Source: Lineus longissimus
Taxonomy: Eukaryota > Nemertea > Pilidiophora > Heteronemertea > Lineidae
Direction: 5' to 3'
NCBI RefSeq assembly: GCF_910592395.1
Contig: NC_088310.1
Span: forward strand, 10,299,501-10,363,500
DNA: 64,000 bases
Shown piece after piece: positions 1 to 64,000 of this stretch. Within the stretch, counting starts at the first letter, position 1. Each line of letters opens with the position of its first letter. The translations under genes were made by a program, and so were the position numbers. Under the pieces are notes generated by a model, which ran no database searches, had not been told where the DNA came from, and was given only the letters and a program-made list of their open reading frames with translations.

Positions 1-857
1 TGGGAAAACAGTAAAAGCGGCCGGAAATTTTATTTCTGATTTTGAAAGTAGGTATCATTACCTTTATCATGTGCAAGCCACAGCATTCAAAGACCTGCAG
101 TGTTGGAGATATGAGCGTCGATAGAGAGCTCTTCCTAAGCACTGCCCCTAGGTATGCATAATTACTAGGCCTAGCACGACCAAAGTATGAAGTGTTACTC
201 AATGACCTGTTGCAGAATGGAAGATCTCATCAAATACTTCCATCATACAAAGGGGGAAAATCCAGCTATTTTTTTTAGTCTCTGCAGGGGTGCCCAACAT
301 TGACCCAAAAATACACAAAAATAGGGGGAAAAAAGCTAAAACAAGCCCCCTAACTAGGCCTGCCGGCTCGGTTGCTAGTGATTTTTGAGAGTCATCAATT
401 GCTGTGTAATGATGTCTTATTAGTGGAAGGATCTTGCATACCTAATCTCGTTAAAAACGGTTGACCCCCCACCTTGCCACCCTCTGCATGGTGGTATCAT
501 GGACTGACACTTAACTGCTTTAACTCAGGGTTTTTTAAATGGCATAAGAGTGTAAAAACTTGCAAACCCTCATCTTTGCTTTGAAATCGGGTTTGCAACT
601 TGCACTCAAATAGGCAACAGTGCCTATTGAGTTGCCCAGTGAGTTGATCGCCAGTACCAACCGATTTTTATAGGATAAAACAAGAGATACATAGCTTCTA
701 TGACTACAATGTACGTAACTGAAATAACACATTTTTACAGAATGTGGCATTGTCGACAGTTTTTCTCCCCTTAGCCATGTTAGTCCTTAACTTCACAGGG
801 GGTTACCGTTATTGTGCTACTTAACATTTTGCTATGTAGACTTAGCCTAGAACCTAC
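1..857. other. non-coding, nothing recognised
   Basis: No exon with supporting splice sites, RNA gene or clear repeat was seen here. Open frames in this stretch have no recognisable protein character. Confidence 0.4.
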
Positions 858-1018
858 CGGCATTAGTACATCCACTTCATGGAGTAATTTACTGATAGCA
901 TATTCGGAAACCATTTCACCACTGCCCGCAATCTGTGCCTTTTTCCTGAGGTACTTGCTTACCCACTCTCTGACGTATGAATCTGTAGGCATAAAACCGG
1001 TCAGATCCTTAGCAGTTC
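858..1018 (-). CDS. internal exon of an unrecognised gene
   Basis: A 161-nt stretch on the minus strand is open and flanked by good splice signals: acceptor TTTCTCAAACAG before position 1018 and donor GTAGGT after position 858. It begins with two bases of a split codon and ends on a codon boundary. The peptide contains MPTDSYVREWVSKYLRKKAQ followed by a helical, charged stretch (SEYAISKLLHEVDVL). The amphipathic lysine/glutamate-rich composition is typical of real coding sequence. I do not recognise the family. No partner exon was found in the window, so the gene must run off the left edge or across unrecognised exons. It could also be a relic. Confidence 0.4.
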
Positions 1019-1534
1019 CTGTTTGAGAAAAAAGGGTTTTTTTGGTGAAAGCTGAATTGAATGAACAAAATTGCAGGTGGTTTTTACTCTAAAAGAGCAC
1101 AAATCGACTGTGATATCAACTATGCAAGTGCCCCGAATACACTTCTTGAGTTTCTGTTGACTGCAATAGACGTGTTTACCGGTTGGGAGTGATATTACGT
1201 GACCATTCGCTTAAAACCATGCTCACAAACAGCGAGACACGTTTTTACGAATACGAATATACATGTATTCGCGCGATTCTGTTATGAAAACCGATAAATC
1301 ATGATGCCATCGGTTCTACTCTATGCAATGAAATGGGAAAAAGTTTGCATCAAGTTTGTATACGTATACACAGTGTCGTCCATCAAGCTGCTCGTTTGGT
1401 CTCAGAAGCAAGACAGATGGGTTTCAGTGCCAGGTATTTGTTTTGGTAGCCAATTTCATATGCCACTGAACTGAATCCGGCCCATTCATAGTCCAGGAAA
1501 ATGACACGATCTGGAAGGATCAGTCAGAAATAAA
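1019..1534. other. non-coding, nothing recognised
   Basis: AT-rich sequence with no supported gene or repeat match inside the window. Confidence 0.35.
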
Positions 1535-3440
1535 GGCAAATCCAGTGGGTGGGGAGTAACATGGAAATTAGCAATAATAACTCACAGTGTTTAAAACTAG
1601 AATCTATTCTGATTAGTTTCCTTTTATACTTCTAAACAACAAGGTTACAAGTAATACATGTGAAAACTTTGTAGTGTGTGCATGTAGTAGTATTCGGTGG
1701 ATAAGACCCCTTTGATGCAGGCGTGTCAGTTTATAATTGATCATGACCGTGATTTATCTGTCATCCCGCAATCATTTCAGGCTTGGTAACCATTGAAATG
1801 TGATGTTGGTTGGAACAGTGACAGAACATTCCATTCTATTTTATTGTTAGAACTGTCCAAAGTCTATCAGCACAGTTCAACAGTTCTAGAAACTGTTCCA
1901 TACCACATCAAATCCAATGGCTGGGGGGGGGGGGGTGATCGAATGACGTTCGAAAGGGATATGGGGTTCTTCTCTGCGAGATTGCTGCCCTTATCCCGCA
2001 CGCATGGCGTATTTACGCGGTGAAATTTACACCAAATAACACCCGGCTGAAAGCCGTCTGATGACATACTGCACTGGTCGGGATATGATGGAAGGGCAGA
2101 TGATTCATCCACCATACATGTCCCAAACTAAATGTCCCCAACAACTAGAGCAGCAGTTAGAATTATCATGTCTGATGACTGCGCAGCCCGTGGCCAAAAA
2201 AGTTTCATAATCATGTTGCCAAACTGCAGACAAACTCGGTCAAAATTTATATTTTTCCTACAAGATTTAATTGTTTTCCTCTGCAAGGTGAATTACTTTG
2301 ATTTTGTATGCCTATATCTCTGGTAAAATCTTTAACACTGAAAATGACATCTGCCAATTTCTATCGGAGTGACATGATCATACATTATGCTTACATTATG
2401 TTGACAAGACCTATATACAAAACTGTGACCATGTTATCATTATTTTAGCAACAAGCACCTTCTGCGATTACTGGAGTATCTGTCAAGGATGGGCTTTTAA
2501 GAGGCAGAGATACTGGATGAATTTTTCTAAAAATTTTACAAGCCCGAAAATCTGAAATAAAATAAAGCATGCTGCTTGCTAACTTATATCAATGATATAT
2601 CTGGGGTCAGTAGCAAATATTGAATAAATGAAACAGTCTTTCAGGTTCCTAATTATGAGAAACAAATTTTTTTTGTGCAAAGAATAAGCAAATCTATTGA
2701 CTTTTATCTGCCCAAAACATTATCAGAGAGTGAAGAAGGGTCATTGCTAGGACAAGCTGGCATTGCAGAAAAAAATCACGTACATGTAAATATATAGTTT
2801 ATGAGTATGGTGATTTTATTTACAGCTTTTTCAATTTTTTTGATGGGCTTCATCATGAGGTTTTGAAAGGAACCAGTTTTGGAGCCACCTTGCACTGAAG
2901 GCCAATGTACAGACATGGGCATAGGCCTACAAATCGATATGTTAGAGCATGTGTCAAATCTGTGACCTTTCCAGGAATTTCATTAGATACTCATGAAGCA
3001 TGGTGACTCAACAGCCAGCAAGGCCAAGAACAGCAATGTAAGAGCTTGGCGAAATGACATCTTATTCATAATAGCTTTATGCTGCTTGATTGTACAGCTA
3101 ATTAGGCCTACCAGAAATGTAGGTGGTGTGAGGTGGGGACAAAACCTCACAGGAAGTTGGTGGAAGGAGTTATGTGTGTGTTGGTTTAGTGGTATAAATG
3201 CAAATCAATCTATGCGCGCTCTATTGGAATATTCTGGCACTTTGTACTCCCCATGACCATCACACTCACTCACGACCGGCAGTTTTGGCCAAAAACAGAT
3301 GTGCATATATGTCTTCTGGTGAAAGCATTTCTTGATAATGTTTAAATTGCCCATTACAATCCTTCAAAAACTGCGACCGCCAGGTAGGTGTTGAAAAGTG
3401 ACAATTTCGTTCAAAAATTGAGAAAACGCAAGCAAGAGGT
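1535..3440. repeat. interspersed repeat A, copy 1
   Basis: Long stretches match a second copy at about 6350-7405 in the same orientation: 1535-1866 matches 6355-6660, and 2553-3265 matches 6680-7405. Copy 1 has about 690 bp (about 1867-2552) that copy 2 lacks, so one copy has an insertion or the other a deletion. The distal part, about 3268-3440, matches sequence at 8222-8280 and 12696-12840, on the two sides of a transposon. No coding capacity was recognised, so this looks like a non-autonomous element or a segmental duplication. Confidence 0.65.
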
Positions 3441-3665
3441 TGTTTTGAACTCATCTATTTTTGGTACTTTGCAATAGTAATGACTTGATGATACATTTAT
3501 GTTGAAGGTGCAACATGAGTCTAAAACCCAGGGGCACAAATCCGGGCAAATTAACATCTGGTGTACGCAATCGCAGTCTTATAGGCAAAGACCTCTTTAG
3601 ATATAAATTTCCGTATTATAAGTGATATTATTTTAATTGACTTATTCACACTGGGATAAGCTTAC

Positions 3666-4673
3666 CGTTTCCAGACTGATATACCAAGTTCGTAATATTG
3701 ATATCGTTATAGCAGAATACGGGCTTCATGTTCAGCTTGACCCATATCTTCTCTATATTCTTAACTTCTTCAAGAAGTGTCTCGTAGGTAGGTATTCTCG
3801 AATGAAACCTGGAAAGGGACAGTCATACAATCTTTAAAATCATCCTTCAATTAATCAAGTGCTAATCCCCCCCCCCCCCCCCCCAAAAAGAGGGGACCCC
3901 TCGCTGAATAAGCTTTCTAGAGAGTTATATGAAGAGGAACCAGCTTCTCAGATCACTAGTTACAGCCACTTATAGGCAATCGTCTTACCTGATAGGGTAT
4001 TGTTTTTAAAGGTTTTAGGTTTTGCATGTGGTAAAATCCTGCATTATAATCTTTTATTTAGTCCATTTGCTGAAATTGAAAATGTGAATGCTTTCTTACA
4101 TGTACATGTATATGAAGATATTTCAAAACTTATCTTAAATCTTGATCTAAATCAGGAAATTCCTTCGGCCAGTCCTGCAGTAGCTTGTACATATACATAA
4201 CAGACTTGTTAATCCATGTATCAAGTCCTGAGTTTATGGCTGCTTGCTGGACACGTGGGTCGTGCCATCTCAACATTTCATCAATGATGAGGCTGAAAAT
4301 ATACAGGAAACACCCAATTTAATTTCAAAACCAACAGCAAAGATGATCGATTTTGCAGCTTATTTGAAAGAACGAGTCAGCATGGTTCGTATACTTACTC
4401 AACGAGGTACATGTATTTAGCTTTGTGGTCATCACAATCCCATTCAAAAGTTCGACCATTTAGGAAATCGTAACATAGACCTGTTTTGAAGCTACACAGT
4501 AACTTCGGTCCTAGGCCCAATCGGGATAATAATGCCGTGCATTCCTTTTCTTTCTGTCTATCATGAAGCAAAGAAAACGATTCGCCGAAGATTCTGATCG
4601 TAACTCCTGGGTTTTCGGTATCGGAGGGGTCACGACATAAAAGAAGCCGATTCACAAAGCCGCCCTCCATGAA
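3666..4673 (-). CDS. choline/ethanolamine kinase-like gene, partial (3 exons)
   Basis: Three minus-strand exons join in frame: 4399-4673, 4134-4292 and 3666-3808. Choline/ethanolamine kinases phosphorylate choline or ethanolamine with ATP in the Kennedy pathway. Exon 1 reads FMEGGFVNRLLLC, then VTIRIFGESFSLLHDRQKE and LGPKLLCSFKTGLCYDFLNG, matching the N-lobe pattern of the family (nucleotide-binding strands, then 'G.gPkly..F.nG..yef..G'). Exon 3 carries PVFCYNDINITNLVYQSG, the equivalent of the catalytic-loop CHND....N motif. Two oddities: the loop His is Tyr, and the donor after exon 2 reads AAG|ATAAGT instead of AAG|GTAAGT. The first exon and the C-terminal exons (with the Mg-binding D.EY motif) were not found. 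This is either a divergent paralogue or a decaying gene. Ethanolamine versus choline preference cannot be told. Confidence 0.7.
3868..3885. repeat. poly-C tract
   Basis: An uninterrupted C run of about 18 bases, one of about ten such runs in the window. Confidence 0.9.
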
Positions 4674-4934
4674 CTGGAAAAGAGGGCATATTTTAGAAAT
4701 AATTAAAATCGCGATATGCACTATAAAACGGTACTGATAGAAGGCCTAGGCCTCATTCTACGGAGAACATTGAGATAAGTACGACGAAACCAAAGCTGTC
4801 AGGGAGGTATAGAGCCGTCGTCACTGACTTTCAAACAAGGAAGAAGTGATGCGCCGGCCGGGAATCGAATAAGTGATTTTTGAATTGGCAGGCATTTTGT
4901 AAGTCCTTAAAGGACCATTGGCACTATTAAGGGC

Positions 4935-5130
4935 AATATTACCCAGCTATCGGCTGCCCAGTCACCTCCTGTTCTACATTAGTAGTTTCGATCAACAAAT
5001 TGCACAAAAAAGGAAAAATTCCAAATCAGACTGAATTATCGCGCTATTCCGATGTTGACTCCGATTTGACTCGAGTTAGCTCTCCACGCATCGACTCTTT
5101 CCACCACGTGGAACGATGCACTATAAATCG
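4935..5130. repeat. interspersed repeat E, copy 1
   Basis: This segment (GGCTGCCCAGTCACCTCCT onward, through a CACGTGGAA motif) is similar to 35062-35235 in the same orientation, with scattered mismatches. The second copy lies in an intron of the PLC-like gene. No coding capacity is evident. Confidence 0.6.
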
Positions 5131-6034
5131 TTTCCTGGGGCTAGGATCTACCCCTTGACGTCATGGTACTGATATAGATTTTTCCGACGTCACGCTGGTG
5201 GCGCACGATGACCCCGCAGAGCTCTAAGAGCTGAAAGAAAATGGAAAAGCATTAAACACGTTCAGAAAAATAGTTTACTGATGAACCATAGGAAGAACAA
5301 TTAACATACTGCAATAAAAAAGCCGACCATTCCTTTAAGCTAGGCACATAATCCGACACTACCTTAATGTGTTTCTTCAAATGAAACGTAAAGGTTAGTT
5401 GCAATTAGTTCCTATGCCAGAACAAGCAAAATAACCAACCATATAGTGGTAGGAAACTTAGGATGGACCCCTCTAGTCCCTGTTAAAAGAAAAAAATAAA
5501 ACACGTTTGTCAGGACCATGTAAAGAATGTGTTGGAGACAGACATGAAAAGTATACTGAGTGACTTTTATTCAACACGACCACATTGGGCGGGAAAAAAG
5601 GGTTTCCAGCAACAATAGACCTACCCGATCATTTTTGCTGGTGCAATTGACGTTGTCCGATCAGGAGTGTATTATATACACCCCTCTTAAATTCGTTTAC
5701 GATGAGATTTAGGTCCACTGTGGTCTGATAAATATCAATTCGCTTTCGCACCGTGCTTGAAATTAAGATAATGATGATAGGCCCGAAATGTTGCAAATGT
5801 ATGCACGAAAGATGCAGCGTAGATAATTTGAGTATTTACAAGAAAGGACCATGAAAAAAAGGAAGTGGGGGGAAAACACCGCCAACCGCCTACGGAACAG
5901 AGGTGCACCCATCACCTGCCAAACCGGGTATGGCAGCATAGCAATATTAGCCGTATCAGTGATACGCATAATTAACTGCCGAAAGTGCCTGAATTAAGAC
6001 ATCACCTTCAAAATAGGCAAGAGTGCCTTTTTAG

Positions 6035-6175
6035 GTTACAACAAAGACGGATTAGTTCAAAAAACCTTTAACGTAAAAACCAGAAATATAACCTTTCTTT
6101 CGGCTGCTGTAGATCAGGCACCAGTCTACCGATTCAGACGACTCGTGTACCACGGAGCTGCATTTGCTCTTTACT
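6035..6175 (+). repeat. dispersed repeat C, copy 1 (possibly coding relic)
   Basis: This copy pairs with 52355-52500, same orientation. Both read in one frame with a conserved peptide, FLSAAVDQ.PV.RFRR..YH, preceded by QK and RNI. The conserved frame suggests a shared coding exon or transposon ORF rather than pure non-coding repeat. Family not recognised. Confidence 0.45.
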
Positions 6176-6349
6176 ACCCCAATGGCATTTACTTCTTAGT
6201 CTTTCAGTTAAGTAATTCATCACCATGTTGCATTATGTGTACAGCTGTTTTTACAACTGAGCCCAATTTTGAGGGAATGGTCCTGTTGTGTTCTTTTATC
6301 CCCCTATTTGCCGCAAGTGTACACACAAATGAATAAGTTGCCATGGTAG

Positions 6350-7405
6350 AGCTTACGCCAATCCAGTGGGTGGGTATTAATATGGAAATTAGCAATAATA
6401 ACTCACAGTGTTTAAAACTAGAATCTACTTTGATTAGTTTCCTTTTGTACTTCTCAACAACATGGTTGCAAGTAATACATGTGAAAACGTTGTAGTGTGT
6501 GCATGAAGTAGTATTCGGTGGATAAGACACCTTTGATGCAGGCGTGTCAGTTTATAATTTATCATGACCGTGATCTATCTGTCATCCCGCAATCATTTCA
6601 GGCCAGGTAACCATTGAAATGTGATTCCTTTCTATTGTATTGTTAGAACTGTCCAAAGTCTATGGTCCTAAAATAATATGAAATAAAATAAAGAATGATG
6701 TTTGCTAACTTATCAAAAATATATCTGGGTCAGTAACAAATATTGAATAAATGAAACAATCTTTGAGGTTGACAAATCTTTCTAATTATGAGAAACAAAA
6801 GAATTTTTTGGTGCAAAGAATAAGCAAACCTGTTGACTTTCTCTGCCCAAAACCTTATCAATGCGTGAATAAGGGTCATTGCTAGGGCAAGCTGTCATTT
6901 TGCAGAAAAAAATCACCTACATGTAGATAGTTTATGAGTAAGTGGTGATTTTATTTGCAGCTTTTTCAATTTTTCTAATGGGCTTAATCATGAGGTTTTG
7001 AAAGGAACCAGTTTTGGACCCAACTTGCACTGAGGGCTAATGTACGGACATGGGAATAGGCCTACAAATTTATATGTTAAAGCATATGATAAATCTGTGG
7101 CCTTTCCAGGAATTTTATTAGATAATCCTGAAGTATGGTGACTTTTGACAGCCAGCATGGCCACGAACAGCGTTGTTAGAGCTTGGTGAAATGACATGTT
7201 ATTCATATTACATGACTTTTCCATTCATCGATGGTTTGCAAACTTTATGCCACTTGTATAGCCGATAAGGCCTACCAGCAATCTTACAGCAAGTTGGTGG
7301 GAGAAGTTACGTGCGTTGGTGTCGTGGTATATATGCAAATCAATCTATGGGCGCTCTATTGGAATATTTGGCACTTTGTACTCCTCATGACCATCACACT
7401 CACTC
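6350..7405. repeat. interspersed repeat A, copy 2
   Basis: Second copy of the repeat at 1535-3265, colinear but lacking about 690 bp near 6663. Both end near CATGACCATCACACTCACTC. Confidence 0.65.
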
Positions 7406-7439
7406 ATTGTCGCGGCAATGATATATTTAGTCGTTGATA

Positions 7440-8200
7440 ATCATGCCGTGGCTTGTTTCATCCACCCTTAAATTACCGGAAGACAACACCAACAAGCTTG
7501 ATTTCATTTCCCATCTATTCACCACGTAATAAACTGAAAGATACAATAATTGAACAACAACTAAGTACATATTCGTAACAACAAAGAGACAATCGTGGAA
7601 GACAATAGTACATCCACCAGGAGGACAGGAAAACCTGTCACAACACTGTCCTCAAGGAAGTGGAGACACCTGACGATTGAATATTGAACTAAAATATTCA
7701 TAAAATAGACTGAGATAATGCTACTAAAGTCCACATTGCTGCCCCAAAACTTGATGTTAACTACAAACAAAATTATTAAGATGAAGAGCTCCAATACCGA
7801 GCTACCTCACAGAGACGATAGATTGAACACATCACGATATAATCAAGTACTAGCCAGGTTGAGATGTCCGAAGTGGTGTAATGAAAGAAATGTCACCGAG
7901 AATATTAAATCTATACTTGATCTAAAAAACAAGCCACTAAGTTCTCCTAAGTTCTTGTCATCACAGTAAAGGAAATTATTTCTATTCTAGACATATTAGT
8001 TACCTTTGTAAGGCCCTTAAATTCTCTATAAAACTTTCGGGGATGAGGCAAATTCACCCATTTGATGGACCAAAAATATGGAAGATTCTGGATCTTAACA
8101 ATGGCGGCAAAAGCGATAACACGAGGAGAAAATGGGTGGAGCCATCTACAAAGCTTAAAGGCTGGCTACAACCAGTAAAAACAAGATTCACCCAGAAACA
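7440..8200. other. non-coding, nothing firmly recognised
   Basis: An 83-codon frame at 7718-7969 (plus) is lysine- and serine-rich with no recognisable domain or splice context. The end of the stretch runs into repeat A-related sequence. Confidence 0.3.
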
Positions 8201-8489
8201 GACTGGCCACAGTCACACTCATGACAGGCAGTTTTGGCCAAAAACAGATGTGTATATATGTCTTCTGGTGAAAGCATTCCTTAAAGGGTAACTTGTGTCA
8301 AATTTCACCATATAATGTTTTAGCTGTTTTTAACAAATGACTACGTCACTTTCTCATAAATCGGTAAGGTTTTCGAATCGAAATGCACATTTTCTAGAAA
8401 TTGATGGTTTTAATCCCGCCCGGACGGCTCGCTTCGATGCCGTTGAAATCGCGCTACGCCGACGACGTTTTCGTTGATGACGTCACAAA

Positions 8490-10365
8490 GGAATAGAGAG
8501 GTACATCCCACAAAAGACCACTAGACCATCCAACAAAAAACCCTGGATCACCAGAGAGATAGTAAAGCTCCTCAAGAAGGCAAAACACCTCAACAAGAAG
8601 AGGCAGAAACAGCCCAGCCACAAGTCAACCCATGAACATCAGCAACTGAGGTCGACCATCCAGCGCAAGATACGCCAAGCTTACTGGGCGTACCTCAATA
8701 AGATCCTAACCCCAGAAACCGACAGCAACGAAGATCACAGCAAAGCTAATAAGCGATTCTGGGGGCTGATCAAGCACACTAAAAGGGACAGTGTGGGCAT
8801 ACCAGCACTTCGTGATGACCAGGGCCATACAGTAATGGACAGCAAAGGCAAAGCAGAAGTGCTAAACAAGAAATTCCAATCTGTCTTCAATAAGATCACG
8901 CCCCGTCCCCTAAACAGACATGCAAAAACATCATCGGACTTGAGAAGAAAAAGAAGATGGCAAACATCTTGATAACACCTAACGGTGTTCTCAAACTCCT
9001 GCAGGGCCTCAAACCAAACAAGGCTGCCGGCCCCAACCAGCTGAGCCCCAGGGTACTGCAAGCCATAGCAAGTCACATCGCCCCAACCCTCCAAGATATC
9101 TTCCAGAAATCGCTTGACTCTGGTGACATCCCAAAGGACTGGAAGGAAGCAAACATTGCCCCAGTATTCAAGAAAGGCAGGAAAGACGACCCAGGGAACT
9201 ACCGCCCAATCTCCCTCACCTGCATCTGTAGCAAGCTCCTGGAACACATCATCACCAGCCAAATGATGCAACACCTTGAGGAGAATGACATCCTACATGA
9301 GAAGCAACATGGCTTCAGAAGCAAGCGCTCATGCGAAACCCAGCTGATCGAATTCATAGACGAAGCCCATAGAGCAAGGAAACGCATTGATGCCATCGTC
9401 ATGGATTTCAGCAAGGCTTTCGATAAGGTCTCCCACACCCATATCCTACTCAAACTGGAAAGGTACGGGATTTCCTCACAGGTCAGAGAATGGATTAAGA
9501 GGTTCCTCACTGACCGTTCTCAGAGAGTAGTCGTCGAAGAGGAAATGTCAAACCCTAGACCAATAACATCAGGTGTTCCCCAAGGATCTGTCATTGGACC
9601 AGCCTTGTTCCTAGTCTACATCAATGACCTCCTGGAAAGCGTGAAGTCACAAATACGCCTATTTGCAGACGACACCATCATATACAGGGTTATCAGAAAT
9701 GCAACAGATGAACAACAACTGCAACAAGACCTCCGATCCCTTGAGACCTGGGAGAGAGAATGGATGATGGAGTTCCATCCGCAGAAATGCGTAGTCATCA
9801 GCATAACCAGAGGAAGAAATCCATCCCACCTAGAATACTACCTGCATGGCCACCGGCTGGACTCAGTTGACTCTGCAAAGTATCTTGGACTAACCATAAC
9901 AAAAGACCTGAGGTGGAACAAACACACCATCAGCACCACCAAGAAGGCAAACTCCACCCTAGCTTTTCTACGAAGGAACATCAGGACCCCGAACCAGGAA
10001 GTCAAGACACTGGCCTTTAAGACCTTAATACGACCCAAACTTGAATATGCTGCCCCGGTGTGGGACCCACACACTGCACAAATGAAACGCCAGGTCGAAA
10101 TGGTCCAGCGTAGAGCAGCGAGATGGGTTACCCGGCGATACAACAACACCTCAAGTGTCACTGACATGCTCCAAACACTTGGGTAGGTAACATTAGAGGA
10201 AAGAAGACGTCAATCCCGAGTAATCATGATGTACAAGATCCTGCACCACCACGTAAAAATCGAACACATCCTTGCCAGGGCCACCAGACTCCCCGAGAAC
10301 ACGGTCTCTGCCAAGACCCTCGACTCCTTCAGGCACAACCTGCTGAGGGAGCCAGTCCAACCATA
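8490..10365 (+). pseudogene. non-LTR retrotransposon, 5'-truncated RT (CR1/Jockey-like)
   Basis: A truncated LINE with the endonuclease-RT linker and most of the reverse transcriptase. Coding similarity starts near 8490 (GIERYIPQK, then KPWITREIVKLLKKAKHL). A frameshift lies near 8900-8940, after which a long frame runs from about 8957 to 10183. RT motifs are visible: PVFKKGRKDDPGNYRPISL, KQHGFRSKRSCETQL, AIVMDFSKAFDKVSH, SGVPQGSVIGPALF, the catalytic FADDTIIY, and AKYLGLTITKDLRWN. At 10184 a TAG replaces the Trp codon of the usual LGW.TLEERR motif. The frame continues to a second stop near 10363, with an apparent internal deletion before LPENTVSAKTLDSFRHN. It is therefore 5'-truncated, frameshifted, has a premature stop and is internally deleted. 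The clade call is by motif style only. Confidence 0.9.
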
Positions 10366-11400
10366 GCCAGGCCACGTGATCGAATGTTTTTATCCTGCAC
10401 CTTGAACTACCTTTTATCCAACTGCGAGTTTAACACCAGCACCTTTTACCGATGACAAAGATTTTAAACGCATGCGCCTGGACGTAAAAGTCTCTATAGA
10501 CTGTGTTCCAGTATTGAAAAGAAGAAGCCACAACATGAACATTTTCGAGGTCGCGGTGGTTTACATTCCCGCGAAAAAAAAATCTCATTCGTTTGGGCAG
10601 AGACATGTATTCATCCACAGGCGGAAGTGTAGCACATTCCATGCTATTGAACAGAAATCCAAAAATCAAAACTGATATGTAATGTGCAGGCCAATCCATA
10701 GGGCCTAGTGTTGTATGTGATATACTTCATGCCTATGAACTGTACTATAAGTTGATGTAGGGCCTTACATGCAGTCAGATTCAGAATTAGTCATTTTATT
10801 TCAGACTCTTTTACTGGTTGCAGTATCCTGCAAGACCCGAGTCCTGTTAGTTCGCTTCGCAATCTCATTGAGGCACAGATGCATCAGATCACTCTTCAAG
10901 GACAAGGCTGTAGGCCTATCGGCACGATACCTCCTTATTGAGAATGTGACCAAATTAACATCTATTATCTGTTGAGATGGATTCATAACAAAGCATGTGA
11001 ACATTTTTTCTCTCTTTTTAATGAATAAAACATATTTGCTGGATTTCAACGCATTCACAGAGTATAAGTGCAGACCCTTGGGGCATTGGGCACCAGAGCC
11101 AATGATAACATGTGCCACTATATTGTTATTTCTGATTACATATATAGTCCTTGTATAAAACAAACAGTGCTCCATAGTATTAAGTCATATTTGACAAATT
11201 ATTAGCTCTTGAGTTTGGTTTAGCTTCATAATGAAAAGGTGGGCGCGGCACATTCAGATATAGCTTTGAGTAGATGAACTCCTCAAATTTCTTTAAAAGT
11301 CAATATCATATAAAACTTTCTGTTGCAGACTGTTGTGAACATCTAGGGGAATCTGGAAATGGCAGAAATTCTGATCTGGGGTCAAAACTGGCTCACTACT

Positions 11401-11910
11401 AGGGCAGAGACATGTATTCATCCACAGGCGGAAGTGTGGCACTGACACATAGTCCGTACTGAACTGTAAAAATGTGGTAAATACATGACACATAGTCCGT
11501 ACTGAACTGTGAAAATGTGGTAAATACATGACTGTGATGGGTGAAAGTTGATTTATTCTTCAATCTTTGGTGGATTCTTAATCTACAGAGCCAGGCCATA
11601 ACAGGGATATACTTTTTGATAATTAATTTAAGGAAATATTGTCTCACTGGCCAGTTTAGAACTTGTATTCTAATAGGCCCATATCAGTCCGCGAGTGACG
11701 ATTTGATGGCAATGCTGTACACAAATCAATTTTTCTCAGGTAATCGGTATTGGAATGTTTTGAATTTTTACTATCATTTCGGTAAAAGCCTCTTCATAAC
11801 ACATATAAAATTTGGTGGGAATTAAAACACCCTTGGTGTACTTTTTTCACCAACCTATGTTCATTAAAATGTACACAGAATGTACACGCTGGCTAATAGA
11901 GGTCTCTGGC
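11401..11910. repeat. interspersed repeat B, copy 1
   Basis: About 500 bp nearly identical to 57802-58262, starting GGGCAGAGACATGTATT and ending CTAATAGAGGTCTCTGGCC. Copy 1 has a partial internal duplication of about 50 bp (ACACATAGTCCGTACTGAAC occurs twice). A fragment of its start also occurs at 10597-10640. Non-coding. Confidence 0.75.
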
Positions 11911-12050
11911 CATTTATTTACAACTGCCATTGACCATTGACATTCCATCCTGTCCTTACACAATATATACACGATAAGAACTGAAGATTATGGAGAAGAA
12001 GAAGAAAAGAGTTATCGGGTGGCGTTGTGCTGCGATGTTTTGCGGCAACA

Positions 12051-12263
12051 CCAGCAAAACTGAAGGTGTTGGGGTTTTCCGCTGACCTGACCCTATCAAA
12101 GAACCGGGCCGTCACCGTGAAGTTCGAGTTAGGAGGTCACCAGCCGGTGGTTCATCTTCTACTCCTTGATGCTCCGCCGGAACACAACTTCGAGAACCAA
12201 CTCCAAATTCATCTGCCGTTGGGGGTCTTCCAGCACATTTGGAAAAAATCTCGAAGTAACGAG
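12051..12263 (+). CDS. exon-like open stretch, unrecognised
   Basis: An open frame reading AKLKVLGFSADLTLSKNRA, then a strand-rich segment (HQPVVHLLLLDAPPEHNF) and LPLGVFQHIWKKSRSNE, ends exactly at a donor-like GAG|GTAAGG. GC-rich wobble positions contrast with the AT-rich surroundings, suggesting a coding history. It lies inside the TTAA-flanked transposon, so it may be a captured host exon or a remnant of the element's own gene. Acceptor choice is uncertain (CACCAG near 12050). Family not recognised. Confidence 0.3.
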
Positions 12264-13429
12264 GTAAGGGAAGGGACGGCCCCTCCCCCAAGGCCACAGT
12301 CCTAGTCATTTCATCATAAATTTCCTAAGTCGAACTAGGAAATTCCATCGATGACGTCATAATAATGGCATTCCTAAAACTATTTTTAGACCTTATTTAA
12401 TATTCATTAGATTTTCCTGAGCGTACGCGAACTACTTAGGATTTAGCTTCTTCCTAGAGCGAATAGGAAAATAGTCGACGGTCTGACTTGTTCATAATGT
12501 GACGTCATGAGGTCACGTGACTTAGTGCGGGTTTTTCAAAACGTCTTCGGCAGTTGGCCAGTTTGACGCGATTAAAACAGCGATTTTATAATGAATCTAA
12601 TCAAAAATGGAAAATTGAGCTTTATATTTGTGATCAACAATTAAAAACGGACGTATTTCCGCAAAGTTGTAAATCACATCATAGTATCACTTTAATAATG
12701 TTTAAATTGCCCTGTTCGGCTGTAAGGGGAGAGCAATAGCGTCATTTTGAGACCCTAACCATTACAATCCTCCAAAAACTGCGACCGCCAGGTAGGGGTT
12801 GAAAAGTGGCAATTTCATTCAAAAATTGAGGAAATCCAAGTTAGAGGTTTTTAAAAACTAATTCGTCTTTGGTTACAATCAAATTGTATACATGAAGTAG
12901 CGGTTGAAATGACTTTATACTTGCAAAGCTATATCCCCGGTTCTCCATTCGGATTTGACCTCTGCAAGAACCTTTAATACGTCCTCAACGTCACACCATC
13001 GGCAGCTGCCCTTCTTGATGTCAAGCTAATATTCCCGCTAACATTGAGAGAGGTGATGTGAGAAGATGTTGAGAATTCTTCCTGATGTCTTCCTGCTTTA
13101 ACTTCAGCCAATTTGAACTGGTACTGATTAAATCATCTTTTTAAAAACGTATTTTATCAATATTACGACGTAGTAAGCATTCTTTACTTTGAGTATTGGT
13201 ACTCTTACTAATCAACATAATTTATTTGTCCTAAAAACTACGTGTGCATGCCTCTTGACATCATTTAATACTAAATGATGAAAAACAAACCGTGAGTCGA
13301 AAAGAAAGTTTATTCTTCATTTTATTTGCGCTTACATTTGATCAAACTCACTTACACATCATTTATTTTCATATGGATTCCCATGGTCATTGTGTTCGAG
13401 GTGCTAACTATCAACACGGATTTGCGAGA

Positions 13430-13675
13430 AGGTGCCAATTGATACGATGCGGTCATGGTTGATTACGGCAATTAGGCCTCATGGTCGCGTTAGCGGGGTT
13501 AATTTGCAGTTTGGGACAGACCAAGCTGGTGGTCGCGGTTCGGGTACCGGGGTGGTCGTGTTAGCGAGGGCCAGTTAATGGGAATTAGAGAGAAAACCAT
13601 TCGGGACCGGAGAATTTTGGTCGTGTTCGCGGGGTGGTCGCGTTATTGAGGTGGTCGCCGACCGGGGTTCCACTG
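13430..13675 (-). mobile_element. terminal fragment of a Tigger/pogo-like DNA transposon
   Basis: On the minus strand the fragment begins TA-CAGTGGAACCCCGGTCGG, the classic terminal sequence of Tigger/pogo (Tc1/mariner superfamily) elements next to a TA target. It continues into degenerate repeats of 'GCGACCACC' type. It abuts the RT relic at 13676. The matching second terminus was not found, so the fragment is truncated. Confidence 0.6.
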
Positions 13676-13677
13676 TA

Positions 13678-14470
13678 CTTTAGCAAGATCATTTATGTAG
13701 ATAAGAAAAAAGAGGGAAGCCAGTATTGACGCTTGCAGAACTCCTGAGTTTATATAACCTTTCTAAGAAACATCCGAGAAGGAATTGTTTACTCGCGCCT
13801 TGATAGTGCGTGCGATCTTTCAAATAATTTTGTAAAATATCCAAAACTCTGCCCCTAATGCCATAGCAAAACATTTTTTTCCCCAGAAGGAAATGGCACC
13901 ATATCAAATGCACCAGAAATATCGAGAAATGTTCCTCTTGTGATGTGTCTAGATTCGTTATTCATTAACAATTTATGAACAATATCAGACAGTTGCTTCT
14001 GTATGTCATGACCAGGAAGGAAACCGGACTGGCGTTCATACAGTAGATTATTAACCTGTAGGTGATGAAGAATGTCTTCATATAAAGCTCGCTCAAATAA
14101 TTTTGAGATGGCATGTAACAGAGTTGCAGGCCTATAATTATCATCACAGTTTTTGAATCCTTTATTCTTATACATTGGGATGACTACATACCAAGTTTCC
14201 AACAGGTAGAAAAATGCCCTGAATCCACAAGTATATTGAATAATATACAGAGGGGTGTATCCAGGGAGGTAGCAACTAATTTGAGCATTTTATCAGACAA
14301 CAATCCATCTTCACCACCTTGTTTGGATACATCTAGATTTAAGATCATTTTCCTGACTCAATCTGGAGTTATCCTAATTAGGTCTATAACAGCTTCAGTC
14401 TGATTATCAATGGCGGGAATCATTGATTCAGCAAAATGATGGTGAAACTTAGAGGCGGACTTAAACAGAA
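13678..14470 (-). pseudogene. non-LTR retrotransposon RT relic
   Basis: Minus-strand translations in more than one frame carry RT blocks in order: LDVSKQGGEDGLLSDKM (RT 1), then NYRPATLLHAISKLFERALY, ERQSGFLPGHDIQKQLSD, RGTFLDISGAFD, then YGIRGRVLDILQNYLKDRTHY and ASILASLFFLIYINDLAK (the altered GVPQGS...YIND block). Frameshifts lie near 13900 and 14200. The catalytic FADD block is missing, because the relic is cut at 13676 by the transposon terminus next to it. Confidence 0.8.
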
Positions 14471-14479
14471 AGTGGTTAC

Positions 14480-15602
14480 TTTTTATTCCTATCACAATCA
14501 GTTACAACATTGGCGATTTGCAGGGTGCAGGGTATCCCATTGTTGTAATTTTTACATAATACCTATGAGGAGCACCCTATAAATGGGCGACTGGCTGATG
14601 CAGATGGACCAGTCATTCAGGAATTACAAGTATCAGGCTGCTGAAAATTTCAGGGAAGACACAATGTTTTCTCTTATACCAATATGAAACGGACATGACT
14701 TCTTGATGTATAAAGTGGCTAACAACAAACCCCTGTCATTGTTGTTCAAGTGTCATGAATAGGAAACTACCCATAGTGTATTTCCTACGAACCACGTCCT
14801 TCTGATCTCATGAAACTGATCCTGCCTGGGGACATTGTTCATGAGATAATTGTCACAATTGACTGCTTATATTTCATGCAGCCTAGTTTTGGGTGACAAC
14901 ATGAACAATTTTGATGCCATAAAACCCCATAATAAAGTCGCCGCTTCGCTTCATGCCTGCCCTGGTCCATTATGTCACCCAAAATATACACCCACCTTTA
15001 AAGAAACAAAAGAGACATTGTACTTGGTCAATGGTTTTATAATTCTGGCTCTCCTTCGGCAAACAAAATGCAAATCCTCATCGTCACTAAACTGATGATC
15101 ATCCACCCAATCGAACCTCGAGAGGTCTTGAAAATAGCCAGCTTGTCTTGGGAGAGGATCAGTGCTGATGCTGTGCGCACTGCTTTTAGAGTTGGAGATA
15201 ACCGTCTGCTCAATTATTGACGACAATGAAGGTCAACAAGTAGAATTTGGACAATTTAGCTGCAATTTAACAGAATGGCAAGGAAGATGATTTACATTTT
15301 TTAAATGAAGAGCCAGATTTTCAAGAATAAACAAAATTGTTCTTTGCTTCATCAGATAAAATGTACCCTTATCCCGGTGAAAGGAATCGCAAGTTGACAT
15401 TGAAATTATGCATCTGCCTTCTCTTCATCTACGTAGCAACATTTCATCCGTCATAAGCATCGTTTGCAACGCACTTCCCACTTCTAAGGGCAGCTTTGAT
15501 TTTGCGTTTGTGAGTGCTGCAGGATTTTTAGGTGAACATGGATAGTCCGCTATACTAACTAAACAGCCCAATATTTTGAAGCTTTGACAACACATGTAAC
15601 AT
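14480..15602. other. non-coding, nothing recognised
   Basis: No supported gene. This is the left flank of the large MULE insertion. Confidence 0.35.
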
Positions 15603-15611
15603 GTTTCAACA
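15603..15611. repeat. 9-bp target-site duplication, left
   Basis: GTTTCAACA lies immediately before the left terminus and is repeated exactly after the right terminus at 30470-30478. Confidence 0.93.
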
Positions 15612-16452
15612 GGGTGTCTATAAACCGAAGACCAAAGACCGAAGACCGAAGATCGAAGATGGAAGACCCCCCCCAAAACTATAAAACGAAGATCCCCCCA
15701 ACTATAAAAGGAAGACCCTGATGTCAACTATAAAACGAAGATCCCCCCAACTATAAAAGGAAGACCCTGATGTCAACTATAAAACGAAGATCCCCCAACT
15801 ATAAAAGGAAGACCCTAATGTCAACTATAAAACGAAGATCCCCCCAACTATAAAAGGAAGACCCTAATGTCAACTATAAAACGAAGATCCCCCCAACTAG
15901 AAAAGGAAGACCCTAATGTCAACTATAAAACGAAGATCCCCCCAACTATAAAAGGAAGACCCTGATGTCAACTATAAAACGAAGATCCCCCCATCTATAA
16001 AAGGAAGACCCTGATGTCAACTATAAAACGAAGATCCCCCCAACTATAAAAGGAATACCCTAATGTCAACTATAAAACGAAGATCCCCCCAACTATAAAA
16101 GGAAGACCCTGATGTCAACTATAAAAGGAAGACCCTGATGTCAACTATAAAACGAAGATCCCCAACTATAAAAGGAAGACCCTAATGTCAACTATAAAAC
16201 GAAGATCCCCCTAACTATAAAACTATAAAACGGTGGACCCTAATGTCAACTATAAAACGAAGATCCCCAACTATAAAAGGAAGACCCTAATGTCAACTAT
16301 AAAACGAAGATCCCCCCAACTATAAAAGGAAGACCCTGATGTCAACTATAAAACGAAGATCCCCCCAACTATAAAAGGAAGACCCTAATGTCAACTATAA
16401 AAGGAAGACCCTGATGGTTTTAGACCCTCAAGTTCAGTTACTGCAGACTTGC
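15612..16452 (+). repeat. left terminal inverted repeat with tandem array
   Basis: The first 60 bp are degenerate ACCGAAG-type repeats. From about 15676 to 16417 about 15 copies of a 49-bp unit follow, each made of two half-units (ACTATAAAACGAAGATCCCC and ACTATAAAAGGAAGACCCT plus GATGTCA). Beyond the array the sequence GTTCAGTTACTGCA still matches the right end, so the inverted repeat extends to about 16452. The same array has only about three units at the right end, so the left array has expanded. Confidence 0.9.
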
Positions 16453-19400
16453 ACGTCATAACACGTGACTGAGCATCTGTATTTCAACAAGCAAGCTAGC
16501 CTGAGTGCGGCGTAGTGACATAGGAGATCAGATCATTCAGGTAAATTCCGGATTTTCCTAACACTGCATTTAGGAGTTGGCGACCGACCTGCCAGTCTCG
16601 ACCCATGATGGTGGAGCCTAACCCCTGGGGACGAGATTCTAAATTACCAAGTCACCCAGAGCAGGGAAACATTGAAACTGATGGGGGGGGGGGGGGGTAG
16701 CTATGGGTCGATGCGCTGCTCGGAGAAAACAAGTGTTCTGGCAATCTGGCAGGGGTTCCGAAGGTCTCCCAAGTCTTGAAAACTTTTTTTTTCTCTTATC
16801 TGTAAATTCCATTATGGAGGTAAATCACTTTTTGTATACATGTACCTCCAGGATTCCATGGAGCCGACACATGTAATTATCACTTGGCTCACTCCAAGGA
16901 ATTGTCAGTTTTTTCAAAACAGAAAACAACTTGTTTGTGTAAAACATGATGATCAAACTTTATTCACTCAACAACAAGAAATCAGCAGTAAAATCATATC
17001 TGAATGATTGAGTACAGAAGTGGAGGCTTCTCATTAATTTTATGCACACATGTATTAAATTTACATTAATGGACTAGTTCTTATAAGTGTATTCGATTGA
17101 TATGATTACCTGTGACTGGAAGAGACCGTACGGAGATCAATTTTTTTCATGAACCAAGATAGTGCTCACCTTGGTACTGGTATTTTTTCATTAGGAAATG
17201 GTCAAACTTGTCAGATGACCATTTGCCATGAGATATCCATCAATTATGCTGGACTTGACAAAAAAAATAGCTGGACTTGATAAAAAATAGACGACTTTTA
17301 CCTCAGCAACCCTGAGAGAGACTAAGCAGTGACCCTGAGAAATACATAAAGATCACGTGAAGATTATTATACTGTTATATATGTTGTCTCATCGCTAGAA
17401 ATACTTAGTAGCCATTAGTCTAAGGTTGCCAAAACAGGAAAAGATGCCGAAATTTCGTCCATGAGTTACTGTCATCCAAGTTCATATCTACAACTTTTGA
17501 AAAACTTGCTACCGGTACACTAATGTTTACCATTACACTTGTTACAGAGAAGCAAATATTTCCTATAGACACGGTAGAATAGAAGCAAACATACTATACA
17601 GACTATACGCGCAGTGCACTTGTACCACATGAATCATACCCCGAAAAAAATGAGATCCATGAAATGTACTACGCATAATTTTTGTAGTTGCAGTAAGAAC
17701 AAGTCAAACAATTAGATGAGAGATATACAATGAGAGATAGACTGAAACCAATGCTGCTGGAACCAGTGAAAAGGCAAACAGCTTTTTGAAAGAGAAACAG
17801 GAATATTATACTAGTACATTTCTGAACCCTCTGAGGCCCATACATGCAAATCAATTTGACAAAAGAATGATTGTCGCATGGCAATACTTGTATGCCAACT
17901 GTGAAATTACATAAAACTTCCTGCAAGTCTTTAACCTTTTACACATTAAGATTTTCAAACCAGTCGTCTAAAGTGCAGTTTGAACCCCCCCCCCCCCCCA
18001 CACGCACGCGCACACACACGCATATCTAATGAACTTGAATTATATTTCCATATAAATTTCAGAGAAACTGGTAGGAATAGGGCTCTGTTTCTTTACTGAA
18101 TCAAAAAGGGCAGAGAATTCAGAGTAAATCATGATTTCACACTATTTTTCCTCCCTTCAGTAGAGCACGTCCCACAACAAATTCAGTGAACCACTACAAT
18201 TATTGATGTCCCTCCCTCAGAAAGTTATCACTTTCTGTGTTTTCACAAGCACAATCCTGCTACCACCATAATGTAACTACGATGGTGAAAGCACACGTTC
18301 ACCGCCATATATGACCTTAAAGTGTGTGCAGTCAAATGCACGTAGATTGTAATTTCCCCTTAATCATGTTAATTAACCTATTGATGGTGTACCTATATCA
18401 ATATGTTTTACAAATAATTATCAGTGACAAAGCCTACACCGCTGAAAAACTCAAACAGCTCTGATTTCAATGTGATTATCAACAGCAGAATATTGTACGG
18501 TAAAATCATTTGTATCAACTTGTATTAACCCCCCCCCCCCCCCCCCGACTACCCTAAATTGGGTTGCTGGGACCAATTTCTATTATGATGAGCATGACAA
18601 GAACAGAAGTCCCTTCTCGTGTACTAAAAGACCATGAACCAGAGGTTTACTACTAATCGATCATTCTTAAGAAACCATCGAATAATGTATTCCCACATTT
18701 CATGTCTCATTATCACTGTGGACATTGACGTGACAAACCTATCCCCATCGTACGCAGGCGGGTTCAATCATGAAATGATCTATTTTGTGACCGACCTGAA
18801 TATAGGGTGAAACAGGAGTAGTTTCATAGATCTTACACTCCTGAATAATTCATTTCATAAAGGAGGGCGAATAATGGTTGAACCCGCTTGCGTACGAAGG
18901 GGAGAGGTTTGTCATGTCCACAGTGATTATGCCTTCATCAGCTGCATGAAGATAGACCAACCAATCGCCACAAAAACATGCCACAATCTTTGTGGCGGGT
19001 AAGAGTAATTGCCTAAGTCCTAGCACACGTTACATGAACAAAAAATAATATATACTGTGGAAACTCAATTAAGCCCGTTCAAGGGCACCAGTCCTGTAGC
19101 AGCCGGGACCTTCACAAAATGCTTCTATTACGTGTAATCAAGTCTATGTTTAACAGACAGAACAAGATCGGCTAAACAGAATCTTCACAGTATGTACACT
19201 TCTACCATTTACCTTTAAGCATAACAATGTTCAGAACTACCGGGTACATCAATTAAGAACACGATTTGAAACAATTCGCCAATTAAACAAGAAATGATGA
19301 TTCCAGCCACAAATTAGAATTCTTTGGAGCTCTTGAAGTTGACTTTAAATCAACTAACAGTTGGCATTATCTACATATAGTTAATACAAATCAACAATGT

Positions 19401-20233
19401 TAACGGGCTTTTAATTAAGCTGTGCAAGGGCCATTTTGCGGTGCAGAAACATAATTGGCGATCCATTATGTCTAAAGGATGAAATCTGAGAAAATGTGAC
19501 TGCAGAGCAGCTTATTTGGGCAACATTTCAAAATATTTATGATGTTCAAGGAACAAAAACACAAGCCATGGCCTTGAGGTAGTGGATTGTGGCAACTCAT
19601 CTAACATTAAACAAGCACTCTGGAAGGACCCTTCTGTCCATTTGGAAAGTAAGAAATATTATCAAATATGCTCAAGTCTATACAACAGGGCGTACTTGTG
19701 TTAAAAATAAGTAAACCCAACTTTGGTGACATATCTGGAAAAATTCCCCAATGCATGTATTAACAAGATAAAGAAAATACAGGGATAGCCTTGGCTGCAG
19801 ATTTTTCAACGATTTTGTGATATTGAGAGACGATGCAGGTTGTGCACTGTATAAAACTAAGGTGTGTGTGTGTGTGGGGGGGGGGGGGGGCGGCAGTGCT
19901 GTAATTTGATTTAACCAGGGAATAATCCAATTCTAAAATATCAAACCATGAAAAATGAAACATTGATATTCAGCCAACTGTGAAAATTGCAGTCATACCC
20001 AATTGATCAATCAGCATTCTCTTGCTTTTCTCTTGCTCAGTTTGTTTTTCCCCCTAATTCAGAGATATTTTTTTAGACACTGCACATCAAAGTTGGATGT
20101 AGCTATTTTTGATACACACCGTACGGTACATCTGTTGTGTTGCCTTCACATCTTTTCTCGGAAAACACAATCTGAGACTACATGTAGTCCGTGACCAGTG
20201 TGGCTTCAGACTTAAGTGTGAAGTCATATATGC
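16453..20233. other. MULE left internal region, non-coding
   Basis: About 3.8 kb between the left terminus and the stop codon of the transposase gene. It contains poly-G and poly-C runs near 16682, 17986, 18531 and 19877, a (GT)n tract near 19861, and a foldback at 18711-18930. No open frame has recognisable protein character. Confidence 0.6.
18711..18930. repeat. foldback / MITE-like inverted repeat
   Basis: Arms of about 60 bp (18711-18770 and 18872-18930) are imperfect reverse complements sharing ATCACTGTGGACAT, GACAAACCT and CGTACGCA.GCGGGTTCAA. The spacer is about 100 bp. Confidence 0.65.
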
Positions 20234-22952
20234 CTAGTGGTACAATTGCGCTGCATTGTAGCCAACTGCTTCCAAGTGCTCCTCATGGAAAGCATCTAGC
20301 TTACGATGCACTTCTGCTGAAATGAACAGATGCTTTGATGCTTGGAAGTATGGAAATCTTGCTATCACACAATTTTGCTCAACACAATAGTACTTTGTGG
20401 TGTAGAGAGCAGATGGCAGCCTGACAGATGGATCACCTGGTTTTGGATAGGACCATCTTTCACGATGAGACAAAACAATGTCATACGGTGATGATGCCAT
20501 TCGATTAAACTCTTGGGAGCACTGTTTGCAGGTCAGTGCCCTTGGTTCATCCTTCAGAAATAAAACAATGAGCGGTAAGTCATTGTGGTGGACACAGTCG
20601 CTGTTGGGCCCAATTTCAGCACATCGATTTTGCCGCCAGGGGTTTCTGTGATGACCTCCTTTTTTGCCAGCAGCGTCTCTCACTTCATTCAGCAAATTTC
20701 CTCGTGATGGTTTAGTCTTGCACTCTGTTTTGACAATGTGATCCAGATGCTGTCTCAACATGTTACTGACGTGAGCTACGCAGAGACTATGCTTACATAC
20801 TTTGTTATATCTATAATTCCCACACTGACATCCCACATAGTTCTTGTACACGGTACACTCAAACATCTTTCGTTTTGTCACATTAGAAGCAACAAGGTAC
20901 TTCCTTCTTGCAGAACATTTTAAGCTTGGCATCTTAGTGAGTGCATCTGGAGTATTCAAAATCTTTTCTGCCTCTACCCTAATGGCCTTCAGTAAAGTGA
21001 TATTCAAAGTGGACATGTTTGCAAGTAGCAATTCTATATCTTCCGAAAGAGTGATTTTCCCAAGTGGAACAGGTACATATGACTTTTTGCACACTTTGAT
21101 CACCTTTTGGTTTTCTACATCATTAACTGTCATCTTATTGAATTGTTCCACGTAATTCTTTCTTTGCGTCTCATCCCAGTCATTGTACCAGAGATTGTGG
21201 TCCATAGCAAGATATTCAGCTTCTGGGGTCAGTTCGTATTCAGCGCTGGACTTAGTTAGAGCTAGTATGACCTCATTACCCTGTTCATCATAGAGGGCTT
21301 CGATTACGTCTCGCACAAGAACCAACTTCGAAACATTTTCCTTCTTCTTCTCTCTCTGAATCACTGTCTCTTTCTTTCTGGCCAGCTTGTTGTTGGTGCT
21401 CTCCGACTGATTGGTATTAGGGCGCTTTGGTATCCCTTCTGACATGAGTGGCATCCCGGCTTTCTTCCTAGCATCCATCAACATATGGTTTGAAATAACT
21501 TTCTGGTTCCTCTTCAGGTACAAAAAAAACTTAGACTGGTAACCATCTGGTTTACTAAGGACCTTTCTTTCTTCTTCATCCATTGCAGCCTTCACAAGAG
21601 TCAGTCGATTGTCCAAAGTCACCGAATTTTCCTCATCAATGAGTCCACCACTACGATAATCTTCTCCAAACACCATTTGGAGGAAACACTTTTGTTCACA
21701 TCTGCTCCTGATACCTAACGAATTTAACTTAAGTACACAGTTGGAGAAGAAGTGCCTGGAGCACCTTAAACCAACTGACCCCGGCAAACTGTTTGCAAGA
21801 GCATTGCTCAGTGCAATTTCTCCATCAGTAACAAATCCTTTTGCATTTTGCTTGAAACCTGGACTCGCACAAGTAACATGTTGTATTATTTTATAGTATG
21901 TCACTGTTTCTTTATTTTCGTGTATGGCAGTTGGTCCAAGAAAGATTGGGTGAACCCCTGTTCGCTTATGTTGAAGAAGAAGGTGGCGATATGTGAAGGG
22001 AGTAACCTCATATTTACCAAAGTTGAAGGTTGGGTCAACAGTTACAGGGTATGAACAAAATCGGCCTAGGTCGATGGATTGTTGGGTTCTCCCAATCACC
22101 CAAATTTCATGGGGTGGTTGACCCGATAACAGTACGTCTTCGTGGCCAACAATGATGCTCTCCTCCTTCAATCTCGCATACTGCAGAAGTTCCTCTGTTT
22201 CATCAACTTTACTGGAACTTGACCTCATCTGGTACACCTGTTGGCGTGATCTAGGCAGCTCACCAGGCTGTCGAGCCACCAGTGGCCCACCATTGGCATT
22301 CATCTGACCATACACATGTGCTGAAGAAGAACCGTTTTGAAGTTTTTCCCTCATTTCCTTTAATATGCTTTGTTGTGTCGGATAGAAGGGCACCCTACCG
22401 TATTTTCTGTTACCGTGTGAAGGAACTTCAAAATTGACCTGTGACACCTTTCAGGGCAATATGGTATTGCAATAAGGACATATTTCTTACAATGCTACCA
22501 TCCTTACGCTCCAGATGAAAAATGGAACGACAGAGACCAGCACTGTTTCTACGAGAATTTATACGCAAATGATATTCATCATCATTGTTCAAGGGAACCT
22601 CTTTTTTGCCTATGACTTCAGCATCATATTGATTATCGTGGTTCCTGATCTGGATTGTCCATACTCCCACTCGGAGTGGATTGTTGTAAGTTCCATTCAT
22701 ATCCGACTTGACATCTCCTTTTTCTTTCAACTTTGTCAAATCAATGAGGAAGGAGTAGTTCCTGTTCACTTTTAACGGGACTTTAGAGCAGGAAGAGTTA
22801 CCAGGAGTCATCAGGATATCGACAACTTCTTGCAGTATGTACCGGTCAGTCTTCCCAACATGAAGAAATGGTATATTCGGGTCGTTTTTATAGAAATGTT
22901 CGGCTGCAGTCAGCGAGGCACTTATGTCGCATACTTCTTCGCCATCTGAATC
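20234..22952 (-). CDS. exon 8: N-terminal domain, DDE MULE transposase and SWIM zinc finger (frameshifted)
   Basis: The exon starts after acceptor GTTTCAG at 22953. The first 170 codons form an unrecognised domain (DSDGEEVCDISASLTAAEHF onward) and then run into a stop near 22428. The next frame takes over at about 22447 and is open for more than 730 codons. The exon is 2,719 nt, one base over a multiple of three. In the second frame (numbering its 737 residues): VTVDPTFNFGKYEV has catalytic Asp138; GFVTDGEIALSNAL has Asp208, followed by LRCSRHFFSNC (Cys229, His232, the conserved MULE C..H); NTNQSESTNNKL has Glu349 as third catalytic residue. A SWIM finger follows (Cys540, Cys542, Cys551, His553 in GCQCGNYRYNKVCKH), then a Cys-rich tail. 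The catalytic residues are intact; only the 1-nt shift spoils the frame. Confidence 0.9.
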
Positions 22953-25900
22953 CTGAAACAATACGAGGGAAATTTTATAGCTGTGTACATCATTCTATTA
23001 TTGGTACCAGTAAGGCATAAAAGAATGTGTGGTTCTGGTAACACAACTGCATGATCCTACATTTTACCCCCAGCGCCAATGTTTGGGCTGTAATTATCAT
23101 TTTTAGTGAATCATCCGTGCATTGAAAGTATGATGAGGATTTTGTTTTACTTGTTAGATTAAGTACTTATATCAAGCTGTACTATGCTACAAATCTCATA
23201 CAACTCAATTTGCTGGTGTATGGAACGATAGTTCATGAAGCGGCTGGCAATACTTACATTGTCTTCAGTGGCCATGTCCTGAAACTTGCAGCTGGAGTCA
23301 CGATACAAATGACCATGTGGCATGTTACTTGCAGGCAAACCTGGAAAAGGAAAACGGATATGCTATGACAAATAGCAAGGTGCCCATCTATCAAGACAGG
23401 TTGTTTGACAGACTTAGAGGAGCAGAAGTGGGGTTGTCACTTATCTCTTGGCTGATGAAGGTGCCATCCTCTAGTGCTTATGACAGAGGTAATCTAATAT
23501 CTGCACAAGGTGGGGAGGCTGGAGGGGGAGGTGAATAATGAAAGTTTGTAGCTCTTATCCAAATCCATCTCTTGTCCTACATTTATTTACCTTCAGAATC
23601 TCTGTAGTCATCACAGCAGTGCTGAGGCCCTCCACTTGCAACGCTGGAAAAGTCTTCAATGCCATCTGAGGCATCGCCATCTGAAAGCAGAACCCATATG
23701 ATAAAAAATTATGCTAGAATTGGGGCACAATATCTAGTAAGGCGATATAAAGGCAGCATGCTGTACTTTGTACAAGCAAACTGTTCTCCTTGTCATCATG
23801 TACTGAGAGAATAACCCAAGCACACCTTTTTGGGGTGGGGCGGATGGATTGACTATAGGTAGTTGAATAGTGATATTTCATTAAGAAACTTCAGAACTCA
23901 ACCCATCCATTACTTGAACGCCAATTCACAGTCTACAGAATGAAGGAAAAACTGTTCCTCTCACCAGGCACAAGTATAATAAGCTTGAGTAAGAAATGTT
24001 TGCAGGAATTTTAATTTCAAATGTATTTTTCTGCGAGTAGCAAAGTTAGAAAGAAAAAATTGGGAACCAAACAAAAACATGTTAATTGAAATTATAGTCT
24101 GCAGAAGCCAAAACGTCACATTAATCACAGTCAGAGTTGTCTCTCATTCCAAAAACCAGGAACTATGTAGCAACAAATATTCCTGGTTTACCATTATCGC
24201 AAACCACTGAGGTCAATGGCAACTTGCCTAAAATTACACCTGATGATTGCACACACAAGGAAGGCTTGTCCTTCTTAGCCCGGTACAGATTGGCAGGGTG
24301 GCTTTTACTCAATCACTAGATTAAAACTAGGGTAGTAAAGGGGTACCATAGCCATCTCATAAAGTCAGATCTTGGCATATTTACCTTCAGCTGAATCTAT
24401 GAAGCCATCAATGCAGTGCTTAGGCCCTCGGCTTGCAAAGCTGGAAAAGTCATCAATGCCATCTGGGGCATCGCCATCTGAAAGTAGAATACGAACTAGA
24501 AATGATCAAAGTGAGGGAGGGATACTTTCCAAGTAGCTTTAAGAGAAATTTAGCCAGGGACTCCCAGCCATTCGATTGGATTCGCCTCCAGAATGAAGTG
24601 CCTCAAGCAGAAAGAGGTGCCTGTCTGGATGCTGATTGGCCGAGCCCAGCCACACCAAGAGGCATTCCCACCATTCCACATTTGATTTGCACGGTTCAGA
24701 AATCAAGACATTTTCTGTTGAAATCCTCATGTGGATTTGAAATAGCAGTGGATGGAAAATGGACTACGAATTTGAATTGAGTGAAATTTCTGGATATATT
24801 GGTCACAAAACAAACTGACTTATCATCAGGGGGAGTATCTTATTTGTCTTTCTATAGCTTTAGGCTGTGAATGGACTGGTTCGAGACTGATGACTAATTA
24901 GTCCAGAGTGCTCTAGAAATATACTTTTTTTCAGCCCTCCTTACCATGACTTGCTCGGTGATCTGCATTGCCTCGCCTCGAACCATTGTTTGCATCAGCA
25001 GAAATGTCACTATGAAGACCTGAAAAGAAAACGCACGGATTTAGTGAAATACAGTTACCTAAATAGATAACACATGCTACCATCACACCCATTTACATCC
25101 ACTGAATTATATGATACAGAGGGCTGGCGAAGGCAGATTTTACCTCATTTGCGAATTTCCTGATTTCTTAGAGTTTGAGTTGGTTTTTTTTTCATACATT
25201 CTAATTCAATTGCTTTAATCAGGCTGCAGCCTCCTTACCATGACTTGCTCGGTGATCAGCATTGCCTCGCCTCGAACCATTGTTTGCATCAGCAGCAATG
25301 TCACTATGAAGGCCTGAAAAGAAAACAAAATAGTAAAATACAGCTACTTTATATACTATATCTTGACCTTTAAGGTTTTTGGTTGAAAACCTTGGCTTTG
25401 GCACCACTGTTTTATGCTTCCTCTGTCACAATTGAATTAAACTGATTAGTAACTATCAAGTGGCTTCACATGCATGACATGTATCCCTCGCTCGACTCAT
25501 TGAAGATACATGTAATCTAGACACTGTAGGACAATGGCCACGTTGGCAAAAGCCCCCTCGACCCTGTAACTTTTGAATGTTCCTTTCATCGAGAGAAAAT
25601 AAATATCTCAAATTTTGTGAATTATTTTGGTGATTAGATAAATGACAAAAGGAGATTTGGTGATGGAAACTTGGTCAAGCGTGTTTAGCAGCTTATGATG
25701 AGGCTTGCACAGAAATTTTAGGAAGTGTCACTGGCTATCTGAGCAGCACTGCTGTATGCATGGCACCCAAAGTTTAAGTGCGCTTTAAAGTTGAATCAAA
25801 CACAAAACAGCAACATCCATGGGATTCTTCAATCATGGGCTATACTCTCCGGCTTTGTTTAAAGGGAGTATCAGACCATGAGGTTCAGATGAGATACTAA

Positions 25901-28900
25901 GTGCAAACACAAAACCTAAATTGAATACATTAGGCCAAAACAAGCCTACCTACCTTTGCAATCCTTTTCAGTCCTACATATCTTCCTTGCTGGCTCATTC
26001 TTGTCATTTTCAATGGGCACTGGTGCTTTGTAGTTGAATCTGAAAATATGAAAGCAGTCCACCTTAAGTGACGCAAGTTTCTTTAAAGCAGAATAAACTG
26101 CAACATTAGGAAATAATTTCCCTTTCCCTTCTGAAACTTTTTAAAATTTTCCCATTTTTTTACCAAAAACCTATATTTTTCATTTCTATGAGTTCCTGCT
26201 GGCTAAACTACAGAAAAGTACACATTTTTCTGTAAGTTAAGAACATGTAGTTTCCAGAATGATATGTTTGGTTAGTAATTACAACTAATTGGCTAATTAG
26301 TAATTGGTAATTAGGCTTAATTGCCCCTCCTTGGGCCCCAGAGCTCTGAGGGGTTGTGGTCATCACCAGACTAACACTAAAACGATACGTGCATTTACAC
26401 TTTACTATAGTATGCTATCCAATGCGCGATCAAAAACACTACAAAACATCCCCTAAATCGCCGTAATTCCCATCAAAATCCGGATTATCACTGGCGTCCC
26501 TGTCGTCTAGCAACTTCCCTAGGGTCAAACCCCTTTATTTTGCTAATTTTTAACCAAAAATCGAGAGAAAAAACACTGAAAATCAGCGGAGATCAAGTAC
26601 GAACTTCGTGACTAGTTGAGCGACCGAAATACCACCACTAAACCGAAACTGACGTCACGAAAACGGGGAATGCCCGAAAGCGCGCAATATTAGGGCCGTT
26701 TAGACGACAGGCGAAAAGACCGCATTCGGATCGAATCTGGATGAATCCGGATTAAAACCACCCAAGGCGATGGTACCTTTTTAGTCCGGATGCAACCACA
26801 TTGATCCGGATCTTTTTGCGTTTACACGACGAAAAATTAATCCGGATTCGGGACGCATCCGGATTTTTTCGCGTCGTCTAAACGGCCCTATTGCGCGGTC
26901 AGCAAGGGAAAGGGTTTTAAGTGTTTTTGTTTTGTATAGCAAAACATTATATCCCTCATTGCTTTGAATGGTCGATTTACAACTTTTACCCTTAATTGAT
27001 AAGTTTTACCCGTTTTCCCCAATGCGGGATAAAGTTCGCCAACTTCGACAAGACATTTAAACGTATTTAGTTTGACAAATCATGGAGGTATTATATTTAT
27101 TAGTAATACCTCCATGGACAAATCAAGGTACACGATCCAAAAGTGTGTTTTCTATAGCGAAGGCCCAATGGTATCACAAATAGGCCATTTAAGTTTCATT
27201 CTTTTCAATATGTGTAAAATATGTCTCCCCTATGCCCTAAGTATAAAATCTTGACTTACCCGTCTATGCGCGATAGGGATTGGCCATGGTTCTTGCCTGC
27301 TTCTCCAACACGATCTACAATCCAACCACACACGTTCCTGACGATTTCTTTGCGTTCCAACATCCCACTCTCTCCGAATACAGCAAGTACACCATTACCA
27401 TCTGCCTGTGGGTGAGTGTCCACCACAAAGAAGCAGTCCCTCCTAAACCCTATTAGAAATGAATACGGGACACACGTGTACACCCAATAACACTCCGAAT
27501 CCGATTGGGTGGAACCAAATAGAAGACCTTTCTCTAACTCCTCAACACCCCTGTCCGAATTGGCAGGACTACCGGATGGTGTTTCTTCGAATATTTCCAA
27601 GGACGGGGGGAGAAGACCAGCCTTTTTCATCACTACCATTGCTTCCAAAGTGTCATACGTACGGTCGTGTTCTCGGATGTCATTGATCACTTCCAAAGTA
27701 ATATTGATGTACTTCACAGCTAATAAAGGTACGTCCTGCCATACAAATTCGGGCCCTTTCTTCTGTACGTCGGAAGCAATCCCCAAAGCTAAGAAGGTAC
27801 AGGCATTTGTACCGTCGTTTGCCGGGGTTGTGCCAAGTGCCACATTTTCTCCACGGGTCAGTGCTGATGCTATGATGCGATCAGGGTTCTCTTGTGGGGT
27901 AGCTTGGCTTACTCCGAGAGACATAAACTCCACGTCGTCAACAATGAAAAAAGCTTGCTTCAATGTTTCAGCGGAGGGCCTTGCATATGGGTCTTGCAAG
28001 GTGAACTGTTTGTATATCCGATACAAATTTGCCAACTTGGTCCTCTGCAAGAATTCGAATTTTGGTGAAGGACGAGGCCGGTGCCCGACCCTCAGCTTTG
28101 AAGCCACAAGGTTCTTGTAGAGGTCTTGACCTCTCATATTTTCCTCTTTAGATTCCAAGCTAAATGGATAGGGCTGGTCGGGATTAATGAGAGTGTACAA
28201 AGTCATCCCCATTGCCCATATATCCATTTTCTTGAGATCTTCCAGTGAGGCATTGGTCCCACGAAGCTCTTCCACTAGAATTTCGGGAGCCATGAATGGC
28301 AGTGACCCCCTCTGTACATTAGTTGTCGCTCCGGCGTTCATCACCGTGTTGGTTTGGACAATGTCTGAACGACTTTCCCCGAAATCAGTTAGCTTACATA
28401 ATAATGGAGAGAACTCGTATGCTTCCATGAATCTTTTACTGGATGGTTCCAGTGAACTGTAGTTCTTGTTGGATATCAATATATTCGCTGGCTTAATGTC
28501 GCGGTGGGCAACGCCTTTACCGTGAAGATACGCGAGGCCACTAATGGCATCACTGCCAACGAGAGTAAACAAATTTAATAATGGATTGATGTCATCCAAA
28601 GAGTCAATCACGCACAACCACTGGGAAAGATTATTTACCGATTTATCAATGCCAAACGGCGCAAAGTCAAAGCATTCATATTCGCTCATAATCGCGAAAG
28701 GCATCTCACACATTGCGATAAACGAAGTTACATTTCGGTGGCTCATATCATTAAGCAGGCGACACTCTTTTAAAAAGTTGCGTTCAACATTGACTGTGTC
28801 GCCGTGAACCTTTTTAACGACGACGGGGTTGTCATATGAAACAGTATTACCCGTACATTTTGCCCGAAACACAGTCCCGTAAGCTCCTTGCCCGATCTCT

Positions 28901-28995
28901 TCTACGACACTCAAATCGGCCCATTTGAATTTCTTGAAAAATGTCTCGCACTTCTGTTTACCTGACACATTCAATTTTGGTAATTTAAAAGCCAT
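20234..28995 (-). CDS. kinase / Cys-protease-like / MULE transposase-SWIM fusion gene, 8 exons
   Basis: The gene model joins 28995-27260, 26039-25954, 25313-25239, 25019-24945, 24477-24385, 23680-23591, 23340-23258 and 22952-20234. Every junction has GT donor and AG acceptor, and the summed lengths keep frame through exon 7 (2,238 nt, 746 codons). The product would be about 1,650 residues: a Ser/Thr kinase, a Cys/His peptidase-like domain, an acidic linker from duplicated exons, a 170-residue unrecognised domain, a DDE MULE transposase and a SWIM zinc finger. The last exon contains one extra base near 22440, so the conceptual frame breaks between the N-terminal domain of exon 8 and the transposase; this may be a mutation or an assembly error. 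The gene lies wholly within the MULE termini and is its only recognisable gene. The transposase is expected to act in the nucleus; the kinase and protease roles are unknown. The splice model is inferred, with no transcript evidence. Confidence 0.85.
23258..23340 (-). CDS. exon 7 of the MULE fusion gene
   Basis: 83 nt, acceptor TTTTCCAG, donor AAT|GTAAGT. Encodes LPASNMPHGHLYRDSSCKFQ then DMATEDN and ends on a codon boundary, so it joins exon 8 (DSDGEEVCDIS) in frame. Confidence 0.7.
23591..23680 (-). CDS. exon 6 (duplicate of exon 5)
   Basis: 90 nt, acceptor CTTTCAG, donor GTAAAT. Peptide DGDASDGIEDFSSVASGGPQ then HCCDDYRDSE. Clearly paralogous to exon 5. Confidence 0.75.
24385..24477 (-). 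CDS. exon 5 (duplicate of exon 6)
   Basis: 93 nt, acceptor CTTTCAG, donor GTAAAT. Acidic peptide DGDAPDGIDDFSSFASRGPK then HCIDGFIDSAE. Related to exon 6 in sequence and phase. Confidence 0.75.
24945..25019 (-). CDS. exon 4 (tandem duplicate of exon 3)
   Basis: 75 nt, same splice phase as exon 3. It encodes GLHSDISADANNGSRRGNAD then HRASHG, one residue different from exon 3. Confidence 0.75.
25239..25313 (-). CDS. exon 3 (tandem duplicate of exon 4)
   Basis: 75 nt, acceptor TTTTCAG, donor GTAAGG. It encodes GLHSDIAADANNGSRRGNAD then HRASHG. Nearly identical to exon 4, including flanking intron bases. Confidence 0.75.
25954..26039 (-). CDS. exon 2 of the MULE fusion gene
   Basis: 86 nt, acceptor ATTTTCAG, donor GTAGGT. 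It encodes FNYKAPVPIENDKNEPARK, then ICRTEKDCK, completing a split glycine codon from exon 1. Linker sequence without a recognised domain. Confidence 0.75.
26691..26890. mobile_element. 200-bp MITE in intron 1 of the MULE gene
   Basis: Ends are inverted repeats TAGGGCCGTTTAGACGAC and its reverse complement GTCGTCTAAACGGCCCTA. The interior is built of CCGGAT-type inverted motifs. It has no coding capacity. It is a small non-autonomous DNA element nested in the intron; the duplication at its edges is short and uncertain. Confidence 0.75.
27260..28995 (-). CDS. exon 1: Ser/Thr protein kinase plus C-terminal Cys/His protease-like domain
   Basis: The start is ATG at 28995; 578 codons run to a strong donor (GACGG|GTAAGT). 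Kinase landmarks are all present: glycine loop EEIGQGAYGTVFRAK (about residues 32-46), VVVKK lysine (about 61), HRDIKPANIL catalytic loop (164-173), DFGES (204-208), GSLPFMAPEIL activation-segment end (230-240) and MDIWAMGMTLYTL. It should therefore be an active kinase. After about residue 355 comes a separate domain with ANDGTNACTFLALGIA (candidate nucleophile Cys399) and, 129 residues later, CFFVVDTHPQADGNGVLAVF (candidate His528, Asp526). That spacing and context resemble papain-fold or deubiquitinase-type peptidases. The kinase call is firm; the protease call is inference from the Cys/His arrangement. It could instead be a non-peptidase fold. Confidence 0.9.
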
Positions 28996-30233
28996 GTTTG
29001 AAAACTGATAAAGGGAATCCTGAAAATCAATGTCAATGAAAACTAGCAGGCAAGTGCCACGTAGACATCGCCTGCACGTGCACGTTTGGATTGTTTTTCT
29101 GTATGTAGGACCAATTCCATATTGGCCGTGTGATCAACTAACCTGCTGGGAGTCTATGACGATACACACACATGCACATAGAAACAGCTTCTGGACGAAG
29201 CTGAGGGCTGGCTATGATGAGTACAGTGAGAAACTAGACGCAAGGGCCCAACGCGCCGCGTAGCGGCAAAAAAGCGAAGCTGGCAAAACATTTATAACGG
29301 GTCACCGTCACTTATTATTGGACTTATAGCGCATTTACGGAGTTGCAACTATTTTGCTTTATAGTGTCACCAGGAAAGAAAAGCATGCGACCTAACGCCG
29401 ATCTATTTGTATAAAGTGATAATTGGAAGGTATATAGTAGGAAATATCAATAAAATAATCATTCTATGTCGTCTTTAGAGGGCATTTTTGATTGTAAAAA
29501 ATATATGTGTACGTCACCGGAGTCTCTGCAATGATAATTTTATCACAGCAGTCTCGCGCAAGTAGAAGTTCTTTACCTATTAGTTCTTCACTTATTAGTC
29601 TCAATGTCTGGCGCAAAGCCAGACGTTTTCCATTACGATTTCACTACGATGTTTGACAAGAAGGAGCAGTGCGCGAGATATGCTAATGAGCAGACTTCCC
29701 TCGCTTGAGTTTCGGAAGAATGTTCCATATCGCGCTAAGCTGACCATTACTGACCATGTCAGACGTGCATTGGACTGGTACAGGTTGGAACTGAACATTG
29801 AATATGCTGGTGGTGACGCTTTCTGATGAGAAGTTGGCCCGTCGTGACTGATGCAGTATCCTTGGACTTGTCCACAGCATCGTTCAATCATTGCTCTCTG
29901 AGCTGCCTTGATTCTGTACTTACCCAAATACTGAGACCAAATGCCTGTTGACTGTGCTTTAAGAGAGACTGGCGCCATGCCTAGTCTCTCTTAAAGCACA
30001 GTCAACAGACACCAACCCCTCAGACTCAGAAACCACAAACGCCCAACCCTTCCTGCTACCTTAATACTTCTGGGTCATATTGGAGCACGGCTGCATGGTA
30101 ACAGGTACGGGGCTCCCCGCCTTATGTAAACTGTGCCACTAAGCTGCTAAGGCTAGACACGACTGGTGTAGTACCCGGTACACTTACTTTCTCAAATCAT
30201 TAATGTAGCATGGACCGAAAATGAAAACAAACT
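28996..30233. other. MULE right internal region upstream of the fusion gene
   Basis: About 1.2 kb between the start codon and the right terminus; it should contain the promoter of the minus-strand gene. No TATA box was placed with confidence close to the ATG. The right terminal repeat itself contains several CTATAAAA motifs reading on the minus strand, that is, toward the gene. Confidence 0.4.
29945..30008. repeat. perfect 26-bp hairpin
   Basis: Arms 29945-29970 and 29983-30008 are exact reverse complements (CTGTTGACTGTGCTTTAAGA at the start of the first). The 12-nt spacer contains GGCGCC. It lies about 460 bp from the right MULE end, upstream of the gene. Confidence 0.9.
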
Positions 30234-30469
30234 GTGCAGTAACTGAACATGAGAATGAAAACCATCAGGGTCTTCCTTTTATAGTTGGGGGGATCTTCGT
30301 TTTATAGTTGACATTAGGGTCTTCCTTTTATAGTTGGGGGATCTTCGTTTTATAGTTGACATCAGGGTCTTCCTTTTATAGTTGGGGGGATCTTCGTTTT
30401 ATAGTTTTGGGGGGTCTTCCATCTTCGATCTTCGGTCTTCGGTCTTTGGTCTTCGGTTTATAGACACCC
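30234..30469 (-). repeat. right terminal inverted repeat
   Basis: Reverse complement of the left terminus: the same 60-bp ACCGAAG-type block, then about three of the 49-bp units, then GGTTTT and GTTCAGTTACTGCA before similarity ends near 30234. Confidence 0.9.
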
Positions 30470-30478
30470 GTTTCAACA
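30470..30478. repeat. 9-bp target-site duplication, right
   Basis: GTTTCAACA, identical to 15603-15611. Confidence 0.93.
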
Positions 30479-31851
30479 TTGCTCGCAAACGCCAGGTAAC
30501 CTCCTGGACTGACATAACTGAGTATCCCGTAAACGCGCAAGTCGGTTAATCGGTCGGATCATCGATGTGTATTGTTGGAGTAAAATGGACATCATCGCTA
30601 TGGACACCTTCGCTGGACTGGAAGAAAATATTTTAAATCAGGCCTGGTTCAGACGGCGAGCTATGTGAGGAACTACTGTATACAAGTCTGTGTTGTATCG
30701 TTATCCGTTAACTGTTAAAGGGCAATTGATATGACCAAAAACAGGTAGTGCTTTTTTGTCAACATTTGGCCTTTTTGACAACATATACTTGTTATACAAA
30801 CTTCCAGAATTATAAAGTCACTACTACATTTTCTTTGAAAACATATTTATCAACATACCAGAGCACATTTCTTTTGAAAATTACAGAAATAATACAATAT
30901 TTTAACGTAGTCTTATCAACGTTAAAAAAGGACAAGCCTCCCGTTTTGTGACCGGAATGAATTTTAGCAGAATTCCACCAAATTTACCACCAGAATGAAA
31001 CGTGAGACATTTAAAAATAACTGGGAATAGATAGCCAGCAGTTGAATCTATATCCTTTATTGCATAACGCGCATTCGACCCATTTTAGGCTAAAATGTTA
31101 TTAGAATGGCGATTGGCGTCTTGGCAGAATCGACCAGAATTCACGACATTGCAAACGTGTCATCAATATTATATTGTATAACAATGGTGCACCTGGTAAG
31201 CCCAAGTGACCGATATTTACACAACTTATAGACATGATAGATGATTGTTTTACTCATCGATAACTCTTTGCCTTTTGTTTTATTATATTTATTATTATAT
31301 TATTATATTTTATGACCTACGTCATGATAAAAACAGCAAATTCAGTTGCATGTACCGACTTCTTTTAAACAGGCTGCAATTCCAGTAATTGCAGAAGTTT
31401 GAAGACAATTTTACAAACATGTGCTCTTGACAGATGCATATTTTTAGTAAACGTGTTGTCAAAAGTCTGTGATAATCCCTTTTAATTGAATGCCCTGTTG
31501 TCAAGACTTATTGATCCGCCCTCGTACTACCACCCTCGTAAGACCGGAAGAAGGAGATCATGGAGTCTGAAAAAAAAGTCGATGGGCGCCCATAAAATAA
31601 GAAAGTGGTGAATTTTAGATTTAATTTACCCCAGCTCATGGTTAGTGCTTAAATTCCAAAGATTAATTCGAATAAGTGATGCGGCGGGGACGGTCGTTTC
31701 TCTGCACTTCCCCTTGATCCATGCACCCTGGAGTTTTATACATAGTGGTAACCCGGGCCACTGACTATGTCTCACAATACATGTACTGTCACACCGGCAG
31801 TATCCGATAACTGGATTCATCAGACTTACAGTCGTTACCGTGTTCTTTTAG
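30479..31851. other. non-coding, upstream of the first recognised PLC-like exon
   Basis: No signal-peptide exon or other coding exon was identified. AT-rich microsatellite-like sequence (TATTATATT) lies near 31280-31310. Confidence 0.35.
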
Positions 31852-32088
31852 CCAACATCTACCAAGAATTTGCCTGTGCAAATGACCTCGGCTATCGTCC
31901 TGGCGACTGTTCAGGAAATGACATTGGCTTTCAAGAGTTGAACCTGCAGGCCTGCAGTGACAAGTGTAAAGCAACCAGCTCCTGCGCGGCCTTCCTGTGG
32001 AATGACGTTGGTCACTGCTACATGAAAAGTAAAAGCTGCTCAACTACAAGCACTGGGAATTCACGGAATCATTTCTTTGATAAGAATC
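31852..32088 (+). CDS. PLC-like gene: PAN-like exon, copy 1 (intact)
   Basis: 237 nt between acceptor TTCTTTTAG and donor C|GTAAGT. Encodes YQEFACANDLGYRPGDCSGN, then the Cys-rich core and CYMKSKSCSTTSTGNSRNHF. The frame is open. Confidence 0.8.
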
Positions 32089-35000
32089 GTAAGTTATGCA
32101 TTGTATCTTTATTACCACTGTGTTTAGCTTTCCATTGAACAGCCGTGCTCGGAAGTTTACATACACGTAAAAATTCTGAATAAAATCTTCAATTCTTACC
32201 AGAACTACTTCATTTAATAAAGCGTGTATGCCATACCTGTTTTCTTGGATGACATGCATTGCATGAAAATATCATGAAAATATCCCGATAACAAATTGTC
32301 ATGAACAAATTTTCCTTTTAAATCCTGCAGTTATCAATATTCAGATAGAAGTAAATCATACTCGATATTGAAATCCATTCTTTGACTTTCTGAAAAAAAT
32401 ATGTCTACTCTGAATTCAAAAATTCAAAGTGTGTCCAATTTCACGGCGACACAGAAGTTTTCTGAACGTGTAGATTCCGCTACCATGACGACGTCAAACG
32501 TGAACACAAATGATCACGAAAGATTGTGCCATTTTAAAGGGCATCAAAAGAAACAAAATCTCATGAAAATCCCAGATGTTTGATATTTTGCGATGTCGAT
32601 CAGAAAGAGCTGGACAGATTTTTTTTCTTCAAATGTTTTACACAGAAAGTCATTCTTAACTTCACAGATTTCTGAGAATAGACCAGAGTACGATTCAGCT
32701 CTACATTTCAAGATTATCAACTGCATTATCTATAGAGTTAGCTATTTTGATATTGTGACATTTTCATAATGTTTTGCGCGCAATGCCAATTTTTGCATGT
32801 TACCATTAAACAGGTTACCAAAGAAAGGTAGTTTTGGTGAGAGATCAACAACTTGTCCACTTTAGTTCATTAATTTTATTTCAATAACCTCGAGTATTCT
32901 GAAATTGAACAATTTACACTATTATATCAAAACGCGTATTTTGTTTATGATGGAAGGTGTATTATACCATGATTAATTATATCGCCATGTTTATTGAAAT
33001 CTAAATGTAGCCTTCAAACACGATTATCTTTCAGAAGTTCACCCAAAGTAATTGTTGTATTTTGAACATGGCATATTCATGCAATTCGCCCCTTGAGAAA
33101 CAAAATATATATCGCAAGTGACATTCGGGAAATCGTTAATCGACTATGAATAAAAACCAATCGCACCGAGCCAATCTCTGGAGCCTTATTATCTTCAAGA
33201 AAAACAGGACGTCACCAAATTTGTTTACCAAACAAAGACATGATAATATTGATAATATTTTCCTAATATTCAACTCCTAATTGGTATCAGTTGCCTCTCT
33301 GCACTTCACCTTGATCCGCCCTGGAGTCTTATTTAATTTTTTTTTTTTTTTTTTTTTTTTTTTATTTATTTATTCGTGTAAAATACATGTACAATATTTG
33401 ATATAACATGACAAGACATTGGATTATGAACAAAATAAAACGTACATGCATTACACTGGTAACCATGTAGGTCGAGACCTATTATATGGCACCAGATAAT
33501 ATGGGTTGTGTCGTCGGGGTGCCGGCGACATGCGCACTAAGTGGGCCGACAGTTTGCACAACGGCAGAAAGTGACGAAAGTGCACATGTCGTCGACATCC
33601 AAACGATCCAACCTGTCAAAATAATAAACATTAAGGGACGATTTAAAATGCATTTTTTTCAAATTATGTAATTGGACCGGGAGGCTGTTCCACAGCTTCG
33701 GTGTCCTCACCCAGTATGAGGCACCGAACGTCTCCGAGTGGAATCTCGGCTGCGCCAGTCGTAAACCGTCGCCCCTTACAGCCGGGGTTATATAAAAACG
33801 TGCATTAAAATCCAGGACATTATAATAAGAATCGTGCATAAAAACTAGATCCTTGATTTCCCGACGGTACGACAGGGGCAGCAGAGACAACGCTCGCAGA
33901 CGCTCCACATATGGCATATCAGGGCCTAAAATGTGACGAGTCACCCTCCGCTGGACACGCTCTAAAGTTTCAAGATCACGTCGCACATGTGTGTCGAATA
34001 CCACCGTACCATATTCAAGGCGACTACGCACAAGTGATTTATACAACATGATATTCAAATTAACGTCTGCAGTACGCCCGCATACACGCCTGATCATACC
34101 CCACATTCTACTTGCACTGCTTGCAATACCATTGACATGAGATGACCATGACAGGTCCGAAGAAAAGACAATACCAAGATCCTTGAATTTATCAACCCGA
34201 CACAATGCAAAACCATTGATATTGTAAAAGAAGTGTGTCGGATTTAACTTCCTAGTAACACTCATGACCATGCATTTGCTTGGGCTAAATGTCATGCCCC
34301 ACCGTTTACTCCAAGCGTACAATTTATCAAGGTCGGTCTGAAGTAGCAGACAGTCGGTTACAGACTCTATCTCCCTACACATTTTGGAATCATCAGCAAA
34401 AAGATCCATGGCAGTACCGTCACTAACGACCTCAGCAATATCATTTACGTACAATAAGAATAAAAGAGGGCCTAAAATTGACCCTTGCGGCACACCAGAC
34501 AGTACATCTAAAAGTGATGACTCCGAGCCATTAATCACAACTCTCTGCTTCCTATTTGTAAGATACGACGTTAACCAACTCAGAAGACGTCCAACCAATT
34601 TAATGATAACCTGGCGACTGACTATGTCTCACAATCCTGCCACACCGGCGCTATAAATTAACTGGATTCAACGGACAGTCGCTACTGTGTACTTTAAGCC
34701 TCCACCTACCAAACGTTTGCCTGTGCAATTGCCTTGGCTATCGTCCTGGCGACTGTCCAGGAAATGACATTGGCTTTCAAGCGTTGAACCTGCAGGCCTG
34801 CAGTGACAAGTGTAAAGCAACCAGCTCCTGCGCGGCCTTCCTGTGGAATGAAGTCGGTCACTGCTACATGAAAAGTAAAAGCTGCTCAACTACAAGCACT
34901 GGGAATTCAAAAAATCATTTCTTTGATAAGCTGGGTAAGTTTTTCATTTTATCAAATTATCAAATTGTGTTAAGTCTAGGCTACCATGGAACAGTCGTGC

Positions 35001-38000
35001 CCGGAAGTTTACATACACTTTATAAAGGACCATTTGTATTATAAAGTGCAATAACACCAAGCCGGCGGCTGCCCAGTCACCTCCTATTCTACACATCAAG
35101 TAGTTTCCATCAACAAATCGCACAAAAAAGGAAAAAAAAGTCTGACTGAATTGTCACGCTTTTCCGATATTGACTCCGATTCGACCCGCGTTAGCTCTAC
35201 ATGCATCGATCCTTTCCACGTGGAATGATGCACTTGTGCCACGGATGAACCCTGTGACGTTTGGTGCAACTTATTTTCATTAGAACTCAAAAGTCATGGA
35301 ACTTCTTACTTTTTGAACTCGGGAGTTAAAAAAAGATATTTTAAGACTTGCTTAGAGAAGTTTTATTCTGACAGAATGGATCGTCTGAATGTTGACAACA
35401 TCCGCAATGCGCTTGGTGTAGTGGCGCATTGCGCTGTAGTGTAGTGGCGCATACACTACACTACAATTACAATTCCATTTTCCGCAGCTCCTTCCATCAT
35501 AGATCGACATCTATCAAAATAAAGCTGGGCAGTCATCGGCGCATTGAGATATTTCAACTTCAAAAGCAATTATTTAAGAAGTCCAATTTTGACCCTCAAA
35601 ACAGTGACCGTTCCAGAGGCCGTAGAAAAATAAAAGATTGTTATAAAAAAAAGTTCGTTACCTAGAATTTCAGGATTTTTCTATATACCCATTGGCCAAT
35701 CACCCAAAAAATCAGGCAAATCTGAGACGGTCATATATCATCCAATGTCTGCTTCTTATAAAAACTGGCTCTTAATCGGCCTGCAATTCTACGGCAACTC
35801 GCCTCTCCATTTCACCTGCCACGATGGATACCGGCGAGTCTTTTGTGCCCAATTCTAGTTACTGGGCAAAAGAGAAATCACCACTTTTAATTTTAATTCT
35901 AGTTACTGGGCAAAAGAGAAATCACCACTTTAACATTGGCAACACTGGTCTGACACGTATTTGTTTCTTTTTCAACATTTAAGAGAGGTGCAACGGCTAT
36001 GAGGGACTTTGCAAACTCAGGTTTGACAAAGTAACATTTCCTGGAACTCACAACTCAGGTAAGTCACTTGAAAAAAAAGTGGGGCAAATAGTGTCCAAGG
36101 ATCATGAAGACGCGTTTTTCTTCGCCATTCGAATATGCACCAATACATATTGAAACTATCAAATGTGGATAGACGTTGTGATATTGTCACTGAATGTAAG
36201 TAGTTTTTTTTCTTGGCAACACCATCAAAGTGCGCCTTGGTTTGCTATTTAACGACCAATGAATGGGATAAAGGAGACATGAATGTATTTATAAATATAT
36301 TTTGTATAAAACATTATAAACACACATTTCTGTATTCATGATATCTATATATTGGCGCTATCCATAAGGAATAGAATTTCCGAATTCGAGATTTCAAATT
36401 CTGATAAATGAAATTTACAGCATCGAAATCAGCAAACAAAACAAACCATTGTCTTTCGAAGCTAACCTTAATAAGTCGAAGAAATCAATAGAGTGATACG
36501 TTGGCGTTGACTAATTCAGCTAAAGTCCCGAATGGTTTTGTCAAATAATCTTTGCAAACCCAATTATCATCCGATTGGTTATTTTTTGTCTCTCCCCGCT
36601 TTCTGAAAATGTTGGTAGATATTGCATTATCGTTTACCATCACTCAGTGTGTCAGTCAGTCCGTAAGTTGTATTTCCTCCTCGACTGTTTGGCGGTAAAC
36701 TTAACTAAAGTAAACTTAGGTACATGTTTGGTACCCCCCCCCCCCCCCCAATGATGTGCAAAACACCCTTAAAATTTCGACCCGACTTCGTCTCTTGCCA
36801 CCAGGCGGGGGGGGGGGGGGTATGTGAAAACAAACTAGGTGCCATATTTCGATTATAAGTGGTTCATTTTCAATAAAAAGTACTCCTTACAAGGATACAT
36901 CACATATCGCATAGGATTTCTGACTTGACCTACTTTTCAAGGTCAAAGAGGTCAAATGGCGTAAATTGGCCGTAAGGGCGGGACTATGGCACGTTTCTTT
37001 CCGCTAAAGCTATGAACTTTAAACTTGGTACACATGACCACCCTATGTCAGATAACCCCTGACGCCCAATTGCGTTCCGATTTGATTTTCAACTTAACCA
37101 CCAGGGGGCCAAAACTGAAAAGTGCAATATCTCGCTTATTGGTAACTAATGTTTTCGATGATATTTTTATGGTAGGTACTCCAAGCAAGGATACATCATA
37201 CGTTAAATTGGTTTTTAATTTGACCTACTTTTCACGGTCATAGAAGTCAAATGGCGTAAATTGGTCGTTAGACTCTTAAAACTATGGCACGTTTCTTGAC
37301 TGCAGTGACCATTGATCTCACATTTGATACACTTGTACCCAATCTAGTCAGGTCATCAGGGCCGAAAGTTCAGTTCGATTGATTCATCACTTGGCCATCA
37401 GGCGGCCAAATTCGTGAGAAAAGAAACCTAAAATGTGGTTATTGCCTATCTACTTGCCTGATTGCCACAAATCTCATCGGTACATCTTATCACCATTAGA
37501 TATGTGTCACATGTGTTTTTGATTTCGCCCCTACTTTTCAAGGTCACAGAGGTTAATTGGCATAACATTTCCATTTGGCTATATACTTCTAGCACGTTTC
37601 TTAACCAGCATGAATTGTCCACTAAATATCTATACGGTGAGGAGAGTGGCTTCTGGCGGTTTCATTGTTTTTATTTTCATTGTATATCACATCACACTCA
37701 AATTCATCACTCTCAAATGCTGAAGTCTCTGAACATTAATCTCAACTTCACCACATACACATTCTTAACATCAAACACCTTCACCATCACACCATTACAA
37801 CTCACCCATTCTAAAATTATCCATCTCAACCTTCCTGCCTATCAAATGCTGGGAGGTAAACATTTCTAGTTCGGCTTCCTTTCGAAATAACATCTAACCT
37901 GTCTATAGATTTGGGTGAACCAGGTCTGACTATGGACAGAGATCTACCTATTTTTCTTATTTTACAGGGGCGAATAGGGTCATGAAGTATGGTGGTTGGC

Positions 38001-41000
38001 CATATTTTCCCGCTTTGTCCTGTATGTATAGGAACCAAGATTACACTTTTACAGGCCAATTGGATTTTGGAATACGCTTTTTTGACATTGACACTCGTAA
38101 TAAGGGAGATACCGCTTACACGAGTCACAACACAGCTTACGGACGAAAATTATGGGAGGCAAGTGCAAATTTGAAATACAGGTCGTGACTCAGTGAATTC
38201 CACATTCAAGGTGCATGCTCTGAGAAAGCCGTTAGACAAAATGTAGTCAGCCTAAAAGGCTGCTCAATGAGAAGATACTGTACTTCTGATCGGAGTGATA
38301 GGCCGAAAGAGTTGTCGTGCAATTTCCACAGGCATATATTGGCTTTCGCTTGTGATGATGCCCAAACCGTTGAGGTTTAGGAATCATCACCCCGGCCCTT
38401 CTCTGCGTACCAAAGGCTTTAATGATCACCTGCCTTGCAAATGTTTTCATGAATATATGTACCTTTTAGGCATAACAATCGCCGCATATACTGCCTCCAA
38501 AAGGATTCAATGACCCGGGTCCATGAGGTTCTTCGTCGTCCGAATCCAAAAACTGTTCGTCTTTTGGTTGCGTTTATTACGTTGTCCACAACATAGTTTA
38601 GCTGATGAATCACGATTATAGAAATTGATTTCATGCGGAAGAAGACGGCGAGACATGCTGTCTTAGTTACTTGTGTAGGGCTGGTTGAACGGCTGCTATA
38701 AAAATGCAATGTCTTAAAGAATTCTCGAAACTGAGAAGAATGCCTTGAGACGATCGCTCAGGCACGGACATACTGATTTCTATAAATCCGTGGTTGAGGT
38801 GAACCCTGGGTCAACCCAGATGGCACGAAATCCCAGAAGTCTATAATTTGAACATGAGCTCATTGTAAGTTACGTTTAAAAAAAAAGATTATTATTTTAA
38901 AAGGCCCCTTCCATTTTTGTTTTATGTTAAGCACCAAATCGCGGGTTAATTTCCTACAATTATTGTCAGACTTGTCATTGGTAACGGCTCTCTCGTTGGT
39001 AACACATGCATAGAAGGCGATGAGGGAGGGGTAGACCGAAGGATAACCGGAGCCGATACACGGGGAAGGTTAAAACAAGGAAAGGCTTTACATGGGTCTT
39101 AGAAGATTGCCGAAAAAAAGGAATTGCGATAGTTTGCCCATTTATTTGGCATTTTAAAAAATTCAGGCCTAGCCCGATACACGGTCTTTTGTCTTTAAAC
39201 ATCGTCCACTTAAGCCTAAATTCCCTTTGTTCCACTGTCTTATCAAAGGCTTATCAGGGCAAATCATGATAACGTGAGGCCCAAAAAAGCATGAACAAAT
39301 AAACGCAATGGGAGTGGATGACCTTGATGGAAGCTCTACGTGCACGAGCCGCCTGACAATGCCTGAGGCACCCATGGTCCCAAGTGAGTAATCAAGGACT
39401 GGTGCTGACAAGCTTTCTTACGCTGCAGTACGTTGATTATAAGTGGAAACACAAATAATGGCCATCGGGAGCATTCTGTTGATAAGAGAAAAAAATCATT
39501 TCAGGTTATACGAGACATTGACAACTGGTTGAATGATCCATCGCACAGGAACGAGGTTATTGCCATGCGATTCCACGACACCACAATGCCCTCCGGCTTC
39601 GACAGGTTCAAACCCATCTTCAGAGACTACTTTACTGGAGCAAACGGGAAGGTCGGCACCAATGCGATGACGAGTTGGCCGACTCTCGGAGAAGCAGTGG
39701 CACAAAATAAGCGCGTGTTCATTTTTATGGTGGACAAGCTTTGTGACAGCAACTGTCGGAGGTCTTACCTCTACATTCGCCCGGTAGGTAGCGCATTTGT
39801 CAATGACCTACAACATTTTAGTGACCAACAAATTGTATTAACATGTATCCCACCGAACAACCAACATGACCATCAACGAATTTCTTTTCGAGAATCCATT
39901 AGCCACCGTTGGGAAAACATGTTGTTTAATTTCTCCTCACCAAAAATTATCGAGCTTAATTAACTTGCTCGATGACACAAAAATCAGAATATTAGTATTT
40001 GGCAATGGTGGATTTAGGGGTTGCGCATGATGAGCGGGCAACTCCCCTTTTTGTCGTAGTGGGATGGTTTTTCTGGGCGCCCATCCCAAGGAAGCAAACA
40101 ACTACTTAATGTGTTTTAGCCCTCCATGCAGATTCCGAGAAAACGCATATTTGGCGCTCAAAATTGCCAAATGCTTCTTAAGGAGGGCTTCAAGACCCGC
40201 TCGTTTCCAAGATCACAATCGGCCCTCTCTAGGTGGAATTGCACCCCCTCCCCTCCCTGACTTTCTGGATCCGCAGCTATTATTTTGTCCATATTCTTTC
40301 TGGGACAATTATGTATAAAACTTCCTTGCTCTCATGAAAACCGTGGCAAATCATAACTTGGCTGTTCTATATTTTTTATTGATGTTCAAGCAATGTTTTA
40401 AATTGCAATATGTAAGAATGGCAATTTGCAATGCGATACATTACAATAAATTGTTTAAATTATAATATTCTTTTATATAGCGTCACTTAAAAAGGAATTG
40501 TCAATGGAAATATAAGTCGTATCTAATAGAAAACTTACAGCAAAACTGTTTACTAAAACTTATTTTACCTCACTGTTAAAAGCATTCAGGCCTAGCCCAC
40601 TGCACGGTCTATTGTTTTTCAACATAGCCCGCTCGCACCTAGGGCTAAATTCGCATTGAACAGTCCATCGAAGGGTCATCAGAACAAATCTTGATAACAT
40701 CGACTCCACGAAACAGCTTTCAGGGTGGTCGACAGGCTTAAACCAGCGAAGGCAAATACACCTAACGTTATTAGAATAAAAATTAATTATAAAAAGCCTC
40801 CGTAAATTTTCTTAATTAGATACAAATTCAATTTGAGTGTCATCATTTAAAAATAGTTTTTTTTTCTCTCTTTCAGGATAGTTTATACGACGACACATGG
40901 TTAGATCTCAAGGTGACGTCATCATGTAGTAGCATGCCAGAAGATACAAGAAAAAAGTGTGCAAGCGCGACAAGAGATTTGGTCATTGTCTCAGCATTTG

Positions 41001-43282
41001 CCTCCTTAGGCCTGTGTGTCAGTGACATGCAGAAGTTGGTAGGTTACACGATTACTTGAGGCACTGAATAGGCTACTGTAGCCCTACAAGCCTTACCTAG
41101 CTAGTTTTGAGAAAAATCAAGCTGACTATATTTGATTCCTGCAAAATGACACACATTGTGAGATTGATCTGTCCCGCTATTGATCGAACCTCCACCTATC
41201 ATAATATTCTACCCAACAATTGCGACCAAATTCTGTTGTCGTGATAATTGAGTAGCTTACTTCACATGAAACTAAAGTTCTCGCCAAGCACGTAAACCGG
41301 ATGTAAGGACTTTAATCATGAAAATTTCCAATGATCAGAGCAGTAAGTATTAGCTCATCTATTGATTCCTAGGTGGCCGAACCTGCTTTCTTCAGTCCTG
41401 AACCAGGATGCAAATTTTCGAGCCCATTTGTTTTTTTTGGTTACTATGTCAATGAATCTGGTTTTGGAGCAACAATTTTTGTGAGAACTCTGTATTTGTG
41501 AAGTAAGCACCTTCCTTCACGACAAGATCATTTTTACTATGCCCCCGAAATGCTGTCACGGATTCAAAAACACGTTATCACATGCTTATGGGTCATTCAA
41601 ATTCACTGAAACTTACTTTCAAAAGGTGAAAAACACACGCTGGGGGTCATTGGACAACTGCACACTTTGAAATATTGAGTCTTAATTTTTTGGTATTAAC
41701 AGGGTCTTTCAAATAAAGAGTCAGGTTACGGCAAGTTTCCTTTGATCCCACAGCTCTCTCAGGCAATTTACTGGAAGCCACGATGAAGCCCTTTTTAATT
41801 CAGCTACAAACTGAGCTGAGGTGTAAAACAATGATGGAATGATCAAAATCCAACGAAAAATATTTATTCTGCACATGAGGTACACATATGATTTATCGGG
41901 TTACAAATACATGCAGTATAAATTATCACTCTCATCTGTTTGCAATTTGTTATCAAAAATCCATAATCCGGTTGTAATCAATGGCAACATAATAGTGTAA
42001 ATTGTTTCTTATGAGGGGACTCAAAAATTGATGTACACATCATAAATGTTTATAAGGTTTAAGCCAAACAGCGTGTTTTTTACAAAGGAACCATGTGATA
42101 CCCTTAGATGGTCCACTAAGCACCGACAACATACTAAACTGCCAACTACAAAAATATGTGATGATGTGGAGAAGAAAAACGCTTTTCTAAAATTATTCTC
42201 AAACCAGTGCCATCACTTCTCCTCAAAACTGTCGAAAACCAAAATGCGAAACATGTCGTTTTTCATATAAATGTTATCTTTGACATTATATCTGAATAGT
42301 TTTATAGATATCAGTGACTTTGAAGCAGGCGTTTGCTTTAAAACGGGGTGTTTGTAACGGCCATGTTCAGCTGATCAAAGAATTGTTCAAAGTCCAGTTG
42401 TGCAGAATTGTCTTGGGTGTACCACGTGACCCGAGACAGCTCTGTCCCAACGCGCGTCTTTCGGAATGGTCGGTTGCTTTGATGTTGAAACCATGTATTT
42501 TCCTAGTTGCCTGACTCTTTATTTGAAGACTCCGGTATTTATAAGTGTTGAAGATATTTTCAGAAATCGACAATTTTAAAGCATTATCCATTTTTTGGGG
42601 GGGAGGGGGGCGTGTCTAGTCAAAACATGTGTTTTGCACACTTTCGAAAATGTATTTACCAACCATTCCTTTCATTATCGCGCACATTCAACAGACCGCT
42701 ATTTTCAGCTGAGGCCTTTTAAATTCTTGATGCGAATCCGATGTTGTCCACAATCATGTCTCCAGCGGTGTCAGTTACAAAATATTATTTTCTGAAGCTG
42801 GGGGCGCACAGTAGTAACTACCTGCGAGATCGTGCCTCAGAGGTATTCAAGATCATTTATTAATCACGTTCAATAAGTATTTTGTGGTTGTATTATCGTG
42901 TCGTCGCCCAAGACGGTAGGCGACCTAATGCCAATGACACTGACGCAAAGAAAAAATCGTTGGTTTTTTTCAATAACAAACGCAGAATTGCTGTACCAAG
43001 GCTAGATTAGAAAATACAAATGCGACATGATCTCGCCCAGATTTACCTCTGTACATGTGCTCCCAGCGTTCGCGCCTTACCTTGCTTGAATATTTTTTGC
43101 TTTTTTATTTACTTCAGTGTAACAAGTACATCAAGCCCAGTGCCATGGACTGTTACAACGAACGGAAGAAGCGAGGCCAGACGGTGAACTTCCTGGTGGC
43201 AGATTATGTCAACCAAGCCAAGACCGATGAAAACGTCGTCACAGTCTCTAATGAATTAAATAAGCTCAATATGGGACTCTAA
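31852..43282 (+). CDS. PAN-like / PI-PLC X-domain phosphodiesterase-like protein, 5'-incomplete
   Basis: Exons 31852-32088, 35984-36058, 37968-38158, 39505-39783, 40877-41038 and 43118-43282 splice in frame and end at TAA with AATAAA 63 bp downstream. An alternative or dead duplicate of the first exon lies at 34699-34934. The first exon encodes a Cys-rich PAN/apple-like module (six or more Cys, e.g. LQACSDKCKATSSCAAFLW). The rest matches the PLC-like phosphodiesterase fold: VTFPGTHNSGANRVMKYGG holds the first catalytic His, LDFGIRFFDIDTRNKGD the metal/substrate strand, and YTSHNTAYGRKLWE the second His. Further blocks are AMRFHDTTMPSGF and LGEAVAQNKRVFIFMVDK. The X domain lacks PH, C2 and Y domains, as in small secreted PLC-X proteins. 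No signal peptide exon was found, so secretion is inferred from the Cys pattern. The natural substrate is unknown. Confidence 0.85.
33337..34606 (-). mobile_element. non-LTR retrotransposon, 5'-truncated, inserted beside duplicated PAN exon
   Basis: The open frame from about 34600 to 33537 (353 codons) holds the RT second half: GVPQGSILGPLLF, MDLFADDSKM (catalytic FADD), KCMVMSVTRK, KFKDLGIVFSSDLSWSSHVN, and the C-terminal region ending CRCANCRPT. The 3' tail is a poly-A (27 T on the plus strand at 33337-33363) preceded by a TTTA run. The reading frame is intact where present, so the insertion is fairly young. 5' truncation is typical of target-primed reverse transcription. Flanking sequence on both sides matches the region upstream of PAN exon copy 1, which fixes the junctions to about 33336 and 34606. 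CR1/Jockey-like by motif style. Confidence 0.88.
34699..34934 (+). pseudogene. PLC-like gene: PAN-like exon, copy 2 (frameshifted)
   Basis: 236 nt, one base shorter than copy 1. It has acceptor ACTTTAAG and donor G|GTAAGT in the same phase. A 1-nt deletion near 34730 (GCAATTGCCTTGGC versus GCAAATGACCTCGGC) shifts the frame and leads to an early stop if spliced as in copy 1. The downstream Cys-rich part is nearly identical to copy 1. It is probably skipped or dead; a different acceptor cannot be excluded. Confidence 0.7.
35062..35235. repeat. interspersed repeat E, copy 2
   Basis: Similar to 4935-5130 in the same orientation; lies in an intron of the PLC-like gene. Confidence 0.6.
35255..35440 (+). 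pseudogene. non-LTR retrotransposon C-terminal fragment
   Basis: Plus-strand translations read TFGATYF, then LKK/RYFKTCLEKFYSDRMDRLNVDN, paralleling the end of the element at 33337-34606 (ETFGASYW, then MHFKSSLNVYYFDRLDRLDVDD). Frameshifts and a stop are present. A short relic of a related family in opposite orientation. Confidence 0.55.
35984..36058 (+). CDS. PLC-like gene: exon with first catalytic His
   Basis: 75 nt; acceptor CATTTAAG, donor G|GTAAGT. Encodes RCNGYEGLCKLRFDKVTFPG then THNS. The GTHNS motif is the hallmark first histidine motif of PI-PLC X domains. Confidence 0.85.
37968..38158 (+). CDS. PLC-like gene: exon with FDID and second His
   Basis: 191 nt; acceptor TTTTACAG. The donor is the non-canonical GAG|GCAAGT (a GC-AG intron). 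Encodes ANRVMKYGGWPYFPALSCMY, QLDFGIRFFDIDTRNK and SHNTAYGRKLWE. Confidence 0.85.
39505..39783 (+). CDS. PLC-like gene: X-domain central exon
   Basis: 279 nt (93 codons); acceptor ATTTCAG, donor CCG|GTAGGT. Encodes VIRDIDNWLNDPSHRNEVIA, RFHDTTMPSGFDRFKPIFRD, MTSWPTLGEAVAQNKRVFIF and CDSNCRRSYLYIRP. These match barrel strands of the PLC-like fold. Confidence 0.85.
40877..41038 (+). CDS. PLC-like gene: penultimate exon
   Basis: 162 nt; acceptor CTTTCAG, donor TTG|GTAGGT. Encodes DSLYDDTWLDLKVTSSCSSM, EDTRKKCASATRDLVIVSAF and LGLCVSDMQKL. Paralogous to the exon at 63897 onward on the minus strand. Confidence 0.82.
41480..42980. other. extra intron sequence absent from the paralogue
   Basis: The last intron here is about 2.1 kb against about 0.6 kb in the inverted paralogue. 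The ends of the two introns match, so about 1.5 kb in the middle is an insertion here or a deletion there. No recognisable transposon termini or coding sequence were seen. Confidence 0.45.
43118..43282 (+). CDS. PLC-like gene: last exon
   Basis: Acceptor TTACTTCAG. Encodes CNKYIKPSAMDCYNERKKRG, QTVNFLVADYVNQAKTDENV and NELNKLNMGL then TAA. The close paralogue at 63126-63290 confirms the frame and stop. Confidence 0.85.
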   Translation, partial: CNKYIKPSAMDCYNERKKRGQTVNFLVADYVNQAKTDENVVTVSNELNKLNMGL

Positions 43283-43344
43283 GTTCAGTAAAATCTCGAT
43301 TTTTTTTCATTGTTCATCAGTGTAAGAATCTCTTGAAACTTTCA

Positions 43345-43350
43345 AATAAA
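43345..43350 (+). terminator. polyadenylation signal of the PLC-like gene
   Basis: AATAAA 63 bp after the stop codon. Confidence 0.6.
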
Positions 43351-43640
43351 AGTTTTGACTCTATATGTGTTTTAAAATGTTTTACTGCACCTACCCAACC
43401 CCAACATTAACTGTGATTGGACACATCAATTAATCTGTAGTACAGCGGTTGCCCACCTTTCAGAACGGATGACCGAATGTACGATTCAGCCCCGAGACTG
43501 AATTCAGCTATCTAGCGATAGCTCCGTGTAAAATAATACGTATTTTGTCCATGAATTGATTGATGTGTTCGAAAGCGTTCTCAAGCTTCGATAAATGAGT
43601 GCAGTGGTCAGACTCTGACAAATTCACAACCTGCTTTTTC

Positions 43641-46600
43641 ATGGTACACCTCTTAAGACTCTGTCGGCCGATCGGGTGGGATAATAGAGAGGATGCATAC
43701 TATTACGACTCCCACTCCGACTTAAACTGAGTTTGAAGCTGACAGTCATTTAGTGAAATCTTCAATTTAACTGAATTGTTGAACGCTTTCAAATTGATAA
43801 ATTACCTGTATCTGCACAATCATTTTTGAAATTCCAAATTGGACCTGTGCATAAAACAGATATAATGAAGTCGTCATTCAAGTCATAGGCAATCACTACG
43901 ACTTGGAATACGACTTCATAATTTCCTCTTTATGGACAGGTCCGATCTGGAATTTTGATGTACACGTAGTTGATCAATATGAAAACGTTCGTCACTTAAT
44001 TTAAATCGAAGTTTTCACTAGATGACAGTAATTCACTCTTGAAGTCTGCGTAGGAGTCGTAAATGATCCACAACCTCTCCAATGCGGACAAATCTGCGAC
44101 CTGTCGTTGGCTGTCTTCAGCGGTCGCACGACCCAGTCTTGCAAGAAATTGGTCCAGTCTTATGAGACTGAGTCGTAGTCAGTCATGTAGTGCAAACATC
44201 CTTGCAAAGCGACCCGCTCGTCGGGTCATGAGGTCTTTGAAGGGTTGCGACGCGATTCACTTGCGATAGCCAATCAGTACTTTTCACTTCGTTACATGAT
44301 TACAGTAATCATGGCAGACTTCTCGACTGATGAACGTGAAGACCGTCCCATTGAACTTTAGCGAGTTTCAGTTGGCTGATGCAATCGTATGGTGAGGACG
44401 CTCGTCGCACTACGTATTTATCGCAAGACTGCATGCCCGGAAGACGAGACTGTCGGGTCGCAACATGCAGAATCATATAATGTGGCCAGGCCTTTGGATA
44501 TTGAGGGCATTGTCGTTGGATGCTATTTAACATTGTTCAATCGGGATGGACAATGGGTGAGCGACACCAATTTCTCTAATGGGCATGTTACCTTGGTATT
44601 GATTTCATAGGAAGATAAAATGGGAGAAAATGAACCTCCTTTTTGCCTATTAGTTCAGTTCTATCGGCAATTGAGCTATGAATACACCAAAGCTTGCCTG
44701 GACCTTGTAATGCTACTTCGTCTGAGGCTGAGACGCTAAATTCACGAAGCTGGATCAATGGAAACGCCCCTGAGATAATTTTCGAGACTTGGAGTCGGGG
44801 GGGGGGGGGGGGGGGGGTAAAACCTCCTAGCAAATAAATATCCAATGCTGACGTAATCATAGTAATATTTCTGCATAGAATAGCTTCATTCAAGAACATG
44901 AACTATTCATATGGTTTGACAATGAAGTTCCGATCATTTAACCATTACAAATTTCAAAAAGTTTACATTTTGATAAATTACCCCTATATCAGCATTTTTC
45001 ATAATTTATAATTTAGTTTTTTAATTTTTGGAAAAAGTTTCTATGGATATTTGAAGGCAAAAACCTTTGCAAAATTTTAGATCCAGCTTTTTACACATGA
45101 GGGAATAGGGGCAATTTGCATAAAACATCTTAAAACTGCCTCGCGTGAAAAGGGATGGCATTCAAATTGGATTAAAGACCATGGCAAGGTAGACTAGGCG
45201 CATTTGCTTGGTTTTTCACAAAGTTTCCAGGTTACATCACTAACTCTTTTGCCTCCATGTCAGTTTCATTTCTTTAAATGCCATTCCGGCCTTTGCGGTG
45301 CCAACCAATTTTTACTTGGTTCAGGCAATTTGCCCTTGCTCGCTCATGCGTGAAAAGCTGTGTCTAAAACTTTGTAACGGTTTGTATTACACCCCTCCTA
45401 CCTATATCCATTGAAACATTTTCCAAAAGTTAAGAAAATAAATTATAAATTATAAAAAATGATAATATGGGGGCAATTTATCAAAATGTACACAGCCATA
45501 TGATTCATCATGATCATCCAGGTGTGCCTGGGATGCATGTGAAGGAACCGAACTCGTCCATTAAATATACATATCAAAATTAATTAACTTATCTAAATTC
45601 TGTCTGCCAGACTTGCCAGGTGTGCCTGAGATGCATGTGAAGGAACTCATCTATTAAACATACCTTATCAAAATTAATTAACTAATCTAAATTCTGTCTG
45701 TCAGACTGGCTTGCAAGATGTTAAGCACATTCATCAGAATTATGATATCCAGTCATTAAATCTGACTTTGACCTTAAAAAAACGTTTAAACGACATCTAG
45801 GATCAGCCCGCTGGGCCAAGTCGATCCATGTACCAGCTAAACCATGAATTCCCTATCACACTAAAATCGCCGTCGAAATATACGTATGTGAAGTGCTGAT
45901 TACAATCAGAGGTTGATATACATTACTGCAGTTTCTTCGACCCAAGACTAGTTAATTAAAAAATCAAAGGCTGGACGGATGATCATGACGCCATGACCAT
46001 CGGACGGCGTCTCCTACCCGTTTTCTATACACATGTTGAAAGGCAACGAACAATCATGGCAGCGAAAGGTATCGATTTGCCTTAGAAAAAAATACGTGCT
46101 TACCTGGAGAGAAAATGACGACACAAAAAAGAACATACAAAAGAATAGTCCATTTTGAGGGGCGTAAGGCGTGCATATATTATTTTTATCATATTTTACC
46201 CCTCTGACACTGTAATGGAAGGGGCTTGTTTCTATCAACTCACACAACAGGTGTGAGTCTAATGGTTACGTGTATACTCTAGACTCACTGATCTAACACC
46301 GTTTTGGAATATGCCAAGCCTCCATTCATATACTGCCATTTTCCTTCGATGCCATTCATCATTGTTCAATCGAGATAGCCAATAGGGGGCGACACCAAGT
46401 TGCCTAACATTTCTGATGGTCGTGTCATTATGCTCTGCCCTTGGCGTTTTTTGTGTAGATTTCACAACAAAGGTTCAGAACGACAGGCAGATATGCCCTG
46501 AGCCAATCAGGTATGAAGGGGCCTTGGCCTGTTCAATGCACATTGTGCTGGGGGCGGTCATGCCCAGAGATAATGAACCGGCGTTAGATCGGCGAGTCAA

Positions 46601-47049
46601 GAGTATATATAAGAATAATAGAAAATGTAAACAAACTTCATTTCTAATCCATATGTCCATCAATATGAAAATTCTTGCGGTAGACCCATAAGCATTCTAG
46701 TGCACTGCTACCGTCCCCTTTCGACTCAATGAAGGAATGCACCGAAGTACCGGCAGAGTTTGGAGCAAGTGGCGGCGGCCAAAGAAAGTGAAAATGTAAG
46801 AAAAAACTTTTTAAAAAGACGTGACGAAAAAGATAACAAACATGCGATTTCTCTCCACACAAAGTAAAAACAACATTGACCAGCGAGTGGATAACTTTCT
46901 GTTTTTGTAAATTTATCTGTTAACTACGTACCCTCAGTTCATATCTGTTCTGAAATTGATCGTTTTTGGTCTCGGTGAATGTTCGGTTTCTGAAGACGGC
47001 TTCTGCTTGGCTTCTGTCCGATTTGAAATGTATTCATCAATAAATCCAT
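43641..47049. other. non-coding intergenic sequence
   Basis: No supported genes. Contains a poly-G run near 44798-44817 and two related short segments around 44530-44590 and 46360-46430 (CATTGTTCAATCG, GCGACACCAA). Two near-duplicates around 45530-45600 and 45615-45690 share GTGCCTG.GATGCATGTGAAG. Confidence 0.4.
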
Positions 47050-48330
47050 ATAATTCAAATTCAAATGAACTTTATTAGTCACCATATAAAAAGGCACACG
47101 ACATATAAAGTATAATAGTATCATGTATATACATGATACTGGCAATACTAAGCTGAACATCAATGAAATAACAAGTAAACTAGCTAAATCAAATGCATTT
47201 AAAAAACAAACAACCGAATAACTTCTTGTGATAATAGAATCAAAATATCCCCAGCCCTATTTTGTTGATTTCACAATTTTCCACAGAAAGGCCTCTGCTA
47301 TATGACTTATACTCACGTCATGACCCAGCATATCTGTCTGTCCAACCCCCGAAAAATACCAGTAAATAATTTTAATTCCTCCAGAGCTTTAGTCCGAATT
47401 TCTTTCATATCATGCCTGGCACATTCCATTATCACATGAAACTCCGACCCTATCTCACCTGAGGTACACAATGAACATATCCGTTTTTCCTTAGGTATAT
47501 TTTTCCTTCTCTCAGACTCAATATCAAAGTTATGATCTGATACACGAACCTTTGAAATGGCTCTCCTAAAGTTAGCGTTAACCACTGAATCTAAATACCG
47601 TTCTCTTCCGGAATTGACGTTGAGAGAAGAATACAACTCCGACTTACTTTTGCACTTAAGTTCATCAATCAAAATACGTTCTAACGAGTCCCTAATCTTC
47701 AACCTCATTTTCTCCACAAACGAAGTGTTGATTGCATTTAAATCTAAATCTACCAAGTCGACCCCTATTATAAACTTAAGTATACTAGCTGGAAAGTAAA
47801 AAAACCTGGATATTCCACATTGCAAATTCTTAAACTCAGCTCTCACAGCTAACTGAGCTAACTCATTATTCTTTGATGTAATATGATGTATAAAATTTGA
47901 AACTGTTACAAAAATAGTAAAAGATAAAGTAAGACGTCCCAACTCAGCAAGAACAGCAACACTACACGTTTGACGCCGGACTCCTTGGACTGACTTACGA
48001 AACTTCGTATTAATCAATTCATAGACAAAAACCCCCACCAAATACCTGCTTTCTACGACAAAGATAAACACCCGAAACTTCAGAACCATACAGAAGTTGT
48101 GTTTTTATTAAAAGATCAAATAAACTGAGGAGTGCTTTTACTTGTGTACCCTGATAAATGTTAAAATGTTTATTCAACTGGAAAACTGCCTGCTTTGCTT
48201 TGCTTGTTAATGTTTGCTCTGCTTTCTTAAGGGATCCATTGCAAGAAAAAATTATACCAAGATACTTAACAGATTCAACAAGATCAACGTCCGCATCACC
48301 AACTCTGAGGGAAAGACCCTTCTTAAACCT
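47050..48330 (-). pseudogene. non-LTR retrotransposon 3' relic
   Basis: The minus-strand frame 48089-47313 ends with a zinc-knuckle-like tail (RICSLCTSGEIGSEFHVIME then C), as at the C-terminus of many LINE ORF2 proteins. Upstream, 48330-48130 in another frame reads VGDADVDLVESVKYLGIIF, the post-catalytic RT block. The 3' end carries AATAAAGTTCATTTGAATTT, typical of LINE tails ending in short repeats. It is 5'-truncated and frameshifted. Confidence 0.75.
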
Positions 48331-48333
48331 TTT

Positions 48334-48480
48334 AGATCAGTGGCGTAGTGGTTGGAGCACAGGGCTCATAATCAGGAGGTCGTGGGTTCGATTCTCGGAA
48401 GGGTCACTACTGTTTCGTCTTTGTGTCTTTGAGCAAGGCATTTATGACGTTTATAGAAATTAAAAGTGCCCGTCTATAGG
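48334..48480 (+). mobile_element. tRNA-derived SINE
   Basis: The head resembles tRNA-Met: A-box-like TGGCGTAGTGG, anticodon-loop region GGGCTCATAATC (CAT) and B-box GGTTCGATTCT. The stems do not pair well enough for a functional tRNA, and the sequence continues into TGTGTCTTTGAGCAAGGCA, a segment common in tRNA-derived SINEs. It begins exactly where the LINE relic ends. Confidence 0.7.
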
Positions 48481-48537
48481 TTTTCAAGATTCGTAGATAT
48501 TTTTCGTGCGAGAATAGACATAAAAATATTGTGTACT

Positions 48538-48715
48538 ACAGGGTGACTCAAAAAAGTATACCCTCCTTGACTCATCGATTAATCGATTATATGTTAACTA
48601 CCAAATTTTAGTTTAAGTATAGTATGTCATTAGAAAGAGCTGGAATCCTAAACATGCATTTATTCATTTTTTTCGGGTGAGTCATTATGGTTATTTGACG
48701 AAGTGTAATAGTGTC
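48538..48715 (+). mobile_element. possible Tc1/mariner-type terminus
   Basis: TA followed by CAGGGTGACTCAAAAAAGTA resembles terminal repeats of mariner-like elements. No opposite end was found, so this is a fragment at best. Confidence 0.3.
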
Positions 48716-49145
48716 ACGGTTTGGGTTTATAGCGATAGCATCAAAATTAAGAGTCAGTGGTTGGGGTTAGCCTTAACATGAAAAGTATGGGTAATGGTTG
48801 ACGTAAGCAATAGCATCAAAATCAAAGGTCATGGTTGGGGTTAGCTATAGCATATGAGAAGGTAGGGGCAATGTTTGGGTAAGCTACAGCATGAAGAGAC
48901 TGAGTTAATTGTTAGGGTCAGCAAAAGCATCAAAAGAAAATGTCATAGTTGGTATAGCTATAGTATTATGAGAAGGAAGGGTCATGGTAGAGTTTAGCAA
49001 TAGCAAGAAAAGGATGGGTAATGGTTGGGGTAAACAACGGCATCAAAATCAAAGGTCATGGTTGGAGTTAGCTCTAGCAAATCAGAAGGCAGGGTCATGG
49101 TGGGAGTTAGCTATAGCACGAAATGACTGGGTAATGGTTGTCAGA
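48715..49145. repeat. degenerate minisatellite, period about 113 bp
   Basis: The motif GGTCATGGTTGGGGTTAGCT with variants recurs at about 48826, 48940 and 49053, with sub-repeats of GGGTAATGGTTG and AGCATCAAAA between. Degenerate and probably old. Confidence 0.75.
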
Positions 49146-49350
49146 AGGACTTATGGACTGTACCATCAAGATGGTTTGAGGTTCCACTCCATCGCCCCGG
49201 GGTAAACGTCTCAGAAGGACTTACTGAGAGTCCAATGGGGGGGGGGGGGGGCTTCCCCCAATGCACTGGCTAAAATATGTCAAAAGGACGGGGTTTGGGG
49301 GCTTCCCCATGTCAACAGTTGTGTGAGTTTACTAGAGCTTTCATTTTACA
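49146..49350. repeat. interspersed repeat F, copy 1
   Basis: Matches 58795-59020 in the same orientation (GGACTGTACCATCA, CGCCCCGGGGTAA, CTTCCCCCAATGCACTGG). Both copies contain a poly-G run. Confidence 0.65.
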
Positions 49351-51877
49351 TATCATTTTGATGCAAAGGTAAACCTGTCCAATACCTTTACCCACCGGAA
49401 TAATATCGAGTCGAATTGTCATCAATTGCTCCCAGCAGCAGTGTTTCACAAAATAACCTTGCATCTTTCTACTGCATGGTTAGGAATCCAATGCCCGTGC
49501 TTGTAGTGGCCGTTATACCGAGGGAAGTTCGTTTTGAAATCATACTAGTATTTGTGAATGAATTTTCATGATTATTGGTCTGCCGTTTTACATTTCTCGT
49601 TCTGAAAGGGTGAATGCGTTAGACTGGATCTTCATTGATACGTTTCATGATGATTTTTCTTTCAAATGTTGTTAACTATGAAGCGCAGAAGCACCCAGGG
49701 TCCGGATGTTTAATGGCACAAAGGACGCGTTATCCCTAACAGTTATGTTAGGCATCATTAAGGACGTTATCTTTGCAGTTAATCCCATTAAAATCTAACG
49801 ACTCCGTTAAAGTTACCCTTGTTTTGAACATCCCAGCCCCGGAGAACCAATATTCTTAATTCCGAGCATTACGCCGTCTCGAGCATCTCTTGTTCCTCAT
49901 GTTCCAGGGTTCCGAATTTACCCGAAATATTCCGTAGCCAAAAATCGCTCTCCCGGCAAGCGTGTACTGATGAACTGATGTTATTTGGGTATACAAATAC
50001 TGGGCCTGCTGTTCAAGGCGCTGCGTTCAAGCAGCAGATATAACCGCCAGACCGTTAACCACGTAAAATAGACAACCCAATAAAAGGTTATCGTCTTAAT
50101 TCAGCATACTAAATGGAGGTTGGCACATCTCTGCCTATCAATATTCGCATCAATTTGATAATTACCCAAAAAAAGTCATCGGCTTGCAGTTGTTGAATTA
50201 ATGTTATGAATATATATCCCATTATTTTGTAATAAACCAACTTGCATGATCAAGGCAGTCATCCACACGAACTTTCTCAAACGTGTGAGTTTGTATTTCC
50301 GACTAATTGACAATTTGGAAAAGCAAGGCTATATCAGCACCCGGTAAGTAAGATAGGGTCTATGATTAGAACTTGTGAAACAAGGTTTGCTTCTCAGATC
50401 AGCCCAGTCGATGCTACATGTAAGTGAACTCCCACATAATCAGAAACTTAGAGACATTGAGGAAGAGTTAAGGGACAAATATCAGCCGATCGAGTAAGAA
50501 GGAAAACATGTAAAGATGTGGTCTTTTTGGTGGGAGGGGTGGAGGGACTCGATCGGCTACTATTGGGTTTGCTAAACTCGCGAAAAAAAACAACAAACAG
50601 ACAATATATGGATTTAGTTGGTGTAAAACATGTTTCACCATGTGGCCACATACATTCCGTACACGTTCAGCTAATTTTTAAAGTGAGTAAATTCGATCAC
50701 TTAATGGCTGTTTTCTTGTATTTTCATTAATTTTATTGGTCAAACTAGTAGGCCCACCCAAGAGCCCTCAGCTACCTAAACTCACCATCCTGCCATGCCT
50801 GCAGGGTGATAATATTATCAGCAGTCTCGGTTGATAACTGAAGGAATACATTTTTGGAAAAGAATGCAGTGAGAGGGTTCATGATTTATCAACAATGTTA
50901 TTTTTGCTCGGACAAACCATGTGCTCTTGTTTACGTATCTTGCTAAGAACAGTCCTATCCGCTGGGCACTGATGTACGGTCTCCAATCAAAGTCAAAGTT
51001 ATCTTATTCGTAGTACGCGATTTCACTCAGGCATAACTGCAGGGTGTATTCTTGGCGATTACTCTTGCATTATTTGCAATCAGTTGGGGCAACAGCTTTT
51101 TAAGTAATCATCCGCCATCCGTTCCATATGCCAGATTAACTACGAATACGCGACCAAAAATAATTTTGTCTTTGATCAGTCACCGTGTGAAGGTGCTGAG
51201 GGATGAAATTATTTTCAGGTCATTCAAGGCTTGCCATTCTCACAAGAGTGAATGCATTAGTTGTTTAGATATTTGGATAGAAGTAATTTTTTGGTTTTGA
51301 ATATGCACTGTTCTCAATTATTGTTCGAGGCGGGCTGTATATGTTATACCCGATCCTTAGGAAATTAGGTGTTCGCTTTAACATTAAACATTCCAACTGG
51401 TGGAACACAACTTTATTTTTTATATCGTTATGGTAACGTTTTTTCGTGGTGTATCGGTCCTACACACAACCTCCACGGTAGAGATATTTCGTCTCATTTT
51501 AGTTCAAAGCACGAAATAAATTCGTCCAATCAGAACGTCGCTAGCATCCGATTCAAGGAATTTTGTAATGCTGTAGCAGCGATATCCTGCTGACGGACAA
51601 AAAAAGTACTATTTTCTCCGCGATTCGCACTGTACTACATCTCGTACTATTTGGCACTTTTCTGGGCTCCGATTGGCCTGTGTGCCACCCAATAAACCGC
51701 GAGCACTCGAACAATGTGCTTCGTGCTATTGGGCCTACACACGTTAAATAGTCTTTTGCATTTATATGTAGTTGTGAAAGGGGCTGAATCTTGTTTGAAG
51801 TCTTCTTGCTGGAATAAAATCTGCCTATCATAACCTGAAGTCCCTCTGATTTCAGAATTCGTAGTAAAAACGTGAAG
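49351..51877. other. non-coding intergenic sequence and upstream region of the peptide gene
   Basis: No exon with splice support or recognisable repeat was found. The promoter of the peptide gene should lie at its right end, but no TATA box could be placed with confidence. Confidence 0.35.
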
Positions 51878-51947
51878 ATGCAACGACTCCCATTAATGCT
51901 ATTCGGCATTTTGGTACTCCTGGTAATCAGCCAAGTGTCGGCGGCAG
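51878..51947 (+). CDS. peptide precursor exon 1 (signal peptide)
   Basis: The signal peptide coding exon ends at a strong donor GCAG|GTATGT. The upstream GTG is not used; the first ATG in frame is at 51878. The hydrophobic core is LMLFGILVLLVI. Confidence 0.75.
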
Positions 51948-53574
51948 GTATGTCATCAGTTCGTAAAGCGACTCGCAGACGCATAGTTTGCATGCAATAT
52001 ATCAATCGCTTGTCTGCAAGAGTCATTGCCAGAGTCGGTCGTTGGGACCTGCGATAAATGTAAAACCCAGGGATGACCGATTTGATGAGTGTGGTCTGAT
52101 AATGATCGTTATAATAAAAAAAGACCCGGCTTGACCTCTGCAGTCCAAACGAGGCCTGTGTATTTCTTTTGGAATAATGATTTGAAATGCCTAAGAATTT
52201 AAAATCAAAAGTTATTCTAGGGTTCTATGGGTAGGGAAAAAATATCGGGTGATCTAAAAAGAAAAACTCATATAAAATTAAACTCCCGCTTTTTAAAGTA
52301 CAATCAAAATGTAATCAAAATGAAATTATTGAAAATTCGCACTCTTGTGGCCACTGATATCATCAAAGACAGATTACTTCAAAAAACCCACAGCTTAAAC
52401 ATCAGAAATATACCCTTTCTTTCGGCAGCTGTAGATCAGACACCCGTCGACCGATTCAGACGATTCTTGTACCACTGATTATGAGCTGCATTTGCTCTAA
52501 ACTAAATATATCCCTCGTGCAAGCGTGAATCATTTCGACCTACTGTGAGATGTGAGCGCCCCCTGTTGGCGGCTTTGTGTAACTTTACCTTGCATCCCTA
52601 TATTGTCCCTTTAAACAATAGTTCCATCAGTTCATGCATGGAAGAAGAGGCTTTGGGTGGTATCGCAGCAGGATGGTGAGCCAATTCATCACTAAAAGCA
52701 ATTTGCATAGGTGACTACACGCTACGATTTTGACGGGCATTTCTTTTATTTGACATTACACGTACTTAAACATTAAGGAGAATATCAAAATGAAGTAGGA
52801 AGAAATATAAATTAGGAAATGCATGCATTTTCATCAGGATAGACACTGATCCTTTTGAGATTCTGGAAAAACATTTGGTCTTTAGCGAGCATATTTGACA
52901 CAACATTTTGACTTTGGAGTAAATCTAAAAGTATATAAATGTGTTATACTTAAAATTCAGAATTACGTAAAAAACAATTAGGACCTATCGTCCAGTAATT
53001 AACATATAATACACTGGATATCTTGGTAGCCATAGTTGTTAACAACCATTAACGTTCGGTGCCCTTTTTTGACCAACCGATATATGCTGCTGCTAATTTT
53101 GCCGATGTACCGTGAAACGATATCATACCAACAGTGCCTTCGTTCGTTTAACCTTAATACTCCTGCGTTTTGTCTCTCGCTCATAAATGAAGAGTAATTC
53201 GAGATATGGGGCTTACGTGACGTACAGTAGTGTATGGGGTCCGAGGATTCAATTATGCGCTTTTGTTTATAAGGTAAAGATGCGCATGTGCAGGTGCGTA
53301 TGCGTGACTGCAACTCCGGGACAAACGAGAAGTTAACAGAGTTCTCCTGCAGATGGTGCATCGGGCTTGCATTCACGTGCATTAGTGTCGACTTAGCATT
53401 CTCTCAATACACTTCTCTTTTAATGCGTCATATTTTAATACATACATTTCAGAAGTAGAAGACGATGAAATAGACTATGCTTTCGAAGCATTCGTGAAAA
53501 GGCGCACCAACAAGCGTGGCTTCTGGGTTAAACCACTTAAACCGGACTTCAGTCTCTTGAAGAAGTGGAGATAG
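51878..53574 (+). CDS. secreted cationic peptide precursor, 63 aa, two exons
   Basis: Exon 1 (51878-51947, ATG start) encodes a classic signal peptide, MQRLPLMLFGILVLLVISQV then SA, and ends G|GTATGT. Exon 2 (53453-53574, acceptor ACATTTCAG) continues in frame: an acidic propiece EVEDDEIDYAFEAF, then a basic region VKRRTNKRGFWVKPLKPDF and SLLKKWR before TAG. AATAAA follows at 53644. The layout (signal, acidic pro-region, dibasic KRR and KR sites, basic aromatic C-terminus) is that of a prepropeptide for a neuropeptide or antimicrobial peptide. Cleavage at NKR would release an 18-residue peptide starting GFWVKP. There is no Cys, and no C-terminal Gly for amidation. I do not recognise the family; antimicrobial versus signalling role is inference. 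Confidence 0.75.
52355..52500 (+). repeat. dispersed repeat C, copy 2, in the peptide-gene intron
   Basis: Pairs with 6035-6175. In one frame it encodes RNIPFLSAAVDQTPVDRFRR then FLYH. The open frame extends upstream to about 52227 with lysine-rich sequence. Confidence 0.45.
53453..53574 (+). CDS. peptide precursor exon 2 (pro-region and mature peptide)
   Basis: 122 nt, completing a split codon (G|AA). Acidic first half, strongly basic second half, TAG stop. Confidence 0.75.
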
Positions 53575-53643
53575 AGGCTGATTGGTGCTTCATGTAGCCT
53601 CCATCACGTCTTACGGATGCGTCACGGTACATGTAGAACAAGA

Positions 53644-53649
53644 AATAAA
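53644..53649 (+). terminator. polyadenylation signal of the peptide gene
   Basis: AATAAA 70 bp after the stop codon. Confidence 0.65.
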
Positions 53650-54369
53650 GCATTTTAACAAGACAGCTATTGTTTGGATTATTTATTATTCCTTCTATGA
53701 TCAAGTCCATGAGCAATTGCATGTAATGTGGAGGCCTGATCATTGGCCTTTTTCATAGGAGACTAAAGGATTCTGAAAGTCACAAAAATGTTTCCCTCTC
53801 TAACTTACCGTTTATTTTGCCAAATTGGCCTTGAACAGAGAAGGATGGAAAAGCGCCATAGAAGAACTCAATATTATTATTGTTTATGTATCATTTTCTA
53901 TCTTCGCCGCCAGACCGTCGAAGACCCAACTGCAATTTAAACATGATAGACACAAATTAACTGTTTTCAGCAAGTTCATTGATGAGGCAAAATATAAAGG
54001 CGCTCGATGTCCTTGACATTTTGATTATATTTGGCTATCGTGAAAAAGCACGGGAAAAAAGGCACGACCCCATGAATACATCGTAACGACAACCGCCACT
54101 GCCAGACTGCGTTCATTGAAACAGATGCAGAAATGTGTCTGTTGCGTCGACTTCCGATTGATAAAATCCGAAGGTTTCCTGTTACAACAAGAATGACCGA
54201 GGGATCGGAGTGGTAAAATGTACACTTGCCTGTGTTTATATTATTGCATGGCAAATGTTTGTGCTACGTCGGGTTAGTTTCGACAGAGTTATATTTGTTG
54301 CGACCATGTTGGACTCGTCCTCATGCACTAATAAATGCCATACTTCTTTGCAGCAGCTTTGTAAGTAAT

Positions 54370-55668
54370 TATAAGGTAAAATTGGGGTAATTGTAGCCCC
54401 TTTTTACCTATAATTTTTGTTACCAGGCAGATTCACTGAAACCGGCCTGCACCTTGTAGTGGCACTTCTTCCAATTGTACAGACTGCAATTAAGGACACT
54501 TAATCTTAAACAATGCCTCTGAGAGACAATACAAAACTCGTGGTCAGGGGCTTCAAATACCCCGTGGCCTTGGGGAATTTGTAGCCCCTGACTAAAATTT
54601 TAAATTGCATGTTTTTTATGTATGAGAACACTTTTTTCATTGGTTTATGGTCTTTATTGGTAATAAAGCTTTCAATATTATTCCAATCAAGGTTGACGAC
54701 GAGATTTTGCTGGTATCAAACGATATTTATTGAACACATTAAGTGGTGTTCGATGCAATTACTTACCAACAATTTAAACAATATCGTCACAAATCAGACT
54801 GATTTTAGAATGGTGTAAAAACACAACGTTCTATCTATCACCTCTGTTGTACATTACATCTTGTGTCAGACAATAGCTTGTGATATTCTGAATAGAATGG
54901 CGGTCTTGTCATGCGCCATTAAAAACTTTAGTTTCAGTTATGGGCCATGTATCAACACCAAATATAGCTGGCATCACTTAATGATAATGTAATGTACCAT
55001 GAGAAATGCTGCTATCTAGTCAATGGAATTGCTTTAACGAGAGACACCAGTAACTTTGAAAATATTAAAATTATTTCGAAATAATTTTAGAGGAACTAGT
55101 ATGAAACATCAAATGTATCATTGTTGGCACATGAAGGGTTAACATTGTATCAAAATTGAATAGGTTTATGATCAAATAATATAATTCGAGTAAAAGAATA
55201 AAAAAACTATCATTTTCATGATTTATGACATGGTATATGGAGCTATTTATAGGGGCTACAAATACCCCGAACCAACGGGCTACAAATACCCCGAGGGTAC
55301 ATTGGTTAGAAAAGTGTCTCTGAAATGACATCAAATGCCGCATACAACATTCTCTACACTCAATACTGATCACCTCAACCAAGTTTCATATATATCAATG
55401 CTCTGCAAGTATGGAAAATGTGGACCTGTAAAAAGTTCGATCCGACTTTTTTGTGCATGTGTCTGGTTTGTTTTCTTCTTATAGCCAAAGCTCTTACATA
55501 ACATATTGCATAATCCAAAACTATTGATGTTGTGATACTCAAGAGTCACCTCTTTCATATCCATGCTTTGGTTGGCTGAATAATTCCGCAGTTACCGCAA
55601 TATGAATCAGAAACATTATCAGGGGCTACAATTTGACCGGGGTTACAAATACCCTATTTTACCTTATA
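54370..55668. mobile_element. 1.3-kb MITE-like element
   Basis: The ends are inverted: left TATAAGGTAAAATTGGGGTA, right (reverse complement) TATAAGGTAAAATAGGGTAT, both followed by TTGTA.CCCC. Extra internal copies of GGGGTATTTGTAGCCCC lie near 54570 and, as a tandem pair, near 55254-55300. No transposase. The target duplication is probably TA. Confidence 0.7.
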
Positions 55669-55959
55669 TGATAGATGACAAAAAATTTAAACGGCAATTA
55701 TGTCGTTGGAATTCGCGTCGGCTGCCCTTGTGCATTCCGGACAGTGAGGTCAAGAGGATGCGTAACGCAAGGAGTGGTACTTTCTAAACGAATAATACCA
55801 ATTTGTTCATGAACCATTAATTGGATAATTATGGACTACGAGAGGCTTTAATTGAACACCCGCCAAAAAATTATACAGTAACGTCCATTCTATGATCTTG
55901 CACGTGTTTCATAGACCTTCTAGATGGGAGGCTTAATGCTATAATCTTGAAGGTAACTG

Positions 55960-57120
55960 CCTTAAAGCTGAACTGCATGAACAAAAACAGAAGTGTCCAT
56001 GTTAAAAAAAACCCATCGCGCTGGGAGACCCTGGACGAGAGAAATGCGCTTTCAAACGCCCGAAACACCCTTCAGAAGTCAGCCAGAAACATGATAGTCC
56101 ACGGCGAAACAGTGGCGCTGCCGTAAGTCTGTCAGCAGAACACCGGACGTGCTGGATCATGAGTGTGGGTACACATACAATTACACGTAGACCATTCCAA
56201 CCATGCTGACGGAATACCATGTACTTCCATTTTCGAATGTGTGCACTGATGAGAACACGAAAGAAAACATTATGGAAAACAAATGAAAAAAATCACTCCC
56301 CGTCAACAAATAAACCTACACCGCTATTTCCGGGGAGAACGTACAAGATAAAATGCAATACGCCGGTGTGACAGCAGATATAGTCCCCCTTGAGTCATAG
56401 TCCGGTAGCATTGTATTTGATCAATTAAGCAGCATGATCTATTGTACCGCTAACCCTAACCAAAACATTTAGCAATGCGGGCTATTGTTACACGGACTAT
56501 CAGCCCTAGGACTACTATCCCTTGCACACCGGCTTTCAGACCCTGGACGTGAAAAAAATCGATACTAGGCCTATAGTACAATACAAGCACGTGGACAACC
56601 GAAAGGGGCGAATCTGTCCAAAAAAGTCCCTAAAAGTAGAAATTTGATCTGTAAAAGCACGAGAACTAACAGAGAGAATATTCACCTAAACTCCATCATG
56701 GATTATCCGATGAAAACGAGCGTAAATACAGAGAATGTCTGCTTTCCGTCCTGAAAGCCGCCTTAAAAGATTCCATAACGCCATGTTTTTCTTCCACGTA
56801 GGCCTACTCACGACCTTCTTTGACCAACATGACGTAAGCGTGGTTTGAGGTTCATCAAATGTTATTCGCAATCCCCTATCTACATAGCATTTTTTATTCT
56901 ATTGTACAAAAATTCCATTGTTCATTTTGTTGTCTCCCAATACTGTCATCTCGCCTGTATCCCGATTTTTGCTAACGCTAGTATGCCTATTATCGCAATT
57001 GCTTAGCCCATGTACGCTAATCTTGGGTCAGAACAAGAATAGGTCTTTGTCGGAGGTTGCAAATAAAAATTTGGCTCCGCAATTTGTGTTGCCTCTATGA
57101 ACGAGACAGGGGTGGATCTC
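55960..57120. repeat. large inverted repeat D, left arm
   Basis: Matches the reverse complement of about 59230-60250 with moderate divergence and indels. It includes an exon-like piece at 56686-56800 whose minus strand reads MALWNLLRRLSGRKAD and ends near a donor-like GTGAAT. The right arm has the counterpart MALRNLVRRLSGRN with a stop further on. Confidence 0.7.
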
Positions 57121-57460
57121 TACAAGTAGAATGACCAAGAGCCTGAATAAACAGTACAATAATTAGGACATTCAGCTATTTTCGTTATCTCACACGGGGC
57201 TTCAGGGTTAGGTCGAGGGTATACCCCCACCCCAACCCCCCGGATTCACAACCCTTGTGGCACAGAGATTTGCTTGTCGGTAGGCCTTACAAGGGATCCC
57301 TGTCTCATTCCTGTCTCATCTACATCCCTGTCTCATTTCTTAAGGCGACACAAACTGCGGAGCCGGGTTGTTGTTTGCAACCTCCGGCAAGGACCTGTTC
57401 TTGTTCTCGCACAAGATTAGAATACATGGGCTAAGCAACTGCGATAATAAGCGCACAGTA
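56975..57460. repeat. nested foldback
   Basis: 56975-57105 is an imperfect reverse complement of 57340-57460 (shared GCTTAGCCCATGTA, GGTTGCAAA, CCGCAATTTGTGT). It lies at the inner edge of inverted repeat D. Confidence 0.6.
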
Positions 57461-57801
57461 GAAAAGCCGAAGCGCTACTGTAGTTAACGTGCATACGTAT
57501 CCAATGTAAACAATGTTTCTCATGCCCATGGATTCGATTCAAATGGCTTAAATTTGACTTAAAATGGCCGCCAAAAGAGATAAACGCGCGAATGAAGCAA
57601 CTCGACTATTCTGAGCTCCGAGAAGGAACCACATGAATATTCACACTGTTTTTTTAATCAAAATTCTATTTCAGGGGGGGGGGTTGGGGGTTTACCCCTC
57701 GACATATGTGTTTTGATTTTTGAGACTTTAGTAATAATATCCAAAAGACGCTTAAAATGGATATAATCCCGAATTAATGAAGCAAAAAACGGGCAGGCGT
57801 T

Positions 57802-58262
57802 TCGGGCAGAGACATGTATTTATCCACTGGAGGAAATGGCACATAGTCCGTACTGAACTGGGAAGCTGTGGTAAATACATGACTGTGATGGGTGAAAGTG
57901 GATTTATTCTTCAATCTTTGGTGGATTCTTAATCTGCAGAGCCAGGCCATAACAGGGATATACTTTTGATAAGTAATTTAAGGAAATATTGTGTCACTGG
58001 CCAGTTTAGAACTTGTATTCTATAGGCCCATATCAGTCCGCGAGAGACGATTTGATGGCAATGCTGTACACAAATCAATTTTTCTCATGCAATTGGATTT
58101 GGAATGTTTTGAATTTTTACTCTTATTTTGATAAAAGCCTCTTCATAACACATATACAATTTGGTGGGAATTAAAGCACCCTTAGTGTACTTTTTTCACC
58201 AACCTATGTTCATTAAAATGTACACAGAATGTACACACTGGCTAATAGATGTCTCTGGCCTT
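57802..58262. repeat. interspersed repeat B, copy 2
   Basis: Nearly identical to 11401-11910, lacking that copy's internal duplication. Confidence 0.75.
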
Positions 58263-58794
58263 TAGAGGAACAAAAGTTTATTTTGAGATTTCAATAAACC
58301 TTTTGAACGAATTCCACATGGGCCGTGGTGGGATCCGAAGACACCTTAAGGAGGAATGTATGTTTTTATGTGGTACCATTGGTTTTGCAGACCTTCTTGT
58401 TTTTTACTAAAGAATAATCAATATTCGCTAGCAGGCTTTTTATGTTCCGAGATATGAAGAGGGTTCTTTGTTCCTCAGGTTCTTTGTTCATCAGTCTGGT
58501 GTTCCTCAAGAGTCAAGTTTCTTCCAGTCGTTTGGCCTTCAAAAACCCTTTCCAACCAATTTTTTTTATGCATTTACCATTCGGCAACATGTTGGTGGGG
58601 GAAAAACCTGATCCCTGACCCATTGAATTGGTTGCCCAGGTAAAACTTCTTGCAATTGTCTCAAGGAAGCCACCAGTACCACCTCTTGGCAGTCTTGCCA
58701 ATATCATTCCAGTGAAAAGGAAAGGTAATGATGGTTGAGTGTTGGGGCTAGGGTACCATCAAAGGAGTACCTCTTCCTCGCTCTGGGTTAAACG

Positions 58795-59020
58795 TGTCAC
58801 AGGACTGTACCATCATGAATGTTTGGGGGTTCCACTCGAGCGCCCCGGGGTAAGCAGCTCGGAAGGACTTATTGAGAGGCCAATAGGGGGCTTGAGGGGC
58901 CTTCCCCCAATGCACTGGATAAAACATGTCAGAAGGACGGGGGTGGTGGGGGGGGGGGGGGGGGGGCTCTCCATATCGACAGTTGCGCGAGTTCAATAGA
59001 GCTTGCACTTTACATAAGAA
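58795..59020. repeat. interspersed repeat F, copy 2
   Basis: Matches 49146-49350; contains a poly-G run near 58948-58966. Confidence 0.65.
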
Positions 59021-59229
59021 TCTGCCAGAGTGCCAGATTACGAAAGTCCGGACACCTTTCGGGGGGGGGACATTTTCAATTTCTTTGCCGTCTATTATGA
59101 TGATGGAGCTGAGTTACTGCTAAAGAAATACACGGAGAAAACTGTCAATCATAACAAAATATTGGCGGAAGGAACTATAGCAGGTTCTCAACCAGGGGGT
59201 TTGGGGGTCCCCCCCCCATCCTTAAGGCG

Positions 59230-60250
59230 CTGCGCGCTTACTAGGACACTGCACTGATAATATTAGGCATAATAGCGTTAATTAGCAAAAGACGGGACAC
59301 CGGCGAGATTACAGTATTGGGAGATAAAAAAATTTAAAAAAATTTTCGTACCATAAAATAAAAAATACAATGAAGATGAGCGTATTCTTACGAAATACAT
59401 GTAACGAACGACGGTACACAGACGAGATGACAGTATTCAGGGGCAAATGTTGCAAAAAATGTCTATCTTTTAAAAAATAATGAGAAAATGGTATCAAGCG
59501 TATTCGAACTCTTGGCTTCTGATTTCTGAGCGCGACGTTCAAGCCGCAAGGCCAATCTGACTATCCACTGGATGAGAGATTGCGAATAACATTGATCAAC
59601 CTCGAACCACGCCTACGTCATGTTGATCAAAGAAGGCCGTATGTAGGCCTACGAGGAAGAAAAACATGGCGTTACGGAATCTGGTGAGGAGGCTTTCAGG
59701 ACGGAATATAGCAGGAGTTCTCTGTATTTAAACTCCTTTTCATCGGATAATCCACGATGGGGTTCAGGTTAATATACTTTCTGTGAGTTCGTGTGATTTT
59801 ACAGATCATATTTCTACTTTTAGGAAGGTTTTAGGATGTATTTGCCCCTTTCGATTGTCCACGTGCTCATATTGTACTTGGCCTAGTATCGATTTTTCAC
59901 GTCCAGGGTGTGAGAGTAGCTGGCGTATCTAGTACGTCCTCCTCGCAAATAGCGGTGTAGGTTGATTTTTTCGATGGGGAAGGGATTTTTTTCTCATCTA
60001 TTTTCCATAATTCTAACTTGTAACTATTTTCTTTCAGGTTCATTTTCATCAGTGCACACACACGAACATGGATGTACATTGTATTCCGTCAGTATGGTTG
60101 GACATGGCCTACGTGTAATTGTATGTGTATTCACACTCATGATCCAGCACTTCCGGTGTCCTTGCGGTGGTCTTTTTTAAACATGGACGCTTCTGTTTTT
60201 GTTCATGCAGTTCAGCTTTAACTAATAGTGGCAACCAGCTGAGCTTAATA
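59230..60250. repeat. large inverted repeat D, right arm
   Basis: Inverted partner of 55960-57120. The two arms bracket about 2.1 kb containing repeats B and F. Confidence 0.7.
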
Positions 60251-60429
60251 GTCTTATTGGTGTCAAGAACGGATAATTTCATACAAACAGACATGTAAAA
60301 TCTACGACGACCACAACTATAGCATCGAAGGATACAAATGTGTGTTGAGTCATCTTTTTGATATAAATATATGAGGAGGGGATTTCCAGAGACACATGCA
60401 CGACGCAGTAAATAAGACACATATAAATG

Positions 60430-60690
60430 TCTACTGATCGACATATTATCAAAAAGTATCTCCGCCTCATAGCGTTCAGTATTATCCTTGATGTACTGCA
60501 TATAGTGTGGAAAAAAATGGATATTTGCAGCGGTCAGAAGAATAGACCCAACCAGTACGACGGTCCTTGCTTTGTCCTTGGTGCACAGCCTTTTCGCAGC
60601 CACGGGAAACCGGACGGACATGGCGCGGCCTATGGACATGGCAACAAGATAAACCGGAATGCAGATTCTTAAATGGATTTTTTTCTAAAT
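60430..60690 (-). pseudogene. rhodopsin-family GPCR fragment (TM3-TM4)
   Basis: The minus-strand frame reads IPVYLVAMSIGRAMSVRFPV, AAKRLCTKDKARTVVLVGSI and LLTAANIHFFPHYMQY. This fits the end of TM3 and the second intracellular loop of peptide GPCRs ('S.eR...VrfPl.ak..ct...a') followed by a TM4-like hydrophobic segment and a loop. The usual DRY/ERF acidic residue is replaced (GRA). TM5-7 do not follow and the frame runs into repeat D sequence, so it is a fragment or an isolated exon. Confidence 0.45.
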
Positions 60691-60749
60691 GACTATAACT
60701 TGTGATGACTATATATATGTTTTTTCTTATCTATGTTGATTCTAAACTT

Positions 60750-62734
60750 CTTTAATATTAGTACTGTCAACGTGGTGTGTCCGTGTCAACTTGTAGAAGA
60801 CCGACGTTTGGGCTGGTACTAGTCACTATGACTAGTCTATGACCACACTAACATTGCACCCTTGACCAAATGAGGAGTGAACAAGTCTTCACACAGATAA
60901 GTTTATCTCTAAGAGGTGTAGCTCTTAACTAACACATACAACTGAGAAGACAAATCCCAAATTCAGTGCAGTGCTATAACTTACACTTTCTAAATGGAGT
61001 TTGATACGGTGCAGCGCTATATCTTGCACAACTGATCGAGAAGACAAAATGCCAAAGTCATGTGCAGCGCTATAACATAGAATGATTTCAGCGCTATAGC
61101 TTAACCTCGGAAGAAGGAGTTGAGTGCACATCACAGGTCGGGCTTTCCACACTTGGCTTGATCATCGCATTTGATATGTCCTTTGTTCAATTTGAGATGT
61201 TGCATTCGTGTTGCGATGCTTCTTGCTTTTGCGGCCTTGGTGTTCTGCCAGAACTAACTTGGGTTATCTTTCAAGTTGGCGCTTCTACAAGTAAGGTTCA
61301 GTTGGCCCTGCACAGTTTGGTTCTCAGTTTTGGTCCCTCTAGGTTCATGCACCGTTGTGCATCTTTTATCTATTTTCCTGATTTCCACGCTTTTTTGCGG
61401 GCCTTTCCGGCGGATCAGTCGGCGCATGCTCGTATTCATCCAGGGGTGGGATGTCCTGACTGGAGTGATCTTCTCTGAAAAGTTGGAAGTTATGTGAAAG
61501 CTGGCGGGCTAAATATACATTCCCCAGCAAAGCCAAAGTCGATCACCCGGGAATGTCCGTGATGAGCAGTTGTGCATTGGGATCATTTATATACTGGATA
61601 TACCCATACACCTATAGTATGGATTTGAATATATACTTGCCAACCCCAATGCACAAATCGAAAGCGAGGCATTTTCTGCTGACACCGCAGGCTGCGCGCA
61701 CTTCTAACAAAGTGTCCAGAGATCCGTATACAATATATTCGGACGAAAAAGTCTGAACACAATTCAATCAAAGGCCTCCGCACTGTTTCGGTAAGGCTTT
61801 TATTTAAAACATGGTAATGTAAAGATAGATTTACCAGAGTCTTTCAAATACATTTACAAGACTCTGGATTGAGAAACATAAGAATCTATGTTGAGACCAA
61901 CCTGGCGATCAACCGAAGAAATTAGAGTGATGTGTTGGCGTAGATTATTTCCATAGTTTGGTAAATTGATCTTTGCATTACCATGTTTTAATGAAAACCT
62001 TACCGATACAGTTTCGGATGCCAGTGCCAAGCGCTCGGCTCATGTCCACACTTCTTCGTCCGAATATACAATTGACTATTAAAAACTCCGGTTCTGACCA
62101 AGAGCCGAGGCATCAGGTGCACTGCCGGCTGCAGTCATTGCAGACGACAATCTATGGGGATTACACAGTCACTCAGTTAATTAAAGAAGTCAATTTATTG
62201 ACGTTACTTCAGACCATGTTATTGCCATAATCAATAGAAGGAGTATCTTTTCCCGTGCCAAACAAGAATCAATGTGGAAACCAGGAGATCGGGCATTTTA
62301 TTTGACATAGCACTCACGTGGTTGAGGGGTATATTATGTTATCAAAATAACTCTTGGCATAGGGTTTTCCTTCCAGAAATAACGTAACCATGAAAACTGG
62401 GTGGCTCAACAATATGGTGGTAAATAACAACGTCAACGGGTTTATATTAGCGCGGTGTATGTTTGGATGTCGAATGGCTCATGTATGGACACAAGGTTCT
62501 TGTAGCTTGCTCTTACCAGCAGGGCAAACTTCGAACAACGCTAGTTCTTTCCTGCCTGTCGTGAATATGTCTCCAAATAAAACTGGAGGTGGACCTTGAA
62601 AGAGGCCTCCCCAGGCTGATAATGCCAATCGGTGATGAGTCGACACCTTGAGACGACACGTATACAGAGGATTCTCCAGACAGAGTCACAGCCAACAAGA
62701 CGAACTTTTTATGATGAGCGCTATATATCTAGCC
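60750..62734. other. non-coding intergenic sequence
   Basis: No supported gene. A short motif CAGCGCTATA(A/T/G)C recurs about four times between 60965 and 61105. Confidence 0.35.
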
Positions 62735-64000
62735 TGCAGCTGGTTGTGAATTTGTCACCGATTCTGGCCACTGCACTGTGATTTATCGAAACTTGGGAAC
62801 ACTTTCAAATACATCAGCCAATTCATGGACAAGATGTCATTAAAAAATTCGAAGTCGTATTATCCGTCTTTTACACGGATCTATCGCTAGATAAGATAGC
62901 TGAAATTCAGTCTCAAAGCCTAATCGTACAGTCGAACACCTGAAAGGTGCACTGCCCCTGTACTACAGATTAATTGATGTACATGTACAATCACAGAAAA
63001 TGTTGGGGTTGGATAGGTGCAGTAAAATACTTTGAAACACATATTTCGCACTGCGCAGTCAATACGTTTATTTGAAAGTGATTCTTACACTGATAAACAA
63101 CGAAGAAATCGACATTTTATTAAACTTAATTTCCCATATTGAGCTGATTTAGTTCGTTGGCGACGGTGATGACATTTTCATTGGTATTGGCTTGGTTGAC
63201 GTAATCTGCCACCAGGAAGTTCACCGTCTGGCCTTGCTTCTTCCGTTCGTTGTAACAGGACATGGCACTGGGTCTGATGTACCGGTTACACTGAAGTAAA
63301 TAAACAGAAACATTCAAGTAAGGTATATATAGCACTAACGCTCGGAGCACACGTACGTAAATGTAGGCGAGATCATGTCCCATAGATATCTATAATCCTA
63401 TCTATGTACAGCAAGTCTGTGTTTATAATTGAATACTTCAAATAAAATAGTGTTCTCGTACAAACTGTTGTTCCTAAATCAGATACGTTGACGTAGTTAC
63501 CAAAAGGATCTTAACTGAAATGATAGTTTAGTAGAAATTTTGCTCTGGTTAGTAGGTTCGGCCACCTATGAATCAATAGATTAACTAATATGTACTACTC
63601 TTGAAAATTCTCATGATTTAAGTCATAACATCCGGTTAACGTGCTTGGCGAGAAGTTTAGTTTTATGTGAAGTAAGCAAACTAAATTGTCACGATAAGAG
63701 GATCTGCTCCCAATGATTTGATGGGATAGAGTATTATGATAAGTGGATGTTGGAGCAATAAAAAGACAGATCACGTTCACAATGTGTATCGTTTTCAGGA
63801 ATTAAGTATAGTCCGCTTTATTTTCTTAAAACTAGCGAAGTAAGGCTTGTAGAGCTTTATCTGGTACCCAGTGCCTCAAATAATTTTGTAACCTACCAAC
63901 TTCTGCATGTCATTAACACACAGGCCTAAAGAGGCAAATGCTGAGACAATGATCATATCCTTGCTTATGCTTGCACACTTTCTTCTTGTATCTTCTGGCA
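62735..64000 (-). repeat. inverted segmental duplication, right arm (continues off window)
   Basis: Reverse-complement match to 40877-43640, including 3' flank, last intron ends and two exons. Confidence 0.8.
63126..64000 (-). CDS. paralogous PLC-like gene, 3' end (two exons)
   Basis: The last exon 63126-63290 encodes CNRYIRPSAMSCYNERKKQG, QTVNFLVADYVNQANTNENV and NELNQLNMGN then TAA, after acceptor TTTACTTCAG. The previous exon starts at 63897 (donor GTAGGT) and runs off the window; it encodes PEDTRRKCASISKDMIIVSA and LGLCVNDMQKL. Compared with the gene at 31852-43282, substitutions are mostly conservative and the frame is open, so both copies are probably functional. Orientation is tail to tail with that gene. 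Confidence 0.85.

Follow-up and report, generated by a model that had tools for sequence, protein, structure and literature searches.

Cut-and-paste transposases are usually viewed as bare DNA-cutting enzymes under host control. Plant Mutator-like elements (MULEs) with ULP-type proteases encode a cysteine protease of the ubiquitin-like pathway, and the catalytic order in ULP (C48) enzymes is His, Asp, Cys. A TA target duplication is a trait of the Oxytricha TBE transposons, which belong to the Tc1/mariner group. MULEs are known to capture host genes (PMC8277862), and Helitrons are among the transposons that carry viral tegument-like deubiquitinases (VTDs), whose signature is a catalytic Cys with Asp-x-His (PMC9741609). 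The same report describes cnidarian VTDs fused to transposon-associated domains, and its available text mentions no kinase, MULE or Mutator (PMC9741609).

The window analyzed here, a 64,000-nucleotide stretch of contig NC_088310.1 (C3, bases 10299501-10363500) of the ribbon worm Lineus longissimus (Nemertea), contains a complete Mutator-like element of 14,858 bp (15612-30469) with its gene on the minus strand, as established by comparison with near-identical copies on C11, C13, C8, and C4, from which its ends were set. The original prediction had confined the feature to 20234..28995; the gene that it described does lie inside the element, but the feature is bigger than reported. Its outer parts are:

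15612..30469, minus strand: complete Mutator-like element (copy comparison and exact ends)
15603..15611, no strand: target-site duplication GTTTCAACA, one side
30470..30478, no strand: target-site duplication GTTTCAACA, other side
30263..30469, minus strand: outer part of the left terminal inverted repeat, containing subrepeats of 7 bp and 49 bp
15612..16412, plus strand: right terminal inverted repeat, containing an array of 49-bp subrepeats
29238..30069, no strand: 832-bp insertion in the element's 5′ part, missing in the four near-identical copies

Both ends of the element start with GGGTGTCTATAAACCGAAGACC, the left and right terminal inverted repeats are 97% identical over 210 columns, and 7-bp and 49-bp subrepeats lie inside the arms. 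An exact 9-bp target-site duplication flanks all five copies (the window copy and those on C11, C13, C8, and C4). Terminal inverted repeats, a duplication of this length (8–11 bp in MULEs), and a DDE triad in an RNase H-like core place the element among the MULEs. No Rep or helicase Pfam domain was detected in the four scanned of the five element ORFs of at least 120 aa, and no structured RNA reached the gathering threshold within 15000-31000. A VTD-bearing Helitron was rejected given the DDE core, the 9-bp duplication, and the lack of Rep or helicase domains in the scanned ORFs.

The four near-identical copies are internal-deletion derivatives, and all of them lack the transposase; the kinase domain is complete in three, and in the fourth its first 52 residues remain. 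Copies lacking the kinase exon had been named in advance as evidence against the fusion, and these four lack the transposase instead. A search with the left arm returned at least 41 matches over approximately the whole arm (98–100% identity, at least 16 contigs), grouped into at least 32 loci of which at least nine are pairs 0.9–3.3 kb apart; these counts are lower bounds, with 40 of 148 first-look candidates scored. When the genome was searched with the transposase of the window, and 61 of 68 candidates were scored, the window itself was recovered at 100% identity and the next match at 45%, leaving the window as the sole transposase-bearing copy of its family found in the assembly. The family looks young: short copies are numerous, and a single copy with a transposase was found.

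The single minus-strand gene encodes, in order, a kinase, a cysteine-protease-like domain, duplicated linker exons, and a transposase, with the following parts, all on the minus strand:

27260..28995, minus strand: exon 1, kinase and VTD-like domain
27952..28908, minus strand: protein kinase domain (Pfam PF00069)
27262..27930, minus strand: predicted VTD-type (viral tegument-like) deubiquitinase domain, C399 / D526 / H528 (structure prediction, fold match, conservation)
25954..26039, minus strand: exon 2, linker (splice sites and NCBI model)
25239..25313, minus strand: exon 3, linker, apparent duplicate pair with exon 4 (splice sites and NCBI model)
24945..25019, minus strand: exon 4, linker, apparent duplicate pair with exon 3 (splice sites and NCBI model)
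24385..24477, minus strand: exon 5, linker, apparent duplicate pair with exon 6 (splice sites and NCBI model)
23591..23680, minus strand: exon 6, linker, apparent duplicate pair with exon 5 (splice sites and NCBI model)
23258..23340, minus strand: exon 7, linker (splice sites and NCBI model)
20234..22952, minus strand: exon 8, transposase N-terminal domain and DDE core, two frames in the window copy
22431..22952, minus strand: transposase N-terminal domain, in the spliced frame
20234..22450, minus strand: DDE transposase core and SWIM-like CxC...CxH motif, in another frame
22428..22450, minus strand: overlap of the two open frames, the frame break of the window copy

All seven introns have GT/AG boundaries and compatible phases, as the original prediction had it. 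The NCBI model LOC135484643 (P0002, 686 aa), which begins inside the kinase, is identical letter for letter to residues 235-920 of the predicted spliced protein, and thus agrees at each of the seven junctions. In this model, splicing connects the kinase exon with the N-terminal domain of the transposase, which supports the proposed joining; that the kinase and putative deubiquitinase are spliced to that domain is thus shown at the level of a gene model rather than of reads. Exons 3 and 4 (75 bp each) and exons 5 and 6 (93 and 90 bp), of phase 1-1, look like two duplicated pairs. The NCBI model and the fused predicted proteins of other invertebrates support one gene architecture that unites kinase, protease-like domain, and MULE transposase. 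The claim of one frame running into the DDE MULE transposase was not confirmed: exon 8 begins in the spliced frame, which stops at 22428, where LOC135484643 also terminates. The open frame of the DDE core (22450-20234) is a different one, so that in the window copy the spliced frame ends within exon 8 (~22428-22450), before the catalytic core.

The kinase had been called intact from its HRD, DFG, and APE motifs, and the full set expected of a eukaryotic protein kinase is present in exon 1 (K61, HRD D166, DFG D204, and APE E238), with a Pfam Pkinase match at E 1.7e-30 (106.7 bits, cut-off 31.7). Its best matches are mixed (EGFR, TrkB, TAK1, CTR1, ULK1/2, and JAK2), and no subgroup assignment is claimed. 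Near-identical copies are too little diverged to judge selection; comparison with a relative at C1:13.37M (dN 0.149, dS 1.154, ratio 0.129, 349 codons) shows codon-level purifying selection on the kinase, which we consider very likely to be an active enzyme. A viral origin is not favoured: one scan of viral contigs gave 72 loci at 20–32% identity, except for a pair of short matches at 45 and 76%. Almost all of these loci cover the kinase range only, and one range reaches residue 399.

The protease-like domain that had been seen in exon 1 is present, and its description can be amended to a VTD-type deubiquitinase fold. By structure prediction and fold matching it is nearest to the papain-like VTDs, and it has a Cys followed by Asp-x-His (C399, D526, and H528, with codons starting at 27801, 27420, and 27414, respectively). 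The Herpes_teg_N profile was found in one of 28 rows, at an E of 0.19, below the cut-off. On the modelled fold, the domain is likely a deubiquitinase. An identity as ULP (C48) was rejected, as Cys399 precedes D526 and H528, contrary to the His, Asp, Cys order; ULP/SENP chains do not appear among the listed fold matches, but this absence does not count against them. Against the C1:13.37M relative, the VTD dN/dS is 0.61 over 107 codons; its dS is only 0.24 (1.154 for the kinase), and this relative, itself decayed, is therefore probably chimeric.

In the transposase core, the D/D/E residues lie at 22036/21826/21403 and the fold is nearest to ISCth4. The window scores 23.3 bits against the Pfam MULE profile (PF10551; cut-off 27.6), and PF10551 is found at E <= 0.1 in 19 of 27 relatives (best 7.7e-05).

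The five best transposase matches in the Lineus genome are the window and loci C1:14.20M, C1:11.20M, C14:10.29M, and C17:1.56M, the latter four encoding transposases with 42–45% identity to that of the window. A kinase lies upstream on the same strand, within ~8 kb, in four of the five (window included), while none was found in the 8 kb examined at C17:1.56M. The C1:14.20M and C14 elements both start with the related terminus GGGTGTATACAAAACCAAGACC and are near-identical, so these loci represent three kinase-bearing families rather than four. No VTD was detected by profile in the C14, C1:14.20M, and C1:11.20M elements, which have kinase and transposase; the domain may be either dispensable or missed there. 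Further transposase relatives occur at 24–32% identity elsewhere in the Lineus genome.

The same domain order, which the original prediction suggested looking for in other invertebrates, was recovered in predicted proteins with all parts from other marine invertebrates. Using the transposase part of P0136 as query, a protein kinase Pfam domain was present on the same predicted protein in 15 of 40 matches and absent from 25. The 15 fused predicted proteins have the order kinase, VTD, transposase region, although some are defective: the kinase is incomplete in P0146 and repeated in P0158, both P0151 and P0158 are truncated, and the DDE core is missing from P0160. Among fused predicted proteins, P0149 (1512 aa) is encoded on a contig of 5,123 bp, which leaves under 0.6 kb for introns; P0150 has 1484 aa; and P0145 from Holothuria leucospilota (1555 aa) is named TAO1 and also has a SWIM domain. 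The window transposase as query found a fused protein in one of 30 matches and separate ones in 29, under a length limit of ~1290 aa that leaves out longer fused proteins. With the tripartite protein predicted for marine invertebrates beyond Lineus, some transposons may bring along signalling enzymes of their own.

Conservation was evaluated in an alignment of 93 rows (the window, 77 kinase matches, and 15 fused proteins). In the fused set, the HRD Asp is kept in 15/15, the beta-3 Lys and the DFG Asp each in 14/14 ungapped rows, the protease Cys in 15/15, and Asp-x-His in 14/14 ungapped rows. Across all 93 rows, the HRD position has 91 Asp, one Gly, and one gap, and the protease Cys position has 55 Cys, 33 gaps, and five other residues. 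For phylogenetic comparison, 15 rows were used (13 fused proteins, the window, and C14, with P0158 and P0160 dropped). The kinase and transposase trees have 10 of 12 splits in common, where label shuffles gave at most four (2000 shuffles), showing a shared history of these two parts; the VTD and transposase trees have 5 of 11 in common. SUMO-interacting motifs were found in 5 of 14 linkers (corrected linker start, one duplicate row dropped), a count reached in 14 of 2000 shuffles, and in 1 of 15 when linkers were cut too late (1300 of 2000 shuffles). This signal is only a lead, given that visual inspection first turned up the motifs and that several of the rows are closely related.

We propose that the gene of the window family encodes a kinase, a VTD-type deubiquitinase, a spliced linker, and a DDE transposase, and that its enzymes are probably active and work in cis. 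By removing ubiquitin from the transposase or from adjacent host partners, the deubiquitinase would keep the complex from being degraded by the proteasome. Phosphorylation of the transposase or of nearby host factors by the kinase would set when and where transposition occurs; the kinase-end deletion copies may yield truncated products acting in trans. We put at about 0.5 the probability that the main role is to stabilize or regulate transposition in cis. Against the proposed explanation as a whole stand the window copy, which does not encode the complete fusion in a single frame, the three other Lineus kinase and transposase elements in which no VTD was detected, the 5/11 tree splits and the dN/dS of 0.61 (107 codons, one relative) of the VTD, and the 25 of 40 transposase matches without a kinase Pfam domain. 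We lean slightly towards an old, widespread clade of animal MULEs whose transposase is a single three-enzyme protein able to phosphorylate and deubiquitinate, and which thus controls its own stability and timing in cis against the host; it would be the first transposase with a kinase on the same chain.

The kinase and VTD could instead form a trans-acting effector on host silencing, repair, or ubiquitin signalling, with the fusion serving co-expression or nuclear delivery. Both are potentially multi-turnover enzymes, three of the four deletion copies have the whole kinase domain and no transposase, and tegument VTDs target host signalling (PMC9741609). However, long co-inheritance with one transposase clade fits a cis role at least equally, and the deletion copies may retain the kinase merely through nearness to one end, making this reading rather unlikely. 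It is improbable that the VTD-like domain is a processing protease that separates kinase and transposase by cleaving a fused polyprotein. The linker after the VTD is long and variable, and VTDs probably derive from proteases that were not deubiquitinases (PMC9741609), but no common cleavage motif was seen by eye in the linkers, the best fold match is to deubiquitinases, and the VTD went undetected in some elements with kinase and transposase. Passive captured cargo in the style of Pack-MULEs, functionless for the element, would agree with host-gene capture by MULEs, yet the catalytic residues kept in the fused set, the kinase dN/dS of 0.129, the common kinase and transposase tree splits, and the same part order in proteins from several sources make it very improbable.

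The frame break itself admits several readings. P0108 (907 aa) and L035 (the C1:11.20M copy, open frame of 896 aa) read through this point in one frame, which leaves three readings for the window copy: a lesion, an error in the assembly and, with lower likelihood, programmed frameshifting. Barring an erroneous assembly or a programmed shift, this copy is broken between its N-terminal domain and catalytic core. The stop codon that ends the spliced frame comes after a Phe codon lying within a short run of T, an arrangement that we take to resemble known +1 shift sites, and a programmed +1 frameshift could meter transposase production. Besides the two single-frame relatives, the C1:14.20M copy speaks against it: decayed and with stop codons, as is C14, it is the sole other Lineus copy with a nearby frame change, and has its own upstream of the window break point. 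We give programmed frameshifting only a slim chance. Least plausible are separate neighbouring genes joined by gene prediction only, or chance neighbours, despite a spliced frame that stops before the DDE core and the many separate predictions (25/40 and 29/30, which may be large exons called alone), given that the NCBI model splices into the transposase exon, that P0149 has so little room for introns, and that element ends, fused relatives, and common tree splits all disfavour them.

A transposase equipped with a kinase and a deubiquitinase would imply that some transposons supply post-translational control of their own, and would make the contest of selfish DNA with host ubiquitin and phosphorylation pathways directly testable. 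Marine invertebrate gene models annotated as ULK1-like, TAO1, and CDK2 homolog may partly be transposon genes. VTD deubiquitinases, known mainly from Helitrons and herpesviruses, would extend to Mutator-like elements, and such a clade of MULEs would be a cut-and-paste counterpart of deubiquitinase-bearing Helitrons.

Like other members of the MULE/MuDR superfamily, the window family has long inverted repeats, a 9-bp target duplication, and a DDE core with a SWIM-like motif, and differs in adding an N-terminal kinase and putative VTD on the same protein. Plant ULP-MULEs likewise are MULEs with a cysteine protease of the ubiquitin-like pathway, but have no kinase, and their ULP order of His, Asp, Cys contrasts with Cys, Asp-x-His in the window. 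The VTDs of Helitrons and of herpesvirus tegument have the same papain-like fold with Cys and Asp-x-His, carried by a transposon in the former (PMC9741609), whereas the putative VTD described here is found in a cut-and-paste DDE element, between kinase and transposase. Oxytricha TBE transposons also encode a kinase-domain protein besides a DDE transposase, but in these Tc1/mariner elements the kinase has an ORF of its own (57 kDa, with zinc fingers), and the available texts do not mention a VTD (PMC4724952, PMC12242761). A TBE-type element was rejected for the window given its 9-bp duplication and a gene model in which the kinase is spliced to the transposase N-terminal domain. Among the titles and abstracts listed for the open-licence PMC literature, none concerned a kinase-transposase or kinase-VTD transposon fusion. 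MULEs, VTDs in transposons (PMC9741609), and a kinase-domain ORF in the ciliate TBE (PMC4724952, PMC12242761) are thus each known separately, as far as these sources describe them. What appears to be new, judged from predicted proteins, is the combination of kinase, VTD, and transposase in one protein, in an element that is still a MULE but has an enzymatic N-terminal part.

Six predicted proteins (P0136, P0138-P0140, P0143 and P0144) stop at an almost identical position past the DDE core, and this shared end point suggests a common intron ahead of the SWIM-coding exon. Hydrophobic-acidic motifs resembling SUMO-interacting motifs occur in the linker between VTD and transposase in 5 of 14 fused relatives (P0138-P0140, P0142 and P0146); 14 of 2000 shuffles reach that count, and the rows are not independent of one another. 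Compared with the window, the relative L020 (C1:13366001-13376000) has a dS of 1.15 in its kinase part vs. 0.24 in its VTD part, so two element lineages have probably contributed to this chimeric copy.

The element has an insertion in its 5′ part that is missing from the four near-identical copies and in which neither a clear target duplication nor inverted ends were seen. Three reverse-transcriptase ORFs near the transposon are presumably retroelement remnants, and two further ORFs, similar to each other, form a duplicated pair next to the element.

Insertion and surrounding ORFs (window coordinates)
8897-10186, + strand, reverse-transcriptase ORF (RVT_1 match)
13858-14289, - strand, reverse-transcriptase ORF (RVT_1 match)
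29238-30069, 832-bp insertion
31755-32138, + strand, ORF with a weak PAN-domain match below cut-off
33540-34628, - strand, reverse-transcriptase ORF (RVT_1 match)
34625-35044, + strand, ORF with a weak PAN-domain match below cut-off

Related kinases are also carried by two sets of near-identical multi-kilobase copies in Lineus longissimus, one at C8:15198328, C13:11072137 and C6:11376266 and the other at C15:9332267 and C8:13571861. Within the stretches examined, neither set contains a transposase, VTD or known inverted repeat, and both are possibly other mobile units. In the coral Oculina patagonica, two proteins (P0058 and P0072) have the related kinase and, after it, repeated units that each start at about ‘QWYAGE’ in place of VTD and transposase; the kinase family occurs in further contexts as well.
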